NCBI RefSeq assembly: GCF_023169885.1
Contig: NZ_AP025516.1
Span: forward strand, 124,001 to 188,000
DNA: 64,000 nucleotides
Direction of reading: 5' to 3'
DNA from: Desulfofustis limnaeus
GTDB taxonomy: Bacteria > Desulfobacterota > Desulfobulbia > Desulfobulbales > Desulfocapsaceae
The notes beneath the pieces were generated by a model that was given only the letters and a program-made list of their open reading frames with translations, did no database searches and was not told the origin of the DNA. The translations under genes were made by a program, and so were the position numbers. Position 1 is the stretch's first letter. The number at the start of each line of letters is the position of its first letter. This document shows, piece by piece, positions 1 through 64,000 of this stretch.

Positions 1-633
1 TCCGCCATTATTGCCATGACCGGCGGCACGCATTCCACGTTGGCCCTGGGAGCCGACGTGGTGCTGGACATTTCTGTTCCTCGGGAAGCGTGTCTGCTGG
101 GGCTGGCCCCGACCGCTAGCACCACGGCCACCCTGGCGCTTGGTGATGCGCTGGCTGTGGTATTGATGAAGCGCAATAATTTCCAGGCCGCTGATTTCCG
201 TAAAAATCATCCGGCCGGCAGCCTCGGGGAACGGCTCAAGGTGAAGGTCTCCGAGGTCATGCTAACCGGATCAGCCGTACCGTCGGTGCGTAACGGCGGC
301 TCCATCAGCATTGCCGTCGACGAGTTGAACCGGAAAAACCTTGGCGCTGTAGTGGTTATCGATGAGAATGGGCGGGTCGACGGTATCCTGACCGATGGCG
401 ATGTCCGTAGACTGGTGGCGGCCCGGATTGATTTCCAGGCCACGCCGGTTCGTGACGTCATGACCTGCGACCCGGTGACCATCGCCAGCGACATTCAGGC
501 TGTCGATGCGTTGAGCATCATGCAGCGCCATGAGATCACCATACTACCGGTTACCGATGCGGACGGTGCGATGCAGGGGATCCTTCACCTCCACGACCTG
601 CTGGGCAAAGGCGAGTTCCGGTTCCTGCTTTAG
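1..633 (+). CDS. kdsD: Arabinose-5-phosphate isomerase, C-terminal part (5' end outside window)
   Basis: KdsD/KpsF interconverts ribulose 5-phosphate and arabinose 5-phosphate, the first step towards the lipopolysaccharide sugar Kdo, in the cytoplasm. The reading frame is open from base 1, so the N-terminal half of the SIS domain is missing. What remains is the end of the SIS domain (the FRKNHPAGSLGERL stretch typical of the family) followed by two CBS domains ending near the stop. An ATG at 16 is internal to the SIS domain and is not taken as the start. Implies a Gram-negative cell with Kdo-containing LPS. The family call is firm; isomerase rather than a paralogue is inferred from the SIS plus double-CBS layout. 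Confidence 0.9.
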   Translation, partial: SAIIAMTGGTHSTLALGADVVLDISVPREACLLGLAPTASTTATLALGDALAVVLMKRNNFQAADFRKNHPAGSLGERLKVKVSEVMLTGSAVPSVRNGGSISIAVDELNRKNLGAVVVIDENGRVDGILTDGDVRRLVAARIDFQATPVRDVMTCDPVTIASDIQAVDALSIMQRHEITILPVTDADGAMQGILHLHDLLGKGEFRFLL

Positions 634-772
634 GAAACCTTGTGAAATTGGTGGGTCGCTCGATCCTGTCGTTGCGCAAGCAGATGTTATCCTCGGCACA
701 TCATGTACATGCTTGGAGGAGGTTCGTGCGCGCCTCGATCTTGAACGAGATGTCGAATAGTGCAGCTTTCCA

Positions 773-3427
773 TTAGTTGGAGCCGCTGTAGAAACGCCAC
801 TGACCGTTACTCAGGTTATGGGCGTATTTCATGACCAATTTCAGCGGCCGACCTCTCCCTATCTCGGTGCATTCCAGACGAAAGATCAGGAGATCGCCCA
901 CCTGTTTTTCGAAAATGACGGCCGGGTCGACCAGTGATTCCGGAGGTGAGGCCGTATAGTGTTTGGTAAACAGCTCAGCGAAATGCTCTTCGAGATAACT
1001 GATCTTATCGGCAAGCAACCGGTCGGTCTTGGCCTGGCTGATGGCCTGTTCGGTCTCTTTGAGGGTGGCCGAGAATTCCGGGTCGTGGGCAAACTCGCTG
1101 GCGATTATGGTTGTGGTGATGGTTTGTAGTTTATCCAGCGCCGCCTGATAATTTTTTTCTTTCAGGAACTTGGCCGCTTCCTGTTTGTCGCGGATGACGG
1201 CAGCCTGGAGCAGCGTCCGCGCCAGCTTTTTCTTGTTATCCTCAGTGTTGCTTTGCTTAAGTAGATCGCTGTTGCTTTCCAGGATGGAGATGGCTCGTTC
1301 GTAGTTGACGATAGCCTTGTCCCACTCGGCCGAGGTGAAGGCGTTCCTGCCACTGTTGATGGTCTCGTACAACTCCGCCTTGACCATGAGTTGCTTTAAT
1401 TCCTCTGTCGTTGCCGGGTCATCACGTTTGGCCGATTTGATCGCCACCTCGTAGGCGGCTCGATAATGGGCAACGGCGTCTTGCCACTGTTGGGCGGCAA
1501 AGGCGATATCCCCCTTTTCTTTGGCCGTCGCCACCGAGATCTCTTCCAGTTTACCGGTCACGGAAGCAATGATTTCGGCCTTGTTCTCGATGGTGAGGTC
1601 CTTGGCCAGGAACAGAGCATTTTCCAGATCTGCGGTGGCCAGTACCCACTTCTCCAGCCTGATATACTCTTCTCCGGAACGAAGGAGCGTGTTGAATCGT
1701 GCCGTCTTCTGCTTCTCGGTGATGGCAAAGACCAACTCCTGGTCAATGGATGGTTCACCAGCTGCCAGGGTCAAGGCTTGATCGTAATTCGCTACGGCTT
1801 GTTGCCAGTCTTGGTTGGCGAAAAAGGAATCGCCTTCCTTGACAAAATGGTTAAAGGCGCGGACTGACTTGACAACGTCTTTGGGCAGATATCTACCATC
1901 GAAAAAGAGGTTGCCGGCCAGGCCTTGATGAAGGACTTCCGATTGCAAAACGGTCTCGATTTCACGCATGAGCAAGTCCCTGGCGCCGCCTCGGAAGAAT
2001 TGTACCTTGCTGGCTGTCTCCAGAGCTGACTCGCACTGCCGTTCAGCTTCGGTAAAACGATTTTGTTTGAGTATGGTTTGGCACTCGGCAAACTTTTTCT
2101 GGGCGTCGTTGAGACGTGCATTGTTCAGGAAAAAAGAGAATGCAGCCGCCGCGACCGCTATCAAGAGAACAACACCGATGGCATAGGGGATGAGTTTGGA
2201 ACTCTGACGGGCGGTATCCTCGAAGAAGGTTCGCGTGTCGCTTTTCCGGGGTGCTGTTTCTCCACGGTCGAAATCACGGAGCACGGTCCCTTCTTCTGCG
2301 GGGTATTCTTCCCTGTCAGCAGAAGGTTGTGGCGTCTCAATCCAATCACCAAGCAATTCCTTGGCCTGGGCTGTGCGGTCCAGGTCTTCAGTCAGGCCGG
2401 GATAGTCGGAAACGACCTTCTCCACCTGTTTGAAGGCATTGTATGCCTTACCGGGATCACCCTGGTGCTCATGGTCGGTTCCTTGGTTGTAGAGTTCTCT
2501 GGCCTGCTGCAGTGCACTATCGGCCTGGTCGCTGAGGCGGGTCTTGTCGGCAAAGTCCTGGTCGGCAGAAAGGCCGTCGAGCACGGTCTTCAGTTCGTAG
2601 AAGCGTTTCTGTTTGGCCAGCAGTTTGCAGCGGTCGAGGTCGATAGGGGCAGGCGCGCTTGTACCTCTATCAGCAGGCGGAGGGGAGAGTTCGTCGATGG
2701 TCGGTTCTTTCTGTTCAGCACCAAAGAAATTATAATCGTTTTCCAGGAAGCTTTCGTCAAGGGTGTCGACGGCTTCTCCCGAAGTGGTGGACGACGTGTC
2801 TCGCGACGGACCTCTGTCGGTTGGCTCATGTTCGTCGTGGGGAGGTGGCTCAAGAACTTCTTCGAAGGAGGAGAGGATCGGGTCGGTGTTATCGTCTTCA
2901 CGCTCTTCCAGCAGCAGAGTGACGTCGTCACCGAGGGACTCGTCCAGGGAAAACGTGTCGTCATCTGCCTCGACGGCAAAATCTCTGTGGTCGAACGGTA
3001 GCCTGTCCGGATGGTCTTTGTACCATTTCGCTGCCTCCTCATTGAAGGCGTTGCTGGTGGAAAAGACGTGGCCGCCGATCATCCGGCCGATGTGCATGAT
3101 CAGATCACCGATGGTCCGATCCTTTTCCCAGAAATCGCCGATGCAGATGGCGGCGGGGTCAAAATCGGGATGGAAAATAGGTGTCTTCGGTTTGCAACTG
3201 GGCGGGAAATGAGGAAATCCAAATGGGATGCTGATGGTTACCACATGACTTTCCTGCTCCCCGATCTCACCTGAATTGTCTTTGTATATCCCTTTGACCT
3301 GATACGCTATTTCGTATTTCTCCGGGGGGTCGCCATCAACCGGAGTCACCGTGATGGAGGGATTGCCGGCGAACTGCCGTGTGATCTCCTGATAAATGGC
3401 CTCAAGATGCTTGGTAGCTGTTGCCAT
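773..3427 (-). CDS. E2-ubiquitin-conjugating-like domain fused to a membrane segment and TPR repeats
   Basis: An 884-residue protein of unknown function. Residues about 5-145 resemble an E2/UBC fold: a FPHFPP stretch (E2 proteins have YPFxPP), then HPD at 86-88 where E2s have HPN, then Cys95 in AAICIGDFW at the catalytic-cysteine position, then W100 and TIGDLIMHI matching the E2 W..TI..IL..I pattern. Residues 150-260 are an acidic, low-complexity linker, 265-360 look like helical repeats, and 411-434 are one hydrophobic membrane span. Residues 440-800 are TPR-like helical pairs, followed by a separate ~80-residue C-terminal domain. An upstream ATG at 3478 is possible but lacks a ribosome site and adds 17 non-conserved residues. 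It is divergent from a cNMP/DUF4388 gene. No E1, ubiquitin-like or JAB peptidase gene is nearby, so conjugating activity is only a hypothesis. Confidence 0.85.
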   Translation of the reverse strand: MATATKHLEAIYQEITRQFAGNPSITVTPVDGDPPEKYEIAYQVKGIYKDNSGEIGEQESHVVTISIPFGFPHFPPSCKPKTPIFHPDFDPAAICIGDFWEKDRTIGDLIMHIGRMIGGHVFSTSNAFNEEAAKWYKDHPDRLPFDHRDFAVEADDDTFSLDESLGDDVTLLLEEREDDNTDPILSSFEEVLEPPPHDEHEPTDRGPSRDTSSTTSGEAVDTLDESFLENDYNFFGAEQKEPTIDELSPPPADRGTSAPAPIDLDRCKLLAKQKRFYELKTVLDGLSADQDFADKTRLSDQADSALQQARELYNQGTDHEHQGDPGKAYNAFKQVEKVVSDYPGLTEDLDRTAQAKELLGDWIETPQPSADREEYPAEEGTVLRDFDRGETAPRKSDTRTFFEDTARQSSKLIPYAIGVVLLIAVAAAAFSFFLNNARLNDAQKKFAECQTILKQNRFTEAERQCESALETASKVQFFRGGARDLLMREIETVLQSEVLHQGLAGNLFFDGRYLPKDVVKSVRAFNHFVKEGDSFFANQDWQQAVANYDQALTLAAGEPSIDQELVFAITEKQKTARFNTLLRSGEEYIRLEKWVLATADLENALFLAKDLTIENKAEIIASVTGKLEEISVATAKEKGDIAFAAQQWQDAVAHYRAAYEVAIKSAKRDDPATTEELKQLMVKAELYETINSGRNAFTSAEWDKAIVNYERAISILESNSDLLKQSNTEDNKKKLARTLLQAAVIRDKQEAAKFLKEKNYQAALDKLQTITTTIIASEFAHDPEFSATLKETEQAISQAKTDRLLADKISYLEEHFAELFTKHYTASPPESLVDPAVIFEKQVGDLLIFRLECTEIGRGRPLKLVMKYAHNLSNGQWRFYSGSN

Positions 3428-3699
3428 GATTGGATCCCGGTTACGGAAAGGTGTTGAGGGCGGATGCAATGGAGCCATTATATCAACTTAATGAAACAAC
3501 ACCAAAAAAAAATATGAGGCTGGCGAGGTCCGGGAGAATGGTTCTTTTGTAAAACATTCCGGGGGGAAATGATGGGTGGACGGGCGTAGAATTTTCGTAA
3601 AAAAGTCTCGCCAATCGGAAACCACTGGGTATATTGGTTTGGTGCCAACTCGTGCCAGGTGGCTTCACTATCGGACAAAAAGATGCTCGTGCAAACGGA

Positions 3700-4758
3700 A
3701 TGAAACCGTTTATCGCTCATTTTGAGGTCGTCGAGGACAACAATTGTCCCCTCTATCGAGTGGGAGACTGTTTTCGGTTGACGCAACGGTCGGTTTCTCC
3801 CCCGGAGAACAAGGAAGTCTGCCTTATTCTGGTGCGGGAGATGACCGAACTGCTTTTTGTCCTCCTCGGCGAACCGGCAGACCAATCGCCAGACCAGGAA
3901 AGACGGTTCAGTTGCAGTGGTTGCACCGGTTTGATCAAATTCCGTCTGCTGCCGGCCGAGACTGATGGCTGTTCCGAGTCCGGAGCCGAGGTCATCCTCA
4001 ATGTTGAGCAGCAAGCCTTGCTGGGCCAGATTGTTGAATGCCCCCTTTTTCGTACCGTCCCTCCGCGCCACCTTCGCGACATGATGGAATACTTTCGAGA
4101 GGAGCGGTGTCGGCAGGGTAAGATCCTGATCAGAAAGGGTGAGCCGAATCTCGATCTCTTTGTCATTCTTTCCGGACGGCTCAGTGTCGATGATGGGCCG
4201 GTGCATATCACGACGCTGGGGCCGGGCGAAATTTGCGGAGAAATGAGCTACCTGGTCGGTAATGTGGCGGGGGCCACAGTATCGGCCTTGGAGGAAACGG
4301 TGCTGGTGGCTATCGGTGGGGAGTATTTCAATAAAATTATCGAGCAATCCCCATCGGTTCAACTGTTCATGGCGCAACTCCTGGCCGAGCGACTCGCTCG
4401 TGCCAACAGCGCCCGAGCCCATTCCTTTGAATCATGTATGCAGGGAAGGCTCAAAGAGATGGCGCCCGCCGAACTCTTCCAGATACTGCACATGCACCAG
4501 AAGACCGGGGTGCTCACCCTCCATTTCTCCGGTCGGGAGGCAGAGGTCGCGTTTCGTGAGGGGTGCATCATCAATGCCCGTTACGGGGACCTGGAAAACC
4601 AACAGGCGATCTACGCCATGCTGGCGGAACGGGAGGGCGTTTATATCTTCCGCACCGGCCTTGCTCCCCATCAGATGAAGGCAGCGGAGATAGGCGATTT
4701 TATGGCTCTGTTGATGGAAGGAGTGAAACGGGTTGATGAAAGCCGGGAGCTTCAGTGA
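3700..4758 (+). CDS. Cyclic-nucleotide-binding domain protein with C-terminal DUF4388
   Basis: A 352-residue probable signalling protein. Residues 1-90 hold a small domain with NNCPLYRVGD and a later CSGC, resembling the short TIGR04076-type module. About 110-240 form a cNMP/CRP-like beta-roll (KGEPNLDLFVILSGRLSV, then GEICGEMSYL, close to the phosphate-binding cassette). About 255-345 match DUF4388/PATAN (LFQILHMHQKTGVLTL). There is no DNA-binding helix-turn-helix, so it probably acts by protein contacts rather than as a CRP-type regulator. The start at 3700 was chosen because the conserved part begins at once there; an upstream ATG at 3634 gives unconserved residues. It is divergent from the E2-like gene across about 270 bp. 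The ligand is unknown. Confidence 0.82.
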   Translation: MKPFIAHFEVVEDNNCPLYRVGDCFRLTQRSVSPPENKEVCLILVREMTELLFVLLGEPADQSPDQERRFSCSGCTGLIKFRLLPAETDGCSESGAEVILNVEQQALLGQIVECPLFRTVPPRHLRDMMEYFREERCRQGKILIRKGEPNLDLFVILSGRLSVDDGPVHITTLGPGEICGEMSYLVGNVAGATVSALEETVLVAIGGEYFNKIIEQSPSVQLFMAQLLAERLARANSARAHSFESCMQGRLKEMAPAELFQILHMHQKTGVLTLHFSGREAEVAFREGCIINARYGDLENQQAIYAMLAEREGVYIFRTGLAPHQMKAAEIGDFMALLMEGVKRVDESRELQ

Positions 4759-4798
4759 TCGGTGCCGTCGCCGGTGGCAACAAGAGAGGCGACCTTGC

Positions 4799-5422
4799 CT
4801 ATCCCGCAAATGGATCCAATTGGCGGATCTGGGTGAAACTGTCCACGTGATATTCGGCCGGTAGATCGGGGCTGCGAAAAGCGATCAACGAAACTCCTGC
4901 CGCTTCGGAGTGCTGCCGGTCGATTATCGAGTCGCCGATATAGATCGCTTCTTCGGCGTCGCAGCCAAAATATGCGAGAATATCGAACAAGGCGTCGGGC
5001 GCGGGTTTGGGACGGGGCACATCGAGAGCGGTCACCACCCGTTCGAAGTAATGGGCCAGATTGAACGTGTGCAACAGCGGTTGCATGGTGGTGGTGCGGT
5101 TTGTTGAAATTGCCAGGCGGTACCGGGATCTGGCAAACTCCAGGAAGTCAATGAGATCCGGCTCCATGACCATGTAAGACAAATAGGGGGTATAGTCCAG
5201 ATTGAGCCGGTATCGGTGCACCTCATCCATGCGGTGCGGGGGGTGGTGTTTAAAGATGCGGTTTACCGAGTCGGTCACGTTATGCATGTGGACATAGTCC
5301 ACCTCTTCTTCACTCATCTTCGGATAGCCGAAGGCGGTGAGCAGGTCGTTATAGTAGCGACGGTTGGTTTCTCTCGAGTCGAACATGACTCCGTCGCAAT
5401 CGAAGATGACGGTTTTGAGCAT
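4799..5422 (-). CDS. HAD-superfamily hydrolase, phosphoglycolate-phosphatase-like
   Basis: A 207-residue soluble phosphatase of the haloacid dehalogenase superfamily. All four motifs are visible: FDCDGV near the N-terminus (nucleophile Asp), STN for motif II, the Lys in RPKPAPD for motif III, and IGDSIID for motif IV. A helical cap lies between motif I and II, as in the Gph/PGMB subgroup. The substrate cannot be told from the sequence. It is the last gene of a minus-strand run secDF, cysteine-cluster protein, HAD, with a 33-bp gap to the gene before it, so cotranscription is likely. Confidence 0.88.
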   Translation of the reverse strand: MLKTVIFDCDGVMFDSRETNRRYYNDLLTAFGYPKMSEEEVDYVHMHNVTDSVNRIFKHHPPHRMDEVHRYRLNLDYTPYLSYMVMEPDLIDFLEFARSRYRLAISTNRTTTMQPLLHTFNLAHYFERVVTALDVPRPKPAPDALFDILAYFGCDAEEAIYIGDSIIDRQHSEAAGVSLIAFRSPDLPAEYHVDSFTQIRQLDPFAG

Positions 5423-5455
5423 GACGGTGTGAGCTATCGGTTTCTTTATTGGGAA

Positions 5456-6199
5456 TCAGCCGCGTGACTCGGAGCCGCAAGCGAAGAGTTCGTGGTCGAG
5501 CCACACCAGTGCGTAACTGAGCAAGGCTTCGTCGTCATCAAAAACGGCAGCATCCGGCGTGCTGTGGAAGTCTATAAAGCCCTCGCTGAGTTTCTCCCGA
5601 AAAGTGTCCAGATCATAAAGGGCGAGAAGATAGGCGCGCTGCTGGCGGACGGTCAAGTTCATCCCCTGTCTGATGTGATCATGTTGCGTGATGCCTGCCA
5701 CCAAGTCGTTGAAGGTGTGGTAGACAGCCAGATCCTGCGCATGCAGGAACCCCTTCGGGGTGTTCAGCAACGGTTCGAGAAATCCTTGACAATGGGTTTC
5801 CTGGAGCAGCACAAAATGTTCTTCGCAGCGGTCGCCGCTCCTGGCGACAGCTCTACCCAACGGATAGGTCCGGCAACTACTTGGGCGATCCGGATAAATG
5901 CTGCAACCCTCGGGCCCAAGGAAGACACAACTGGCTTTCCCGTCGTCCACCATGGTCAGGTAGAGTCGAGGAAACGGTTCATCGTCGTCTTGTTCGATGA
6001 TGACGAACCGCTCGAGTACTTCGGTGGAAGAAAGTCCTGTCGCCTTTCTGAGCCGCAACACATCGTATGGGGTGAGCCCGAGCTCCAGGTCGTGACAACA
6101 CCTGGTGAAGCAGGGAACACCTCGGTGACAATGAAAGGCAAAGGGCTCGTTGGCGTCGATGCGTCTTACGGCCCCGCAAGGCACGGCAGCGTGGTTCAT
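5456..6199 (-). CDS. YkgJ-family cysteine cluster protein
   Basis: A 247-residue member of the UPF0153/YkgJ family, small cytoplasmic proteins thought to carry zinc or an iron-sulfur centre through a conserved cysteine set. The cysteines are in place: CHRGVPCFTRCC near residue 25 and CVFLGPEGCSIYPDRPSSCR near residue 100, the two classic YkgJ blocks. The C-terminal half has no recognisable domain. It starts 4 bp after the secDF stop codon, which suggests translational coupling. Function is not known for the family, and a link to membrane protein export is only guilt by position. Confidence 0.87.
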   Translation of the reverse strand: MNHAAVPCGAVRRIDANEPFAFHCHRGVPCFTRCCHDLELGLTPYDVLRLRKATGLSSTEVLERFVIIEQDDDEPFPRLYLTMVDDGKASCVFLGPEGCSIYPDRPSSCRTYPLGRAVARSGDRCEEHFVLLQETHCQGFLEPLLNTPKGFLHAQDLAVYHTFNDLVAGITQHDHIRQGMNLTVRQQRAYLLALYDLDTFREKLSEGFIDFHSTPDAAVFDDDEALLSYALVWLDHELFACGSESRG

Positions 6200-6203
6200 C
6201 TGC

Positions 6204-8789
6204 TTAGGCCGCCGATCGTTTCCACATGGTCAACAGCGGGGCGGCGACAAAGATGGAAGAATAGGTGCCCACCGCGATGCCCACCAGCAAGGCAAACGAG
6301 AAATCGTGAATGACCGAGCCGCCGAAGAAAAACAAGGCCAGTAGTGTCATGGCGGTGGTCAGCGACAGGACCACCGTCCGGTTGAGTACTTGATTGATGC
6401 TGTCGTTGATCAGCGGACCGTCGACGGTGGCGGCCTCATCCTTTTTCATGTTCTCGCGGATTCGGTCGAAGACCACCACCGAATCGTTGAGGGAGTAGCC
6501 GGCCAGGGTAAGTAAGGCGGTGACGATGAGCAGGGTCATTTCAATGTCCATCAGCCAGCAGATACCGAGAACGGCCATGACATCATGAAAGGTGGCGGCA
6601 GCTGCCGCCAGGCCGAAGCGCAGATCAAAACGGAAGGCGAGGTAGATAATGACCCCGGCCAGTGAGATGATGATAGCCAGGATTGCTTTGTCGCGGAGAA
6701 CGGCGCTGACACTGGAACCGATTTCCGACTGGCTTTCCAAGGCAAACCCCTTGTCGCTCAAATCCTCGGCGAAAATGGCCTCGACTTGCTCGCTCAAGTT
6801 GGCGACCACCTCTTCCGACTTCTTGATCTTGACGATCAACCGGTTCTCGTTTTCCACCTCTTGCAAGTCGACTTCACCTATCTCCCCGCGCTGAAATGCT
6901 TCCCTGACCTCAGCCATGGTGAATGGCTGCTCGGCCTTGTATTGCAACAGCGATCCACCGGCGAAATCGACGCCCATATTGGCTGTTCCGCGAGCCACCT
7001 GCACCAGGGCGATCAGTCCGATGAGCACCATGACGCCGGAGACGGATAGGGAAATTTTCTTGATCCGCATGAAGTCGATCCGGGTATCGCCGATCATCTC
7101 CGTGAGGCGAAGCTCCTTTATCCACCGTTTACCGGACAGGATGTCGAAGATCAGGCGCGAGCAGAACAGGGCGGTAAAGAGATTGAAGATGATACCCAGC
7201 GACAGGGTAACGGCAAACCCTTTGATCGGCCCGGTCCCGAAAAGGAAGAGGGCAAGGGCGGTGATCAGGGTGGTGATCTGGGAATCGACAATGGTCGACA
7301 ACGCTTTACTGAAGCCGCCTTCTATACCTGAGCGGACCGCTTTGCCGAGCCGAAACTCCTCCCGCATTCGCTCATAAATGAGCACGTTGGCATCCACCGC
7401 CATGCCGACCGCCAGAACGATACCGGCGATACCGGGAAGGGTCAGGGTGGCGTTGAGGATGGCTAGGCCGGAAAAGAGAAAGAGGATGTTGAGCGTTAGG
7501 GCGAGGTTGGCGATAATGCCGGCCAGTCGGTAGTAGATGATCATGAAGCCGATGACCGCCACCGCGCCGAACAGCCCGGAAATGATGCCTTTGTTGATCG
7601 AATCCTGACCGAGGCTTGAGCCGACCGTCAGGTTCTGGACGACGTCAACCGGAGCCGGCAAGGCCCCGACCCGCAGGACGATGGCCAGGTCTGAGGCCTC
7701 TTCGTGGGTGAAACTTCCGGAAATCTGGGCCGAGCCTCCAAGAATCCGTTCGCGAATCACCGGGGCTGACTTGACGTTGCCGTCAAGGACGATGGCCATG
7801 CGTCGTCCAACGTTTTTCTCGGTGAGCGTGGCAAACACCTTGCCGCCCCGAGACGTCAGGTCGATGCTCACATAGGGTTCGTTGAACGACCCGCCGATGC
7901 GGACTTGCGCATTTTTGACCATGTCTCCGGTCATCAATACCTTGTTTTCCAGGAGGATAGGAGAAAATGATTCGATCTGGGTCTGCCGGTCGGTATGACG
8001 CTCGAAATAGATCGAGGTGTTTTCCGGCAGGTGCGGAGCGAGCATACGGTTGAGCTCGCGAACCTGGGAGGCGTCCTGCCAGCTGCCGGACCATTGACCG
8101 CTCTCGATAGCCTGATTCACCAATTGATTCGGGTCGACACCAGTACCTTCGGCCACCAGTTTGAATTCCAGCTGAGCCGTATCGCCGATAAGGCTCATGG
8201 CTCGTTCAGGATCCCTGACGCCGGGCAACTGAACGACGATTTCATCGGAACCCTGGCGGATGATAACCGGTTCGGCGACGCCGAATTGGTCGATGCGGTT
8301 TCGGATGATCTCCAGAGACTGGGAGACGGCGTTGTTGTTGATGAAATCGATTTTTTCCTGACTCAGGCTGAGCGTAATGCGGGGGAAGCTGCCCTCCTTC
8401 GCGTCGACGCTGATATCGAGCTCTTCTTCGAAACCATCCTGGACGATGGCGCGGATGCGCTCGACGGCACTGGTGTTGGGGACGGTAAAAACGATCGAGT
8501 TCCTGTCTCCGGTAGAACTCTGCACGACACTGATTGATTGTTCGGCAAGGGCGTCGCGAAGATCGTTGGCCGCCAACTCCAAGGTGTTTTCCCTGGCCTT
8601 CTGCAGGTTGACTTTGAGTACCAGATGCATGCCTCCCTGCAGATCGAGACCGAGGCGCAAGCCCTCTGGCGCCATATAGGTTTTCCACCAGGTGGGTGTC
8701 TTGTCGTAAAAGGAAGGGACAACCGTAACGACGGCCAGAGTGATGAGAAATATCAGTAGACCGAGCTTGAGTTTTATGGTCGTGTTCAT
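6204..8789 (-). CDS. secDF: Fused protein-export membrane protein SecDF
   Basis: SecD and SecF form the proton-driven accessory unit of the Sec translocon that pulls proteins out on the periplasmic side. Here both are one 861-residue protein. After an N-terminal membrane span comes the SecD signature GLRLGLDLQGGMHLVL (residues ~44-59), a large periplasmic P1 domain, and the GMAVDANVLIYERMREE block. The SecF half begins near residue 570 with its own NMGVDFAGGSL motif and ends with a second set of spans containing the YSLNDSVVVFDRIREN block. Twelve spans are expected. No yajC lies next to it. The upstream region has a good promoter overlapped by a perfect palindrome (see 8852-8887). Confidence 0.96.
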   Translation of the reverse strand: MNTTIKLKLGLLIFLITLAVVTVVPSFYDKTPTWWKTYMAPEGLRLGLDLQGGMHLVLKVNLQKARENTLELAANDLRDALAEQSISVVQSSTGDRNSIVFTVPNTSAVERIRAIVQDGFEEELDISVDAKEGSFPRITLSLSQEKIDFINNNAVSQSLEIIRNRIDQFGVAEPVIIRQGSDEIVVQLPGVRDPERAMSLIGDTAQLEFKLVAEGTGVDPNQLVNQAIESGQWSGSWQDASQVRELNRMLAPHLPENTSIYFERHTDRQTQIESFSPILLENKVLMTGDMVKNAQVRIGGSFNEPYVSIDLTSRGGKVFATLTEKNVGRRMAIVLDGNVKSAPVIRERILGGSAQISGSFTHEEASDLAIVLRVGALPAPVDVVQNLTVGSSLGQDSINKGIISGLFGAVAVIGFMIIYYRLAGIIANLALTLNILFLFSGLAILNATLTLPGIAGIVLAVGMAVDANVLIYERMREEFRLGKAVRSGIEGGFSKALSTIVDSQITTLITALALFLFGTGPIKGFAVTLSLGIIFNLFTALFCSRLIFDILSGKRWIKELRLTEMIGDTRIDFMRIKKISLSVSGVMVLIGLIALVQVARGTANMGVDFAGGSLLQYKAEQPFTMAEVREAFQRGEIGEVDLQEVENENRLIVKIKKSEEVVANLSEQVEAIFAEDLSDKGFALESQSEIGSSVSAVLRDKAILAIIISLAGVIIYLAFRFDLRFGLAAAAATFHDVMAVLGICWLMDIEMTLLIVTALLTLAGYSLNDSVVVFDRIRENMKKDEAATVDGPLINDSINQVLNRTVVLSLTTAMTLLALFFFGGSVIHDFSFALLVGIAVGTYSSIFVAAPLLTMWKRSAA

Positions 8790-8851
8790 AAAAGGTTCCG
8801 GCAGGGGGTTGAAGGAAATGGCTCTTTGCTTGAGTCCTTGTCAGCCTGGCG

Positions 8852-8887
8852 ATTATAACGTAATGCCCGAATCTTGCAAGATTCGGG
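8852..8887 (-). promoter_or_regulatory. secDF promoter overlapped by a 22-bp perfect palindrome (candidate operator)
   Basis: Read on the minus strand, TTGCAA (8874-8879) and a perfect TATAAT (8852-8857) are 16 bp apart and lie about 65 bp upstream of the secDF start. The -35 lies at the centre of a perfect inverted repeat, CCCGAATCTTG followed directly by CAAGATTCGGG (8866-8887). A dimeric regulator binding there would block RNA polymerase. The palindrome has no loop and no T run after it, so an intrinsic terminator for larB is less likely. Which protein binds it is unknown. Confidence 0.6.
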
Positions 8888-8958
8888 GTGGTTTTGCGAA
8901 AAAATAACGGAGGTTACGGGCAACCTGTGGGATAGTGAGCGAGCGCCGTGCACCGCTG

Positions 8959-9741
8959 TTACCGCTGGCCTTCGGCCGGTTTCACGGTTTGCGTTCTATT
9001 GATCGCGGAGGCCAGGCAGGCTGCTCCGAAACCGTTATCGATATTGACCACGCCCAGACCGGGCACGCAGCTGTTGAGCATGCCGAGCAAGGCGGCGAAG
9101 CCGCCGGTTCCGGTGCCGTAACCAACGGACGTCGGTACGCCGATGACCGGGCAGCTGACCAGCCCGCCAACCACGCTGGGCAGGGCCCCCTCCATTCCGG
9201 CGACGACGATGATCACCGCTGCCTCGCTGAGCAGTTGTTGCCGGGTGAGCAGTCGGTGCAGGCCGGCCACCCCGGCGTCGTAAAGGGTTTGCACCGGATT
9301 GCCGAGATACTCGGCGGTGATCCTGGCTTCTTCCGCCACACCAAGATCAGAAGTGCCGGCGCAGATCACCAGGATCAGGCCCTGGATTCCTTCGCTCTGT
9401 ATTCCACGGCCTGGACCGGTGAGTATTCGGGCCTGGTGGTGATAGTGGAGTTGAGGGAGAGCGGTCGTGACCAGGTGGGCTTTCTCTTCGTTCACCCGGG
9501 TCACCAACAGCGGCCCGCCTCGCTCGAGCATGGCTCGGGCGATGGTGATTATCTGGGCAGCGGTTTTGGCCTCGCCGTAGATGACCTCGGGGACGCCGGT
9601 GCGCAAGAGCCGCTGATGATCGACACAGGCGTGTTCCAGCGTCTCAGCCGGGAAATGGCTGAGACGCTGGATTGTGTCTTCAATCGACAGAGAGCCGTCG
9701 AGCAGTTGTTGGAGCAGCCTTTTGAGGGTGTTTTGATCCAT
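8959..9741 (-). CDS. larB: LarB-like pyridinium-3,5-biscarboxylic acid mononucleotide synthase
   Basis: LarB carboxylates nicotinic acid adenine dinucleotide to make the precursor of the nickel-pincer cofactor of lactate racemase-type enzymes. The 260-residue protein has the AIRC-type (PurE-like) C-terminal domain: CAGTSDLGVAEEA, YDAGVAGLHRLL, VVAGMEGALPSVVGGLV and VPTSVGYGTGTGG, all typical of LarB rather than PurE. Start 9741 was chosen because conserved sequence begins there (MDQNTLKRLLQQL); a longer frame to 9846 adds an unconserved leader. No larC, larE or larA is in the window, so the rest of the pathway must lie elsewhere or the protein has another role. Confidence 0.88.
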   Translation of the reverse strand: MDQNTLKRLLQQLLDGSLSIEDTIQRLSHFPAETLEHACVDHQRLLRTGVPEVIYGEAKTAAQIITIARAMLERGGPLLVTRVNEEKAHLVTTALPQLHYHHQARILTGPGRGIQSEGIQGLILVICAGTSDLGVAEEARITAEYLGNPVQTLYDAGVAGLHRLLTRQQLLSEAAVIIVVAGMEGALPSVVGGLVSCPVIGVPTSVGYGTGTGGFAALLGMLNSCVPGLGVVNIDNGFGAACLASAINRTQTVKPAEGQR

Positions 9742-9995
9742 GTGGCCCGGCAGTGACGTGTGAGAGTTAACGCTACGGGAAGACAAAGGGCCACAGTAGC
9801 ATGATCGGCAGGAACCTGCAAAGGTATCGATACCGTCGCTGTTCACCGTTATTTATTCGGACAGCAAGCACTACATTTTGCGCATCTCCCGCAAGTCTGT
9901 TAGAATCGCTGCCTGGTGCCGACTCTGCTGGCAGAGCGGCGCCCCCTTTTGATTTGTCGTCTACCGGCAAGCTAACGTCGCAACAGGAGAAGAGC

Positions 9996-11015
9996 ATGAA
10001 CCAACAGCATCTTCCCGCCTATCTGAAAGCGTTGATGAAAACCGGGCAGCTGGGTTGTCCGGTGTCGGAGCTGCAGGTGATTCAGACGCATATTTCTTAC
10101 GTTCTGGTGGCCGGGCAACAGGTCTATAAGTTTAAGAAGCCGGTGAATTTCGGCTTTCTGGACTTCACCACGTTGGAGCAAAGAGGCTATTTCTGCCGGC
10201 GCGAGGTGGAGCTCAATCGCCGTCTTTGTCCCGACATCTATCTCGGGGTCTTCACGGTCAACCGGGACGGAGATGACTACCGCCTCAACGGAACAGGAGA
10301 GGTGATCGAGTACGGGGTGAAAATGGCGCGCCTGCCTGAAGAGTTGATGATGGGGCGAGTGATTGCTGCCGGGAAACTGGAATACCAGCATCTGGATGCG
10401 ATTATTGCTCGTCTCGTCCCGTTTTATGCGCAGGCGGCCGGGGATGAAAAGATCAAGGCCTTCGGTAAAGTGGAGGCGGTCGGCGTCAATGTGATCGAAA
10501 ACTTCCAACAGACCGAATCGTTTGTTGACGGACCGGCCTTGAGCCGGGCTCAGTTTGACCGGATCGGTGCTTTCTCCCGGACCGTTCTTGCCGATTCGGC
10601 GCGCTTTGATCAACGCATCGCCGCAGGCCGGATCAGGGATTGCCACGGAGATCTGTACTCGGCCAATATCTGCCTCGATGATCGGATTCATATTTTTGAC
10701 TGTATCGAGTTCAACGAGCGGTTCCGCTACGCTGATGTGGCGTCTGATGTCGCTTTCCTGGCCATGGACCTCGACTATCACGGTTTGGCACCGATGGCGA
10801 CATATTTCCTGGAAGGCTTTGCCCGAGCCGCCGATGATCCCGATTTGCTCCAGCATGTGGGGTTCTACCAGTGTTACCGCGCCTACGTGAGAGGCAAGAT
10901 AGGCCTCTTTACCGCCGCCGATCCGGCCGTTGAAAAGACGGTGGCCGAGGCCTGCACCGAGCAGGCCAAGCGCTATTTTGAGTTGGCCGACCGTTATGCC
11001 CAAACTGGAATCTGA
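9996..11015 (+). CDS. Aminoglycoside-phosphotransferase-fold protein (COG2187-like)
   Basis: A 339-residue protein with a protein-kinase-like APH fold. The catalytic loop is DCHGDLYSANIC (residues ~210-221), followed by IFDCIEFNERFRYADVASD with the metal-binding Asp. The early VYKFKKPVNFGFLDF block supplies the nucleotide-binding Lys and is typical of COG2187. The start codon has an AGGAG ribosome site 7 bases upstream. In many proteobacteria this domain is fused to a P-loop kinase; here the partner is the next gene, overlapping by 20 bp. The substrate is unknown, and real antibiotic resistance is unlikely for this group. Confidence 0.83.
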   Translation: MNQQHLPAYLKALMKTGQLGCPVSELQVIQTHISYVLVAGQQVYKFKKPVNFGFLDFTTLEQRGYFCRREVELNRRLCPDIYLGVFTVNRDGDDYRLNGTGEVIEYGVKMARLPEELMMGRVIAAGKLEYQHLDAIIARLVPFYAQAAGDEKIKAFGKVEAVGVNVIENFQQTESFVDGPALSRAQFDRIGAFSRTVLADSARFDQRIAAGRIRDCHGDLYSANICLDDRIHIFDCIEFNERFRYADVASDVAFLAMDLDYHGLAPMATYFLEGFARAADDPDLLQHVGFYQCYRAYVRGKIGLFTAADPAVEKTVAEACTEQAKRYFELADRYAQTGI

Positions 11016-11631
11016 GGCGCCCCGGTTGGTGGTATTTTTCGGCCTGGTGGCTTCCGGCAAGAGCCATCTGGCCAAACGGTGGGCCCGAGCGCGCCACTGT
11101 CCCTACTACAACACCGATATCGTGCGCAAACAGCTGTTCGGCCTCGATCCGCAGAGTCGGCAGCATGCGGGCATGAGCCAAGGCATTTACACGGCCGAAC
11201 ATTCCCGGCAGACCTATCGGGAGATCGTTCGCCGGGTACGGATTGATCTGGACGAGCGGTCGCGAGAGGTGGTGGTTCTGGATGGCTCCTATCGGGAGGA
11301 GGCTGAGCGGGCACGACTGGTGACCGAGTTCGGCGGCCGGGCGGAGATCTTTTTTATCTATTGCTCTTGTTCTGAGGACGAAACCAGGAAGCGGCTGGCG
11401 AGACGGGCTCTCGACCGGCGTGCGGTATCGGATGGACGATGGGAGGTTTACCTGTATCAGAAGAGCGGTTTTGCGGTACCGCATGAGATTGAGGGGGCTC
11501 GGTTGCTCGTACTCGATACGGAAAACGATACCGACGTATTGCTCAGAGCCGTCGATGCCTTCGTCGAGACTCCGGCCCTGGGCGAAGATCGGCCGATCCG
11601 AACGCCCGATGGTTCTCGTAAAAATGAGTAA
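10996..11631 (+). CDS. P-loop kinase (COG0645-like), partner of the upstream phosphotransferase
   Basis: A 211-residue P-loop NTPase. The Walker A is GLVASGKSHLAKRW near residue 15-28, followed by YYNTDIVRKQL, which resembles the substrate-binding part of gluconate kinase/zeta-toxin-like kinases. A VVVLDGSYREEAER block and a lid rich in arginines (RKRLARRALDRR) come later. The start lies inside the 3' end of the phosphotransferase gene (20-bp overlap), so the two are translationally coupled. It corresponds to the C-terminal half of longer fused homologues. The phosphorylated substrate is not known. Confidence 0.82.
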   Translation: MPKLESEAPRLVVFFGLVASGKSHLAKRWARARHCPYYNTDIVRKQLFGLDPQSRQHAGMSQGIYTAEHSRQTYREIVRRVRIDLDERSREVVVLDGSYREEAERARLVTEFGGRAEIFFIYCSCSEDETRKRLARRALDRRAVSDGRWEVYLYQKSGFAVPHEIEGARLLVLDTENDTDVLLRAVDAFVETPALGEDRPIRTPDGSRKNE

Positions 11632-11646
11632 ACACAAGGAAAAAAA

Positions 11647-12108
11647 GTGTACACGCGCATCTATTTTTTTCGCTTTCCCAAAGATACCAGTGATAAGCCG
11701 ATCATCTACCACCTGATCAAGAGGCACGAGGTGGAGGTGAATATTCTTCGGGCGGACATCCTGCCTCAGCGCGAAGGGGTTATGATTCTTGAGCTTCGCG
11801 GGGCGAAAAACAATGTCAAGGAGGCGCTGCACTATCTGGAAGGCCTTGGGGTGAGTATCGAACGGCTGGCTACCCGGGTTCGACGCGATGATGAGCGTTG
11901 TTTTCAGTGCGGCGCCTGTACCGGCGTCTGCCCAGTCGATGCGTTGTCGATCCGACGGCAGGATATGGCGGTCATTTTCGATCCCGACAAGTGTACCGGC
12001 TGCGGCCAGTGCGTTCTCGTTTGCCCGGTGCGGGCCATGGAGATGTCGTTGGGACGAGAGTGGTTTGACCTGGAGGGCTCGCGCACCTCAAGCGGCGTCA
12101 GTCGCTGA
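11647..12108 (+). CDS. NIL-domain ferredoxin, two [4Fe-4S] clusters
   Basis: A 153-residue protein. Residues 1-75 form a NIL domain (named after the C-terminal substrate-sensing domain of methionine ABC transporters), and the C-terminal part carries two ferredoxin motifs: CFQCGACTGVCPVDAL and CTGCGQCVLVCPVRAM, each CxxCxxCxxxCP. NIL-ferredoxins are common in anaerobic delta-type bacteria and methanogens and are linked to sulfur or homocysteine metabolism in some of them. The GTG start at 11647 follows an AAGGA ribosome site. It is 15 bp behind the P-loop kinase and converges with bamD, overlapping its 3' end by 11 bp. Confidence 0.88.
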   Translation: MYTRIYFFRFPKDTSDKPIIYHLIKRHEVEVNILRADILPQREGVMILELRGAKNNVKEALHYLEGLGVSIERLATRVRRDDERCFQCGACTGVCPVDALSIRRQDMAVIFDPDKCTGCGQCVLVCPVRAMEMSLGREWFDLEGSRTSSGVSR

Positions 12109-12892
12109 GAAAATTCATCCAGTCGGGAAGGGATAGCCCTTGGAACCAACGGGCGAAACCAGCGGCGGGAGGCTTGCCGGCTTGGATGAGTTCCAGCAAT
12201 TCCTGGGCGCGTGGTGCGATTCGAGAGTCTGGATACACAGCCAGGATGTAGTTGAGTCGGGCTTCCGCCTGTGAGTATTCTTTCGTCCTCAGAAAGAATT
12301 GCACGACGTTGAATTCATAGTTTACCAGAAACTCGTTGGCCGCTGCGATGCGGGCCCGCGCTTCTTCGGTGTACGGCGAAGTCGGGTAGGCTCGCAGTAA
12401 TTCACGAAAGGCCTGGATGGCATCGGTGGCCCCGCTGATATCCCGATCGATGGTATCGATGCGCTGATAATGGCACATGGCCTTCTGATACATCACGTAA
12501 GGGATCGCCTCGTTGGTCGGGTGCCGCTCCTCAAATTCCCGATAGAGAACGAGTGCTTCCGCGTACCGCCCCATGAAGTAGTTGGCATCCGCCGCCTTCA
12601 ACTCGGCCAGCGATGCCTCGGGACTGAATGGATAGCGGTCCAGTATTTCGTTGAAATAGTCCAGGGCCAGGTAATATTTGCCGACGTTGAACTCGTCCAT
12701 TCCCTTCATGATGAGTTGCTCGGCGGGCAGATGGACTTGTGCTTGTTCCTCAAAATTGAACAGCCCCTTGATACCGGAACAACCGGTCAGACTGAAAATC
12801 GACCAGGCCGCGATGAGCAGGCAATAGCGGGAGGACCAGCAGGCTGAGGCACGGCGAGAAACGATGGTCGTTCGTGGTGTCGTTTGGCTCAT
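12098..12892 (-). CDS. bamD: Outer membrane assembly lipoprotein BamD
   Basis: BamD is the essential TPR lipoprotein of the BAM complex, which folds beta-barrel proteins into the outer membrane. The 264-residue protein starts with a signal peptide ending in a lipobox, SLTGC, with Cys38 as the lipidated residue. About five TPR-like repeats follow (for example MKGMDEFNVGKYYLALDYF and EASLAELKAADANYFMGRYAEAL). Length and repeat layout match BamD/YfiO. The start lies 6 bp after the trxB stop, so it is probably the third gene of a trxA-trxB-bamD transcript. Confidence 0.92.
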   Translation of the reverse strand: MSQTTPRTTIVSRRASACWSSRYCLLIAAWSIFSLTGCSGIKGLFNFEEQAQVHLPAEQLIMKGMDEFNVGKYYLALDYFNEILDRYPFSPEASLAELKAADANYFMGRYAEALVLYREFEERHPTNEAIPYVMYQKAMCHYQRIDTIDRDISGATDAIQAFRELLRAYPTSPYTEEARARIAAANEFLVNYEFNVVQFFLRTKEYSQAEARLNYILAVYPDSRIAPRAQELLELIQAGKPPAAGFARWFQGLSLPDWMNFLSD

Positions 12893-12898
12893 GGCGTA

Positions 12899-13834
12899 TC
12901 AGGTTAGTCTTGTTTTAAGGTAGTGTTCGGCAGCGATGACGGCAGTTGCTCCTTCGCCGCAGGCGTTGACCACTTGGCGCATCAACTTGCTTCGTATATC
13001 CCCGGCGGCAAAGACGCCGGGGATGACCGTGCGGGTTTCGTTGTCGGTGCGGATGAAGCCCCACGGATCGGGATCGAGACGATCGATCGGCAGCATGTCG
13101 TTGTTTGGAGTTATACCGATGAGAATAAAAACCCCTTGCACCGAGATGGTTGAAATGCTCCCTGTCGAGTCCTCCAAACGCAGCCGTTGTACTTCTTTTT
13201 CACCCTCGATGGCGATGACCCGGGTATTCCAGATATAATCGATCTTCTTGTTGGCGAACGCCGTTTCCTGAATAATCTGGGTTGCCCGTAAGGTATCACG
13301 CCGATGAATTATGGTGACCCGACGGGCAAAGCGGGTCAGGTAGTCCGCCTCTTCCACCGCGGTATCGCCGCCGCCCACGACGGCCACGTGCATATCCTTG
13401 TAGAAGGGGGCATCGCAGGTGCCGCAGTAGGACACCCCTCTCCCGCTCAATTCCTGTTCACCAGGGACTCCGAGTTTGTTCGGCCGGGCTCCGGTACAGA
13501 TGATCAGGGTGGCACAACTCAGCGAACTGCCGTCGGCAAAGGACACCGTTTTCAAACCGCTTACAGACAGATCAACCGAGGCGACCTCTTTGCTCACGAT
13601 GTTGACCCCAAACCGCCTGGCATGGGCAGCCATTTTGTCGGACAGTTCGAAACCGGTCAAGCCGTCGGGAAAACCGGGGTAATTGTCCACCCAGTCGGTG
13701 TTGAGGACTTGGCCGCCCGGGACGCCTTTCTCGATCAGCAGGTGATAGATTCGCGCCCGCGCGGCATAGAGCCCAGCCGTCAATCCGGCCGGGCCGCCCC
13801 CGAGAATGACCAGATCGAAAGGGCGCTCACTCAT
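12899..13834 (-). CDS. trxB: Thioredoxin reductase
   Basis: A 311-residue flavoprotein that passes electrons from NAD(P)H to thioredoxin in the cytoplasm. The FAD-binding GGGPAGLTAGLYAAR is at residues 12-26, and the redox-active pair is Cys137-Cys140 (CGTC; E. coli has CATC). The second nucleotide-binding glycine motif is VVGGGDTAVEEADYL, and the FAD site GVFAAGDIRSK is near the C-terminus. HRRDTLRATQ in the NADPH domain keeps the basic residues usual for NADPH use. It lies 76 bp after trxA on the same strand; its natural substrate is surely that thioredoxin. Confidence 0.95.
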   Translation of the reverse strand: MSERPFDLVILGGGPAGLTAGLYAARARIYHLLIEKGVPGGQVLNTDWVDNYPGFPDGLTGFELSDKMAAHARRFGVNIVSKEVASVDLSVSGLKTVSFADGSSLSCATLIICTGARPNKLGVPGEQELSGRGVSYCGTCDAPFYKDMHVAVVGGGDTAVEEADYLTRFARRVTIIHRRDTLRATQIIQETAFANKKIDYIWNTRVIAIEGEKEVQRLRLEDSTGSISTISVQGVFILIGITPNNDMLPIDRLDPDPWGFIRTDNETRTVIPGVFAAGDIRSKLMRQVVNACGEGATAVIAAEHYLKTRLT

Positions 13835-13910
13835 CGTCTGTCAAGCACCGTCCCGTCCCGGCTTTATCGGTCAGGCGCATGTCCCGAAGCAGCTGCACGA
13901 AATCCAGAGC

Positions 13911-14237
13911 TTACATCGCTTTATTGATCAGATCGACGAGCTGCGATTTGCCGACGGCGCCGGTAATCTGATCGACCACTTCCCCCCCCTTGAATACGAT
14001 CAGGGTCGGTATGGCGCGGATGCCGAATTTACCCGGGGTGACCGGGTTGTCATCGACGTTCATCTTGGCAATGGTGACCTTGCCCTGAAATTCTTCAGCG
14101 AGTTCCTCGACCACCGGGCCAATAGCTTTACAGGGTCCGCACCAGGGTGCCCAGAAGTCAACCAGAGTAGGTTGATCCGAGTTGATGGTGGAATCGAAAT
14201 CGGAATCGCTCAATTGCAGGACTTTATCGCTGGCCAT
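13911..14237 (-). CDS. trxA: Thioredoxin
   Basis: A 108-residue single-domain thioredoxin. The active site is WAPWCGPCK with Cys33 and Cys36, and the conserved cis-proline lies in IRAIPTL. A clear GGAGAG ribosome site precedes the start. It is the first gene of the trxA-trxB-bamD run. Having reductase and thioredoxin side by side indicates a complete cytoplasmic disulfide-reducing system. Confidence 0.96.
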   Translation of the reverse strand: MASDKVLQLSDSDFDSTINSDQPTLVDFWAPWCGPCKAIGPVVEELAEEFQGKVTIAKMNVDDNPVTPGKFGIRAIPTLIVFKGGEVVDQITGAVGKSQLVDLINKAM

Positions 14238-14425
14238 GGTTCTCTCCTTACGTATGTTTTTCCTTCCTGATCAGCCAGTTAAGGGCTATAAATAACGTGC
14301 ACATAGATATTTTCACTTTACCTGTTGGCCTGGTCCGTGACAAGGAAAATGTTGGTTGTCCCGGGGCCGTCGCATACCTCTGCAACGTTGCGCATGAAGG
14401 CTGAAAGATCAAGAGGTGATCTGGT

Positions 14426-14454
14426 TTGACGGTGAGTTGCGGCCATGCTATAGT
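14426..14454 (+). promoter_or_regulatory. Sigma70-type promoter of hemL
   Basis: TTGACG (14426-14431) and TATAGT (14449-14454) are separated by 17 bp, about 90 bp before the hemL start. This lies in the 305-bp gap between the divergent trxA and hemL genes, in which I see no other gene or RNA. A GC-rich inverted element (CCCCGGGGG around 14496-14505) follows within the leader. Confidence 0.65.
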
Positions 14455-14542
14455 GCCGCTCCGGGGCGATTTTTAACACTATCGGCAGAACAGACTCCCC
14501 GGGGGACCCGTTGCAGACGATAGCTCAAGAAAGGAGAGACGC

Positions 14543-15835
14543 ATGAAGATAGCACAATCGGAGAAGATGTTCGAGCAAGCAGCCAAGGTGATTCCGGGTG
14601 GCGTGAACAGTCCGGTCCGCGCCTGTCGATCGGTCGGCTGCACACCGCTCTTCATCGAGCGTGCCGAGGGCGCCACGCTCTACGATGTGGATGGCAATAG
14701 CTACGTGGATTTTGTCTGTTCTTGGGGCCCGATGATTCTCGGCCATTCCCATCCCCAGGTGGTCGCTGCCATTCGTGCTGCCGCCGGAGGCGGCACCAGT
14801 TTCGGGGCGCCTACCCCGGCTGAAATCACCTTGGCGGAGATGGTGGTGGAGGCGGTACCTTCGGTAGAAAAAGTGCGGTTTGTCAACTCTGGAACCGAAG
14901 CGACGATGAGTGCTATTCGGCTGGCCAGAGGGGTGACTGGCCGGAAAAAGGTGGTCAAGTTTGATGGCTGTTATCACGGGCATGCCGACTCGTTTCTGAT
15001 CAAGGCCGGCTCCGGTCTGCTGACTCTCGGTATCCCCGGTTCGCCTGGTGTGCCTGAAGATATAGTTAAAAATACCATCTCGCTTCCGTACAACGACGTG
15101 AATGCCGTCACGCAGGCGTTGGACGACGAGGGGCATGATGTCGCCTGCGTGATTATTGAGCCGGTTGCTGGCAATATGGGCTGTGTGCTGCCGGCCCCGG
15201 GATTTCTCGCAGAGCTGCGGCGCCTGACTGCCGAGCGTGGGGTGCTGTTGATATTTGACGAAGTGATCACCGGGTTCCGCCTGGCCTACGGCGGGGCGCA
15301 GGAATTGTTCGGCATTAGCCCCGATTTGACTTGCCTTGGCAAGATCATCGGCGGGGGGCTGCCGGTCGGTGCGTATGGCGGTAAAGCGGAAATCATGGAT
15401 TCCATTGCCCCCGACGGTCCAGTCTACCAGGCCGGAACCCTTTCCGGTAACCCGTTGGCCATGGCTGCCGGCATAGCGACGCTGCGCCAACTGCAGCAGC
15501 CTGGTTTCTACCAGGAGCTCAACGATCGAGCGACGAGGTGCGCCGAGCGTCTTCGCGAGGTTGCAAAACGGTGCGGCCTGCCGGTTCAGATCAACGGTAT
15601 CGGATCGATGATGACGCTGTTTTTCTGTTCTGATCCCGTCACCGATTTCACTTCGGCAATGCGTGCCGATACCGGGCTCTACGCAAAGCACTACAGAAAT
15701 ATGCTGAGCCAGGGGATTTACCTGGCACCGTCTCAATTCGAGGTGGCTTTCATCTCTGCTGCGCATACGCCGCATGATTTGGAAAAGCTGGAAAAAATGA
15801 CTGAATGGTCATTCAAAAATCTTGCGGATAAGTAA
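14543..15835 (+). CDS. hemL: Glutamate-1-semialdehyde 2,1-aminomutase
   Basis: HemL converts glutamate-1-semialdehyde to 5-aminolevulinate, the tetrapyrrole precursor, using pyridoxal phosphate. The 430-residue length is normal. Visible motifs are [13 protein letters not shown] at the N-terminus, [17 protein letters not shown] for phosphate binding, [10 protein letters not shown] with the PLP-binding Asp, and [17 protein letters not shown] with the Schiff-base Lys. An AAAGGAGAG ribosome site precedes the ATG. This marks the C5 pathway, as expected in Desulfobacterota, which need siroheme, heme and related cofactors. The atp genes follow 88 bp later. Confidence 0.97.
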
Positions 15836-15923
15836 AAAATCCGTTGACTTTGGCAGGGATGCGTGCTACCAAACCGAGTTACATTGGAAGCGAAATCAGC
15901 AGTGATGAAAGGTGGTGGGCGAG

Positions 15924-16178
15924 ATGTCCAGTGTCAAAAAAGAGCTGATGTTTTTGCTCGGGCACTACGGGCATATCGGCATTACCTTTGTGGCCTCCAT
16001 CTTCATCGGGATGGGCGCTGGAATCCTGCTCGATCAGAAAGTGTTTAACGGTCGTACCGCTCCCTGGTTCACCTTTATCGGGTTGGCATTCGGGATAGCC
16101 GCCGGTTTCAAGAGTTTGTTTGATGTTCTTCGGCGCAGCAGCAGGAACCTGGAGACAAAAACAGACGAGGAACGATAA
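15924..16178 (+). CDS. atpZ: AtpZ-type ATP synthase accessory protein
   Basis: An 84-residue membrane protein with two hydrophobic spans (GHIGITFVASIFIGMGAGILL and FTFIGLAFGIAAGFKSLF, shown within 21 residues each), matching the AtpZ/AtpI family PF09527 found at the head of atp operons. Family members have been proposed to help cation uptake or c-ring assembly. The ATG at 15924 follows an AAAGGTGG ribosome site; a GTG at 15912 is the alternative. It is the first gene of atpZ-I-B-E. Confidence 0.82.
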   Translation: MSSVKKELMFLLGHYGHIGITFVASIFIGMGAGILLDQKVFNGRTAPWFTFIGLAFGIAAGFKSLFDVLRRSSRNLETKTDEER

Positions 16179-16180
16179 CG

Positions 16181-16597
16181 GTGGAAGAGGTATTGTCCCT
16201 GAAAAAGATGCTGGCCATGAGCTGGGTCTACCTGGGTGCGCTCGTGGTTGGGGCGTGGGTGTTGCATTCATGGTCCCTGGCTTGGGCGGTGTTGGCTGGT
16301 GGAGTATTGTCGGTGGTCAGTTTTTGGGTCACGTATCGCGATGTGGCCGGGTTCATCGAAGGGCTCTCCGGGCAAGTGGATGGGACGACCGGGAAAAATA
16401 GTTTTACGGCGAAAAAGAAAGGCTTATTTTTCAAATTTTGGCTCCGGATCGCGCTGATCGGCGTCGTTCTGCTGCTGCTGATCAAGATGACCGAAATTAA
16501 CATCTTCGGTCTGATCCTGGGGCTGACAACAGTGGTATTCACCATAACCGTGAGCGGGCTCGGCATGGTCTGGCGGTACTACTTCAGCAGGAGGTAA
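16181..16597 (+). CDS. atpI: ATP synthase subunit I (AtpI)
   Basis: A 138-residue protein with four predicted spans, matching the small ATP synthase I family PF03899, which helps assemble the c-ring. It starts with GTG two bases after the atpZ stop, so coupling is likely; an ATG at 16208 is an alternative. Sequence conservation in the family is low, and the call rests on size, four-span layout and position directly before atpB. Confidence 0.78.
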   Translation: MEEVLSLKKMLAMSWVYLGALVVGAWVLHSWSLAWAVLAGGVLSVVSFWVTYRDVAGFIEGLSGQVDGTTGKNSFTAKKKGLFFKFWLRIALIGVVLLLLIKMTEINIFGLILGLTTVVFTITVSGLGMVWRYYFSRR

Positions 16598-16607
16598 AAA
16601 GGGGCTT

Positions 16608-17330
16608 ATGGAACATCCGATATTGTTCATCTCGATCATTCTTGAAAAGCTGGGCCTGCCGGTGCCGCATGGTCCGGTCGGTCACGGTATCCTGGAACAA
16701 CTCTGTGCGCCGTACATGACCTATACCTGGCTGGTTATGGCCTTTCTATTCATTGTTGCCAAGCTGACATTGAGCAACATCGAGATGGTGCCGGGTAAGG
16801 GACAGAACTTCTGGGAAATAGTCATCGGTGGTATGGATGATTTCTTTGCCGACAATATGGGGCGGCGCCTTACCGATCAATTTTTCCCCATGCTGGCGAC
16901 CTTCGGTCTGTACATCGCGGTGGCCAACCTGATCGGTCTGATCCCCGGCTTCATGTCGCCGACGGCCAGTATCAACACGACGTTGGCGCTGACCATTATC
17001 GTTTGGGTATCACATCATTTCATCGGTTTTCGCGAACATGGCCTCGGGTATTACAAACATTTCATGGGGCCCATGTGGTGGCTGGTACCGTTGATGCTGC
17101 CGATCGAATTGATCAGTAACCTGGCTCGTCTGCTGTCGCTGTCCATTCGTTTGTTCGGCAATATCATGGCCAAGGAAACACTGCTCGGCATTCTGTTCAT
17201 GCTCGCCGGCGCCTTTTTCGCGCCGTTGCCGATCATGGTGCTCGGCGTTTTGGTTTCGCTCGTTCAGGCAATGGTTTTCGTGCTGCTGGCGGTCGTGTAC
17301 TTCTCCCAGGCACAAGAACACGCGCATTGA
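16608..17330 (+). CDS. atpB: F0 ATP synthase subunit a
   Basis: Subunit a forms the two proton half-channels against the rotating c-ring. The 240-residue protein has the expected hydrophobic spans and the essential arginine in LLSLSIRLFGNIMAKE, plus the NLIGLIPGFMSPTASIN block. A C-terminal span ends in YFSQAQEHAH. An AGGAGG ribosome site lies 10 bp upstream. It is followed by atpE after 76 bp; b, delta and the F1 subunits are encoded 23 kb away in a second operon. Confidence 0.96.
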   Translation: MEHPILFISIILEKLGLPVPHGPVGHGILEQLCAPYMTYTWLVMAFLFIVAKLTLSNIEMVPGKGQNFWEIVIGGMDDFFADNMGRRLTDQFFPMLATFGLYIAVANLIGLIPGFMSPTASINTTLALTIIVWVSHHFIGFREHGLGYYKHFMGPMWWLVPLMLPIELISNLARLLSLSIRLFGNIMAKETLLGILFMLAGAFFAPLPIMVLGVLVSLVQAMVFVLLAVVYFSQAQEHAH

Positions 17331-17406
17331 TCAGCGGGTCGTTCCGCTGTCAGATAGAACTGTAGGAAGAAGGCCAACTATTCAATATTGAACAAGGAGA
17401 AAGGAA

Positions 17407-17655
17407 ATGGAAGGTAATCTGCAACTCGCGCTGATTTGTATTGGCGCCGCGCTCTCCATCGGCCTCGCCGGTCTGGGAGCAGGTATCGGTATCGGTCTGG
17501 TCGGCCAGGGTGCCACCATGGGACTCGCACGGAATCCGGAAGTACAGCCGAAATTGATGGTATTCATGATTCTCGGTATGGCTCTTGCCGAATCCATCGC
17601 CATCTACGGTCTGGTCATCTCTTTGATTCTGATGTATGCTAACCCGCTGATGTAA
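17407..17655 (+). CDS. atpE: F0 ATP synthase subunit c
   Basis: An 82-residue two-span hairpin that makes the rotor ring. Helix 1 carries the glycine-rich [14 protein letters not shown], the polar loop is ARNPE, and the ion-carrying carboxylate is Glu62 in [12 protein letters not shown]. When the loop is used to set the register, Ile29 occupies the position of the sodium-binding Gln32 of Ilyobacter, so a proton ring is more likely although Ser63 and Tyr67 are present. The gene has an AAGGAGAAAGG ribosome site. It is closed by a strong terminator, behind which a group II intron has landed. Confidence 0.96.
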
Positions 17656-17689
17656 AGAATCGAGAAGCACAGCCCGTTTTCGGGTCACT

Positions 17690-17726
17690 GAAGGCCGCAG
17701 ATTCTTTCTGCGGCCTTCTTGCGTTC
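17690..17726 (+). terminator. Intrinsic terminator of the atpZIBE operon; intron target
   Basis: GAAGGCCGCAGA and TCTGCGGCCTTC form a 12-bp perfect stem with a 5-base loop, followed by TTGCGTTC. It lies 35 bp after the atpE stop. The group II intron begins at the next base (17727), which is the expected landing site of class C introns. A smaller GCCCG-TTTT-CGGGT hairpin precedes it. Confidence 0.85.
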
Positions 17727-19612
<1,886 letters not shown>

Positions 19613-19620
19613 GTGAGACA

Positions 19621-20400
19621 ATGACCAGTAAACACCAGCCGCACGGACGGAACAAGACTGCAGCGGACGCTGCCGATGTCATCATCGTGCCCCGGCGCTC
19701 GCGACAGGTGAATCCACTGCCGGAGTTGGCGTTGCTGGTGGTGAATCACTCTGAAGCGGATCTGGCTGTCTCTCTCGCTCTGGCGGATGGCGCCTGCCGT
19801 AACCCGTTTTTTCATTGGCAGCTCGTGGTGGATCGACAGCAGCGGTATTGTTTGGCCGGTCCAGCCCTGGGTGCACCTGCCGCTGGTCTTTTAATGGAGC
19901 AATTGCTGGTGCATGGAGTCAATCGCTTCCTTCTGGTCAGCTGTTGTGGCAGTCTCGATCCGGCCAGTGAGATCGGCGATCTGGTGGTGCCCGTTGCGAC
20001 GGTGACCGACACGAACCTGTCTCGCTGGTATACCGATAGGGACGTGCTGGCCACCGACGCTTCGTTACAACGGGGCCTGAGTGCGTTCGTTTCTCGTCAG
20101 GGACTAGCCACTGCGTCCGGCGTTATCTGGTCGACCGACGCTCCTTATAGAGAGCACCGTTCCGAGCTGTTGGCCCTGCGCCACCACTATGGGGTGGGTT
20201 TTGTCGATATGGAGTTTTCCAGTCTCTGTGCCATCGCTACCTATCGTGGCGTGAGTCTGGCGTCGTTGTTTGTTGTTTCTGATTATCTCTGGACCAAAGC
20301 GTGGCGGCCGGGATTTACATCCTCACGCTTTCGACACCGTTGTAAAACGATTTTGTCGGCTTGTATCGGTCATGGTACCGAGGTCTTTCGATCAGAATGA
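19621..20400 (+). CDS. Nucleoside phosphorylase (uridine-phosphorylase-like)
   Basis: A 259-residue PNP_UDP-family protein that cleaves nucleosides with phosphate. Family blocks are GPALGAPAAGLLMEQLLVHG, LVSCCGSLDPASEIGDLVVP and the active-site GVGFVDMEFSSLCAIATYRGV, in which the Glu normally binds the ribose. The base specificity is not clear. The ATG lies only 8 bp behind the intron 3' end, and the GTGAGA just before it is a weak ribosome site. The intron thus separates this gene from its former upstream sequence, the atpE terminator, so its expression may depend on readthrough or on an intron-borne promoter. Confidence 0.85.
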   Translation: MTSKHQPHGRNKTAADAADVIIVPRRSRQVNPLPELALLVVNHSEADLAVSLALADGACRNPFFHWQLVVDRQQRYCLAGPALGAPAAGLLMEQLLVHGVNRFLLVSCCGSLDPASEIGDLVVPVATVTDTNLSRWYTDRDVLATDASLQRGLSAFVSRQGLATASGVIWSTDAPYREHRSELLALRHHYGVGFVDMEFSSLCAIATYRGVSLASLFVVSDYLWTKAWRPGFTSSRFRHRCKTILSACIGHGTEVFRSE

Positions 20401-20453
20401 TCGCCTTTGTCTTCATGGTCAAAAGATGAAGGTACATTCGAGGTTTTAGAGCG

Positions 20454-21785
20454 ATGAAACGGTTTCATCTGATCAGCCTTGGTTGTCCGAAAAATCTGGT
20501 TGATTCGGAATGCCTCTACGGGCAGCTTTCCCTGAGCGGCTGGACGAGTGTCTCCACGCCTGAGGAAGCTGATGTGCTGATTGTCAATACCTGCGGATTC
20601 ATTCAGCCTGCAGTCGAGGAGAGTATCGAAGAGATTCTTCAACTGGCTGCCTTTAAAGAAGTTGATCCACAGAAGAAGGTGGTGGTTGTCGGCTGCTTGG
20701 TACAGCGCTATGGGCGCCTATTGCTGGAACAGTTACCGGAAGTCGATCTGTTCGTCGGCACCGAGGGAGTTCTGGTCATTTCCGGTTTGCTGGACACTGT
20801 CTACCGAGACGAGCAGCCCGAGCGGTTGGTCATACCGGATCGGTTCCTGATGGATGCAGCTGTTCCCCGGCAGTTATCCACCCCCTTTTTTCGAGCCTGG
20901 TTGAAGGTGGCTGAAGGATGCAATAATTGCTGTTCCTATTGCCTCATTCCTGCCATTCGCGGACCGTTGCGCAGTCGTGACGTGCACGATCTGGTAAAGG
21001 AGGCGCTACACCTCGAACAGGGCGGCGTTCGAGAACTCTCCCTGGTGGCCCAGGACCTTACCGCCTATGGCCTGGACCGCGACGGCTCATCCCGGCTGAT
21101 TCAGTTGCTTGAAGCCCTTTTGGCCGGCACCAATATCGCCTGGATCCGTTTGTTGTATCTGTATCCCAGCGGGGTTTCCGAGGCATTGCTGGAGGTGATT
21201 GCCTCCGAGCCGCGTATTGTCCCGTATCTCGACATTCCTCTCCAACATGTGAGCGATTCTGTCCTGCGCGCCATGAATCGTCGTTACGGCCGCCGCGATA
21301 TCAATCAGCTGTTGGCACGTCTTCGTGCAGTTGTTCCCGGAGCAGCTTTACGGACAACGGTCATGGTGGGTTTTCCCGGGGAGACGGAAAAAGATTTTGC
21401 GGAGCTAATCGAGTTCCTGCGCCTCGCCCGCTTCAATCATCTCGGAGCCTTTGCCTATGCCAACGAAGAAGGCTGTGCTGCTGAAGGGTTAGCAGGGCAG
21501 GTTGATGAAGAGACAAAACAGCAGAGATTGGATGCGGTCTTGTCGGTCCAGGCCGAGATATCGGCAGATATCCAGCAACGGGCCGTAGGATCAATAGAAA
21601 CCGTATTGGTCGAAGGCGTGAGCCGTGAGACTGATTTGCTCCTGGAGGGACGCACCCGCTATCAGGCTCCGGAGATTGACGGCTGTGTCTTGATTAACGA
21701 TGGAGAAGCGAGCCCCGGTGATTTCGTTCAGGTTGAAATCACCGAGGCTCATGTGTATGACCTGGTTGGCCGGATTGTGCCATGA
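20454..21785 (+). CDS. rimO: Ribosomal protein S12 methylthiotransferase RimO
   Basis: RimO adds a methylthio group to an aspartate of ribosomal protein S12. The 443-residue protein has the N-terminal UPF0004 domain (LISLGCPKNLVDSE, VNTCGFIQPAVEES and VVGCLVQRYG supplying three cluster cysteines), the radical SAM CNNCCSYC motif in EGCNNCCSYCLIP, and a C-terminal TRAM domain. SLGCPKN and the overall length identify RimO rather than the tRNA enzyme MiaB. It is 53 bp behind the nucleoside phosphorylase and converges on the HU/IHF gene. Confidence 0.96.
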   Translation: MKRFHLISLGCPKNLVDSECLYGQLSLSGWTSVSTPEEADVLIVNTCGFIQPAVEESIEEILQLAAFKEVDPQKKVVVVGCLVQRYGRLLLEQLPEVDLFVGTEGVLVISGLLDTVYRDEQPERLVIPDRFLMDAAVPRQLSTPFFRAWLKVAEGCNNCCSYCLIPAIRGPLRSRDVHDLVKEALHLEQGGVRELSLVAQDLTAYGLDRDGSSRLIQLLEALLAGTNIAWIRLLYLYPSGVSEALLEVIASEPRIVPYLDIPLQHVSDSVLRAMNRRYGRRDINQLLARLRAVVPGAALRTTVMVGFPGETEKDFAELIEFLRLARFNHLGAFAYANEEGCAAEGLAGQVDEETKQQRLDAVLSVQAEISADIQQRAVGSIETVLVEGVSRETDLLLEGRTRYQAPEIDGCVLINDGEASPGDFVQVEITEAHVYDLVGRIVP

Positions 21786-21822
21786 CCAGGCTCATGGTGA
21801 TCAAGTAAGAAGCGGGTGGCAG

Positions 21823-22104
21823 TTAGCGTTTGCTGTTTACCTGTTCGCGGAGGTCTTTGCCGACTTTAAAAAATGGCAATTTCTTCGGGCTGACCTTGAT
21901 TTTTTTCCCGGTCTTCGGATTCCGCCCTTCATAAGAACCGTAATGCTTAATGACAAAGCTGCCAAAACCACGGATTTCTATGCTTTCCCCGCGGGCCAGC
22001 GCTTCTGTCATGGTGTCGATAACCGTATTGGTGATGGCGGCTGCTTCCCGGTGCGGCACACCAATGTCCTGCGCCAAGGCCTCGATCAATTCGGATTTAT
22101 TCAT
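21823..22104 (-). CDS. HU/IHF-family DNA-bending protein
   Basis: A 93-residue nucleoid protein of the HU/IHF family. The beta-arm signature is EIRGFGSFVIKHYGSYEGRN followed by PKTGKKI; IRGFGSF and GRNPKTG are the standard family blocks. The arm and C-terminal part look more like IHF subunits (particularly IhfB) than HU, but the assignment is uncertain. It has an AGGAG ribosome site. A second, more diverged member lies at 59216-59494. Between this gene and 22349 there is about 245 bp of AT-rich DNA with small hairpins and no gene that I can see. Confidence 0.9.
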   Translation of the reverse strand: MNKSELIEALAQDIGVPHREAAAITNTVIDTMTEALARGESIEIRGFGSFVIKHYGSYEGRNPKTGKKIKVSPKKLPFFKVGKDLREQVNSKR

Positions 22105-22348
22105 ACTACACTCCTGTTTGCGTTAGCAAATCTTCCACGTGTTCGTCGGATGGTGCCCGAACACCTGCCCCCCCAGTTCAGTCATTCAATAAATGGACAA
22201 TGAATTCAGGTTGTTAGTTGCGCACCCTGAAGTGACTGTTTTGATAGCAAGAACAAACAGTTACGGAGATAGCAAGCCGCCAGTACGAGAGACGGATGTC
22301 TAACTCTTTAGATTTAATCAGCTAAATAGGGGTTTGTAAAGGGTAAAG

Positions 22349-23074
22349 CTATAAAAATATCTTTTTCAGATCTTTTTCGGATAAATGGCGAAAATGTCCT
22401 GATTTCAGCTGCCCGAGAAAAAGCTTGCCGTAGGCGGTACGTTTCAGATCAAGAACCGGGTGACCGATGGCGGCGAACATCTTACGGACCTGTCGTTTCC
22501 TGCCTTCATGAATAACGACTTGCAGCCTGGTGGCATGCTCGTGGCGTTTGCGGAGGGTGATCTGAGCCGGGGCGGTACGTCGACCGTCGAGAAGGATGCC
22601 GCGCTGCAATCGGTCGATCTGTTCTTGCCGAGGGCGACCTTGTACCAGAGCTTCATAGGTTTTTGTTGTCTGGTGGCTGGGATGAAGAATCCTGTGGGCC
22701 AGAGCTCCGTCGTTAGTGAGCAGCAGGGCTCCTTCGGTGTCGATGTCGAGGCGCCCGACGGGAAAGACCCGCTCACCAATATCGTGCAGCAGCGAGGTCA
22801 CGATGGGTCGACCTTGTGGGTCGGAAACGGTAGTAACATACCCCTTTGGTTTGTTTAATAGGATATAGACGAACGCTTCCCGGTGCGGATGAATCACTTC
22901 TCCGCGGCAGCGTACTTGCTGCTGTCCGGGGTCGATTTTGCATCCCATCTCGGTGATCACGACGCCATCGACGCTGACCACTCCCTGCTGGATCAGCGCT
23001 TCAGCGGAACGGCGTGAGGCCACGCCGGCCTGGGCCAGGAATTTCTGCAGCCGAACGGTGCGGTTCAACGCCAT
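22349..23074 (-). CDS. rluB: RsuA/RluB-family pseudouridine synthase
   Basis: A 241-residue enzyme that isomerises uridine in rRNA. It has an N-terminal S4 RNA-binding domain (RLQKFLAQAGVASRRSAEALI) and the catalytic block VGRLDIDTEGALLLTNDG with the nucleophilic Asp. LNKPKGYVTT and HEGRKRQVRKMF are further RsuA-family landmarks. The S4-domain start and general form favour RluB (23S rRNA) over RsuA or RluF, but the target base is inferred. It overlaps the 3' end of the ubiD-like gene by 10 bp and is last in that operon. Confidence 0.88.
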   Translation of the reverse strand: MALNRTVRLQKFLAQAGVASRRSAEALIQQGVVSVDGVVITEMGCKIDPGQQQVRCRGEVIHPHREAFVYILLNKPKGYVTTVSDPQGRPIVTSLLHDIGERVFPVGRLDIDTEGALLLTNDGALAHRILHPSHQTTKTYEALVQGRPRQEQIDRLQRGILLDGRRTAPAQITLRKRHEHATRLQVVIHEGRKRQVRKMFAAIGHPVLDLKRTAYGKLFLGQLKSGHFRHLSEKDLKKIFL

Positions 23075-24849
23075 GGCCGGGGGATAAGGCGTTCGTACCT
23101 GGAGTCAACCAGCCTGCGGGTGGCCTCGTCGGTTTCCAGCACTTCCGTGTACCAGGGCTTCATCCGACAATCAAAGACCACCGGTGGTTCCAGTCCGACG
23201 TGAAACCGTCGTACCGAGGCGGCCGAGCCGTGGATATCGGCGGCCGGCTCAAAACGGGTGAAGACCGTCCAGAGAAACTCCTGCATCGATTCAGTGGCGG
23301 CAGCGCTGTCGTCAACCAGGATGATGACCGGCCATCGATTGACGCCGGGTTCAGCGGCGAGGCGCTTGGCCAGATTTTCGTCCCCGGCGTAGCTGGTTCC
23401 CTGCACCACCAGTGTTCCCGGCAGGTAGGCCACCGGCTGTGAACAGCCGGGAGGGAGCGTGCCCTGAAATTCACCGGGCAGGCGGCGTCGCGGTTCCTGC
23501 CCCAGTCCCAAGAGCATGGCTTTTGATCCTTTGTTCACCGAAGGTCCGGTGTAATCAAGGGTATCTTGGGAGACATTGGCAAAGATGAACAGGTCGGTGG
23601 ACCAGTCGATCCGCTCCAGAACATGGGTCCACAGAGCTTTGAAATCAGTAATGTCCACGGCACCGTCGGTGGCAATGAGAAACTTGCTCAAGGACAGCTG
23701 GCCCTCACCGAGTATGCGCAATCCGCAGGCAAAGGCTTCACGGGGATAGCGGTCGGCGACCCGGGCCGCAGCCAGACAGTGAAAACCGGTTTCTCCGTAG
23801 GTTTTCAGAGCCTTTACTCCCTTCATAACGAGGGGAAACAACGGTGAGAGCAATTCCTGCAGATAATCTCCGAGGTAGTAGTCTTCCTGGCGCGGCCGTC
23901 CTACCACCGTGGCAGGATAGATGGCATTGCGGCGATGGTAGAGGTGCGATGCCTGAAATACGGGGTAGTCGTGTTGTAGGGAATTATATCCATAATGATC
24001 ACCGAACGGTCCTTCGGGCCTCCTGAGATGCGGAGGCACGATGCCTTTGACGGCGAATTCGGCCTGGGCCACCAGTCGATGACCACCGAGCGGATCCTGG
24101 ACCATCGGCAATTTCGAGCCGATGAGCAGCGAGGTGAGGAGGAGTTCGGGAAGATCCTCCGGTAGCGGGGCAACCGCCGAGAGCATCAGAGCGGGCGGTC
24201 CGCCGATGAACAACGTAAGCGGCAAGGCCTGATTTCTCTGTTCGGCCGCGTGATAGTGATAGCCGCCGCCTTTATGAATCTGCCAATGAATCCCAGTGGT
24301 GCGGTCATCGTAGCGCTGGATCCGGTACATGCCGAGGTTATGTCCTTTACCGTCGGGATGTTCGGTGTAAACCAGCGGCAAAGTGACAAAAGGCCCACCG
24401 TCGCTGTGCCAGGAGGTCAACAGTGGCAGGCTGGAAAGTTGCGGCGGTCGCTGGCAACAGTCGAGAATTGGTCCTCGGCGAACCGTCTTCAAGCCGATTC
24501 GGGCAGCATCGAGCAGCAGGGTTCGATTCTGCCAGAGCGTGTTCAAGGAGGGTGGCAGGGCGGTCTCCAAGAGCCGAACGATATCTCTGACGAAGTGTAC
24601 GGGTGTAGTGCCGAAGGCGAGATCCAGCCGTTTCTGCGTCCCGAACAGGTTGGTGACCACGGGAAACCGAGAATTTTTGACCGAACGGAAAAGCAACGCC
24701 GGACCTTGACGGGAGATGACCCGACGATGGATTTCCGCGATTTCCAGATAGGGGTCGACTTCTTCGTCGATGGTCAAGAGCTCATTTTCTGCGGCAAGGA
24801 GATCGAGGTAGGCGTGCAGGTCGTGGAGGGGGCGTTTATTCATGGGCAT
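23065..24849 (-). CDS. UbiD-family decarboxylase
   Basis: A 594-residue member of the UbiD family, prenylated-FMN enzymes that decarboxylate aromatic or polyprenyl acids. Blocks seen are NLFGTQKRLDLAFG near the N-terminus, YRIQRYDDRTTGIHWQIHKGG, PEGPFGDHYGYNSLQHDYPVF with the conserved Glu/Asp of the active site, and PATVVGRPRQEDYYLG. In bacteria that use the futalosine route, such proteins act in menaquinone synthesis; with no ubiX or other quinone gene here the substrate stays open. Start 24849 overlaps the upstream stop by 14 bp; an ATG at 24894 has a better AGGAG site but a 59-bp overlap. Confidence 0.88.
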   Translation of the reverse strand: MPMNKRPLHDLHAYLDLLAAENELLTIDEEVDPYLEIAEIHRRVISRQGPALLFRSVKNSRFPVVTNLFGTQKRLDLAFGTTPVHFVRDIVRLLETALPPSLNTLWQNRTLLLDAARIGLKTVRRGPILDCCQRPPQLSSLPLLTSWHSDGGPFVTLPLVYTEHPDGKGHNLGMYRIQRYDDRTTGIHWQIHKGGGYHYHAAEQRNQALPLTLFIGGPPALMLSAVAPLPEDLPELLLTSLLIGSKLPMVQDPLGGHRLVAQAEFAVKGIVPPHLRRPEGPFGDHYGYNSLQHDYPVFQASHLYHRRNAIYPATVVGRPRQEDYYLGDYLQELLSPLFPLVMKGVKALKTYGETGFHCLAAARVADRYPREAFACGLRILGEGQLSLSKFLIATDGAVDITDFKALWTHVLERIDWSTDLFIFANVSQDTLDYTGPSVNKGSKAMLLGLGQEPRRRLPGEFQGTLPPGCSQPVAYLPGTLVVQGTSYAGDENLAKRLAAEPGVNRWPVIILVDDSAAATESMQEFLWTVFTRFEPAADIHGSAASVRRFHVGLEPPVVFDCRMKPWYTEVLETDEATRRLVDSRYERLIPRPWR

Positions 24850-25111
24850 GTTTTGAAGATGAGTGTTCTCGGCCTTCACGGAGAAACAGGTCATGATACT
24901 CCTGTTTGGAGAGATGGCGGTGCAGCAGTTTGGAGCAGAAGTCGATGAGGGCGGCGATCTCGTCGCTGCTCATTCGGGAGCTGAGCAGCTCTGCCAGTTG
25001 CTCCTGGCCAAGCAATTGCAGGTAATGGGCGCAGGAGCTTCGGTCGAGTTCCTCGTCGAGGCCGAAGCAGATGGCGGATGCCGACGGCGGTTGCTTCATG
25101 CTCTCTTTCAT
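24836..25111 (-). CDS. Small protein of unknown function in the ubiD-like operon
   Basis: I do not recognise this 91-residue protein. It is soluble and probably all helical (for example LLGQEQLAELLSSRMSSDEI and DFCSKLLHRHLSKQEYHDLF), with three cysteines and a His-rich, charged tail. It overlaps the gene before it by 4 bp (ATGA-type) and the gene after it by 14 bp or more, so it is embedded in a tightly coupled operon. That arrangement makes it a real gene rather than a chance frame. A helper or regulator role for the UbiD-like enzyme is only a guess from position. Confidence 0.68.
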   Translation of the reverse strand: MKESMKQPPSASAICFGLDEELDRSSCAHYLQLLGQEQLAELLSSRMSSDEIAALIDFCSKLLHRHLSKQEYHDLFLREGREHSSSKHAHE

Positions 25112-25509
25112 CCCGAGATAATATGGTAATGGACTGTCCGTGTCCGCGGTCCGTCGAATTCGCAGAAGAACAGTTTCTGCCAGGTACCGAGTTGGACGGT
25201 TTGGTTTCGGATGGCGACGGTAACCGAAGTGCCGATCAAGCTGGCCATGATATGGGCCGGGGAATTGCCTTCCAGATGACGGAAGGGATAGTTCATCGGC
25301 ACGAATTGACTGAGGCCGTCAAGGATATCAACCGCCACGGTCGGATCTGCTCCTTCATTGATGGTCAGACCGGCGGTGGTGTGCGGGTTGAACAGAAAGA
25401 GCAAACCCTGGTCGACGCTGCATTGCGCAACTGCCGCGTTAACCTCCCTGGTGATGTCGAGAAATTCCATGGGTGCTGTGCTGCGCACGGAAAATGAGCC
25501 ATTGAACAT
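25108..25509 (-). CDS. YjbQ/UPF0047 family protein
   Basis: A 133-residue single-domain protein of the YjbQ (UPF0047) family, trimeric proteins of which some have weak thiamine-phosphate synthase activity. The signature is FNPHTTAGLTINEGADPTV, followed by HLEGNSPAHIMASLIGTS and the C-terminal GTWQKLFFCEFDGPR. All the conserved His, Glu and Asn residues are present. The ATG at 25509 has a GAGGA ribosome site; longer frames to 25569 have no support. It is the first gene of the yjbQ, small unknown, ubiD-like, rluB operon. The physiological role is unknown. Confidence 0.9.
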   Translation of the reverse strand: MFNGSFSVRSTAPMEFLDITREVNAAVAQCSVDQGLLFLFNPHTTAGLTINEGADPTVAVDILDGLSQFVPMNYPFRHLEGNSPAHIMASLIGTSVTVAIRNQTVQLGTWQKLFFCEFDGPRTRTVHYHIISG

Positions 25510-25856
25510 AGGGTCCTCATGCAGGAAGCGTTTACGTGTTGTCGCCGACGGCTTGATAACACGAGACAACTATAGGTGTTTTGCGACCCTGCGTCAACGA
25601 CTGGGGTTAATGATGGGCGGTGAATGAACAGCAGTTGCCCATCGACCCGGATCGCGCTATGGTCAGACCACAAACGATCTGAATTGCGGTTCATCCGGAC
25701 CTGATAGACAGGCCATCGGTGGCCTGCTGTCAGGTGCGGACCTACGGTGGCGAGCCGACAGGTCGTCGCCAACCGTTTTCCATCGATACCATTCGCCTTC
25801 TCGGTTACCGAGACGTACGCTTGGGCCGGATGAACCTGAATTACGGAGTGAACGAG
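25510..25856. other. Divergent intergenic region, no gene seen
   Basis: This 347-bp stretch separates the divergent yjbQ and aroK genes. It contains a short imperfect inverted repeat around 25707-25733 (GACAGGCC and GGCCTGCTGTC) and no convincing promoter by eye. Short open frames crossing it have no ribosome sites and no recognisable protein, so I treat it as non-coding. Confidence 0.5.
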
Positions 25857-26396
25857 ATGAATTGCAACCAGACGAAACCATCGATAGTCCTCGTCGGAGC
25901 CCGGGCGGTGGGTAAGACGACCATTGGACGAAAACTTGCCGAGTCGCTCGGCTTTGCATTTTGCGATACGGATGAGCTGATTCGGGAACGGGCGGGATGC
26001 GCCATCGCCGATCTGGTTGCCGAGCAGGGCTGGCCGGCCTTCCGCGCCTTGGAACGAGAGGTCTTGGTCGGTTGCGTTGAACGGGAAAGCACCGTCGTCG
26101 CTACCGGGGGTGGGGCCGTCTTGCACCTGGATGTCTGGCCTCAGATTAAACGTCGGATGCTTGTTTTCTGGCTGACGGCGCCGTTGGCTGTCGTGCGCGC
26201 CAGGCTCGAGGCGGATCCGCACAGCGCTTCGCTGCGGCCTTCGCTGACCGGTGAGGATGTTGTGCAGGAGTACGAAAGGGTCCTGAGGCAACGGGAGCCG
26301 CTGTATCGCGACGTGGCCGATCGGATAATCGATTGCGACGCTCTTGACAGCGATCGTATCGTTTCCGATATTATGAAGATATTGGTTTTTTCATGA
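25857..26396 (+). CDS. aroK: Shikimate kinase
   Basis: Phosphorylates shikimate in the pathway to chorismate and aromatic amino acids. The 179-residue protein has the Walker A GARAVGKTT (residues 14-22), the shikimate-binding CDTDELI with Asp37 and Asp39, the VATGGGAVL glycine triplet, and a lid with SLRPSL. A GGAG ribosome site lies upstream of the ATG at 25857; the conserved fold starts right there. Glycogen synthase follows about 100 bp later. Family assignment is firm; a nucleoside-kinase relative is unlikely because the DTD and GGG blocks are intact. Confidence 0.9.
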   Translation: MNCNQTKPSIVLVGARAVGKTTIGRKLAESLGFAFCDTDELIRERAGCAIADLVAEQGWPAFRALEREVLVGCVERESTVVATGGGAVLHLDVWPQIKRRMLVFWLTAPLAVVRARLEADPHSASLRPSLTGEDVVQEYERVLRQREPLYRDVADRIIDCDALDSDRIVSDIMKILVFS

Positions 26397-26501
26397 GCTC
26401 AATGGAGTAGTCCGAGTGAACTCCCGATCCGGGATCATTTCCGCACCTCGATGTCCTGTTGCCGATGCGGCTCCACGTCGAGATGTGGTGAATACGAGGT
26501 G

Positions 26502-28130
26502 GCGGTGAAGGATCAAATCGAATCCATCTGGATGCTGGCCCGGGAATACGGGGAGATCGCTGGCGCCGGTGGGGTCAAGGACGTGGTTGCCCAACTCTCC
26601 AAGGCGCTGGCCCGCGGCGGTAAACGGCAGGTGCAGGTGATCTTGCCCTGCTATGGCTTCATCTCTCCGAGCGCTTTGGGATTCTCGCTTCTCGCCGATC
26701 CTCTGCGGCCCGATCAGCCATTGACGTATGAAGTGGCAATGAACTATGTGGGCCAAGAACGGGTCGAGCGGGTCCGGGTCTGGCATCGGGTTCAGGATCG
26801 GGTGCAGCTGCATCTGTTGGAAGGCGAACGATTCCTCGAAAAAGGGGGGGTTTACACCTATACCCGGCAGGAACAGCAACGGGAGTCCTGGAAAACCCAG
26901 GGAGCTGGACATTACGACTATTTTGCCATGAACATCCTGCTGCAGAAGGCAGCACTCGACCTGCTCATCCTGCTTGGCGAGCGGCCGCAGATCATCCACT
27001 GCCACGATGGCCATACCGCGGTGACACCGGCACTGATGCGCGAATGTTCCGGCTATCGCCATTATTTCCGGTCCACGGCGGCGGTGGTGACGATTCATAA
27101 TGCCGGTGTGGGCTATCATCAGGAGGTTTCCGATCTTCCTTTTGTACAGGCGATTACCGGGTTGCCATGGCGGGTGGTACGGGGATCCTGCCTCGACCAC
27201 AGCTTTGATCCCTTCATTGCCGCCGGCAGTTACGCCTCGCTGTCCACGGTGAGTGATAATTATGCCCGGGAGCTGCAGGAATCGGATCATGACTATCTCA
27301 CCGGCTGGCTCGGGCACCGGCTGCGTGACCGGGGGGTGGCGATCAGCGGCATCACCAACGGCATTGATCCGTCCGGTTTTGATCCGCGCTTTCCCGATCG
27401 GGCCGGAATCGCCGCTGCCTACGACCTGACTGACGACACTGATGACTTGAGCGGCAAGCGAGTTTGCAAGCGTGAGTTGCTGCAGGTCCTGGTGGAACCG
27501 GCCGAGCCGGATGACGACAGCCGGGTCGGATTTCTTACCCACGACGAGGAGGCCCCGCTCTTTACCTTCATTGGCCGGCTCAGTGATCAGAAAGGGGTCG
27601 ATGTGCTGGTGGACGCCATGCGGCTGTTTCTCGCCGGCCCCAACCCGGCACGGTTCGTCTGTTTCGGCAGCGGCGGAGAGCGGGAGGAGTCAGCGTTGGC
27701 GGCAGTGGCACAGCATCCGGATTACCACGGACGGGTCTGTTTTCTCCGGGGATTCGATCCACAGCTTGCCAACAGGATCTATGCTGCCGGTGATTTCTTC
27801 GTTATTCCATCGCGCTATGAACCATGCGGGTTGACTGATTATATCGCCCAGCTGTTCGGCAACCTGCCGGTCGTGCACCACGTGGGTGGCCTGGTCAAGG
27901 TGATCGATGGGGAGACCGGATTTGCCTACCAGGACAACACGCCGGAACAGTGTGTCGAGGCGTTGTTCCGGGCCCTGAAGACTTACGGGCAGCGGCCGCT
28001 GTTGCGGCAGATGCAGAAAAATGCGGTGGACAAGATCTACCGGCACCATACCTGGGCCGAGGTGAAAAAGGACTATCTCTCCCTCTACCGGGAGACTCGT
28101 TCACAATTGCTGCGCCAATCGCGCAGATAA
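26502..28130 (+). CDS. glgA: Glycogen synthase (GT5 family)
   Basis: Builds alpha-1,4-glucan from ADP-glucose (or UDP-glucose). The 542-residue protein has the GT5 N-terminal nucleotide-sugar block AREYGEIAGAGGVKDVV (usual form KTGGLGDV), a middle IHCHDGHTA, and the C-terminal FIGRLSDQKGVDVLVDAM and PSRYEPCGLTDYIAQ with the catalytic Glu region. A GTG at 26502 preceded by GAGGTG matches the usual N-terminus; an ATG at 26451 would add a Cys-rich leader with no ribosome site. The KxGG motif is changed to GAGG, with Lys replaced by Ala, which departs from classical GlgA. It is followed closely by gapA and a dikinase-like gene, which suggests a reserve-glucan and lower-glycolysis unit. Confidence 0.88.
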   Translation, partial: AVKDQIESIWMLAREYGEIAGAGGVKDVVAQLSKALARGGKRQVQVILPCYGFISPSALGFSLLADPLRPDQPLTYEVAMNYVGQERVERVRVWHRVQDRVQLHLLEGERFLEKGGVYTYTRQEQQRESWKTQGAGHYDYFAMNILLQKAALDLLILLGERPQIIHCHDGHTAVTPALMRECSGYRHYFRSTAAVVTIHNAGVGYHQEVSDLPFVQAITGLPWRVVRGSCLDHSFDPFIAAGSYASLSTVSDNYARELQESDHDYLTGWLGHRLRDRGVAISGITNGIDPSGFDPRFPDRAGIAAAYDLTDDTDDLSGKRVCKRELLQVLVEPAEPDDDSRVGFLTHDEEAPLFTFIGRLSDQKGVDVLVDAMRLFLAGPNPARFVCFGSGGEREESALAAVAQHPDYHGRVCFLRGFDPQLANRIYAAGDFFVIPSRYEPCGLTDYIAQLFGNLPVVHHVGGLVKVIDGETGFAYQDNTPEQCVEALFRALKTYGQRPLLRQMQKNAVDKIYRHHTWAEVKKDYLSLYRETRSQLLRQSRR

Positions 28131-28140
28131 GATAAACGCA

Positions 28141-28168
28141 GCCGTCCGCCGGGTTGCCCGGCGAACGG
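28141..28168 (+). promoter_or_regulatory. Hairpin before the gapA ribosome site
   Basis: CCGTCCGCCGGG-TTG-CCCGGCGAACGG makes an 11-pair stem with one mismatch and a 3-base loop in the 52-bp gap between glgA and gapA, ending a few bases before the AAAGGAGG ribosome site. There is no T run, so it is probably not a terminator. It may stabilise or insulate the gapA part of the message. Confidence 0.5.
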
Positions 28169-28182
28169 AGCAAAGGAGGTAG

Positions 28183-29189
<1,007 letters not shown>

Positions 29190-29190
<1 letters not shown>

Positions 29191-32100
29191 TGACCACTAC
29201 ACATGACGATGGGGGATGGCTGCGTTCCGGTAACGGCTCCGCTGGCCAAAGCCACATCGATTCGGATGCCTTGAAGGCGAACCTGCTGGAGACGGCGGAA
29301 GAGGTCGAAATACGGGCGGAGTTCCTGCCCTTGCTCGATGCTGTAGCCGCCTTTCGCGGTGTTCACGGACAACTGGAGAGCCTACTTTACGAAATCTGTC
29401 ACCCGTATCGCAACTGGCAACTGATTTTACCGCTGCTCCGCGGCTTTATCCTGAAAAATTACCATCACTATCGCAAGGGTGATGCCGGCCCGGCCTCGTT
29501 TCGCCTCTTTTCCGGATTGTTGTTTGAGGCTCTGAGAGATTCTCTGAAAAACCCGGCCTTGCTCAGCCAGATCTTCGAGGCTCAGTGGGCCTGGCTGGAC
29601 AAGCTTGTGTCGCAGTTGGAGACCGAGGAACTGGAGCGGTTCGGCGCGGTCATCAACGAATTGTTGCTCCAGTTGGTGACTCTGGATGAAACCGATGATG
29701 ACTTTCTGATGCATTTGGTGCACGGCCAGCAATCGGTGAAGCGGGTCATCAATCGGTTGCTCCACCTCTGCGAACGGTCATTTGTTCGGCTTGATCTGGG
29801 TCCGATGGGGCGCTTTCTACGCCTGTTCCTTCGGAAGAACTACGATTACTGGTTGAGTGAAGACGACCCGCTTCCCTGGTTCCTGGAACGGTGCCAACTG
29901 ACAGCCGATGATTTTCATAAGCAGCAGGTGTTTTCCGCCATCTCCCACGAGGTGATCCGCGGCTATCAAAATCAATTACAGGCCATCGAGAGTGAACAAA
30001 GCGATAGCGAATCCGCGGTCAGGAGGCTTCTCGAACTGCCGTCGCACATCGATATCGTCCGATTTTATAAGGAGGTTCCTGCCCATCTCAGCGGTATCGA
30101 CGTCAACGCGGCCAGCGGCCAGATCCAGGGTTCCGATGCCGCCGCAGTCCTGGCCGAGAACCATAAGCTGTTGTTCATGTTTAAAATCATGGACACCCAT
30201 GGATTGCATCTCATCCATGAGGAGACCTTGCGGGAGATCAACCGCAGCCTGGTTATCCTGGTCAGGCAACAGAGTTTTGAGGAAATCGAGGAGTTCCTGC
30301 TGACCGCCTTTCAACTGCTCAAGGCAAACGTCAGAAAATATCCGCACACCTCCTTGCAATGCATTCAGGTTCTCGGTGGCGAGGTCTTCCGACGCGGCAA
30401 CAGCCGCATGGTGGAGGCATTTCTCTGGGGTGTGGTGCGCTTTGGTTTTCAACCGGCCAACGTCACCGGGGTCGATGAAAACTGGCAACCGATCATCAAT
30501 CCTGCCCATTTGAGCAACATCAGGGTGTGGCTCAATCTGATCATGCAGGAGCCGAAATGGTGCGCCACGTTGTTCTCGGCCCTCATCATCCATCTTCGGT
30601 TGACCGGCACCTGCGTCAAGGACACCGATCTGTTTCAGCGCGATATTACCCAACTCCTCAACCATCAGATAGAGCCCATCTATAACTTGACCAAACAGTT
30701 TACCAAGTTGATGCCCGTTTTTTTTAACGAAATCGGGGCAGAAGGTGAGCTGCGAGACGTGTCGACAGCCCTCGACGAGACACACCGCCGCAAAGACGTG
30801 CTGATCCATTTTCTGCGCAAGCAGAGCCATGTGGAGAGTTCCAACCTGATTGTCGACTTTATCCGGGCCATCTTCAAGTTTTGGAAGACCAAAAATACCG
30901 ACATCTTGTTGCCCTACGTCCCTCCCGAGGTCTATAGCCGAGTCAAGATCCAGGGACCGTTTATCGATGAACAGGTAGTGCTGGCGGAGCGGGTTATCAA
31001 GGAATTCTCCCTGGCCCAGGTGGACGATATCCTCCACATCCGCCAGGATGATCTGCAGCGTTTTCTCGATCGGCAGGAGGACTGCAGCGGCGAAGAGCGA
31101 GGCCGGTACGCTTTGTTGGTGCGGATGTTCAAGCTGCTCCACAAGAAATACAATCTCGGTTTCCAGGAACTTCGTTCAGAGTTGCAGCAGGCTTCCCGGG
31201 AAGGCTTTCCCCTGATGGAGGAGTTGCTGAACAAACTTGACGATCGCGACATCGAAGGGGTGGTGGAGTCGATTCTTGACGCGCTGGAGCACCTGCGTGA
31301 AGACATCCTGGCCGACCAGCAATTCACCGCCCGGGAGGAGATCTATTACAAGCGCCATATTGCCGTCGATATCCCGTCGGTCTACGGACGCTATCGTGAA
31401 CGAAAATTCGACAGCCTGTCCCTTACCTTCCGCCTGGAGAACCTGGCCAACATCTATCTGGAGATGTTGCCGGATACGGTGAATCTTTCCTTTATCACCA
31501 AGGCCACTTTTTACGTCATCGCTCGTTGTTTGAAGCTGTATCGTCGAGCCCTTCATGTGGACGGCATCGCCTCGCGCAAGCTGGACACTTACCTGGCGTT
31601 GCTTACCTCGTCGCTGCAGATCAGACGTTTCAGCTACACCCAGTATCTCGATATCTTCCGCGGCCTGTCGGAAGGGGTCAAGGACGTCATCTACGCCTAT
31701 TACACCAATATCCATCAGAACAACCTGTCGCTGATTATTCCCCAGATCGGACGGGACAACCTGTTGCCGCGGTATCGGGCGTTGTATAACGATGCCGAGA
31801 TGGCCAACACTGTACACAGTCTGTCCGAGGCCTTTTTCCGGGATCTCATCGCCTCGTCGTTCGGTCTTCAGCATCTGGACAACTTCATCCTGAGGGTTAT
31901 TCAAACCCTTGAGAACCAGCGGGAAATTCTTGATGAGACGACGCTAGATCTGTTGATGACCTACAACCCGGAAAAAGCGATCTCCCTGCTCGATAGCATA
32001 AATCCCTATACCCATGATCTCATTCACTTGGGTAACAAGGGCTTCAACCTGGTCACCCTGACCGAAGACAAACAACCGGTGCCGCCGGCATTTGTCATAA

Positions 32101-33503
32101 CCACCGAGGTGTTTCGCTGTCGCGAGGTCATTTTTGATTTTCCCAAGGCACGTCAGGAGTTGATGCGTCAGATCCGCGCCGCCCTGACCCACGTTGAACA
32201 ACAGACCGGACTCGTTTTCGGCGCCCCGGAACGGCCGTTGATGCTCTCCGTGCGCAGCGGCGCCGCGTTGTCGATGCCGGGCATGATGGCCACCATCCAT
32301 AATGTCGGCCAGAATATGGAGCTGGTGGAAGAGTATGTGGCCTTGCACGGCAACGAGTATTTCGCTTGGGACAATTACCGCCGTTTTCTGCAGTCCTGGG
32401 CCATGGTGTCCGGCGTTGAGCGGGAGGCCTTCCAGGAATTGATGAACGAGGCGAAGGCGCGCTACAACGTTAACTTGAAGAGGCAGTTCACCTCCGAGCA
32501 GATGAAGGAACTGGCCCTGAAATACCAGAAACTGGTGCGTCGGCAGGGACTCGGCATCCCTGATGACCCGTGGCTGCAGTTGATCGGTGCCGTGGAGATG
32601 GTGCTCGATTCCTGGGACAATCAGAAGGCCAAGGACTACCGGCGGATCATGGATGTCTCATCCGACTGGGGGACGGCGGTGATCGTGCAAGCCATGGTTT
32701 TCGGTAACCGCAGCGAGGGCGCAGGCTCCGGCGTCTTGTTTACCGCTCATCCGTATCGCAAGGTGCAGCGGGTGGCACTGTGGGGGGATTATGCCTATGG
32801 CGACCAGGGTGAGGACATCGTCTCCGGCCTGGTTACCAGCCATCCGATTTCAGTGGAACAGGCCGATCTTGACGGACGTCCCCGTCATGAGACCCTGGAG
32901 CTGAAATTTCCCAAAATCTATCGGCGCCTGCTCTCCATCTCCCGCGAGCTGGTTTACGAAAAGCGGTGGAATGCCCAGGAGATCGAATTCACCTTCGAGA
33001 GTCCCGAGCCAGAGCATCTCTGGCTGCTCCAAACCCGTGACATGATTACCATCAAACAGAAAGAGCACTTGAGTGTGTTCGTCGATACCGAGCAGCTCGG
33101 GGCCTCGGTGCTCGGCAAGGGCATTGGCGTCTCCGGGTCGGCGTTAGCCGGTAGGGCGGTCTTCACCGAGGAGGACATCGCCAAGCTCCGGACAGAGAAG
33201 CCGAATACCCCGTTGATCCTTATCAGGCAGGATACCGTTCCCGAGGATATTACCGTCATTTCGCAGACCGATGGACTGCTCACTTCCCGTGGCGGCCAGA
33301 CCTCGCATGCCTCGGTGGTGGCGGTGCGCCTGGAGAAGACTTGTGTCGTCGGCTGTCGGCAACTGCGGGTATACGAGCGTTACTGCGAAATCAACGGGCA
33401 GCGTATCAATTTCGGCGACCATGTCTCCATTGATGGTCGCAGCGGTACCGTGCTTAAAGGCTTTCATCCGATTCGGGAGGAGATGCACATCCTACCGATT
33501 TGA
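29190..33503 (+). CDS. Large PPDK-type dikinase-like protein without the PEP barrel
   Basis: A 1437-residue protein. The last third matches pyruvate phosphate dikinase: GNKGFNL (~948), the ATP-grasp blocks MLSVRSGAALSMPGM, GAGSGVLFTAHP, QGEDIVSGLVTSHP and LWLLQTRDM, then the swivelling domain with GGQTSHASVV, where His1373 is the expected phosphocarrier. The protein ends about 65 residues later, so the C-terminal PEP/pyruvate TIM barrel of PPDK is absent. Residues 1-930 are mostly helical with no domain that I recognise. The acceptor of the phosphoryl group is therefore unknown. Coupling to gapA and proximity to glgA raise the idea of a glucan or glycolytic target. Start 29190 overlaps the gapA stop; an in-frame ATG at 29127 lies inside gapA. 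Confidence 0.85.
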
Positions 33504-33606
33504 AGGTTTCTCCGGCACTATCCCGGCGACATCAGCGAGACAGACGAGCGGTACGTTGCGAATTGTCGCTCGGGAATAACAGAACAAGAGAGGCGGGAGC
33601 ACCACC

Positions 33607-33834
33607 ATGAAGAAGAAAAAGCAACCTTTTCTCAAGGGAGCCGCCTTGCTGGCACTGGCCAGGCGCAAGGCGACTGGTCTTGGCATCGATGCCGCCGGCA
33701 TGAAGCTGGTCGATCTCGTCCACCTGATCCAAGAGCGAGAGGGAAATACATCGTGTTTTCGGAGGGAGCAGAAGTGCCCGCAGCAATCCTGCTGCTGGCA
33801 GGCGTCCTGCGGCGCGGTGATGGTTGACGCTTGA
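33607..33834 (+). CDS. Small SAP-like protein with a Cys-rich tail
   Basis: A 75-residue basic protein. The first half (LGIDAAGMKLVDLVHLIQEREGN) resembles a SAP/Rho-N-type helix-extended-loop-helix nucleic-acid-binding motif. The second half has CFRREQKCPQQSCCWQASC, seven residues after the helix, which could hold a metal. From memory, similar short proteins with EGN..CF and C..W..DC motifs occur in sulfate reducers; this was not checked by search. It lies 103 bp behind the dikinase-like gene on the same strand. The start follows a GGCGGGAG ribosome-site-like run. Function unknown. Confidence 0.65.
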   Translation: MKKKKQPFLKGAALLALARRKATGLGIDAAGMKLVDLVHLIQEREGNTSCFRREQKCPQQSCCWQASCGAVMVDA

Positions 33835-33846
33835 GCCTGCTTGGTT

Positions 33847-34059
33847 CTATTTTCTCTGCTCGGGTACGCCGAATGCTCTCAGTATGGCTCCCAAGGGACA
33901 GAACTTGGAAAAACCGAATTGTAGCAGGTTGGCGCCAACGAAGGCGGTGAAAATGAGCCAGTATGAACTGTGGTAGAGCGGACTGACTTCAACGCCGAGG
34001 GCCAGGCTGGCCAGGATGAAAAAGCCGGCAATAACGTGGATCCAATCGGTAATGATCAT
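33847..34059 (-). CDS. DUF2892 (YgaP-type) membrane protein
   Basis: A 70-residue protein with two membrane spans (IHVIAGFFILASLALG and WLIFTAFVGANLLQFGF), followed by the family-typical SKFCPLGAILRAFG, which marks DUF2892/YgaP-like domains. In E. coli the same domain is the membrane anchor of the rhodanese YgaP. Here the rhodanese part is missing. It lies 75 bp downstream of an ArsR-type regulator on the same strand, an arrangement like the ygaVP operon. An AAGGAG ribosome site precedes the ATG. Confidence 0.85.
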   Translation of the reverse strand: MIITDWIHVIAGFFILASLALGVEVSPLYHSSYWLIFTAFVGANLLQFGFSKFCPLGAILRAFGVPEQRK

Positions 34060-34134
34060 GGGGCGAGGCTCCTTATGATAACCAAAGGCAGCTGATCGAC
34101 AGAGCGGATGATCGGTGCCCGCATCGGATGGCGA

Positions 34135-34434
34135 TCAGTGGTCCGGACAGAACAGGTGGCGCATGTTCTGGATCAACTCCAGGATGCGTCGATCAGATAT
34201 CCGGTTGTAGATGAAGTTCGCGTCCTTGCGGAAGTCGATGATACCCTGGCCGCGCAGGATGTTCAAATGTTGTGAGACGTTGGCGTTGGTGGTCTTGACC
34301 TGTTCACGGAGGTCTCCCACCGACAACTCCTGCTCCTGGAGTAGACAGAGGATTTTCAATCGGATCGGATGAGACATCGATTTGAGTAGTTTGGAAATGA
34401 TTTCGATCTGCTCATCTTTGACATCTGCTTCCAT
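34135..34434 (-). CDS. ArsR-family regulator, YgaV/SqrR/BigR-like persulfide sensor
   Basis: A 99-residue winged-helix repressor. SHPIRLKILCLL and the recognition helix NANVSQHLNILRGQG fit the ArsR family. It lacks the CxC metal site of ArsR/SmtB. It has exactly two cysteines, Cys30 in LKILCLL and Cys96 in HLFCPDH, 66 residues apart, the same spacing and same structural places as Cys41 and Cys107 of SqrR, which form a tetrasulfide link in response to persulfide. The downstream DUF2892 gene supports a YgaV-like role. In the 384-bp upstream region, a short dyad, AATTTTCA-AG-TGAAATT (34524-34540), could be its operator. Confidence 0.85.
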   Translation of the reverse strand: MEADVKDEQIEIISKLLKSMSHPIRLKILCLLQEQELSVGDLREQVKTTNANVSQHLNILRGQGIIDFRKDANFIYNRISDRRILELIQNMRHLFCPDH

Positions 34435-34818
34435 GGTTCCATTCTCCTTGTGTCGACCAACAACCGGGATCTGTTTGCGCGCCTATCCGATGGGGGCCGG
34501 GGCAAAATTTTAGCTTTTAATTTAATTTTCAAGTGAAATTTGTAAAGTATTATTTTATTGCTCGGAAAAAGAGGATGATTGCCCGGTCGATGATTGAGAC
34601 CGATGCTCGCCGAGCTGAGAAAAAAGATTGATCATCAGAAAATTTGATTCTACTATTAAGATATTTTCATCATGCGGGATCGTTCCGCCGTGAAAGGTTT
34701 TTGGGAGTCCACCTGGCGCACGACGGAGATGGGCCATCCTCGGGACGCCAGCTCTCCCCGGCAAAGAGCATTGCGTGTGAGCGAAGCGATTGAAGATAAT
34801 GGTCAGAAGGAGAATAAC
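34435..34818. other. Divergent intergenic region between the ArsR-type gene and acsA
   Basis: A 384-bp region, very AT-rich at 34505-34560. It holds the imperfect inverted repeat AATTTTCAAGTGAAATT (34524-34540), which on the minus strand lies just behind a TTTACA that could be the -35 of the regulator gene. No further gene is seen; the frame that extends acsA upstream to 34672 has no ribosome site. Confidence 0.5.
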
Positions 34819-36807
34819 ATGAGTGATGTCGATGATAAAATTACCAGTCTTCTCAGTGAGAAACGCCTCTTTGAGCCACCGCTGGAGGGCCGGGAGGCTG
34901 CCGTTGTGGGTTCTCTGCAAAGCTATGAAGAGTCCTATCGCCGTTCCATGGAAGACCCTGAGGGATATTGGGCTCAACGGGCCAATGAACTGGTGAGCTG
35001 GTTCCAGCCGTGGCATACCGTCCTTGATGCCGACCTGTACCAGCCGGAGGTCCGCTGGTTTGACGGGGCGACACTCAATGTGTCCTACAATTGCCTGGAT
35101 CGGCACCTGAAAAACGGCAAGCGGGACAAGCTGGCGATCATCTGGCAGGGCGAGCCGGAAGAGGAGGTGCGTACCTTCACTTACGGTGAGTTGTATGAAC
35201 AGGTCTGTCGCTGCGCCAATGTCCTGAAAAAAATGGGGGTCAGAAAGGGCGACCGGGTATCGGTATACCTGCCAATGATCCCGGAACTGGCCATTACCCT
35301 CCTGGCCTGCACCCGTATCGGTGCGATCCATTCGGTGGTGTTCGCCGGTTTTTCGGCGATGAGCCTGCAGAACCGGATCCAGGACTGCGAAGCGAAGGTC
35401 TTGGTCACTGCCGACGCGGTTCTGCGCGCCGGCAAAGTGATCCCGCTCAAGCCCAATGCTGACGAGGCGCTGGAACAGTGTGACTCAATCGAACAGTGCC
35501 TGGTGGTGCGTCGCGCCGGGTTGACGGTACGTATGCAATCAGGCCGGGACAGCTGGTGGCACGAAGCGATGGCGGCTGACGGGATAAGCCCAACCTGCGA
35601 ACCGGAGCCGATGGATGCCGAAGATACGTTGTTTATCCTCTATACCTCAGGGTCTACGGGCAAGCCGAAAGGGGTGGTCCATACCACCGGCGGCTATCTG
35701 ACCTACGCGCTGCACACCACCCAGTGGGTCTTCGATCTCAGGGACGAGGATATCCATTGGTGCACCGCCGACATCGGCTGGATCACCGGACACACCTATA
35801 TCCTCTATGGTCCGCTTGGCCTTGGCAAGACCAGCGTGATGTTCGAAGGCGTGCCCACCTATCCGGGACCGGACCGGTTCTGGCAGCTGGTGGAGAAGTT
35901 CAGGGTAACCATCTTCTATACCGCGCCGACGGTGATCAGGGCGTTGATGCGTTACGGGGATCAGCCGCTGCGGGGTAAGGACCTGTCATCGTTGCGGATC
36001 CTTGGTTCGGTTGGGGAGCCGATCAACCCCGAAGCGTGGATGTGGTATCATCTCCACGTGGGCGGTGGCCGGCTACCCATCGTCGACACCTGGTGGCAAA
36101 CCGAGACTGGCGGTATCATGATCTCCCCACTACCCTATGCCACTCCGTTAAAACCGGGATCGGCCACCCGGCCACTGCCTGGGGTCGATGCGGCCATCCT
36201 CAACGAAGAAGGAAAACCGGCCCAGCCGAACGAGGGCGGCCATCTGGTCATCCGTCGCCCCTGGCCTGGGATGCTGCGCGGCGTCTTTGGCGACCCGGAG
36301 CGGTATAGGACCACCTATTTTGAAGGTTTTCCCGGCTTTTATGATGCCGGAGACGGAGCCCGTTGTGATGAAGACGGCTATTTCTGGATCATGGGCCGGC
36401 TGGACGATGTGATCAACGTTTCCGGCCATCGGCTCGGTACTGCCGAGATCGAGTCCGCTCTCGTTTCCCATCCCCATGTCTCCGAAGCAGCGGTAGTGGG
36501 GATGCCCCACCCGATCAAAGGTCAGGCTGTCTACGCCTTTGTCACGCTGAATGCGGGAGTTGAAGAGACAACGGAATTGCTGGCCGAGTTGCGCGTGCAT
36601 GTGCGCACCGAGATCGGGCCTATTGCTTCACCCGATGTCATCCAGTATGCACCCGGCCTGCCGAAAACCCGCAGCGGCAAGATTATGCGCCGTATCCTGC
36701 GCAAGATTGCCGCCGACGATTTCAGCGACTTTGGTGACATATCAACGTTGGCCGACCCGGGCGTGGTCGATGACCTGATCAAGGGAAAAGAAGCATCAGG
36801 CCGTTGA
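34819..36807 (+). CDS. acsA: Acetyl-CoA synthetase (AMP-forming)
   Basis: Activates acetate with ATP and CoA, giving acetyl-CoA, AMP and PPi. The 662-residue length is normal. Motifs: the ATP-binding YTSGSTGKPKGVVHTTGGY, WCTADIGWITGHTY, the DTWWQTETGG adenylate site, and PKTRSGKIMRR near the C-terminus with the regulatory, acetylatable lysine. An AAGGAG ribosome site lies 7 bases before the ATG at 34819. For a sulfate-reducer-like cell this fits acetate uptake or incomplete oxidation. It is followed by a strong GC hairpin. Confidence 0.97.
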   Translation: MSDVDDKITSLLSEKRLFEPPLEGREAAVVGSLQSYEESYRRSMEDPEGYWAQRANELVSWFQPWHTVLDADLYQPEVRWFDGATLNVSYNCLDRHLKNGKRDKLAIIWQGEPEEEVRTFTYGELYEQVCRCANVLKKMGVRKGDRVSVYLPMIPELAITLLACTRIGAIHSVVFAGFSAMSLQNRIQDCEAKVLVTADAVLRAGKVIPLKPNADEALEQCDSIEQCLVVRRAGLTVRMQSGRDSWWHEAMAADGISPTCEPEPMDAEDTLFILYTSGSTGKPKGVVHTTGGYLTYALHTTQWVFDLRDEDIHWCTADIGWITGHTYILYGPLGLGKTSVMFEGVPTYPGPDRFWQLVEKFRVTIFYTAPTVIRALMRYGDQPLRGKDLSSLRILGSVGEPINPEAWMWYHLHVGGGRLPIVDTWWQTETGGIMISPLPYATPLKPGSATRPLPGVDAAILNEEGKPAQPNEGGHLVIRRPWPGMLRGVFGDPERYRTTYFEGFPGFYDAGDGARCDEDGYFWIMGRLDDVINVSGHRLGTAEIESALVSHPHVSEAAVVGMPHPIKGQAVYAFVTLNAGVEETTELLAELRVHVRTEIGPIASPDVIQYAPGLPKTRSGKIMRRILRKIAADDFSDFGDISTLADPGVVDDLIKGKEASGR

Positions 36808-36857
36808 TCTGCCCATTGGTTTTGCCGCTCTCACCGCAACGTTCTTCCTCTCATAAC

Positions 36858-36898
36858 CCTCCCCGCGCCGCGGCAGCAGCCATCACGGCGCGGGGAGG
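36858..36898 (+). terminator. Strong GC hairpin behind acsA, no T run
   Basis: CCTCCCCGCGCCG and CGGCGCGGGGAGG form a perfect 13-bp stem with a 15-base loop, about 50 bp after the acsA stop. The sequence after it (TCCTGG) is not T-rich, so it may stop transcription poorly or instead protect the message end. The rest of the 367-bp gap to alaS holds no gene that I can support. Confidence 0.55.
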
Positions 36899-37174
36899 TC
36901 CTGGTGCCGGCCACGTATCTCTTTACTGTTCGCGAGCGGTTGCTTCGTCAGTACCGCCGGTCATCTCCCGGTGTCGATTTCTCATTGGAAGCGTCGCCTC
37001 AAGGAGACAAAACAGTTTACTAATACGCCAATTCATGTACTTTTGGGCGAATGGGCGGAGGTCTGACGCCTTGAGGGGCTACTCTGCCCTTCTGGATGCA
37101 CAGTGAAACGGGAGATGACGGGCGGTCCCTAGGCTGGATCGGCCGTTTGATGAAAAACCTTGGGGAAGAGCATT

Positions 37175-39829
37175 ATGACAGGTAACGATATCCGTGCCAG
37201 GTTTCTCGAGTACTTTGAAAAAAACGGTCATACCGTTGTAGAAAGCTCATCGTTGGTACCACAGAATGATCCGACCCTGCTGTTTACCAATGCCGGCATG
37301 GTGCAGTTCAAAACGGTTTTCATGGGCGAGGACAAGCGCGACTACCGGCGAGCGGTGACCAGCCAGTGCTGCATGCGGGCCGGCGGCAAGCACAACGATT
37401 TGGAGAATGTCGGCTATACCGCCCGTCATCATACTTTTTTTGAGATGCTCGGCAATTTTTCCTTTGGTGACTACTTCAAGGAGCAGGCCATTCACTACGC
37501 CTGGCAGTTTCTCACCGAAGAGTTGCAACTTTCCAAAGAAAAAATGTGGGTCTCGGTTTTTCAAGATGACGATGAGGCCTTCGCGCTATGGGAGAAGGTG
37601 GACGGCCTGCTGCCGGGACGAATTATCCGCATGGATGAGAAGGATAACTTCTGGGCAATGGGGGATACCGGTCCGTGCGGGCCTTGTTCGGAAATCCATA
37701 TCGACCAGGGTGTCGAAGCGGGTTGTGGCCGAGAGGATTGTGCCCTCGGTTGTGATTGTGATCGTTTCCTGGAGTTGTGGAACCTGGTCTTTATGCAGTT
37801 CAATCGCACCGAGGAGGGCAATCTGGAACCGTTGCCGAAACCAAGCATCGACACTGGCATGGGCTTGGAGCGAATTGCGGCGGTTCTGCAGGGGAAACTT
37901 AACAACTATGATTCAGACCTGTTCATGCCGGTGATTTCCAGGCTGGAGCAGCTCTCCGGTCGATCCTACGGCGCCGGCGGTAGCGATGACACGGCCATGC
38001 GGGTGATTGCCGATCATGCCCGGGCCACCTCCTTTCTGGTGGCGGATGGCGTCTTGCCGTCCAACGAAGGCCGTGGATATGTTTTGCGCCGCGTCATGCG
38101 GCGTGCCATCCGCTTCGGGCGCAGCCTCGGGCTCTCTGCTCCGTTTTTTTATCAGGCCTGCCGAGCGGTGGTTGAGACCATGGTCGGCGCCTATCCGCGA
38201 TTGGCGGATACCGCCGAATTACTGGAGAAGGTGGTCAATAACGAGGAGGCTCGTTTCAGTGAAACCCTTGAGCACGGTCTGGCCATCCTCGACGAGGAGA
38301 TCCAGCGCCAGCACCAGCAGGCGGTGCCGCGAATAGACGGCGAATTCATCTTCAAGTTGTACGATACCCATGGATTTCCCTTCGATATCGTCCGGGATGT
38401 CTGTCTGGAACGGGCCATCGCCTTTGATGAGAGTGGCTTTCAGGCCGCCATGGAACGACAGCGTCGACAGTCGCGGGCGTCAAGAAAGGGAGAAGGGCTG
38501 CAGCTCAAGGACGCGGGCATCAAGACTCTGATCGATTCGGGAAGAAAGACAGAGTTTGTCGGTTACCACACCCTGCACGCTTCTGCTGCAGCCTTGGCCT
38601 TGTTTGACGAATGGGGACAGCCGGTGGAAACGTTGCGTGCGGGTGAAAGCGGACGCCTCTTCGTTGATCAGACACCATTCTATGCCGAGTCCGGTGGACA
38701 GGTTGGCGATCACGGGACTGTGATCTGGACCGGTGGTCGGGCGGAGGTGACCGCTGTGCGGACTGAAGCGGAAGGGATTTATCTTCATCAGGTTGTGGTC
38801 AGCGCGGGCGCCATGCATCATGGAGATCGGCTCGAACTGGCCGTTTCTTCGGACAGGCGCCAGGATACCGCTGCCAACCATAGCGCCACCCATCTGCTTC
38901 ATGCAGCATTGCGAGAGATTCTGGGAGATCATGTCAAGCAGGCGGGATCACTGGTGACACCGGATCGACTTCGCTTTGATTTCACCCATTTTTCGGCATT
39001 GAGCGAAGAGGAGTTGGCGGCTGTAGAAGGAGCGGTTAACACGCATATCCGTGAGAACCGGCCGGTCGGCACCAGGATGTTGAACCGAGCCGAGGCCCTT
39101 GAAGAGGGAGCCGTCGCGCTGTTTGGCGAGAAATACGGAGAGACGGTGCGGGTGGTACAGATCGATGCGGTCAGCAAGGAATTGTGCGGTGGCACTCATG
39201 TGACCGCCACCGGCTCCATCGGTCTGTTCAAAATCGTCAGCGAAAGTGGCATTGCCGCCGGGGTGCGACGAATCGAAGCGGTCACCGGCAATGGCGCCTT
39301 GACCTTGCTGCAGACGATGGCCACCCGTGAATCGGCACTGTGTCGGCGACTTAACGTAACGGCAGAAGAACTTCCAGAAAAGGTCGAATCCCTGCTGGAG
39401 CAGCAGAAGAAGCTTGAAAAGCACGTGGCGACGTTATCGATGCAACTGGCTAGCTCCGATCTGGACAAAGTGTTTAGCAGTGCTCAGAACGTATCGGGAG
39501 TCAGGGTTATCGCTTCCCGGATTCAGTTGGATAACCCAAAAACGCTTCGTGAAGTTGGTGACCGGGTCCGTGACCGGATGGGCTCGGGAGTTGCCGTTCT
39601 CGGTGGGGAGTTCGGCGGTAAGGCAGCGCTGCTGGCTCTGGTGTCCAAGGATTTGACAGGGACGGTTAAGGCCGGAGAGGTGGTGAGCCGCGTCGCTGAA
39701 GTGGTCGGTGGCAAGGGAGGTGGACGACCTGATATGGCGCAAGCTGGAGGCCCGCTGGCGGACAAGCTTGATGAAGCGCTTGCAGCCGTGTCTGGCATTG
39801 TTGCCGCCCTGATCGGTTCGGGTAACTAA
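37175..39829 (+). CDS. alaS: Alanyl-tRNA synthetase
   Basis: Charges tRNA-Ala in the cytoplasm. The 884-residue protein has the class II catalytic core at the N-terminus (FLEYFEKNGHTVVESSSLVP, then FTNAGMVQFK), the editing domain with the zinc-binding HSATHLLHAAL and CGGTHV, and a C-terminal DHHA1-like oligomerisation domain preceded by a coiled coil (LLEQQKKLEKHVATLSMQL). The ATG at 37175 follows GGGGAAG and is preferred over an in-frame TTG at 37160. It stands alone between acsA and the second atp operon. Confidence 0.97.
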   Translation: MTGNDIRARFLEYFEKNGHTVVESSSLVPQNDPTLLFTNAGMVQFKTVFMGEDKRDYRRAVTSQCCMRAGGKHNDLENVGYTARHHTFFEMLGNFSFGDYFKEQAIHYAWQFLTEELQLSKEKMWVSVFQDDDEAFALWEKVDGLLPGRIIRMDEKDNFWAMGDTGPCGPCSEIHIDQGVEAGCGREDCALGCDCDRFLELWNLVFMQFNRTEEGNLEPLPKPSIDTGMGLERIAAVLQGKLNNYDSDLFMPVISRLEQLSGRSYGAGGSDDTAMRVIADHARATSFLVADGVLPSNEGRGYVLRRVMRRAIRFGRSLGLSAPFFYQACRAVVETMVGAYPRLADTAELLEKVVNNEEARFSETLEHGLAILDEEIQRQHQQAVPRIDGEFIFKLYDTHGFPFDIVRDVCLERAIAFDESGFQAAMERQRRQSRASRKGEGLQLKDAGIKTLIDSGRKTEFVGYHTLHASAAALALFDEWGQPVETLRAGESGRLFVDQTPFYAESGGQVGDHGTVIWTGGRAEVTAVRTEAEGIYLHQVVVSAGAMHHGDRLELAVSSDRRQDTAANHSATHLLHAALREILGDHVKQAGSLVTPDRLRFDFTHFSALSEEELAAVEGAVNTHIRENRPVGTRMLNRAEALEEGAVALFGEKYGETVRVVQIDAVSKELCGGTHVTATGSIGLFKIVSESGIAAGVRRIEAVTGNGALTLLQTMATRESALCRRLNVTAEELPEKVESLLEQQKKLEKHVATLSMQLASSDLDKVFSSAQNVSGVRVIASRIQLDNPKTLREVGDRVRDRMGSGVAVLGGEFGGKAALLALVSKDLTGTVKAGEVVSRVAEVVGGKGGGRPDMAQAGGPLADKLDEALAAVSGIVAALIGSGN

Positions 39830-39979
39830 CCGAGCAGCGCCTGACTGTCCGAAAGGGTCAAGGTACCTGTCGGTACGCTCAGGATCGGTGCCGATGGTCG
39901 TTGCCAGAGAAGCGTGGCGTTGTTCATTTGCCGGATAAAAATGGCAGTGGAGACGCGCAGCTAAGCTCGGATAAAGTAG

Positions 39980-40008
39980 TTGACATGCTCCATATTATGC
40001 AGTAAAGG
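39980..40008 (+). promoter_or_regulatory. Probable promoter of the atpF'FHAGDC operon
   Basis: A perfect TTGACA (39980-39985) is followed after 17 bp by TAAAGG (40003-40008), about 130 bp before the first gene. The -10 is weak. The 312-bp gap between alaS and this operon contains a T-rich run and a short inverted pair (AATGGCCATTCATT and GGGCCATCCATT) but no gene. Confidence 0.42.
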
Positions 40009-40141
40009 TTTTTTGCTATTGTGAATGGCCATTCATTTTTTGGGCCATCCATTGAAGAATTTTGGATGAGGAGAGATCCGTTCGGTTTCATCCCGGTAGG
40101 GATGTTTGTATTTATTTATTGCAACGCGGGAGCATAGAAAC

Positions 40142-40567
40142 ATGGTCACCATCGACAAGACACTGTTGTTCCAGATGATCAACATGGTAATTCTGATGGT
40201 TCTGCTCAATGGGGCGCTTTATAAGCCGATCAAAAAGATCCTCAAGGAGCGGGCCGAAAAAATGCTGGGTATGCAAAACGACATTGCCAAGTTCGACAAG
40301 AACGCCCGGCTCCGCCAGCAGGAGGTTGACGCTAAGATGGCTAAAGCTTCAGGCAAGGCTAAGGCTGCCCTGGATGCGGCGCGAAATGAGGCTCAGGCTG
40401 CTGGTGCGGAAAAGATGGCTTCGATCAAGGCGGACGTTGATTCCTACAAGGAAAAACAGATGGCCGAGATCAATGCCCAGATCGGTACCGCCCGTAGCGG
40501 TCTGCAGGCCAACCTGCAAGGTTTTGCCACGGAGATGGCCAGCAAAATTCTGGGGAGGGCGCTCTAA
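40142..40567 (+). CDS. atpF': F0 ATP synthase subunit b' (atpF paralogue)
   Basis: A 141-residue stator subunit. One N-terminal membrane span (LLFQMINMVILMVLLNG) leads to YKPIKKILKERAEKM and a long charged, alanine-rich coiled coil. The first ATG with a GGGAG ribosome site is at 40142. Two different b-type subunits side by side, as in this operon, are usual where the stator is a b/b' heterodimer. The next gene follows after 2 bp. Confidence 0.9.
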   Translation: MVTIDKTLLFQMINMVILMVLLNGALYKPIKKILKERAEKMLGMQNDIAKFDKNARLRQQEVDAKMAKASGKAKAALDAARNEAQAAGAEKMASIKADVDSYKEKQMAEINAQIGTARSGLQANLQGFATEMASKILGRAL

Positions 40568-40569
40568 TC

Positions 40570-41178
40570 ATGGAGAAATTACGAAAAATGAATAGCTTGG
40601 CGAAGAAAGGCTCATGCTTCTCGTTGGTGCTCGTCCTGTCGCTGTTCGTGCTGCCCACCATCGTCTTCGCCGCCTCCGGTGAGGGAAGTCTGTCCTCAGA
40701 AAAACTCTGGGATCTATTTTGGCGGGTCATCAACTTTGCCGTTCTCATCTTTCTACTGGTGAAATTCGGTGCCAAGCCGATAGCCAACGGGCTTGGCGGG
40801 CGACAAAAACGAATCAAGGAAGAGCTGCAGGATCTGGAGCGCCGTCGCGATGAGGCGGAGCGGCAATATCGCGAGTTTGAAGCAAAACTGGCCTCGGTAG
40901 AAAAGGATATCGATTCCATTGTTGCCCGAGCGGTGGCCCAGGCGGAAGTTGAGAAGGCGAAAATCATCGAGAAGGCCGAAAAAGCCGTCAGTGATCTCAA
41001 GCGCCAATCTGAACTGGCCATACAAAATGAGATTGTCGAAGCGCGCCGTACCTTGAAAAACGAAATCACCGAACAGGCTGCTGCACTAGCTGAAGAGTTG
41101 ATTGTGAAGAATCTGAAACCTGAAGACCAGGTCCAGATCATCGAAAATTATCTCAACAAAGTAGGGGCCGTACAGTGA
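40570..41178 (+). CDS. atpF: F0 ATP synthase subunit b
   Basis: A 202-residue b subunit. Its N-terminus is unusual in carrying a signal-peptide-like stretch (SLVLVLSLFVLPTIVFAAS, cleavage likely after FAA) before the real membrane span (LFWRVINFAVLIFLLVKFG). The rest is coiled coil ending in NLKPEDQVQIIENYLNKVG, which binds delta. A second hydrophobic leader of this kind is known from b subunits of delta-type bacteria. It overlaps atpH by 4 bp. Confidence 0.92.
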   Translation: MEKLRKMNSLAKKGSCFSLVLVLSLFVLPTIVFAASGEGSLSSEKLWDLFWRVINFAVLIFLLVKFGAKPIANGLGGRQKRIKEELQDLERRRDEAERQYREFEAKLASVEKDIDSIVARAVAQAEVEKAKIIEKAEKAVSDLKRQSELAIQNEIVEARRTLKNEITEQAAALAEELIVKNLKPEDQVQIIENYLNKVGAVQ

Positions 41179-41720
41179 AACAGACTATCCTCGCGAAACG
41201 ATACGCCAAGGCACTTTTTGCCATTGGCAAGGAAGACGGGAAGAACGAGGCGTATAACGAGGCATTGCAGGCAGTTGCTTCTCTTTTTTCCGGATCGCCT
41301 GACGTACAAGACGCCTTGACCAACCCGCTCTATCCGCTCGATGTCAGAGAGAAGGCCATGACGGCCCTGATCAAGGCGATGGGGGCCGACACGGTAATGG
41401 GGAATTTCTTGAGCCTGCTGGTGCAAAAGAAACGGGCAATGATCATCCCCGAGATCGCCGAGTCATTTCAGGTCATGGTTGACGAAGACAAGAATGTCAG
41501 CCACGGCACGGTCATTTCGGCCGTTGAGCTCAGTACGGAATTACGAGGTAAGATTCAAGATACATTAGAGAAATTGACTGGCAAGAAGGTTGAGCTGACT
41601 GCTTCGGTCGATCCCTCCATTATTGGCGGCATGATCGCCAAAGTGGGAGATATGGTTCTGGATGGAAGCATCAGGACACAGCTTGCAAGTTTAAAAGATT
41701 CCATAAAGGGGAGAGAATAG
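41175..41720 (+). CDS. atpH: F1 ATP synthase subunit delta
   Basis: A 181-residue connector between the stator b subunits and the top of the alpha/beta hexamer. The N-terminal AKRYAKALFAIGKEDG is the OSCP/delta signature, and the C-terminal block DPSIIGGMIAKVGDMVLDGSI is equally typical. It starts within the end of atpF (ATGA-style overlap, GTGAAA) and stops directly before the atpA start, so the three are coupled. Confidence 0.95.
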   Translation: MKQTILAKRYAKALFAIGKEDGKNEAYNEALQAVASLFSGSPDVQDALTNPLYPLDVREKAMTALIKAMGADTVMGNFLSLLVQKKRAMIIPEIAESFQVMVDEDKNVSHGTVISAVELSTELRGKIQDTLEKLTGKKVELTASVDPSIIGGMIAKVGDMVLDGSIRTQLASLKDSIKGRE

Positions 41721-43244
41721 ATGCAGATCAAAGCCGAAGAAATTAGCCAGATTATCAAGGATCAAATCGGTGAATTCCAGACCAAGGTAGACCTGGATGA
41801 GACCGGAACCGTAATCTCCGTTGGTGACGGTATTGCCCGCGTCTACGGTGTCCAGAACTGCATGGCCATGGAACTGCTCGAATTCCCCGGCGGAATCATG
41901 GGTCTGGCTCTGAACCTCGAGGAAGACAACGTCGGTTGCGCTGTTCTCGGTAGCGTCAACAAGATCAAGGAAGGCGACATCGTCAAGCGCACCGGGCGTA
42001 TTGCCGAGGTACCGGTCGGACCGGAAATGGAAGGCCGCGTCGTTGATGGTATCGGTCAGCCGATCGACGGCCAGGGGCCAATCAATGCCAAGCATTTTTC
42101 CAAAATCGAGGTTCTGGCCCCCGGTGTTATCGCTCGGAAGGGCGTTCATGAGCCCATGTATACCGGTGCTAAAGCGGTCGATGCCATGACGCCGGTCGGA
42201 CGCGGTCAGCGCGAACTGATCATCGGCGACCGTCAGATCGGTAAAACCGCTCTGTGCGTTGATGCGATCATTGCTCAGAAGGAAACCGACGTCCACTGCA
42301 TCTACGTGGCGGTCGGCCAGAAAAAATCGACCGTGGCGCTGGTTGTTGAGGCGCTGCCTAAGCACGGCGCCATGGAATACACCACGGTCGTCTCCGCCTG
42401 TGCTTCCGATCCCGCCCCGATGCAATACATCGCTCCGTTCGCCGGATGCGCCATGGGTGAGTATTTCCGTGATAACGGGCAGCATGCGCTGATCATCTAC
42501 GACGATCTATCGAAACAGGCGGTCTCCTATCGCGAACTGTCATTGTTGCTGCGTCGTCCTCCGGGACGTGAAGCCTTCCCCGGTGACATCTTCTTTAACC
42601 ACTCCCGGCTGCTGGAGCGAGCCGCCAAGGTAAACGATGAAAAGGGTGCCGGATCGCTCACCGCTCTGCCGATCATCGAGACCCAGGCCGGTGACGTCTC
42701 CGCCTTTATTCCGACCAACGTTATCTCCATTACCGATGGCCAGGTGTACCTGGAACCGAACCTCTTCTTCTCCGGCGTTCGCCCCGCCATCAACGTTGGT
42801 CTGTCGGTATCCCGAGTCGGTGGCGCCGCTCAGGTCAAAGCCATGAAACAGGTGGCCGGAACCCTGCGTCTGGATCTCGCTCAATATCGAGAACTGGCAG
42901 CATTTGCCGCTTTCGGTTCCGATCTCGATGCCAAAACTCAGGCCCAGTTGACCCGTGGTGAACGATTGGTCGAGATCTTGAAACAGCCTCAATACCAACC
43001 ACTGCCGATGGAAAAGCAGGTCACCATACTTTATGCCGGTACCCGAGGCTGGCTTGATAAACTGCCGGTAAGCGTTCTGGCAGATTACGAGCAAGAACTC
43101 TACAATTATATCGAGTCAAATGAGCCGTCGATTTTCACCGATCTGAAAGAGCAGAAGGTATTCACCGACGCCATCAAAGAGAAACTGGAGAAAGCACTGA
43201 CCAGCTTTGGTGAAACCTTCAAGGCAACAAAAGGTCTTAACTAA
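41721..43244 (+). CDS. atpA: F1 ATP synthase subunit alpha
   Basis: The non-catalytic nucleotide-binding subunit of the F1 hexamer. The 507-residue protein has the P-loop [13 protein letters not shown], the IYDDLSKQA Walker B region, and the ATPase alpha/beta signature near [12 protein letters not shown], plus the arginine-finger region [19 protein letters not shown] ribosome site overlaps the atpH stop. Base use is more regular than in its neighbours, as expected for a highly expressed gene. Confidence 0.98.
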
Positions 43245-43262
43245 TCCGGGAAAGGTCCAGTT

Positions 43263-44135
43263 ATGCCGAGCTTAAAAGATGTGAAAACGAAGATCGGCGG
43301 TGTCAAAAAGACAGCGCAGATCACCAAAGCGATGAACATGGTTGCTTCGGCGAAGCTACGTGGCGCGCAGGAGAAGATGGAGGCCTTCCGCCCGTATACG
43401 GCTAAGTTCAACGAAGCGATGTCCAATTTGTCCGGCCGCTCCAGCGGCGGCAGCTTTCCACTGATGGAACGGCGCGAGGTCAAGACCATTGAATTGGCGG
43501 TCATTACGTCCGACCGAGGGTTGTGCGGCTCGTTTAACTCCAACATTGTCAAACTTGCCGAGCGCAAAATGAGGGAGTACGAAGGGCAAGGAATAAAAGT
43601 CAGTTTCGTCTGCGTCGGCAAAAAGGGTTATCAGCTGTTGAAGCGCACGGAAAAGGTGCGCAAGGTCTTTCGCGACATCATGGGTACCTTCCAGATGTAC
43701 AATGCCCGAGAGATTGCGACTGAACTATCCCAAAATTTCCTTGCCGGCAACGCCGACAAGGTGGAGATTCTCTACGGCGAATTTGCCTCTGTTGCCGTAC
43801 AAAGACCGACCAGTAAGGATTTTCTGCCGGTACAACCGCTAGAAGCGCAGGCCGGTGCGGAAACGAAAAAGATTTCCGGCGAGTATATTTACGAGCCCTC
43901 TGCAGAAGAGATCATGGATGTGCTGCAGCCGCTTTACCTGAACGTCATGGTCTATCATGCCATGCTCGAGGTCGGTGCCAGCGAACATGCGGCCCGAATG
44001 ACCGCAATGGATAATGCGACCAACGCCTGCAAGGACATTATTTCCAAATTGACCATCTTGTATAACAAGGCTCGCCAGGCTGCGATCACCGCAGAACTGA
44101 TGGATATTGTCGGCGGAGCCGAAGCCCTAAAATAA
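43263..44135 (+). CDS. atpG: F1 ATP synthase subunit gamma
   Basis: The central rotor shaft. The 290-residue protein begins with SLKDVKTKIGGVKKTAQITKAM and ends with ITAELMDIVGGAEAL, the two long helices of the coiled-coil shaft; ITSDRGLCGSFN is the middle Rossmann-like domain. It lies 18 bp behind atpA and 51 bp before atpD. Confidence 0.97.
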   Translation: MPSLKDVKTKIGGVKKTAQITKAMNMVASAKLRGAQEKMEAFRPYTAKFNEAMSNLSGRSSGGSFPLMERREVKTIELAVITSDRGLCGSFNSNIVKLAERKMREYEGQGIKVSFVCVGKKGYQLLKRTEKVRKVFRDIMGTFQMYNAREIATELSQNFLAGNADKVEILYGEFASVAVQRPTSKDFLPVQPLEAQAGAETKKISGEYIYEPSAEEIMDVLQPLYLNVMVYHAMLEVGASEHAARMTAMDNATNACKDIISKLTILYNKARQAAITAELMDIVGGAEALK

Positions 44136-44171
44136 TTGCTATTGATATAAAGGAAAATCTCAAACTTATAG

Positions 44172-45593
<1,422 letters not shown>

Positions 45594-45628
45594 CAGGGTA
45601 TTGTCACTCAAGATGACAGGGAGATGAG

Positions 45629-46042
45629 ATGGCACAGCAGATAGCATTGGAGGTTGTTACCCCATCCGGCGCAGTGGTCAGCGAGGATGTCGATATTGTC
45701 AACGCGCCTGGCTACGGCGGTGACTTCGGCGTCCTGGCAAACCATGCTCCGTTCCTCTCGACCATCAAGATCGGTGTTTTGTCGTATGAAACCGGCAAAA
45801 AACGTCAATACCTGATGATCAGCGGCGGTTTTTGCGAAGTCTCCAACAATAAAATTACCTTTCTCGTGGAGAGTGCGGAATTTGGTCACCAGATCGATGT
45901 CGATCGGGCGATGAAAGCCAAGGAACGTGCTGAGAAACGGCTTGCGCAAGCGCTAGCGCATGACGAATCCGTTAACCGAACTCGGGCGGAAGCGGCGCTG
46001 CAACGCGCACTTGCTCGGATTAAGGCTGCTAATATCAAGTAA
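45629..46042 (+). CDS. atpC: F1 ATP synthase subunit epsilon
   Basis: A 137-residue rotor subunit that can inhibit ATP hydrolysis. The N-terminal beta-sandwich has [20 protein letters not shown], and the C-terminal two-helix hairpin is arginine- and alanine-rich ([18 protein letters not shown], then [13 protein letters not shown]). It is the last gene of the operon and is followed by a strong terminator. Confidence 0.95.
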
Positions 46043-46070
46043 ACAGATTCAAACTACAGTAGTAGCCGAA

Positions 46071-46110
46071 AGCGGCCACTCCCCGGCACAGGGAGTGGCC
46101 GCTTTTTTTG
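46071..46110 (+). terminator. Intrinsic terminator of the atpF'FHAGDC operon
   Basis: AGCGGCCACTCCC and GGGAGTGGCCGCT form a perfect 13-bp stem with a 7-base loop, followed by seven T. It begins 29 bp after the atpC stop. This is the clearest terminator in the window. Confidence 0.92.
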
Positions 46111-46140
46111 GTTCATCATACGTAAGCGTACCCGTCTCGG

Positions 46141-46172
46141 GCCGGGTCTTTTGCCCGTAACCCTACAAGTAC
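46141..46172. repeat. Copy 1 of a short dispersed repeat
   Basis: GCCGGGTCTTTTGCCC followed by GTAACCCTACAAGTA. The same 16 bases recur at 57288, followed by a similar tail. Both copies lie just behind the 3' end of a plus-strand gene. Between this copy and the amidase gene there is also a 9-bp inverted repeat, GTACGTTTT and AAAACGTAC (46186-46214). Confidence 0.5.
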
Positions 46173-46278
46173 ACTTTATCCGAACGTACGTTTTGTTTTG
46201 TGGTTAAAACGTACCCCCAGAGGAACATAGTTGGTCGCCGTATCAGATTACGACGATGTGTGTGGAACTCAATCTACC

Positions 46279-48207
46279 CTACAGTTGGGCGGTGTTGGTG
46301 CTGATATAGGCTTGAATGCCGGAAGATATGGTGCCGGTGAGATGATTGATGAAAGCGTCCTTGGTCAGGAATTGGGCATCGTCGGGGTTGCTGATGAAGG
46401 CCATTTCCAGCAGAATGGCAGGCATTTCTGCGCCTATGAGAACATAAAACGGGGCTTGTTTGACCCCCATGTCTTTCAGGGGGAACGGCGAGGCGGAGAG
46501 AGCCGAACCGATTGATTGGTGTACGAGCCTGGCCAGTCGTGACGATTCGTTTATCTTCGAATTGCGCATGATATCTTGCAAGATATCCTGCAGATCACTC
46601 ATTTGATGGGTGGATGTCGCATTTTCTCGGGCGGCGACACGCATCGCTTCGTCGCTGGTGCTGAGATTGAGGAAATAGGTTTCAAACCCACGAATCTGGG
46701 GCGAAGGATGAGCATTGATGTGCAGTGAAATGAAGAGGTCCGCATCATGGGTGTTGGCTATGGCAGTTCTTTCTTCAAGAGGGAGGTACACGTCGCTTTC
46801 CCTGGTCAGGAGAACGGTCAACCCGAGGTCGCGACGAAGAACTTCAGCCAGTTGCTTGGCCACCTTCAACACAATATCCTTTTCTTTCAGGCCGAAGGCG
46901 ATGGCTCCTGGGTCCTTGCCGCCATGGCCGGGGTCGAGAACAATCCTCTTGACACCGAGGCCAAGTTGTTGCGCCAGAGACAGGGGCCCAGGAGTAGACG
47001 CTGTCACCAGCGAGGGGGAAGCTATGGATGATGGTTCAGTATGTGCCGCACCGTGCTCCAAACGATATTTCTTCATTTCCTTGAGAACGATGACCGGTTG
47101 CAGTTCTTTGCTCGGTTGAAGCTCAAGCTCGATCACAGGCTCGACCGTCTCCCGGTGGTCTGGGGGGGCCTTCAGGTCAGAAGGTTTCAATACCGTATCC
47201 ATGTCTTGGTGAACCACCTGGTGGGGTGGAAACTGATCATTGGCAGTGACCACTGGCGGCACGGCTTCGGTTTGCTCTCTCGCCTGACCACGAACATCGA
47301 TAACAACGCGAAACGGACTCGGTAAGCTGAAAATCTTGTATGTGGAGATGGATTCGATATCGAGAACCACGCGAACGGTGTCAGGACTGTATTGGCCGCT
47401 GCGAATCCTCTTGAGTAATCCGTCCTCAATTGGTACCGGCGACCGGTAGCGCGGCTCAATGTAACTATCTTGAAAATCGATATAAAGACGACGGGGTTGA
47501 GTGCCGACCTGTTCCAGCAATTCTTCACGATAGGTTACTGGCCCTGAGGTGTTGATCACCACCCGCGTATAGTCGTCTGACGACCAGTATTTCACCGGTA
47601 AGACATTGGTAAGGTTTAGGAATTGTGGGTCACCGACCATGGTCCGAGGCAAAGGTATGTCAAACTGCTGGGAAAGTTCTTTAAGCTTGGTTTCGGCGGC
47701 AGTCCGCATGTCACCATCAGGATAGTCGGTGACGATCTTGACAAAGGAATTTGCGGCACGATGAGGATCCTTGACCTCCTCCAGCAGCAAATGGCCGACA
47801 ATTAACAGTGCGTCGTCGGCCAGGCGGTTCCCGGGAAACAAGGCATCCACATCGCGGTAATAGGAGATGGCCTCGCCCAGGTCAATGCCTTTGCCGAACG
47901 CGCTATACATGTCAGAATAGAGACGGCCGAGCATCAACAGACAGGCCGGAGCCAGGTCTGATTTCGGTTCGGCCAGATAAATCCGGCGGAAATTACCGGC
48001 ACCTTTCAACCAATTTTCTCGTGAAGAGCCGAGAGAGGAAGATGTTTTGAGCTGATTGTAGAAAAACTTGGCTTGTTGATAAAGGGTTTCACTATCTGTT
48101 TGCCCATTGTTGCCCATGGACGACGACCACCCGGACACGGGAAAACATGACAAAAAAGTAGCCAGGAAGAGGAGATACAAGAGGTTTTTGGGGTGGTGCA
48201 AAACCAT
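46279..48207 (-). CDS. amiC: N-acetylmuramoyl-L-alanine amidase (AMIN plus Amidase_3)
   Basis: A periplasmic zinc amidase that cuts peptidoglycan side chains for daughter-cell separation. From the ATG at 48207: a signal peptide (LLYLLFLATFLSCFPVSGWS), a TPR-like region of ~170 residues (LMLGRLYSDMYSAFGKGIDLGE), an AMIN domain (YTRVVINTSGPVTY, then RVVLDIESISTYKIF), and a C-terminal Amidase_3 with VLDPGHGGKDPGAIA, SLHINAHP and ILLEMAFISNPDD supplying the zinc ligands and catalytic Glu. A TTG at 48297 would extend it, but places the signal peptide too far inside. The TPR insert before AMIN is longer than in E. coli AmiC. It is probably downstream of mutS in the same transcript. Confidence 0.9.
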   Translation of the reverse strand: MVLHHPKNLLYLLFLATFLSCFPVSGWSSSMGNNGQTDSETLYQQAKFFYNQLKTSSSLGSSRENWLKGAGNFRRIYLAEPKSDLAPACLLMLGRLYSDMYSAFGKGIDLGEAISYYRDVDALFPGNRLADDALLIVGHLLLEEVKDPHRAANSFVKIVTDYPDGDMRTAAETKLKELSQQFDIPLPRTMVGDPQFLNLTNVLPVKYWSSDDYTRVVINTSGPVTYREELLEQVGTQPRRLYIDFQDSYIEPRYRSPVPIEDGLLKRIRSGQYSPDTVRVVLDIESISTYKIFSLPSPFRVVIDVRGQAREQTEAVPPVVTANDQFPPHQVVHQDMDTVLKPSDLKAPPDHRETVEPVIELELQPSKELQPVIVLKEMKKYRLEHGAAHTEPSSIASPSLVTASTPGPLSLAQQLGLGVKRIVLDPGHGGKDPGAIAFGLKEKDIVLKVAKQLAEVLRRDLGLTVLLTRESDVYLPLEERTAIANTHDADLFISLHINAHPSPQIRGFETYFLNLSTSDEAMRVAARENATSTHQMSDLQDILQDIMRNSKINESSRLARLVHQSIGSALSASPFPLKDMGVKQAPFYVLIGAEMPAILLEMAFISNPDDAQFLTKDAFINHLTGTISSGIQAYISTNTAQL

Positions 48208-48372
48208 GTTGAGCCGAGCAAATGCCTGAATCTGGGGCGTGTGGGCAGGTGACGGGCGGCGAGTCCATGACCAAACGCGAATTTTTACTATCTTCAATCA
48301 TCTATATAACGGTAATGGTTGGATAAGGCAAAAAGAAACTGGTTCCAACCAGTACCGCGCATCTGAACGGTT

Positions 48373-51033
48373 CTACCGTTGCACCATCTCCGCCAGTCGA
48401 TAGAGCATATCCAGTGCCTGACGTGGGGTTAGGTCATCCACGGCAATGGACTCTAAGAGCTCAAGGACCGGATGGGTCGGTTCACGAAAAAGTGGTAATT
48501 GCTGGGGTTTTCCTTTTTTTTCCGATGTGCGGATCGTGGCAGGAGTCTGCGTCTTTGGTTGATAATCGAAAGTACCGTGGTCGATTCGGCGGAGAATTTC
48601 CTCGGCGCGGCTGACGACCGCGGCCGGGACCCCGGCCAAGGCGGCCACTTGAATGCCATAACTACGGCTGGTTCCACCACTGACCAGCTTGTGTAAAAAA
48701 ATGATGGTGTCGTTCCATTCTTTAACGGCAACTGATAGGTTTTGTACCTTGGTTCGGGTCCTTGCCAGATCAGTCAGTTCGTGATAGTGCGTGGCAAAAA
48801 GTGTTTTGACCCCCCTGCCGTCCTTCTCCAAAAGGGCCTCGGCTACCGACCAGGCGATGGCAAGTCCGTCGTACGTGCTGGTGCCTCTACCGATTTCATC
48901 AAGAATGACCAGACTGCGTGAGGTCGCATTGTTGAGGATATTTGCAGTTTCGCTCATTTCCACCATGAAGGTCGATTGCCCCCGGCGAAGATCGTCCATG
49001 GCCCCGACTCTGGTGAAAATGCGATCGACGACGCCGATGGTTGCTTGTTCGGCTGGGACGAAACAACCCATTTGCGCCATGAGAACAATGAGGGCGGTTT
49101 GCCTGAGAACGGTCGATTTTCCCGCCATGTTGGGACCGGTGATAATCAACAACTGCTGATCGATGTGGTTAAGAGCGATGTCGTTGGGCACGAATTTGCC
49201 TGTGGGCAGAGCTCGTTCGATAACCGGATGGCGGCCTTCCACAATGGTGATTTCAGCTTCCTCGGTGATGGTCGGACGTACGTAGTGGTAACGCACAGCC
49301 ACCTCGGCCAGACAGCTGTACATATCGAGCAGGGCGAGAATCCGGGCCACCTCGGCCAGCCTCGAGGAATGAGCGGCAACGGCACTTCTGACTCCGGTAA
49401 AAAGTTGGTGTTCAAGTTCTAAACGACGGTCATGGGCGCTGAGTACACGGTTCTCGAATTCTTTCAGCTCAGGAGTGATAAAACGTTCGGCGTTAACCAA
49501 GGTCTGTTTCCGGATGTAGGAAGGTGGGACCTTCTCCAGGTGCGACTTGCTGATCTCGATAAAGTAACCGAAGACCTTATTATAGCCGATTTTCAATTTG
49601 CTGATACCGGTTGCTTCGCGCTCTTTACTTTCCAGGCTGAGAATCAGTTGTTTTCCGTCGCGAAGAAGAGCGATAAGTTCGTCAAGTTCCTGATGATAAC
49701 CGGGTTTGATCAGATTGCCGTCTCGCAGGGTCAGGGGCGGATCCTCGGCTATGCTGCGTGCCAGGAGTTCGTGGATATCCTCGCAGGCGTCGAATTCCCG
49801 CTGCAAAGACTGCAAATGTGGCGATTCACACTGTTGGAGCGTTTGCTGCAGATCGGGAAGGACGGCCAAGGAGGCTTTGAGGCCCAGGGCATCGCGGGCG
49901 TTGGCGTGGCCCAGTACCATACGGCTGGAAAGGCGTTCGATGTCATAGATCAGGGCCAGGGAGTCCCGGATCTTTTGCCTGAGACCGGGGTGATAATAGA
50001 GAAAAGAAACGGATTCGAGCCGTTGCTCAATCAGCTCTTTGTCGCGCAATGGGTTGAGCAAACATTGCTTGAGAAGACGGGCTCCCATTGGCGTGCCGGT
50101 TCGATCGAGCACTGAAAGCAGTGACCCCTCTCGACGATTGCCGATGATTGTCTGGGTGAGCTCCAGGTTGCGACGTGACGCGTCGTCAATGAGCAAGACA
50201 GCGTCAAGCTCGATGGGCGTCAGTTTTCGCAAATGATGGAGATCGGTTTTCTGGGTCTCCTGGAGATAATCGAGCAACGCCGCGGCGGCACTGAGGCCGT
50301 GGCTCATCTGGGCGCAACCGAACCCATCCAGGCTGATGACCTGAAAATGCTCAAGAAGCATCTGCTGAGCCGTATCCAGGTGGAAAGGGTGAGCTGGTCG
50401 TTCGGTAACGCACAGGGTGGGGATCTGCAGGTGCAGGTTATCTAGAAGACGTGTCAGCGAAGACCGCTGGTCACTGTTGATGAGCAGCTCAGCGGGAGAA
50501 AATCGCGCCAATTGATCGAGAACGTCGTCAGGTGGATCGCCGTGATCGAGGAACTGGCCCACGAGAAAGGTCGAGGTGCTCAGATCAATAACGCTGAGAC
50601 CCCAGATCCCGTGGGTTGATCCGGAGTGGGATACGGCGGCGAGAAAACAATGATCGTTGTCAGGAAGCAATTGCTGATCAACAATAACGCCGGGGGATAT
50701 GACCCGAACCACTTCCCGTTTGACGATGCCTTTTGCCTCCGCCGGGTCTTCGACCTGTTCGCAGATGGCAACGCGTCGTCCGGCTTGTACCAGCTTGGCA
50801 ATGTATCCCTGGGCAGCATGGTAGGGGATGCCGCACATGGGGATTTTGACCGTATCCCCTTTGTTGTTCCGGGATGTCAGTGTTATCGAGAGCAATTTTG
50901 ATGCGATTTCGGCATCTTCAAAAAACATCTCGTAGAAATCGCCCATCCGGTAGAAGAGTATTTCCTGCTGGTGGCGTTCTTTAATTTCCAGATACTGCCG
51001 AAGCATCGGCGTCATTTTCGGGGCGTTTTTCAT
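48373..51033 (-). CDS. mutS: DNA mismatch repair protein MutS
   Basis: Recognises mismatches and starts repair. The 886-residue protein opens with the mismatch-binding domain (MTPMLRQYLEIKERHQQEILFYRMGDFYEMF within that stretch; the Phe-x-Glu of YRMGDFYEMF lies nearby), followed by the connector, lever and clamp. The C-terminal ATPase has GPNMAGKSTVLRQ, the Walker B block VILDEIGRGTSTYDG and ATHYHELTDL. Length is that of MutS1. It overlaps the HIT gene by 4 bp. No mutL is in the window. Confidence 0.97.
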   Translation of the reverse strand: MKNAPKMTPMLRQYLEIKERHQQEILFYRMGDFYEMFFEDAEIASKLLSITLTSRNNKGDTVKIPMCGIPYHAAQGYIAKLVQAGRRVAICEQVEDPAEAKGIVKREVVRVISPGVIVDQQLLPDNDHCFLAAVSHSGSTHGIWGLSVIDLSTSTFLVGQFLDHGDPPDDVLDQLARFSPAELLINSDQRSSLTRLLDNLHLQIPTLCVTERPAHPFHLDTAQQMLLEHFQVISLDGFGCAQMSHGLSAAAALLDYLQETQKTDLHHLRKLTPIELDAVLLIDDASRRNLELTQTIIGNRREGSLLSVLDRTGTPMGARLLKQCLLNPLRDKELIEQRLESVSFLYYHPGLRQKIRDSLALIYDIERLSSRMVLGHANARDALGLKASLAVLPDLQQTLQQCESPHLQSLQREFDACEDIHELLARSIAEDPPLTLRDGNLIKPGYHQELDELIALLRDGKQLILSLESKEREATGISKLKIGYNKVFGYFIEISKSHLEKVPPSYIRKQTLVNAERFITPELKEFENRVLSAHDRRLELEHQLFTGVRSAVAAHSSRLAEVARILALLDMYSCLAEVAVRYHYVRPTITEEAEITIVEGRHPVIERALPTGKFVPNDIALNHIDQQLLIITGPNMAGKSTVLRQTALIVLMAQMGCFVPAEQATIGVVDRIFTRVGAMDDLRRGQSTFMVEMSETANILNNATSRSLVILDEIGRGTSTYDGLAIAWSVAEALLEKDGRGVKTLFATHYHELTDLARTRTKVQNLSVAVKEWNDTIIFLHKLVSGGTSRSYGIQVAALAGVPAAVVSRAEEILRRIDHGTFDYQPKTQTPATIRTSEKKGKPQQLPLFREPTHPVLELLESIAVDDLTPRQALDMLYRLAEMVQR

Positions 51034-51560
51034 CGGCTGTGGTGGCTGCGATCACGCTGCAACAGGCGCAGAAAATGAGGGAGCAATCGGTCGAAGGTGA
51101 CGGCGATATGCTCGGGGATGGTACGAATTTCCGATATCACGGTCATGAAATTGTGGTCACCGCGCCAGCGGGGGACGATATGGATATGAAGATGATCGGG
51201 AATCCCTGCACCGGCGTCAGGACCGAGGTTAATGCCGATGTTGAGCCCATCCGGTTTGAGGACCTGTTGCAGGATGGCTGTTGCCTCCTGTACCAACTGC
51301 ATGACCGCAGACAGCTCTCCAGGATTCAGTTGGGTGAGGCAGCCGATATGCCTGGTGGGAGCAATAAGCAGGTGTCCGTTGGCGTAGGGATATCGGTTCA
51401 GCAGACAGAGACGGGTGGCGTCCCGGAACAACAACAGATGTGATTTTGCTGTGGCTTCGGTGCCGGGAACGTCAAACGGGCAAACCCCTTCGGTAGCGCC
51501 AACACGTTGCCCAAGGTGTTCAATGCGCTCCATACGCCAGGGTGCCCAGAGCGTATTCAT
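51030..51560 (-). CDS. HIT-family nucleotide hydrolase
   Basis: A 176-residue histidine-triad protein of the Ap4A-phosphorylase/HIT type. The active-site motif is HLHIHIVPRW, and RYPYANGHLLIAPTRH is the usual nucleotide-binding strand. The N-terminal TLWAPWRMERIE is typical of the bacterial FHIT-like group. The substrate is probably a dinucleoside polyphosphate or an adenylated compound. It overlaps both neighbours by 4 bp (phosphoesterase before, mutS after), so the three genes are one translation-coupled unit. Confidence 0.92.
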   Translation of the reverse strand: MNTLWAPWRMERIEHLGQRVGATEGVCPFDVPGTEATAKSHLLLFRDATRLCLLNRYPYANGHLLIAPTRHIGCLTQLNPGELSAVMQLVQEATAILQQVLKPDGLNIGINLGPDAGAGIPDHLHIHIVPRWRGDHNFMTVISEIRTIPEHIAVTFDRLLPHFLRLLQRDRSHHSR

Positions 51561-52054
51561 CGGCTCAGCGGAAGCTGGTGAATGGCGGCGGTTAGTCCGG
51601 TAGCGCTGCTTGTCATCAGCGCGTAGGTACCGGGTGAGCCATAGCGGCCAGTGAGCCGGAAAGTGCCAGGATTGACGAGAAGTGTCCGACCGGCACGGCT
51701 AACCAGAGGGCGGTGCGTGTGGCCGAAAATAATGGCGTCGGCAGTGGCGAAATGAGTCAGCAGGTAGTCCTCGATGTCAAGGCCGCCTCCGTGACCATGG
51801 TACACGGCAATGGTCTGGTGGTTGACCTGAAAGGTTGTTGATTCGGGCAACAGCTGTTTGGTAGCGGCAGAGCACATATTGCCATGCACGGCGATGACCT
51901 GTTTGTCTGAAAAAATATCTAGGATACCGGCCTCAGTGAGATCTCCAGCGTGGACGATATAGGTGCACGGGGAGAAGATCGTTCGCGCCTGTTTGACAAA
52001 CTGAGGGGTAATGCGCGAGAGATGGGTGTCGGAAATAATACCAATGATCTGCAT
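51557..52054 (-). CDS. YfcE/MJ0936-type metallophosphoesterase
   Basis: A 165-residue calcineurin-like phosphodiesterase. Metal-binding blocks are GIISDTHL at the N-terminus, VHAGDLTE, VHGNMC, YHGHGG and FGHTHRP, the complete set for the family. Related proteins cleave phosphodiester model substrates; the physiological target is unknown. It is first in the run phosphoesterase, HIT, mutS, amidase. The promoter must lie in the 260 bp shared with divergent efp. Confidence 0.93.
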   Translation of the reverse strand: MQIIGIISDTHLSRITPQFVKQARTIFSPCTYIVHAGDLTEAGILDIFSDKQVIAVHGNMCSAATKQLLPESTTFQVNHQTIAVYHGHGGGLDIEDYLLTHFATADAIIFGHTHRPLVSRAGRTLLVNPGTFRLTGRYGSPGTYALMTSSATGLTAAIHQLPLSR

Positions 52055-52189
52055 GGCCGTGCTGGCGGTGTTCGTCAGAGTGAATCAGTTACAAGTGAAC
52101 GAGTTGCACAAAACCATGGAGAATTGAGAAAAGCAACCTCCTTGAAAGGCTATTTCACCTCTGATCGAGGTTGTGCGTTCGTTTAATGC

Positions 52190-52219
52190 TTGTCAAACGT
52201 TTATCGTGACGAGTATACT
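52190..52219 (+). promoter_or_regulatory. Promoter of efp-epmA
   Basis: TTGTCA (52190-52195) and TATACT (52214-52219) are 18 bp apart and lie about 95 bp before the efp start. The sequence is AT-rich on both sides. No other candidate of equal quality was seen in this 260-bp divergent region. Confidence 0.6.
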
Positions 52220-52314
52220 TTAAGGTTAAATTTTTTTGACGGTGGCTTTGCCCATTATTTCACATTCGTTACTGATAAATGCCGGGAAATCGCCGGCATC
52301 AGGGAGATCGGACC

Positions 52315-52878
52315 ATGTTTACCGCATCAGACTTACGTAAGGGGTTGAAAATTCAAATAGACGGTGACCCTTTTATCATCACTGACTTCGAATTCTCCAA
52401 ACCGGGAAAAGGGCAGGCCCTGTACCGCTGCAAGATGAGAAACATGATCACCGGGACACAGTTCACCAACACCTATCGTTCCAACGATAAATTCGAGAAG
52501 CCGGACCTGGAAGAACGTAAGATGCAGTTTCTCTACAATCAAGAGAATGAGTATCATTTCATGGACACCGCCAACTATGAACAGCTTTTCCTTACCCGGG
52601 AACAGCTTGGCGACAATATCAACTACCTTGTTGATAATATGGAAGTAGAGGTGTTGTTCTTCGGTTCACGTCCGATCGATGTCAGTTTGCCCATTTTCGT
52701 CAATCTTCTGGTGACCAGAGCAGATCCGTGGGCCCGTGGCGATACGTCGGGATCAGACACCAAACCGGTGGTTGTGGAGACCGGTTATCAACTTCAAGTA
52801 CCTCCTTTCGTGGAAGAGGGTGATAGGATCCAGATCGACACCCGTACGGGCGAATATGTGACTCGCGTCAAAGAGTAA
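52315..52878 (+). CDS. efp: Elongation factor P
   Basis: Rescues ribosomes stalled at consecutive prolines. The 187-residue protein has the three beta domains of EF-P. The modified tip lies in SKPGKGQALYRCK, where Lys32 equals E. coli Lys34, the residue that receives beta-lysine. The next gene is epmA, whose product performs that modification, so the lysyl-type EF-P is expected rather than the rhamnosylated one. The ATG at 52315 is the conserved start; an upstream frame to 52279 is unlikely. Confidence 0.96.
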   Translation: MFTASDLRKGLKIQIDGDPFIITDFEFSKPGKGQALYRCKMRNMITGTQFTNTYRSNDKFEKPDLEERKMQFLYNQENEYHFMDTANYEQLFLTREQLGDNINYLVDNMEVEVLFFGSRPIDVSLPIFVNLLVTRADPWARGDTSGSDTKPVVVETGYQLQVPPFVEEGDRIQIDTRTGEYVTRVKE

Positions 52879-52881
52879 GCC

Positions 52882-53799
52882 GTGCTTGATTGTGCCGGCC
52901 TGCAGCTGCGGGATGGCCTGCTGCGAAGTGTACGCACCTTTTTCCACCGGCAGGGTTTCCTTGAAGTCGACACGCCGATTCTTTATCCGGTCTTGCTTCC
53001 GGAACGGCATATCGTCCCGCTCTCCTGTGCCGGCCGGTATCTGCAGCCGTCCCCGGAACAATGTATGAAACGGTTGCTGGCCCGAGGGTGTGATAAAATC
53101 TATCAGATCTGCCATTGTTTTCGCGGTGAAGAACGAGGTCGCCTGCATCTGCCCGAGTTTACCATGTTGGAGTGGTACCGTCGGCTGTGCGATTATCGCG
53201 ATTTGATGAATGACTGCGAACTGCTGGTCCGCGGTGTCGTGGACGATCTCCGTACTGAGGGCCTGGTGAGCGCACCGATTGAATCGGTCTTCGCTCGACT
53301 GGCCGCAAAAACGCCGTGGCAGCGCTTGACGGTCCAGGAAGCGTTTCGCCGCTATTGTCCGCTCACGGTCGAGCAGGCTTTGTCGGAAGATCGGTTCGAT
53401 GAACTGATGGTCACCATGATCGAGCCGCGTTTGGGTCGATCCAGCCCAACCTTCCTGGTGGACTATCCGGTCGCTCGGGCCTCATTGGCACGTCTGAGAA
53501 GCGATGATCCGGGGGTGGCGGAGCGTTTCGAACTCTATATTGACGGAGTCGAACTGGCCAACGGTTTCAGCGAACTCAGTGATCCAGAGGAACAACGTCG
53601 ACGCTTTGTCGATGAACTGGCTGAAGGCAGTGGCTCAGGGGAGCCTCCGGAGGAACGGCTACCCCAGCGGTTTCTTGAGGAGCTACCAGCCATGGGACCG
53701 GCTGCCGGTATCGCTTTCGGGTTAGATCGTTTTTTTATGGTTTTGCTAGCCGCTGATGGGATCGATGCGGCGGTCAGTTTCGTTCCGGAAGACCTCTAA
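52882..53799 (+). CDS. epmA: EF-P lysine ligase EpmA (PoxA/GenX)
   Basis: A 305-residue paralogue of the lysyl-tRNA synthetase catalytic domain that attaches (R)-beta-lysine to EF-P. It lacks the tRNA anticodon-binding domain. Class II motifs are FLEVDTPIL (motif 1), QICHCFRGEERGRLHLPEFTMLEWYR (motif 2 lies within this stretch) and GIAFGLDRFFMVLL (motif 3). The GTG start lies 3 bp behind the efp stop. The aminomutase EpmB, needed to make beta-lysine, is not in the window. Confidence 0.94.
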   Translation: MLDCAGLQLRDGLLRSVRTFFHRQGFLEVDTPILYPVLLPERHIVPLSCAGRYLQPSPEQCMKRLLARGCDKIYQICHCFRGEERGRLHLPEFTMLEWYRRLCDYRDLMNDCELLVRGVVDDLRTEGLVSAPIESVFARLAAKTPWQRLTVQEAFRRYCPLTVEQALSEDRFDELMVTMIEPRLGRSSPTFLVDYPVARASLARLRSDDPGVAERFELYIDGVELANGFSELSDPEEQRRRFVDELAEGSGSGEPPEERLPQRFLEELPAMGPAAGIAFGLDRFFMVLLAADGIDAAVSFVPEDL

Positions 53800-53825
53800 T
53801 CAGCGGTACGTCCAGCACAAACTGA

Positions 53826-55634
53826 TCAAGTCCTGTGTCGGGACGACCCGCCTTCCCGTCGTGTCCTGCTGTTTTCCCGTCCTGACCGGTCTCGTTTTGA
53901 CAGAAAGGCCCGTTCGATAAGCTGGCGTTGGCGCAGACGTTCACTATGGGTTCGTGCCACGGGAATTTTGGTGGGACGATCGCGGTGACGGCCAGTGACG
54001 AACATCGCAGTGGAGAGGGTACCAGGAGTCGGTGTAAAATCCTGAAAAGACCTGACCGTCAAACCGAGTTTCTGCAGCCGTTCAATGAGACGGATCGCAT
54101 GTCGTTCCTCGCATCCCGGGTGTGCACTGATGATGTAAGGGCTGAGGTGTTGCTGCTTGCCGAGTTTACGGCATAGCTGGCGAAAAAGGGCGACAAACTG
54201 CTCGAGCTGCTCCGGTGCCTCCTTGTGCATCAGTTCCAGCACTTCCGGTTCAGTGTGTTCGGGAGCAATCTTGAGCGCTCCCGGAGTGTGTTCCTTGAGG
54301 ATTTTTTCAAGCAGTCGGGGCGTCTTGAGGAGCAGTTCCAGGCGTAAGCCGGAGGAGATGAAGGTGTGTTTGACGCCGGGGATCCGGCTGATACGGCTCA
54401 ATAATTCCAGGCTGCTTTTTTCGTCGACCAGCAGATGACGACAGACGGACGGATAGAGGCAGTCGTGGCGTCGACAGGAACCGATAGCGCAGCTGGTGGC
54501 GAACAGATTGGCGGTCGGTCCGCCGAGGTCACTGATAGTGCCGCGGAATGTCTTCTCGGATACGAGCAACCGCGCTTCCCGTTCGATTGATTCGATGGTT
54601 CGGGAGGTAACAAAGGCCCCTTGATGGCGGCTGATGGCACAGAAGGAGCAATTGCCACAGCAACCGCGCACGATGGTCAGCGAATCCTTGACCATCTCGA
54701 AGGCGGGGATGTTCGGGGACGATGGATGCGGCCGACGACTGTATGGCAAGTCGTAAAGTCGATCCAACTCCTCCGGCTGCAGGGGAGGGGACGGAGGATA
54801 TTGGACGATCCAGGCCGCTTGCTGCCGTTGGCGCAAGACAACACCATCGGCGGCGCGGGCATGGCGATCGACGAGGGTTTCCGCATCCATGAAAAGATCG
54901 GTGTCGCTGCCAATGTCTTGCCACGATGGTAGCGTCTTAATCGTAAGCCCGAGAGCTTCAGCCCGGTTGCTTACCGTTTCGATTTCGGCGTCTGTCGTTC
55001 GTTGGCATGTCCCGGGTATACCCTCCAGAGCTCGGCCGGTAGCGACTCGCTCCGCCGCCTCCAAGACCGCTCGTTCTGCCATGCCATAAATGAGCAGGTC
55101 GGCTTTGGCATCGGAGAGATGGGATCCGCGCAGTCGCTGTTGCTGAAAGTCGAAGTGGACGAAACGACGCAGAGAGGCCTCTAGGCCGCCCAGAATGATC
55201 GGGGTTGCGGGGAAGGCCCGCCGGGCCAGATTACTGTAAAGCAGCACGGCTCGATCGGGTCGCCACCGGTGTTCCTTACCTTTTTGTCCGTCTCGCCAAG
55301 GGGAGCCGCCTGGAGAGTAGGCGTCAAAATCGCGAACCTTACCGTTGGCGGAATAATTGGCGACAACAGAGTCCAGGTTCCCCCCGCTGATCCCGAAAAA
55401 GAGGCGGGGGCGGCCGAATCGGCGGAAATCACGCTCGTCGGCAAACGACGGTTGCGCCAGAATCCCCACACGGTAGCCATGAGACTCGAGCAACCTGCCG
55501 ATAATGGCCAGACCGAAGGAGGGGTGATCGACATAGGCATCGCCGTTGACCAGGACGATATCCAATTCATCCCACCCTCGCCGGCGCGCTTCTTCCATGT
55601 TTACCGGCAAGGGTGATCGGTCCGAACCGGGCAT
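53826..55634 (-). CDS. YgiQ-family radical SAM protein
   Basis: A 602-residue protein of the YgiQ/UPF0313 family. The N-terminal domain (VLVNGDAYVDHPSFGLAIIG, then LGGLEASLRRFVHFD) resembles a B12-binding-like fold. The radical SAM cluster motif CxxxCxxC lies in GCCGNCSFCAISRHQG, and a later ISAHPGCEERHAIRL block is typical of this family. The reaction is unknown, although the family is widespread. The ATG at 55634 follows AAAGGA. It converges on epmA with a 26-bp gap. Confidence 0.92.
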   Translation of the reverse strand: MPGSDRSPLPVNMEEARRRGWDELDIVLVNGDAYVDHPSFGLAIIGRLLESHGYRVGILAQPSFADERDFRRFGRPRLFFGISGGNLDSVVANYSANGKVRDFDAYSPGGSPWRDGQKGKEHRWRPDRAVLLYSNLARRAFPATPIILGGLEASLRRFVHFDFQQQRLRGSHLSDAKADLLIYGMAERAVLEAAERVATGRALEGIPGTCQRTTDAEIETVSNRAEALGLTIKTLPSWQDIGSDTDLFMDAETLVDRHARAADGVVLRQRQQAAWIVQYPPSPPLQPEELDRLYDLPYSRRPHPSSPNIPAFEMVKDSLTIVRGCCGNCSFCAISRHQGAFVTSRTIESIEREARLLVSEKTFRGTISDLGGPTANLFATSCAIGSCRRHDCLYPSVCRHLLVDEKSSLELLSRISRIPGVKHTFISSGLRLELLLKTPRLLEKILKEHTPGALKIAPEHTEPEVLELMHKEAPEQLEQFVALFRQLCRKLGKQQHLSPYIISAHPGCEERHAIRLIERLQKLGLTVRSFQDFTPTPGTLSTAMFVTGRHRDRPTKIPVARTHSERLRQRQLIERAFLSKRDRSGRENSRTRREGGSSRHRT

Positions 55635-55901
55635 ACCGCGTTCCTTTCAGGTAAGGGTGTCTTCTCTGGATAGTGCCAGAGATATGAAAAACGAGTGCTC
55701 ACGGAGATAGTAATAATGCACGATAGCTGTAGTGGCCAAAACCTTTTTTCTGCGGAGGACAAGGATACGCCAGGAATTGTTACTGGGGAAACGAGTGCGC
55801 GGTGTGACAGCGTGGATAAAAAGGTGGGCTGTTCCTGATATTTCGTTATAATGCCTGTCGTGATGATGAATCGAACCCTCGAACCGGCAGGGCAAGCAGG
55901 T

Positions 55902-56600
55902 ATGGCCAATCAGGTGTTGTCACGAGCACAGGTATTGTGTTTTCTTGATGCCTTGGAAAATGAGGTTCTTGCCTATCAGGTTCCCGTGGTCGATCTGATT
56001 GCGGTGCAGACGACCGACCCGTACCGGGTCCTGGTGGCGACCGTGCTCTCATCTCGCACCAAAGACGAGGTGACGGCTGGTGCCGCCACCCGGTTGTTCG
56101 AGCGGGCTCCGAATCCTGAAGCGCTTGCTTCTCTCGCGGTACACGAAATCGCACAGCTTATCTATCCGGTCGGTTTTTACCAGACCAAAGCCAGGCAGCT
56201 ACCGACATTGGCGGCGATACTGATCGCTCGCTACGACGGTGCCGTTCCCGATACCATCGAAGCATTGCTTGAGCTGCCCGGGGTCGGGCGTAAGACCGCC
56301 AATCTCGTTTTGTCGGCTGCATTCGGGAAGCCGGCGATCTGCGTGGATACCCATGTCCACCGGATTATGAATATCTGGGGATTTGTCGCCACCGGGTCAC
56401 CGCAAGAGACGGAAATGGTGTTGCGTCGCCGGTTGCCGAAACGGTACTGGAGCAAGGTGAACCGTTTCCTGGTTGCTTTTGGCCAGAAAACGTGTCGTCC
56501 CATCGGTCCTCAATGTGATATCTGCCTGTTGGCGACAAAGTGTCCGCGTATCGGTGTGCAACCACGAAAAACCAAGAGGGAGCCGATGCATGCAATCTGA
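55902..56600 (+). CDS. nth: Endonuclease III
   Basis: A DNA glycosylase/AP lyase for oxidised pyrimidines. The 232-residue protein has the helix-hairpin-helix LPGVGRKTANLVLSAAF with the catalytic Lys, VDTHVHRI with the catalytic Asp, and the C-terminal [4Fe-4S] site with spacing C-x6-C-x2-C-x5-C (CRPIGPQCDICLLATKC). Start 55902 is preceded by GCAGG; ATG codons at 55851, 55863 and 55866 are alternatives. Its end overlaps the response regulator start by 11 bp. Confidence 0.93.
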   Translation: MANQVLSRAQVLCFLDALENEVLAYQVPVVDLIAVQTTDPYRVLVATVLSSRTKDEVTAGAATRLFERAPNPEALASLAVHEIAQLIYPVGFYQTKARQLPTLAAILIARYDGAVPDTIEALLELPGVGRKTANLVLSAAFGKPAICVDTHVHRIMNIWGFVATGSPQETEMVLRRRLPKRYWSKVNRFLVAFGQKTCRPIGPQCDICLLATKCPRIGVQPRKTKREPMHAI

Positions 56601-57255
56601 ACACGACCCGTATTCCATCGTCCTTGCCGATGACCATGCCTTGATTCGTCGCGGTATCAAAAATATTATCTCCCAGGATGACAGCTTGACCATTGTCGGG
56701 GAGGTGGGGGATGGCGAGTCTTTATTATCCTTTCTTGCCGAATCAACGCCAGATCTGTTGATCCTCGATATCTCGATGCCGAAGATCTCAGGCATTGAAC
56801 TGGTCGAGCAACTGAAGGAACGCTATCCGCTGATGAAGATCCTTATGCTCACCATGCATACGAACAAGCAGTACTGTTATCGCTCGATGCATGCCGGTGC
56901 TGATGGTTACGTGATTAAAAGTGATTCAGAAAAAGAGCTTCTGCTGGCCATCAGAAAGATTCGGGAGGGTCGGACCCACGTTTCTCCACAGCTGGCAGAA
57001 AGTTTCACCGAGGACTTGTTAACGGCTTGTCGGCGGCGTCTCGATAATCCCTTTGGCGACCTGACCAGGCGTGAAAAACAAATTCTTGCATTGGTGGTGC
57101 AGGGCTACACTTCCAAAGTAATTGCCGGAAAACTCAATCTCAGCCCCCGCACAGTCGATCATCATCGTTCAAACTTGTTAAAAAAATTCAATATGAAAAA
57201 CAGCGTCGACCTGGTGAACCATGCGCTTCGCAACGGTTACGCAACCTTGGAATGA
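56590..57255 (+). CDS. LuxR/NarL-type response regulator
   Basis: A 221-residue two-component regulator. The receiver domain has ADDHALIRRG with the acidic pair, the phosphoacceptor Asp in LLILDISMPKISG, the Thr in LMLTMH and the Lys in VIKSDSEKE. The C-terminal LuxR-type helix-turn-helix is LTRREKQILALVVQGYTSK followed by LNLSPRTVDHHRSNLLKK. No histidine kinase lies next to it, so the partner is elsewhere. It starts inside the end of nth; such coupling to a repair gene may be chance. Confidence 0.92.
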   Translation: MQSEHDPYSIVLADDHALIRRGIKNIISQDDSLTIVGEVGDGESLLSFLAESTPDLLILDISMPKISGIELVEQLKERYPLMKILMLTMHTNKQYCYRSMHAGADGYVIKSDSEKELLLAIRKIREGRTHVSPQLAESFTEDLLTACRRRLDNPFGDLTRREKQILALVVQGYTSKVIAGKLNLSPRTVDHHRSNLLKKFNMKNSVDLVNHALRNGYATLE

Positions 57256-57287
57256 AGGTGGTATCGATACGTTCTGCACACCCCTTC

Positions 57288-57318
57288 GCCGGGTCTTTTG
57301 CCCATGACTCTCAAAAGT
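57288..57318. repeat. Copy 2 of a short dispersed repeat
   Basis: GCCGGGTCTTTTGCCC followed by ATGACTCTCAAAAGTA, matching the copy at 46141. It lies about 30 bp behind the response regulator stop. Confidence 0.5.
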
Positions 57319-57540
57319 ATCAGGCCGGGTGGGTCGGAAAAAGGTGCTTTCGGATCTCTGTGTTATCCTTTTTCGTCTAGAAAATATGTAGTTAAAATCA
57401 GTAGTGTCCGGTTAAGAGTTGAAAGGCACGATGTAACATGTTGTATTAATATATCATTAGCGACAAAATGACCATAATCGACTTGAAATCTTATCCCGTT
57501 CTAGGGAAGTTCTTCGGCAAAACCCTGGAGGGGGGTACAC

Positions 57541-58980
57541 ATGTTTGCCGGACAATTGATTTTCAAGCAGGTTATGGAGTTCATGCCGTTGCCAACCTTT
57601 CGCCGGTGTGTAGCCAAATACCAAGGCGAACGCCGAATAAGGAAGTTTTCCTGCCTCGATCAATTTCTGTGCATGGCTTTTGCCCAAATCACTTACCGGG
57701 AGAGTCTTCGCGATATCGAGGCGTGTCTCCGTTCTCAGCAAAAGAAGCTCTATCATATGGGCATCCGTGGCAGAGTTTCCAAATCCACGCTCGCCGACGC
57801 CAACGAAATTCGCGACTGGCGGATTTATGCGGAGTTAGCTCAACATCTTATCGCAATCGCTCGCGAACTCTACAAAGAAGATTGGCTCTTCGTCGTTTCA
57901 AGTGGAATTTGCCTATGACAGGGGGTTCGGCATGGGCCGAGATAATGATGCCGCCCAGAGCAGAAAACCTCGGATTGCCTTCAGTAGCCCTGCTCTCCGG
58001 ACACTCAGGTGGCAGCCATTGTTGGAGATGCCTTTGTACCCTGATTGGGGGTATCCCATGAAACAACATGTTGTTTTTCTGTCTTTTTGTCGTTTTGTGT
58101 GGGTTTGATCTCTTGAAAAATCAAATCCACACAAAACGACGAGGAGCCAGAAGATTCGTTCATCGACGATCTCGACGAGACAATCTATGCTCTGGACTCG
58201 ACCACTATCGACCTGTGCCTCTCTGTTTTTCCCTGGGCAGCATTCCGGAAAACAAAAGCTGCGATCAGACTCCATACCCTCCTGGACCTCAAAGGAAACA
58301 TCCCAACGTTTATCCATATCTCCGACGGCACATTGCACGATGTCAACGCGCTCGATATCTTAACCCTGGAAGTTGGCGCCTATTATGTCATGGATCGGGG
58401 CTACTTGGACTTCGAAAGATTAAACAAATTCAATCAAGTACCTGCCCACTTCGTAACTCGTGCCAAATCGAACACCCAATACAAACGACGTTACTCACAC
58501 CCAATCGACAAAAGCACCGGCCTGATCTGCGACCAAACGATTGTGCTTACCGGATTCTATGCCAGAAAGGACTACCCGGGAGCACTTCGTCGGGTAAAAT
58601 TTCGCGACGAGAAGACAGGAAAAACGTTGGTCTTTCTCACCAACAATTTCACTTTACCGGCATTGACGATAGCACACCTCTATCGCAGCCGCTGGCAAGT
58701 AGAGTTGTTTTTCAAATGGATCAAACAACACCTCAGAATAAAGAACTTTTTCGGTACATCGGAGAACGCGGTAAAAACACAAATCTGGATTGCGGTCTCC
58801 GTATACGTGTTGGTAGCCATCATGAAAAGGCGGTTCAACCTGCAAGAAAGTCTCTACACAATTTTACAGATTTTGAGCGTCAATGTTTTTGAGAAAACCC
58901 CTTTTTATCAGTTGGTTACTGAAAGAGATTACAATGCCGAGACCAGCTCTCCCGGTAAGCAACTGAATTTATTCGACTAA
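57541..58980 (+). pseudogene. IS4-family transposase, interrupted by a miniature element
   Basis: The N-terminal part (57541-57883) has the DUF4372-like region (FKQVMEFMPLPTFRRCV, then FSCLDQFLCMAFAQITYRES). The C-terminal part (58157-58980) has the DDE catalytic domain: ALDSTTIDL and VMDRGYLDF with two Asp, and the YREK signature YRSRWQVELFFKWIK. Removing the 265-bp insert and one AGAAGATT copy joins the frames exactly (YKED then SFIDDLDETIYALD) into a 388-residue transposase, the normal length. As it stands, the frame stops at 57918, so the gene is inactive; 58333 is only an internal ATG of the second part. Confidence 0.9.
57884..58148. mobile_element. 265-bp ISL3-type miniature element (MITE) nested in the IS4 transposase
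   Basis: The ends are GGCTCTTCGTCGTTT and AAACGACGAGGAGCC, inverted with one mismatch over 15 bp and similar for another ten bases. An 8-bp direct repeat AGAAGATT flanks it (57876-57883 and 58149-58156). Ends beginning GGCTCTTC and 8-bp duplications are those of the ISL3 family. No transposase gene fits in 265 bp, so it must be moved in trans. Near its right end lies a near-perfect 21-bp inverted repeat (58088-58140) with a 10-base loop. Confidence 0.85.
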
Positions 58981-59215
58981 CAACCGGACACTACTGAGTT
59001 AAAATAAAAACATACAGTGGTTTTTCAGGTAAATATACCCAGTATTTTCTCAGTAGTTGTACCGATTTCATTTCCCCCCCGATGCGGTAAAAAAACTGGC
59101 AATAACGGTGCGCGCATCAGAGTCTTCGGATCAGCCTCGAGGTAGTGGGACTGTCTGCTGCCATTCCCTGAGTCTGGTCTTAATGATTCGCATGAGGATT
59201 ATTTACGGGGGATGC

Positions 59216-59494
59216 ATGAATAAACGAGAACTGATTGCAACGATCGCTGAATCAGCCGATTGCACCAAGGTTGCCGCTGCCCGTGCGCTGGACAGTGTCC
59301 TGGCGAACATGGCCCGGGCCATGGAGCGCGGCGAGAGGGTAACATTGTCCGGTTTCGGTTCGTTTCGCGTGGTTGAGCGGGCGGAACAGAAAGGGCGAAA
59401 TCCTCAGACCGGTTCCGCCCTGATTATTCCCGCACATAATGTGGTGAAGTTCCGGCCGGGAAAGAAATTGTCGGCGAAATTCAAGCTACAGTAG
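59216..59494 (+). CDS. HU-like DNA-binding protein
   Basis: A 92-residue HU/IHF-family protein. The signature VTLSGFGSFRVVERAEQKGRN followed by PQTGSALI is recognisable, although the usual KTG is QTG and the arm tip is less basic than in normal HU. NKRELIATIAESADCTKVAA is a typical N-terminus. The ATG at 59216 has an ACGGGGGA ribosome-site-like run. The 211 bp upstream, between the IS and this gene, hold no other gene. It converges with lgt and overlaps it by 14 bp. It is the second HU/IHF gene of the window (the other is at 21823). Confidence 0.9.
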   Translation: MNKRELIATIAESADCTKVAAARALDSVLANMARAMERGERVTLSGFGSFRVVERAEQKGRNPQTGSALIIPAHNVVKFRPGKKLSAKFKLQ

Positions 59495-60302
59495 GAGATG
59501 GGGGCGTTGGTCGGCGATAGCGCAACCATAACCACAGGGCCAGACCGCCGGCAATCATGGTCGAGCTGAGCAGTTGCCCCATGGTCACCATGCCGAAAAA
59601 CAGACCGAGTTGAGGATCCGGTTCTCTGACAAATTCCACAAGGAATCGGAACAATCCGTACAGGCAGAAGAATAAGGCCAGCAGTGATCCATGCGGCCAG
59701 TGGCGACGGTTCTGCCAGGGGCGGTACCGGAGTGTCCAGAGGATGGTGAAAAGCACCAGCCCTTCGAGTAGTGCTTCATAAAGTTGCGACGGATGCCGTG
59801 CAACAGGTCCGCCATCGGGAAAGACCATGCCCCAGGGAAGATCGGTCGCTCGACCGAACAATTCGCCGTTGATGAAGTTGCCGATCCTTCCCAGTCCAAG
59901 CCCGATGGGGATAGTGGCCACATAGAGATCGGCAGCGGCGAAGAAATCGATCCCGGTCCGCCGACAGAAGAACAACCCTCCCAAGACCAGACCGATCGCG
60001 GCTCCGTGGAAAGACATGCCGCCGGTCCAGGTGGCGGGAATCTCCCATGGATGTGCCAGATAATAGGGCAAGTTGTAGAACGCCACATAACCGAGTCGGC
60101 CGCCGATGATCACCGACAGGATCAGGACGACGTTGAGGTTCTCGAACTGTTTGCCCAGGGTTTGGAAGGAACAGGCTCTGATCTGCCGTTTGACCAGAAC
60201 GTAGCTGGCAGTGAACCCGAGCAGATACATGAGACCGTACCAGCGAACCTGCAACGGTCCGATGGAGAGCAAAACGGGATCAATGTCGGGGTAGGGGATC
60301 AT
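59481..60302 (-). CDS. lgt: Prolipoprotein diacylglyceryl transferase
   Basis: Lgt transfers diacylglycerol to the lipobox cysteine of prolipoproteins in the inner membrane, the first step of lipoprotein maturation, needed here for BamD. The 273-residue protein has about seven membrane spans, the family signature [16 protein letters not shown], the early [11 protein letters not shown], and MSFHGAAIG (usual HGG/HGA block). It overlaps the mnmG stop by 4 bp (ATGA), so the two are translationally coupled. Confidence 0.95.
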
Positions 60303-62251
60303 TGGCTGATTCCCTCGTTATCGCCGGCCGATTTAGTGCCCTGTGGCCTCTTGGGCTGGGAATTGGTGCCGAGCTTTTTTAGATGGACCTGGAGGATCGA
60401 TATGGCTGCCGGCGTGATGCCGGAAATGCGAGATGCCTGCCCGAGTGATACCGGACGAACCGTGCTCAGCTTCTCCACCACCTCACGGGAAAGACCGGCC
60501 AGTGACGTGTAGTCGATATCGTCTGGTAACGAGAGAGATTCGAGTTTGCGGAAGCGGGCCACTTGTTCGTTCTGTCGATCGATATAGCCACGGTATTTGA
60601 CGCGGAGCTGGATGTCTTCTTTGTAAGCAGAGGTTGCCATCGCGCCGACCCGATCATCGGTGTCGTCTTGCCCCAGTTGCACCACCTGGTCGATGGACAG
60701 TTCGGGCCGACGCAGTATTTCGGCCAATGTTGTTTTTTGTTTCACTGGTACGCTGCCGTAAGCGGCCAGCGTCTTATCCAGCAGGGCGGAAGGCTTGACA
60801 GAAGCGCTTTCCAACGTGCTGATGCCGGCCTCAATTTCCTGCTGTTTACGCCGGAAGACGCGGTAACGAGGTTCGGGGAGCAGGCCGATGTGATAGCCTA
60901 TTTCGGAAAGCCGCGCATCAGCGTTGTCTTCTCGCAGCAGCAGTCGGTATTCGGCTCGCGAGGTGAACAGCCGGTACGGCTCCTTGGTCCCCCGGGTCAC
61001 CAGATCGTCGATGAGCACGCCGATATAGGCTTGGGAACGGTCGATGATCAGGGGGGCGCCCCCCCTGATGGAGCGGACGCTGTTGATACCGGCGATCAGT
61101 CCTTGGGCGGCGGCCTCTTCGTAACCAGATGTTCCGTTGATCTGCCCGGCCAGATATAAGCCGCGAATTCGTTTTGTTTCCAGCGATGGCAACAACTCAA
61201 GCGGATCCACGTAATCGTACTCGATGGCGTAGCCCGGTCTGATGATCACCGCTTGCTCCAATCCTTCGATGCTTCGGACCATCTCGATCTGTGTGGCAAG
61301 CGGCAAGCTGGTGGGCAGACCGTTTGGATATACTTCCGTTGTCTCTATGCCTTCCGGTTCCAAAAAAATCTGGTGGCGGTTCTTTTCCGGAAAACGCATC
61401 ACCTTGTCTTCGATAGACGGGCAGTAGCGAGCCCCGACTCCTTCGATGATTCCAGCGAAAAGCGGTGATTGATCGATTGCTCCCCTGATTATCTCGTGGG
61501 TTCTCTCGTTGGTGTAGGTAATATGACAGGGAAATTGTGGCTGCCGGTAGGCACCCTGATTGTCAAACGAGAAAAAAGACGGGGGCTCGTCGCTGTATTG
61601 CGGTTCGAGCCGCGAATAATCGATGGTAGTGGCAGCGAGTCGGGGTACGGTGCCGGTCTTCATCCGGCCGACATGAAAGCCCTGTTCACGAAACCACTGG
61701 GCCAGACTGACCGAGGGAGCATCACCCATGCGGCCGGCCGGGAAGTTTTTCAAGCCGATATGGATCAATCCGTTGAGAAAGGTACCGGTGGCTACCACCA
61801 CCGCTTTGACCCGGACCCGTTCGTCCAGGGAGGTGACCAATCCGACGATCCGACCGTCTTCGACAAGAAGGCGGTCCACCACGGCCTGACGAATGCTCAG
61901 GTTCGGTTGCTGTTCCAGCACCTGTTTCAGGCGGAGGCGATACAGCAGTCGATCGGCCTGGGCCCGTGAGGAGCGAACGGCCGGTCCTTTGCTGGTGTTC
62001 AAGCGACGGAACTGGATAGAGGTGGCGTCGATGTTGCGTGCCATTTCGCCGCCGAGAGCATCAATTTCCCGGACCAGATGCCCTTTGGCGAGCCCGCCGA
62101 TGGCCGGGTTGCAGGACATGGCGCCGATGGTGTCAACATTGATAACGGTAATTAGCGTCTTGCATCCCAACCGGGCGGCTGCCAGTGCTGCTTCGCAGCC
62201 GGCGTGGCCGGCACCGATCACCGCCACATCAAAGGTATTCAGGTCACTCAT
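60299..62251 (-). CDS. mnmG: tRNA uridine-5-carboxymethylaminomethyl modification protein MnmG
   Basis: With MnmE it makes the 5-carboxymethylaminomethyl group on wobble uridine 34. The 650-residue FAD protein begins [22 protein letters not shown], followed by [24 protein letters not shown] and the GRMGDAPS block; [18 protein letters not shown] lies in the middle. The C-terminal helical MnmE-binding domain ends with an unusually charged [14 protein letters not shown] tail. It lies about 230 bp downstream of mnmE. The order mnmE-mnmG is often found close to the chromosomal origin, though no origin is seen here. Confidence 0.97.
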
Positions 62252-62481
62252 CTTGTTTCCTGCTGGTTGACAGCTCGGTTGGTCAGGAGATTATCGTCCG
62301 GTGCTGCCTTGTGGTCTTGGGTAGCGGCGCCACTGTGTCACCATAACCTGTAGTTCCGGCGTACATCCAGTGTAGATGCCAGCCAAGATTTGCGTAGGCA
62401 AGGACGTTTTGTCGATGGGACCAACTCCTGCGAGCCGCAGGTGACCGAGCCGATGGTTATCGTCACGAGCAGAACACGTGG
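62252..62481. other. Intergenic region between mnmE and mnmG, no gene seen
   Basis: This 230-bp gap has no gene that I can support. It is the only larger break in the lgt, mnmG, mnmE run and could hold a separate mnmG promoter, but no consensus boxes stand out. Confidence 0.4.
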
Positions 62482-63864
62482 TCATTTGCCGAGACAGAAC
62501 TGGTTAAAGATGCGGTCGAGAACGTCATCACTGGTCGTTTCTCCGACAATCTCGCCGAGCTGGTTCAGCGCCTCTGACAAATCGACGGTCACCAGGTCGT
62601 GCTCGACCTCGTTTTCGATCCCTTGTCGGAACCGCAGCAGGGATTGTTCGGCGTGTTCGAGGGCGACTTTCTGGCGGAGATTCGGGGCGCAGCCCTCTTC
62701 CTGCCATTGCTCCTTCCCGCCGGTGAGACGTTCGAACAGCTGTTGACGCAAAACGTCCAGACCGTTGTGGTGGCGTGCCGAGATGGCAATCGCTCTGGCA
62801 AGCATTACCGATTCGTCTCTGACCTGCAGAGCCTGTGGCAGATCCGACTTGTTGATTACCACAAGGAGCGGTTTCCTATCAACCGTTCGGAAGAGATGTC
62901 GATCCTCTTCGGAGAGTTCTCGGGACCCGTCGATGAGGAAAAGTACAAGATCGGCTCGATTGATCGATTCGTGCGCGCGACGGATACCGAGCTGTTCAAT
63001 TTCGTCGGCGTTTTCCCGAATTCCTGCGGTGTCGATAAGTCGAATGGGTAACCCGTTGAGATCGAGATATTCCTCGATGGTATCCCGGGTGGTGCCCGGA
63101 AGCGGCGTTACCAGGGCCCGCTCCTGTTGCAGTAGCGTGTTGAGAAGGCTTGATTTGCCGACGTTGGGACGACCGACGATGACCACCGTCGCACCTTCCC
63201 GGATGATTCGCCCCTGATTACCGCTGTCGATCAGTCGACGCAGTGGAATGAACACTTCCGTACGCAAGGTGGTGAGCAGCGTGTCACGGTCAACGATCTC
63301 CACATCTTCTTCAGGAAAGTCTAGAGCAACCTCAAGCAGTGCCTTGATCTGTACCAATTGCTGACGGATCGATTCGACCGAGCGGTACAGGGCTCCACTC
63401 ATCTGCTCAAGAGCCAGATCGACTCCCTTCTTCGTTCGAGCCGAGAGAATGTCGATAACCGCCTCGGCTTGCGTCAGATCAATGCGGCCGTTGAGAAAGG
63501 CTCTCTTGGTGAATTCTCCCGGTTGTGCCAGTTCGGCTCCACAAGCCAGAAGCAACTCGAGTATGGATTGCAGAACGAGATACCCGCCGTGGCCGCTGAT
63601 CTCAACCACATCCTCGCGGGTATAGGAGCGAGGTCCGCGCATGTAAACGGCCAGGACTTCATCCAGGGGACGAGCCGTGGTGGGATTGACGATCATCCCG
63701 TAGTACACGCGATGTGATTCGTAGGGGCAGTGGTGCGCTGCCGGCCGAAAGACCTTTTTCAGCAGGGCAAGAGCGTGGGGTCCGCTGATCCTGACGATAC
63801 CGATACCTCCGGCTCCGGGAGGAGTTGAGATGGAGGCGATGGTGGTCCTGTCAGTCGACGTCAT
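62482..63864 (-). CDS. mnmE: tRNA modification GTPase MnmE
   Basis: Partner of MnmG in wobble-uridine modification. The 460-residue protein has the N-terminal formyl-tetrahydrofolate domain (TIASISTPPGAGGIGIVRISG), the inserted G domain with G1 GRPNVGKSSLLN, G3 DTAG and G4 NKSD, and the C-terminal catalytic cysteine in the final FCLGK (usual CIGK). The start was chosen because the conserved N-terminus begins within ten residues. Confidence 0.97.
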   Translation of the reverse strand: MTSTDRTTIASISTPPGAGGIGIVRISGPHALALLKKVFRPAAHHCPYESHRVYYGMIVNPTTARPLDEVLAVYMRGPRSYTREDVVEISGHGGYLVLQSILELLLACGAELAQPGEFTKRAFLNGRIDLTQAEAVIDILSARTKKGVDLALEQMSGALYRSVESIRQQLVQIKALLEVALDFPEEDVEIVDRDTLLTTLRTEVFIPLRRLIDSGNQGRIIREGATVVIVGRPNVGKSSLLNTLLQQERALVTPLPGTTRDTIEEYLDLNGLPIRLIDTAGIRENADEIEQLGIRRAHESINRADLVLFLIDGSRELSEEDRHLFRTVDRKPLLVVINKSDLPQALQVRDESVMLARAIAISARHHNGLDVLRQQLFERLTGGKEQWQEEGCAPNLRQKVALEHAEQSLLRFRQGIENEVEHDLVTVDLSEALNQLGEIVGETTSDDVLDRIFNQFCLGK

Positions 63865-63977
63865 TGCTGGTCACCAGTGTTTCCGGAAAGCGATTTTCCC
63901 GGAGACGCGGCGGATGTATGGATAGGCCGTTTTGTGTCCACCGTGCGGATAAGAGCAACGCACCTCTGCGGTTCGCC

Positions 63978-64000
63978 TTACTCCTCCTGGCGACTGTTGC
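63978..64000 (-). CDS. Possible 3' end of an upstream gene (jag-like by position only)
   Basis: On the minus strand the frame NSRQEE ends with TAA at 63978-63980, then a 113-bp gap to mnmE. The order yidC-jag-mnmE is common, so this could be the end of jag, but six residues are not enough to tell. Other frames are open through this edge too. Confidence 0.2.

Follow-up and report, generated by a model that had tools for sequence, protein, structure and literature searches.

An E2-like (UBC) fold in a transmembrane TPR protein of Desulfofustis limnaeus, with a variable catalytic position and a conserved divergent neighbour

The window is the whole 64,000-nucleotide stretch of Desulfofustis limnaeus DNA that was analysed (GCF_023169885.1, NZ_AP025516.1, positions 124,001–188,000, forward strand). 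Near its beginning lie two divergently transcribed genes. One encodes an E2-like domain, a membrane span (TM) and tetratricopeptide (TPR) repeats, and is called here the E2-TM-TPR gene; the other is its candidate partner. An open reading frame is present at 773–3478 on the minus strand, and relatives keep the ATG start at 3427, which gives a protein of 884 residues. The relatives fall into the protein's own family (f1), a sister family (f6) and two others (f13 and f15). The features are as follows.

773–3427, minus strand: E2-TM-TPR gene, 884 aa plus stop (open reading frame, conserved start, full-length relatives)
2978–3427, minus strand: E2/UBC-like domain, residues 1–150, probably cytoplasmic (AF2, Foldseek, VIA, PDB profile)
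3194–3196, minus strand: Cys78 (invariant in f1, f13 and f15; f6 has Val or Ala)
3164–3172, minus strand: HPD, residues 86–88, HPN in classical E2s (alignment of 115 rows)
3143–3145, minus strand: Cys95, at the catalytic-cysteine position of E2s (aligns with that residue in UBE2C)
2198–2977, minus strand: variable acidic linker, residues 151–410 (low conservation and gaps)
2126–2197, minus strand: transmembrane segment, residues 411–434 (one span; more Lys/Arg on the E2 side)
983–2122, minus strand: TPR-type helical repeats, residues 436–815, probably periplasmic (AF2 pLDDT 93.6; TPR hits)
776–982, minus strand: C-terminal beta-rich domain, residues 816–884 (AF2; conserved Cys853, Leu, Tyr and Trp)
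3428–3699, no strand: divergent intergenic region common to both genes
3700–4758, plus strand: candidate partner gene, 352 aa, with a four-Cys domain, a cyclic-nucleotide-binding domain and DUF4388 (conserved adjacency)
3700–3942, plus strand: four-Cys domain, CPLY ... CLIL ... CSGCTGLIKF (alignment of relatives)
4102–4347, plus strand: cyclic-nucleotide-binding domain (57.8 bits, cut-off 27.5)
4441–4743, plus strand: DUF4388 domain (72 bits, cut-off 25)

The E2-TM-TPR protein has one membrane span. Lys plus Arg amount to 4.0 before the span versus 1.6 after it, and the excess before the span was found in 52 of 60 rows. Judged from the sequence, the E2 side is probably cytoplasmic and the TPR part periplasmic. 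After the span, three TPR families score above their Pfam cut-offs (TPR_2, 41 bits versus 27), and AF2 models TPR-type helices followed by a final beta domain. The TPR part resembles many TPR proteins, including BamD, and its Cys449/Cys465 pair is present in 40 of 40 rows. The hit lists behind this resemblance are taken up by the TPR part. An earlier note made from the DNA letters had described this layout, and the single span and the repeats agree with it; its separate C-terminal domain exists as well, with the size corrected to about 65–70 residues.

The AF2 model of residues 1–150 has a UBC fold (pLDDT 87.5). The best 50 Foldseek rows listed were all E2 entries or complexes, and VIA gave Z 13.8 to UBE2S (7ahf_A, 131 residues aligned, 2.8 Å) and Z 12.3 to FTS (8qat_D). 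A PDB profile search with the domain reached E about 1e-7, and the top phmmer match in the PDB was an E2 (E 5e-5). The Pfam model UQ_con matched with E 9.1e-5 and 22.5 bits, below its gathering cut-off of 27, which is passed by the relatives L099 (29.2 bits) and L098 (30.4 bits). The motifs FPHFPP, HPD, Cys95 and W100 lie at the residues where the earlier note had placed them, and the best conserved stretch is residues 76–100 (39 full-length rows; values at 151–225 are inflated by gaps). Because fold, profile and conservation agree, the E2-like domain is more than a chance resemblance.

The catalytic site was compared in an alignment of 115 rows, 113 from the order and two from out-of-order relatives (L098 and L099). 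Column 95 contains C, R, K, S, H, A or D, with Cys in 59 of the 115 rows; Arg, Lys, Ser, His or Ala occupies it in 55 of the 113 order rows. Cys95 is kept in 50/53 rows of f1, 1/1 of f15, 7/16 of f13 and 0/42 of f6, and where f1 has Ser or His instead, in three rows, the rest of the domain is retained. At least six changes between Cys and other residues are needed (Fitch minimum on the FastTree tree of 115 rows), and the rows without Cys95 fall into several groups in the IQ-TREE tree. The site that is HPN in classical enzymes reads HPD in 111 rows, HPA in two and HPN in two; all 113 order rows have HPD or HPA, all 53 f1 rows have HPD, and HPN is confined to L098 and L099. Thus residue 95 varies freely across the order, the outcome that the earlier note had named as refuting a conjugating role, but it is nearly invariant within the protein's own family, which suggests that the residue does something there. 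A disulfide between Cys78 and Cys95 was considered and is not supported, because Cys78 persists in f13 rows with Lys or Arg at 95; the two cysteines are therefore not an obligate pair.

Components of a conjugation system were searched with profiles. No Prok-JAB match was found in the own genome. Among 252 genomes 151 had a match, 80 of them over the cut-off, and 57 had one with E up to 1e-15. Of these 57, 35 lack the E2-TPR gene and 22 carry it, so JAB genes exist in some genomes with this protein. In the own genome two ThiF-type genes pass the cut-off, one taken as HesA/MoeB-like (named by eye) and one as TcdA-like, and two further, weaker matches stay below it; within the window no ThiF match exceeds the cut-off, and a weak one (22.2 bits, 62126–62254) lies far from the E2-TM-TPR gene. 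The E1 of L099 has no close match in the own genome (best score 52 bits), where a divergent E1 may exist; scores above 150 bits were reached in just two of the 257 genomes, G078 (252 bits), whose E2 row carries Arg95, and G138 (154 bits), whose E2 row has Cys95 and in which the strong L099-type E1 and a Prok-JAB match share one contig. Prok-RING_1 was over the cut-off in none of the 252 order genomes and matched weakly, under it, in 14, for a model that scores 35 bits on L099 and matched its control in one genome only, also under the cut-off. The Prok-E2_B profile matched neither the own genome nor the control genomes. No E1 or JAB gene was recognised by eye among recurrent neighbours (first 50–100 residues of neighbour open reading frames), which agrees with the earlier view of an architecture different from the known operons.

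Active conjugation for the whole family was rejected in view of the variability at Cys95 and HPN and of an own genome in which no E1–JAB set was found. For the family, these sequence comparisons support neither classical conjugation nor the conjugating or thioester-relay role suggested earlier: Cys95 varies, HPN is replaced and neither Prok-JAB nor a close L099-type E1 was found in the own genome. A narrower proposal is that the protein is an active, membrane-tethered thioester or conjugating E2 where Cys95 is kept (f1, f15 and part of f13), working with a generic E1 of the MoeB/HesA type and a protein of the MoaD/ThiS type, and that the sister family lost the activity. The conserved f1 cysteine, the HesA/MoeB-like gene of the own genome and the gene pair of G138 are in line with it, as is the related L099 E2, which has HPN and Cys next to E1, JAB and Prok-RING_1 genes. 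Nevertheless, it is very improbable: HPD replaces HPN throughout f1, the f1 rows with Ser or His keep an otherwise intact domain, Prok-JAB was not found in the own genome, and a strong L099-type E1 occurs in just two genomes, one of them with Arg95.

The earlier note saw no partner gene within the window, which does not hold, since the divergent gene at 3700–4758 is a conserved neighbour and a candidate partner. Of 130 loci with 1.5 kb or more of upstream sequence, 108 have it next to the E2-TM-TPR gene; once identical E2 rows are merged, the figure is 88 of 108. The 22 loci without it include the paralogue L095 and both out-of-order relatives, and three of them have only 1.5 kb upstream. In the six f13/f15 loci compared, the partner gene is still adjacent, although the rest of the usual neighbourhood is no longer found there. 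Among 257 genomes 165 have both, five the E2 gene only, 13 the partner domain only and 74 neither; these counts follow families and are uncorrected for phylogeny, and a genome qualifies by whichever copy of the partner domain it has, often one among several (three genes in the own genome). The four-Cys domain, found in 178 of the 257 genomes, had no significant Pfam or NCBIfam match and is undescribed. Of 115 partner genes found, four were left out by a motif rule (three have CPIY or CPCY for CPLY, and the sequence of L149, one of the four, is without a start); in the 111 aligned, the four cysteines are kept at 109, 107, 106 and 106, and the domain is probably metal-binding. The cyclic-nucleotide-binding domain, judged by length, is absent in 45 of the 111.

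In f1, E2 end branches are longer where the adjacent partner is missing (7 versus 42 rows, p 0.023), and Cys95 has been lost in 2/7 of those rows versus 1/42 of the others (p 0.050); rows are few in both tests, and four f1 rows of undecidable adjacency were set aside. No branch-length effect was found in f6 (8 versus 33) or f13 (1 versus 15), and HPD is kept in six of the eight f6 rows without an adjacent partner. The association in f1 could mean that Cys95 has a non-conjugating chemical role there, for instance as a thiol that responds to redox state or metal and so adjusts how the four-Cys partner docks. Such a role would fit the conservation of Cys95 in f1 without JAB in the own genome, and that of Cys78 in f1, f13 and f15. 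However, the numbers are small, Cys78 stays when residue 95 is Lys or Arg, and the partner retains its four cysteines in f6, whose E2-like domain has neither Cys78 nor Cys95, and we consider this role improbable.

The E2-TM-TPR gene was found in 170 of the 257 genomes searched, about two thirds, usually in single copy and with conserved chromosomal synteny. A HAD-like gene was seen in 40 of 44 loci and a SecDF-like gene in 39 (names by eye; some contigs are cut), and a bamD-like gene also lies nearby. One scan of viral contigs found no relative. With these recurrent neighbours, an origin from a defence island or phage was rejected. Literature searches found nothing on ubiquitin-conjugating enzymes with tetratricopeptide in Desulfobulbaceae, or in Desulfobulb- generally, and nothing related on DUF4388, also with PATAN or cyclic nucleotide. 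DUF4388 is presumably the same domain as PATAN. A link between PATAN proteins and type IV pili in cyanobacteria is described in PMC7690835. Together with the single copy, the synteny and the TPR part that resembles BamD and many others, this would fit an envelope assembly protein. Its E2-like domain would then attach to a cytoplasmic machine, perhaps the ATPase of a pilus or secretion system, while its TPR part would put periplasmic components together; the DUF4388 gene would be a regulator of the assembly protein or just a stable neighbour. This alternative is possible but doubtful, as none of the recurrent neighbours was read by eye as a pilus gene, although secDF- and bamD-like genes are nearby, and no direct evidence for such a machine was found.

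The key E2 residues are too variable for a classical enzyme, so a docking part of a regulatory complex is more likely. We give a probability of about 0.5 to the reading that the domain docks proteins in the manner of UEVs, is carried by a membrane-spanning TPR scaffold and works with the divergently encoded regulator. The protein would be a single-pass scaffold or receptor of the inner membrane, whose cytoplasmic E2 fold has turned into a protein-docking module like eukaryotic UEV or FTS, with a periplasmic TPR array and small beta domain. Its partner would most likely be the divergent regulator, with its four-Cys domain, optional cyclic-nucleotide-binding domain and DUF4388. Docked at the membrane by the E2-like domain, it could couple a cytoplasmic signal and the periplasmic TPR state; we infer the binding, the identity of the partner and the direction of signalling. 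Of the two readings in the earlier note, an E2 fold reused for binding is thus the better one. More tentatively, an E2 from a bacterial E1–E2–RING–JAB set may have been captured as the cytoplasmic docking head of a transmembrane protein with periplasmic TPR repeats, its partner belonging to a new class of cyclic-nucleotide/DUF4388 regulators and the partner's four-Cys domain docking as a RING does on an E2, and the signalling pair would have survived without ubiquitin; we regard this history as rather unlikely.

An E2 fold thus sits in a chromosomal membrane protein kept by two thirds of the genomes searched in one order while its catalytic residues drift, a bacterial counterpart to the UEV proteins. 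Naturally occurring variants with Cys, Arg, Lys, Ser, His or Ala at residue 95 are material for testing what an E2 fold does without conjugation.

Eukaryotic E2s (PF00179 UQ_con; UBE2S, UBE2C, UBC9) share with the window protein the UBC fold over about 130 residues, the YP..PP-type and HP motifs and the Cys at the catalytic position. In contrast, the window protein has HPD instead of HPN, a cysteine that is not conserved across the family and a TM–TPR fusion, in a genome without Prok-JAB or a close L099 E1 match. UEV and FTS-type E2 folds work without a required catalytic Cys. The likeness to them is the E2 fold itself; the catalytic Cys is absent in f6 and part of f13 but kept in the window protein, which is bacterial, membrane-anchored and TPR-fused. 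Most descriptions of bacterial E2-like proteins concern conjugation-type or defence operons. In the Bil, type II CBASS and Prok-E2 operons an E1 or JAB gene lies beside the E2, unlike the window gene. The L099 E2, one of the two relatives outside the order (E 3.6e-36), belongs to a Prok-RING_1 gene set that we take to be of the Aravind type; it has Cys at the same column, but it differs in its HPN, in having no TPR match and in lying near E1, JAB, RING, FHA, AAA and protease genes. Inactive E2/RWD-like domains are described in bacterial polyUbl operons in PMC1779556; they resemble the window protein as a bacterial E2-like fold called inactive, but adjoin polyUbl and JAB–E1 genes, which the window gene does not.

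The open frame of the E2-TM-TPR gene spans 773-3478 (-). Its relatives share a start at the ATG of position 3427, from which the product is 884 aa long. Three TPR families in Pfam match the protein above their cut-offs, and UQ_con matches it below (E 9.1e-5, 22.5 bits against 27). The top PDB match of residues 1-166 in phmmer was an E2 (2e2c, E 5e-5). A profile from 19 relatives matched 241 distinct PDB sequences at E <= 0.01 (best E 1.1e-7), and the best 60 of these were E2s throughout. In Foldseek the AF2 model of the domain (mean pLDDT 87.5, alignment of 43 rows) matched E2s at E values of 5e-7 and above, with a query TM of 0.55-0.67 in the best 50 rows, and VIA-align aligned it with UBE2S (7ahf_A; Z 13.8, 131 residues, 2.8 A) and the FTS complex (8qat_D; Z 12.3). 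The profile search and the structural comparisons bore out the E2/UBC-like N-terminal core proposed in the earlier note.

One scan with the protein found 43 loci in named genomes. The closest was that of Desulfofustis glycolicus, whose E2 domain matches at 81%, and on this ground the window was assigned to a bacterium of Desulfobulbales type. A separate scan of viral contigs yielded no relative. The class search found the gene in 170 of 257 genomes, mostly as one copy and in a few as two. Tallied from the listing, these are 83 genomes of the protein's own family (f1) and 70, 16 and 1 of the related families f6, f13 and f15. The labels come from the genome search; the unlabelled named loci were tallied under f1 because the tree groups them there. 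In a phylum-wide sample 12 of 395 genomes matched, two of them outside the order: G585, the sole match among 46 genomes of its class, and G281, whose class is represented by one genome.

The E2 alignment held 115 unique domains out of 138 rows (fetched loci plus the window, a subset of the 170 genomes), and residue 95 stood opposite the UBE2C catalytic Cys in the HMMER alignment. The earlier note had asked whether Cys95 is invariant. It is close to fixed within f1 (50 C, 2 S, 1 H; n=53), unlike in the order as a whole: f13 has 7 C, 7 K and 2 R (n=16), f6 has 40 R, 2 A and no C (n=42), the single f15 row has C, and an f1 paralogue has R. Rows without Cys95 were scattered over the IQ-TREE tree, which has few columns and long outer branches, and the Fitch minimum on the FastTree tree was 6 changes between C and non-C. 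HP was present without exception and W100 in 114 of 115 rows. At the third HPN position 111 rows carry Asp and 2 carry Ala, and the two relatives outside the order are alone in having Asn. With position 95 and the HPN motif varying in this way, the family retains the fold and the HP-D-A-W segment but not the catalytic pair.

Relatives outside the order and a second copy within it are as follows.
L099 (G585), 4382-13595 (-): ubiquitin-like set including E1, JAB, RING and E2, by Pfam
L099, 1904-4378: subtilisin-like gene just past this set, by eye
L098 (G281), 5254-8418 (-): E2-like protein of 1054 aa, UQ_con 30.4 bits
L095 (G125), 6041-7654 (+): second, short copy of the gene, 537 aa, with Arg at position 95 and a short linker

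The L099 E2 (361 aa, HPNF..EVC) has Cys at position 95, and the genes around it matched ThiF, JAB/Prok-JAB, Prok-RING_1, FHA, DnaJ, AAA and trypsin above cut-off; by these matches the neighbourhood reads as an E1-E2-RING-JAB set. Its Prok-RING_1 protein has a weak DUF4234 match and its E2 a weak zinc-ribbon match. The L098 protein has Asp where the Cys is expected, weak TPR matches below cut-off and a hydrophobic span read by eye, so it probably contains a TM segment; a TPR-like, lipoprotein-like gene (by eye) adjoins it. Near the L095 copy lie a RecD2-like helicase gene (by eye) and an ORF at 9875-10618 (+) with a long Ser-Gly-Asp-Asp-type repeat.

The earlier note had also raised co-occurrence with E1 or DUB genes. 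The own genome has no Prok-JAB match, and none to Prok-E2_B in a profile search without a positive control. Two ThiF-type genes are above cut-off, by eye HesA/MoeB-like and TcdA-like, and two weaker matches are below, including:
62126-62254 (-): weak ThiF-profile match in the window, 22.2 bits against 28.1, within a 663-aa open frame

Of 252 genomes searched for the order, 80 had Prok-JAB above cut-off and none had Prok-RING_1 above it; among the 57 strong Prok-JAB genomes (E <= 1e-15), 22 had the E2-TM-TPR gene and 35 did not. The L099 E1 query matched 168 of 257 genomes at E <= 1e-10, a breadth to be expected of ThiF relatives. Top scores were 252 bits (G078), 154 (G138) and 105 (G127), the remainder were at most 86, and the own genome gave 52. 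Since high scores are confined to a few genomes, a dedicated L099-type E1 set does not accompany the gene. The E2 rows of the two top genomes have Arg95 (G078) and Cys95 (G138). At L184 (G078 C1:3173825) and L185 (G138 C56:3428), Prok-JAB matches lie a few kb from the strong L099-type E1 on the same contig.

The earlier note saw no partner gene within the window, and this has to be revised. Three partner-type genes, two of them judged by eye, are present in the own genome.
3700-4758 (+): candidate partner gene, upstream of and divergent from the E2-TM-TPR gene
L182, 5769-6839 (+): own-genome paralogue with the four-Cys part; cNMP- and DUF4388-type parts by eye
L183, 5669-6991 (+): own-genome paralogue with the four-Cys part; cNMP- and DUF4388-type parts by eye

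In Pfam the candidate partner scores 57.8 bits for a cNMP-binding domain and 72 bits for DUF4388. In 111 of 115 relatives that were aligned (4 left out), the four N-terminal cysteines are kept in 109, 107, 106 and 106. Judged by length, 45 of the 111 lack the cNMP domain in the middle, a number to which cut contigs may contribute. A search with 21 members of the four-Cys part gave nothing significant in Pfam (best E 0.07) or NCBIfam (0.03). Among the 130 loci that have 1.5 kb or more of upstream sequence, 108 carry the gene in divergent orientation next to the E2-TM-TPR gene, as do 88 of 108 after identical E2 rows are merged; further queries found no partner at the other 22 loci. It still adjoins in 6 f13/f15 loci lacking adjacent SecDF-, HAD- and KdsD-like genes (by eye). 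Counting any copy and ignoring kinship, 165 of the 257 genomes have both genes, 5 the E2 alone, 13 the partner domain alone and 74 neither.

With 4 rows of uncertain status set aside, the 7 f1 rows without an adjacent partner had longer E2 end branches than the 42 with one (p 0.023). Their root-to-tip distances were also longer (p 0.032), and Cys95 loss was more frequent (2/7 versus 1/42, p 0.050). No such effect was observed in f6 (8 without versus 33 with) or f13 (1 versus 15). HPD decayed to HPA in f6 rows L100 and L101, both without the neighbour, and six further f6 rows without it retain HPD. A relation between partner absence and E2-domain change is suggestive only.

A variable acidic linker leads from the E2-like domain to the single hydrophobic span. 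Lys+Arg averages 4.0 in the 15 residues preceding the span and 1.6 following, and of the 60 rows that reach 500 aa or more, 52 have the excess on the E2 side; because of this bias, the E2 side is probably cytoplasmic. Two cysteines 16 apart right after the span, in all 40 own-family rows counted, are compatible with a periplasmic disulfide; the pair is absent from all 12 f6 rows inspected. The post-span region is predicted as TPR-type helices (pLDDT 93.6, 37 rows) closed by a C-terminal beta domain of about 65-70 residues, and its PDB matches are TPR and other helical-repeat proteins.

We propose that the E2-like head docks onto a cytoplasmic partner, most likely the divergent four-Cys/cNMP/DUF4388 regulator, and that the span couples the head to the periplasmic TPR part. 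The analysis establishes the fold, the gene linkage and the family's loss of the catalytic signature; the binding, the signal and its direction are what we infer. DUF4388 is presumably the PATAN domain. PMC7690835 discusses whether PATAN proteins might connect signals with the type IV pilus machinery, and PMC7380572 calls the domain one of undetermined function.

Among the contents of polyUbl operons, Iyer et al. 2006 (PMC1779556) record E2/RWD-like domains that are inactive. Bacterial E2s are reviewed in PMC11354881; the string 'tpr' occurs 0 times in these two texts. The architecture was not described in the titles and abstract openings searched, a coverage that mostly leaves out subscription papers. 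The protein was filed as a new form of the E2 fold, outside the active E2s. In the simplest history, a conjugation-set E2 would have been captured onto a TM-TPR protein, with the active site drifting afterwards; we infer this direction, because the tree root is insecure. The L099 E2 has HPN and stands in an E1-E2-RING-JAB set, whereas the window domain has HPD.
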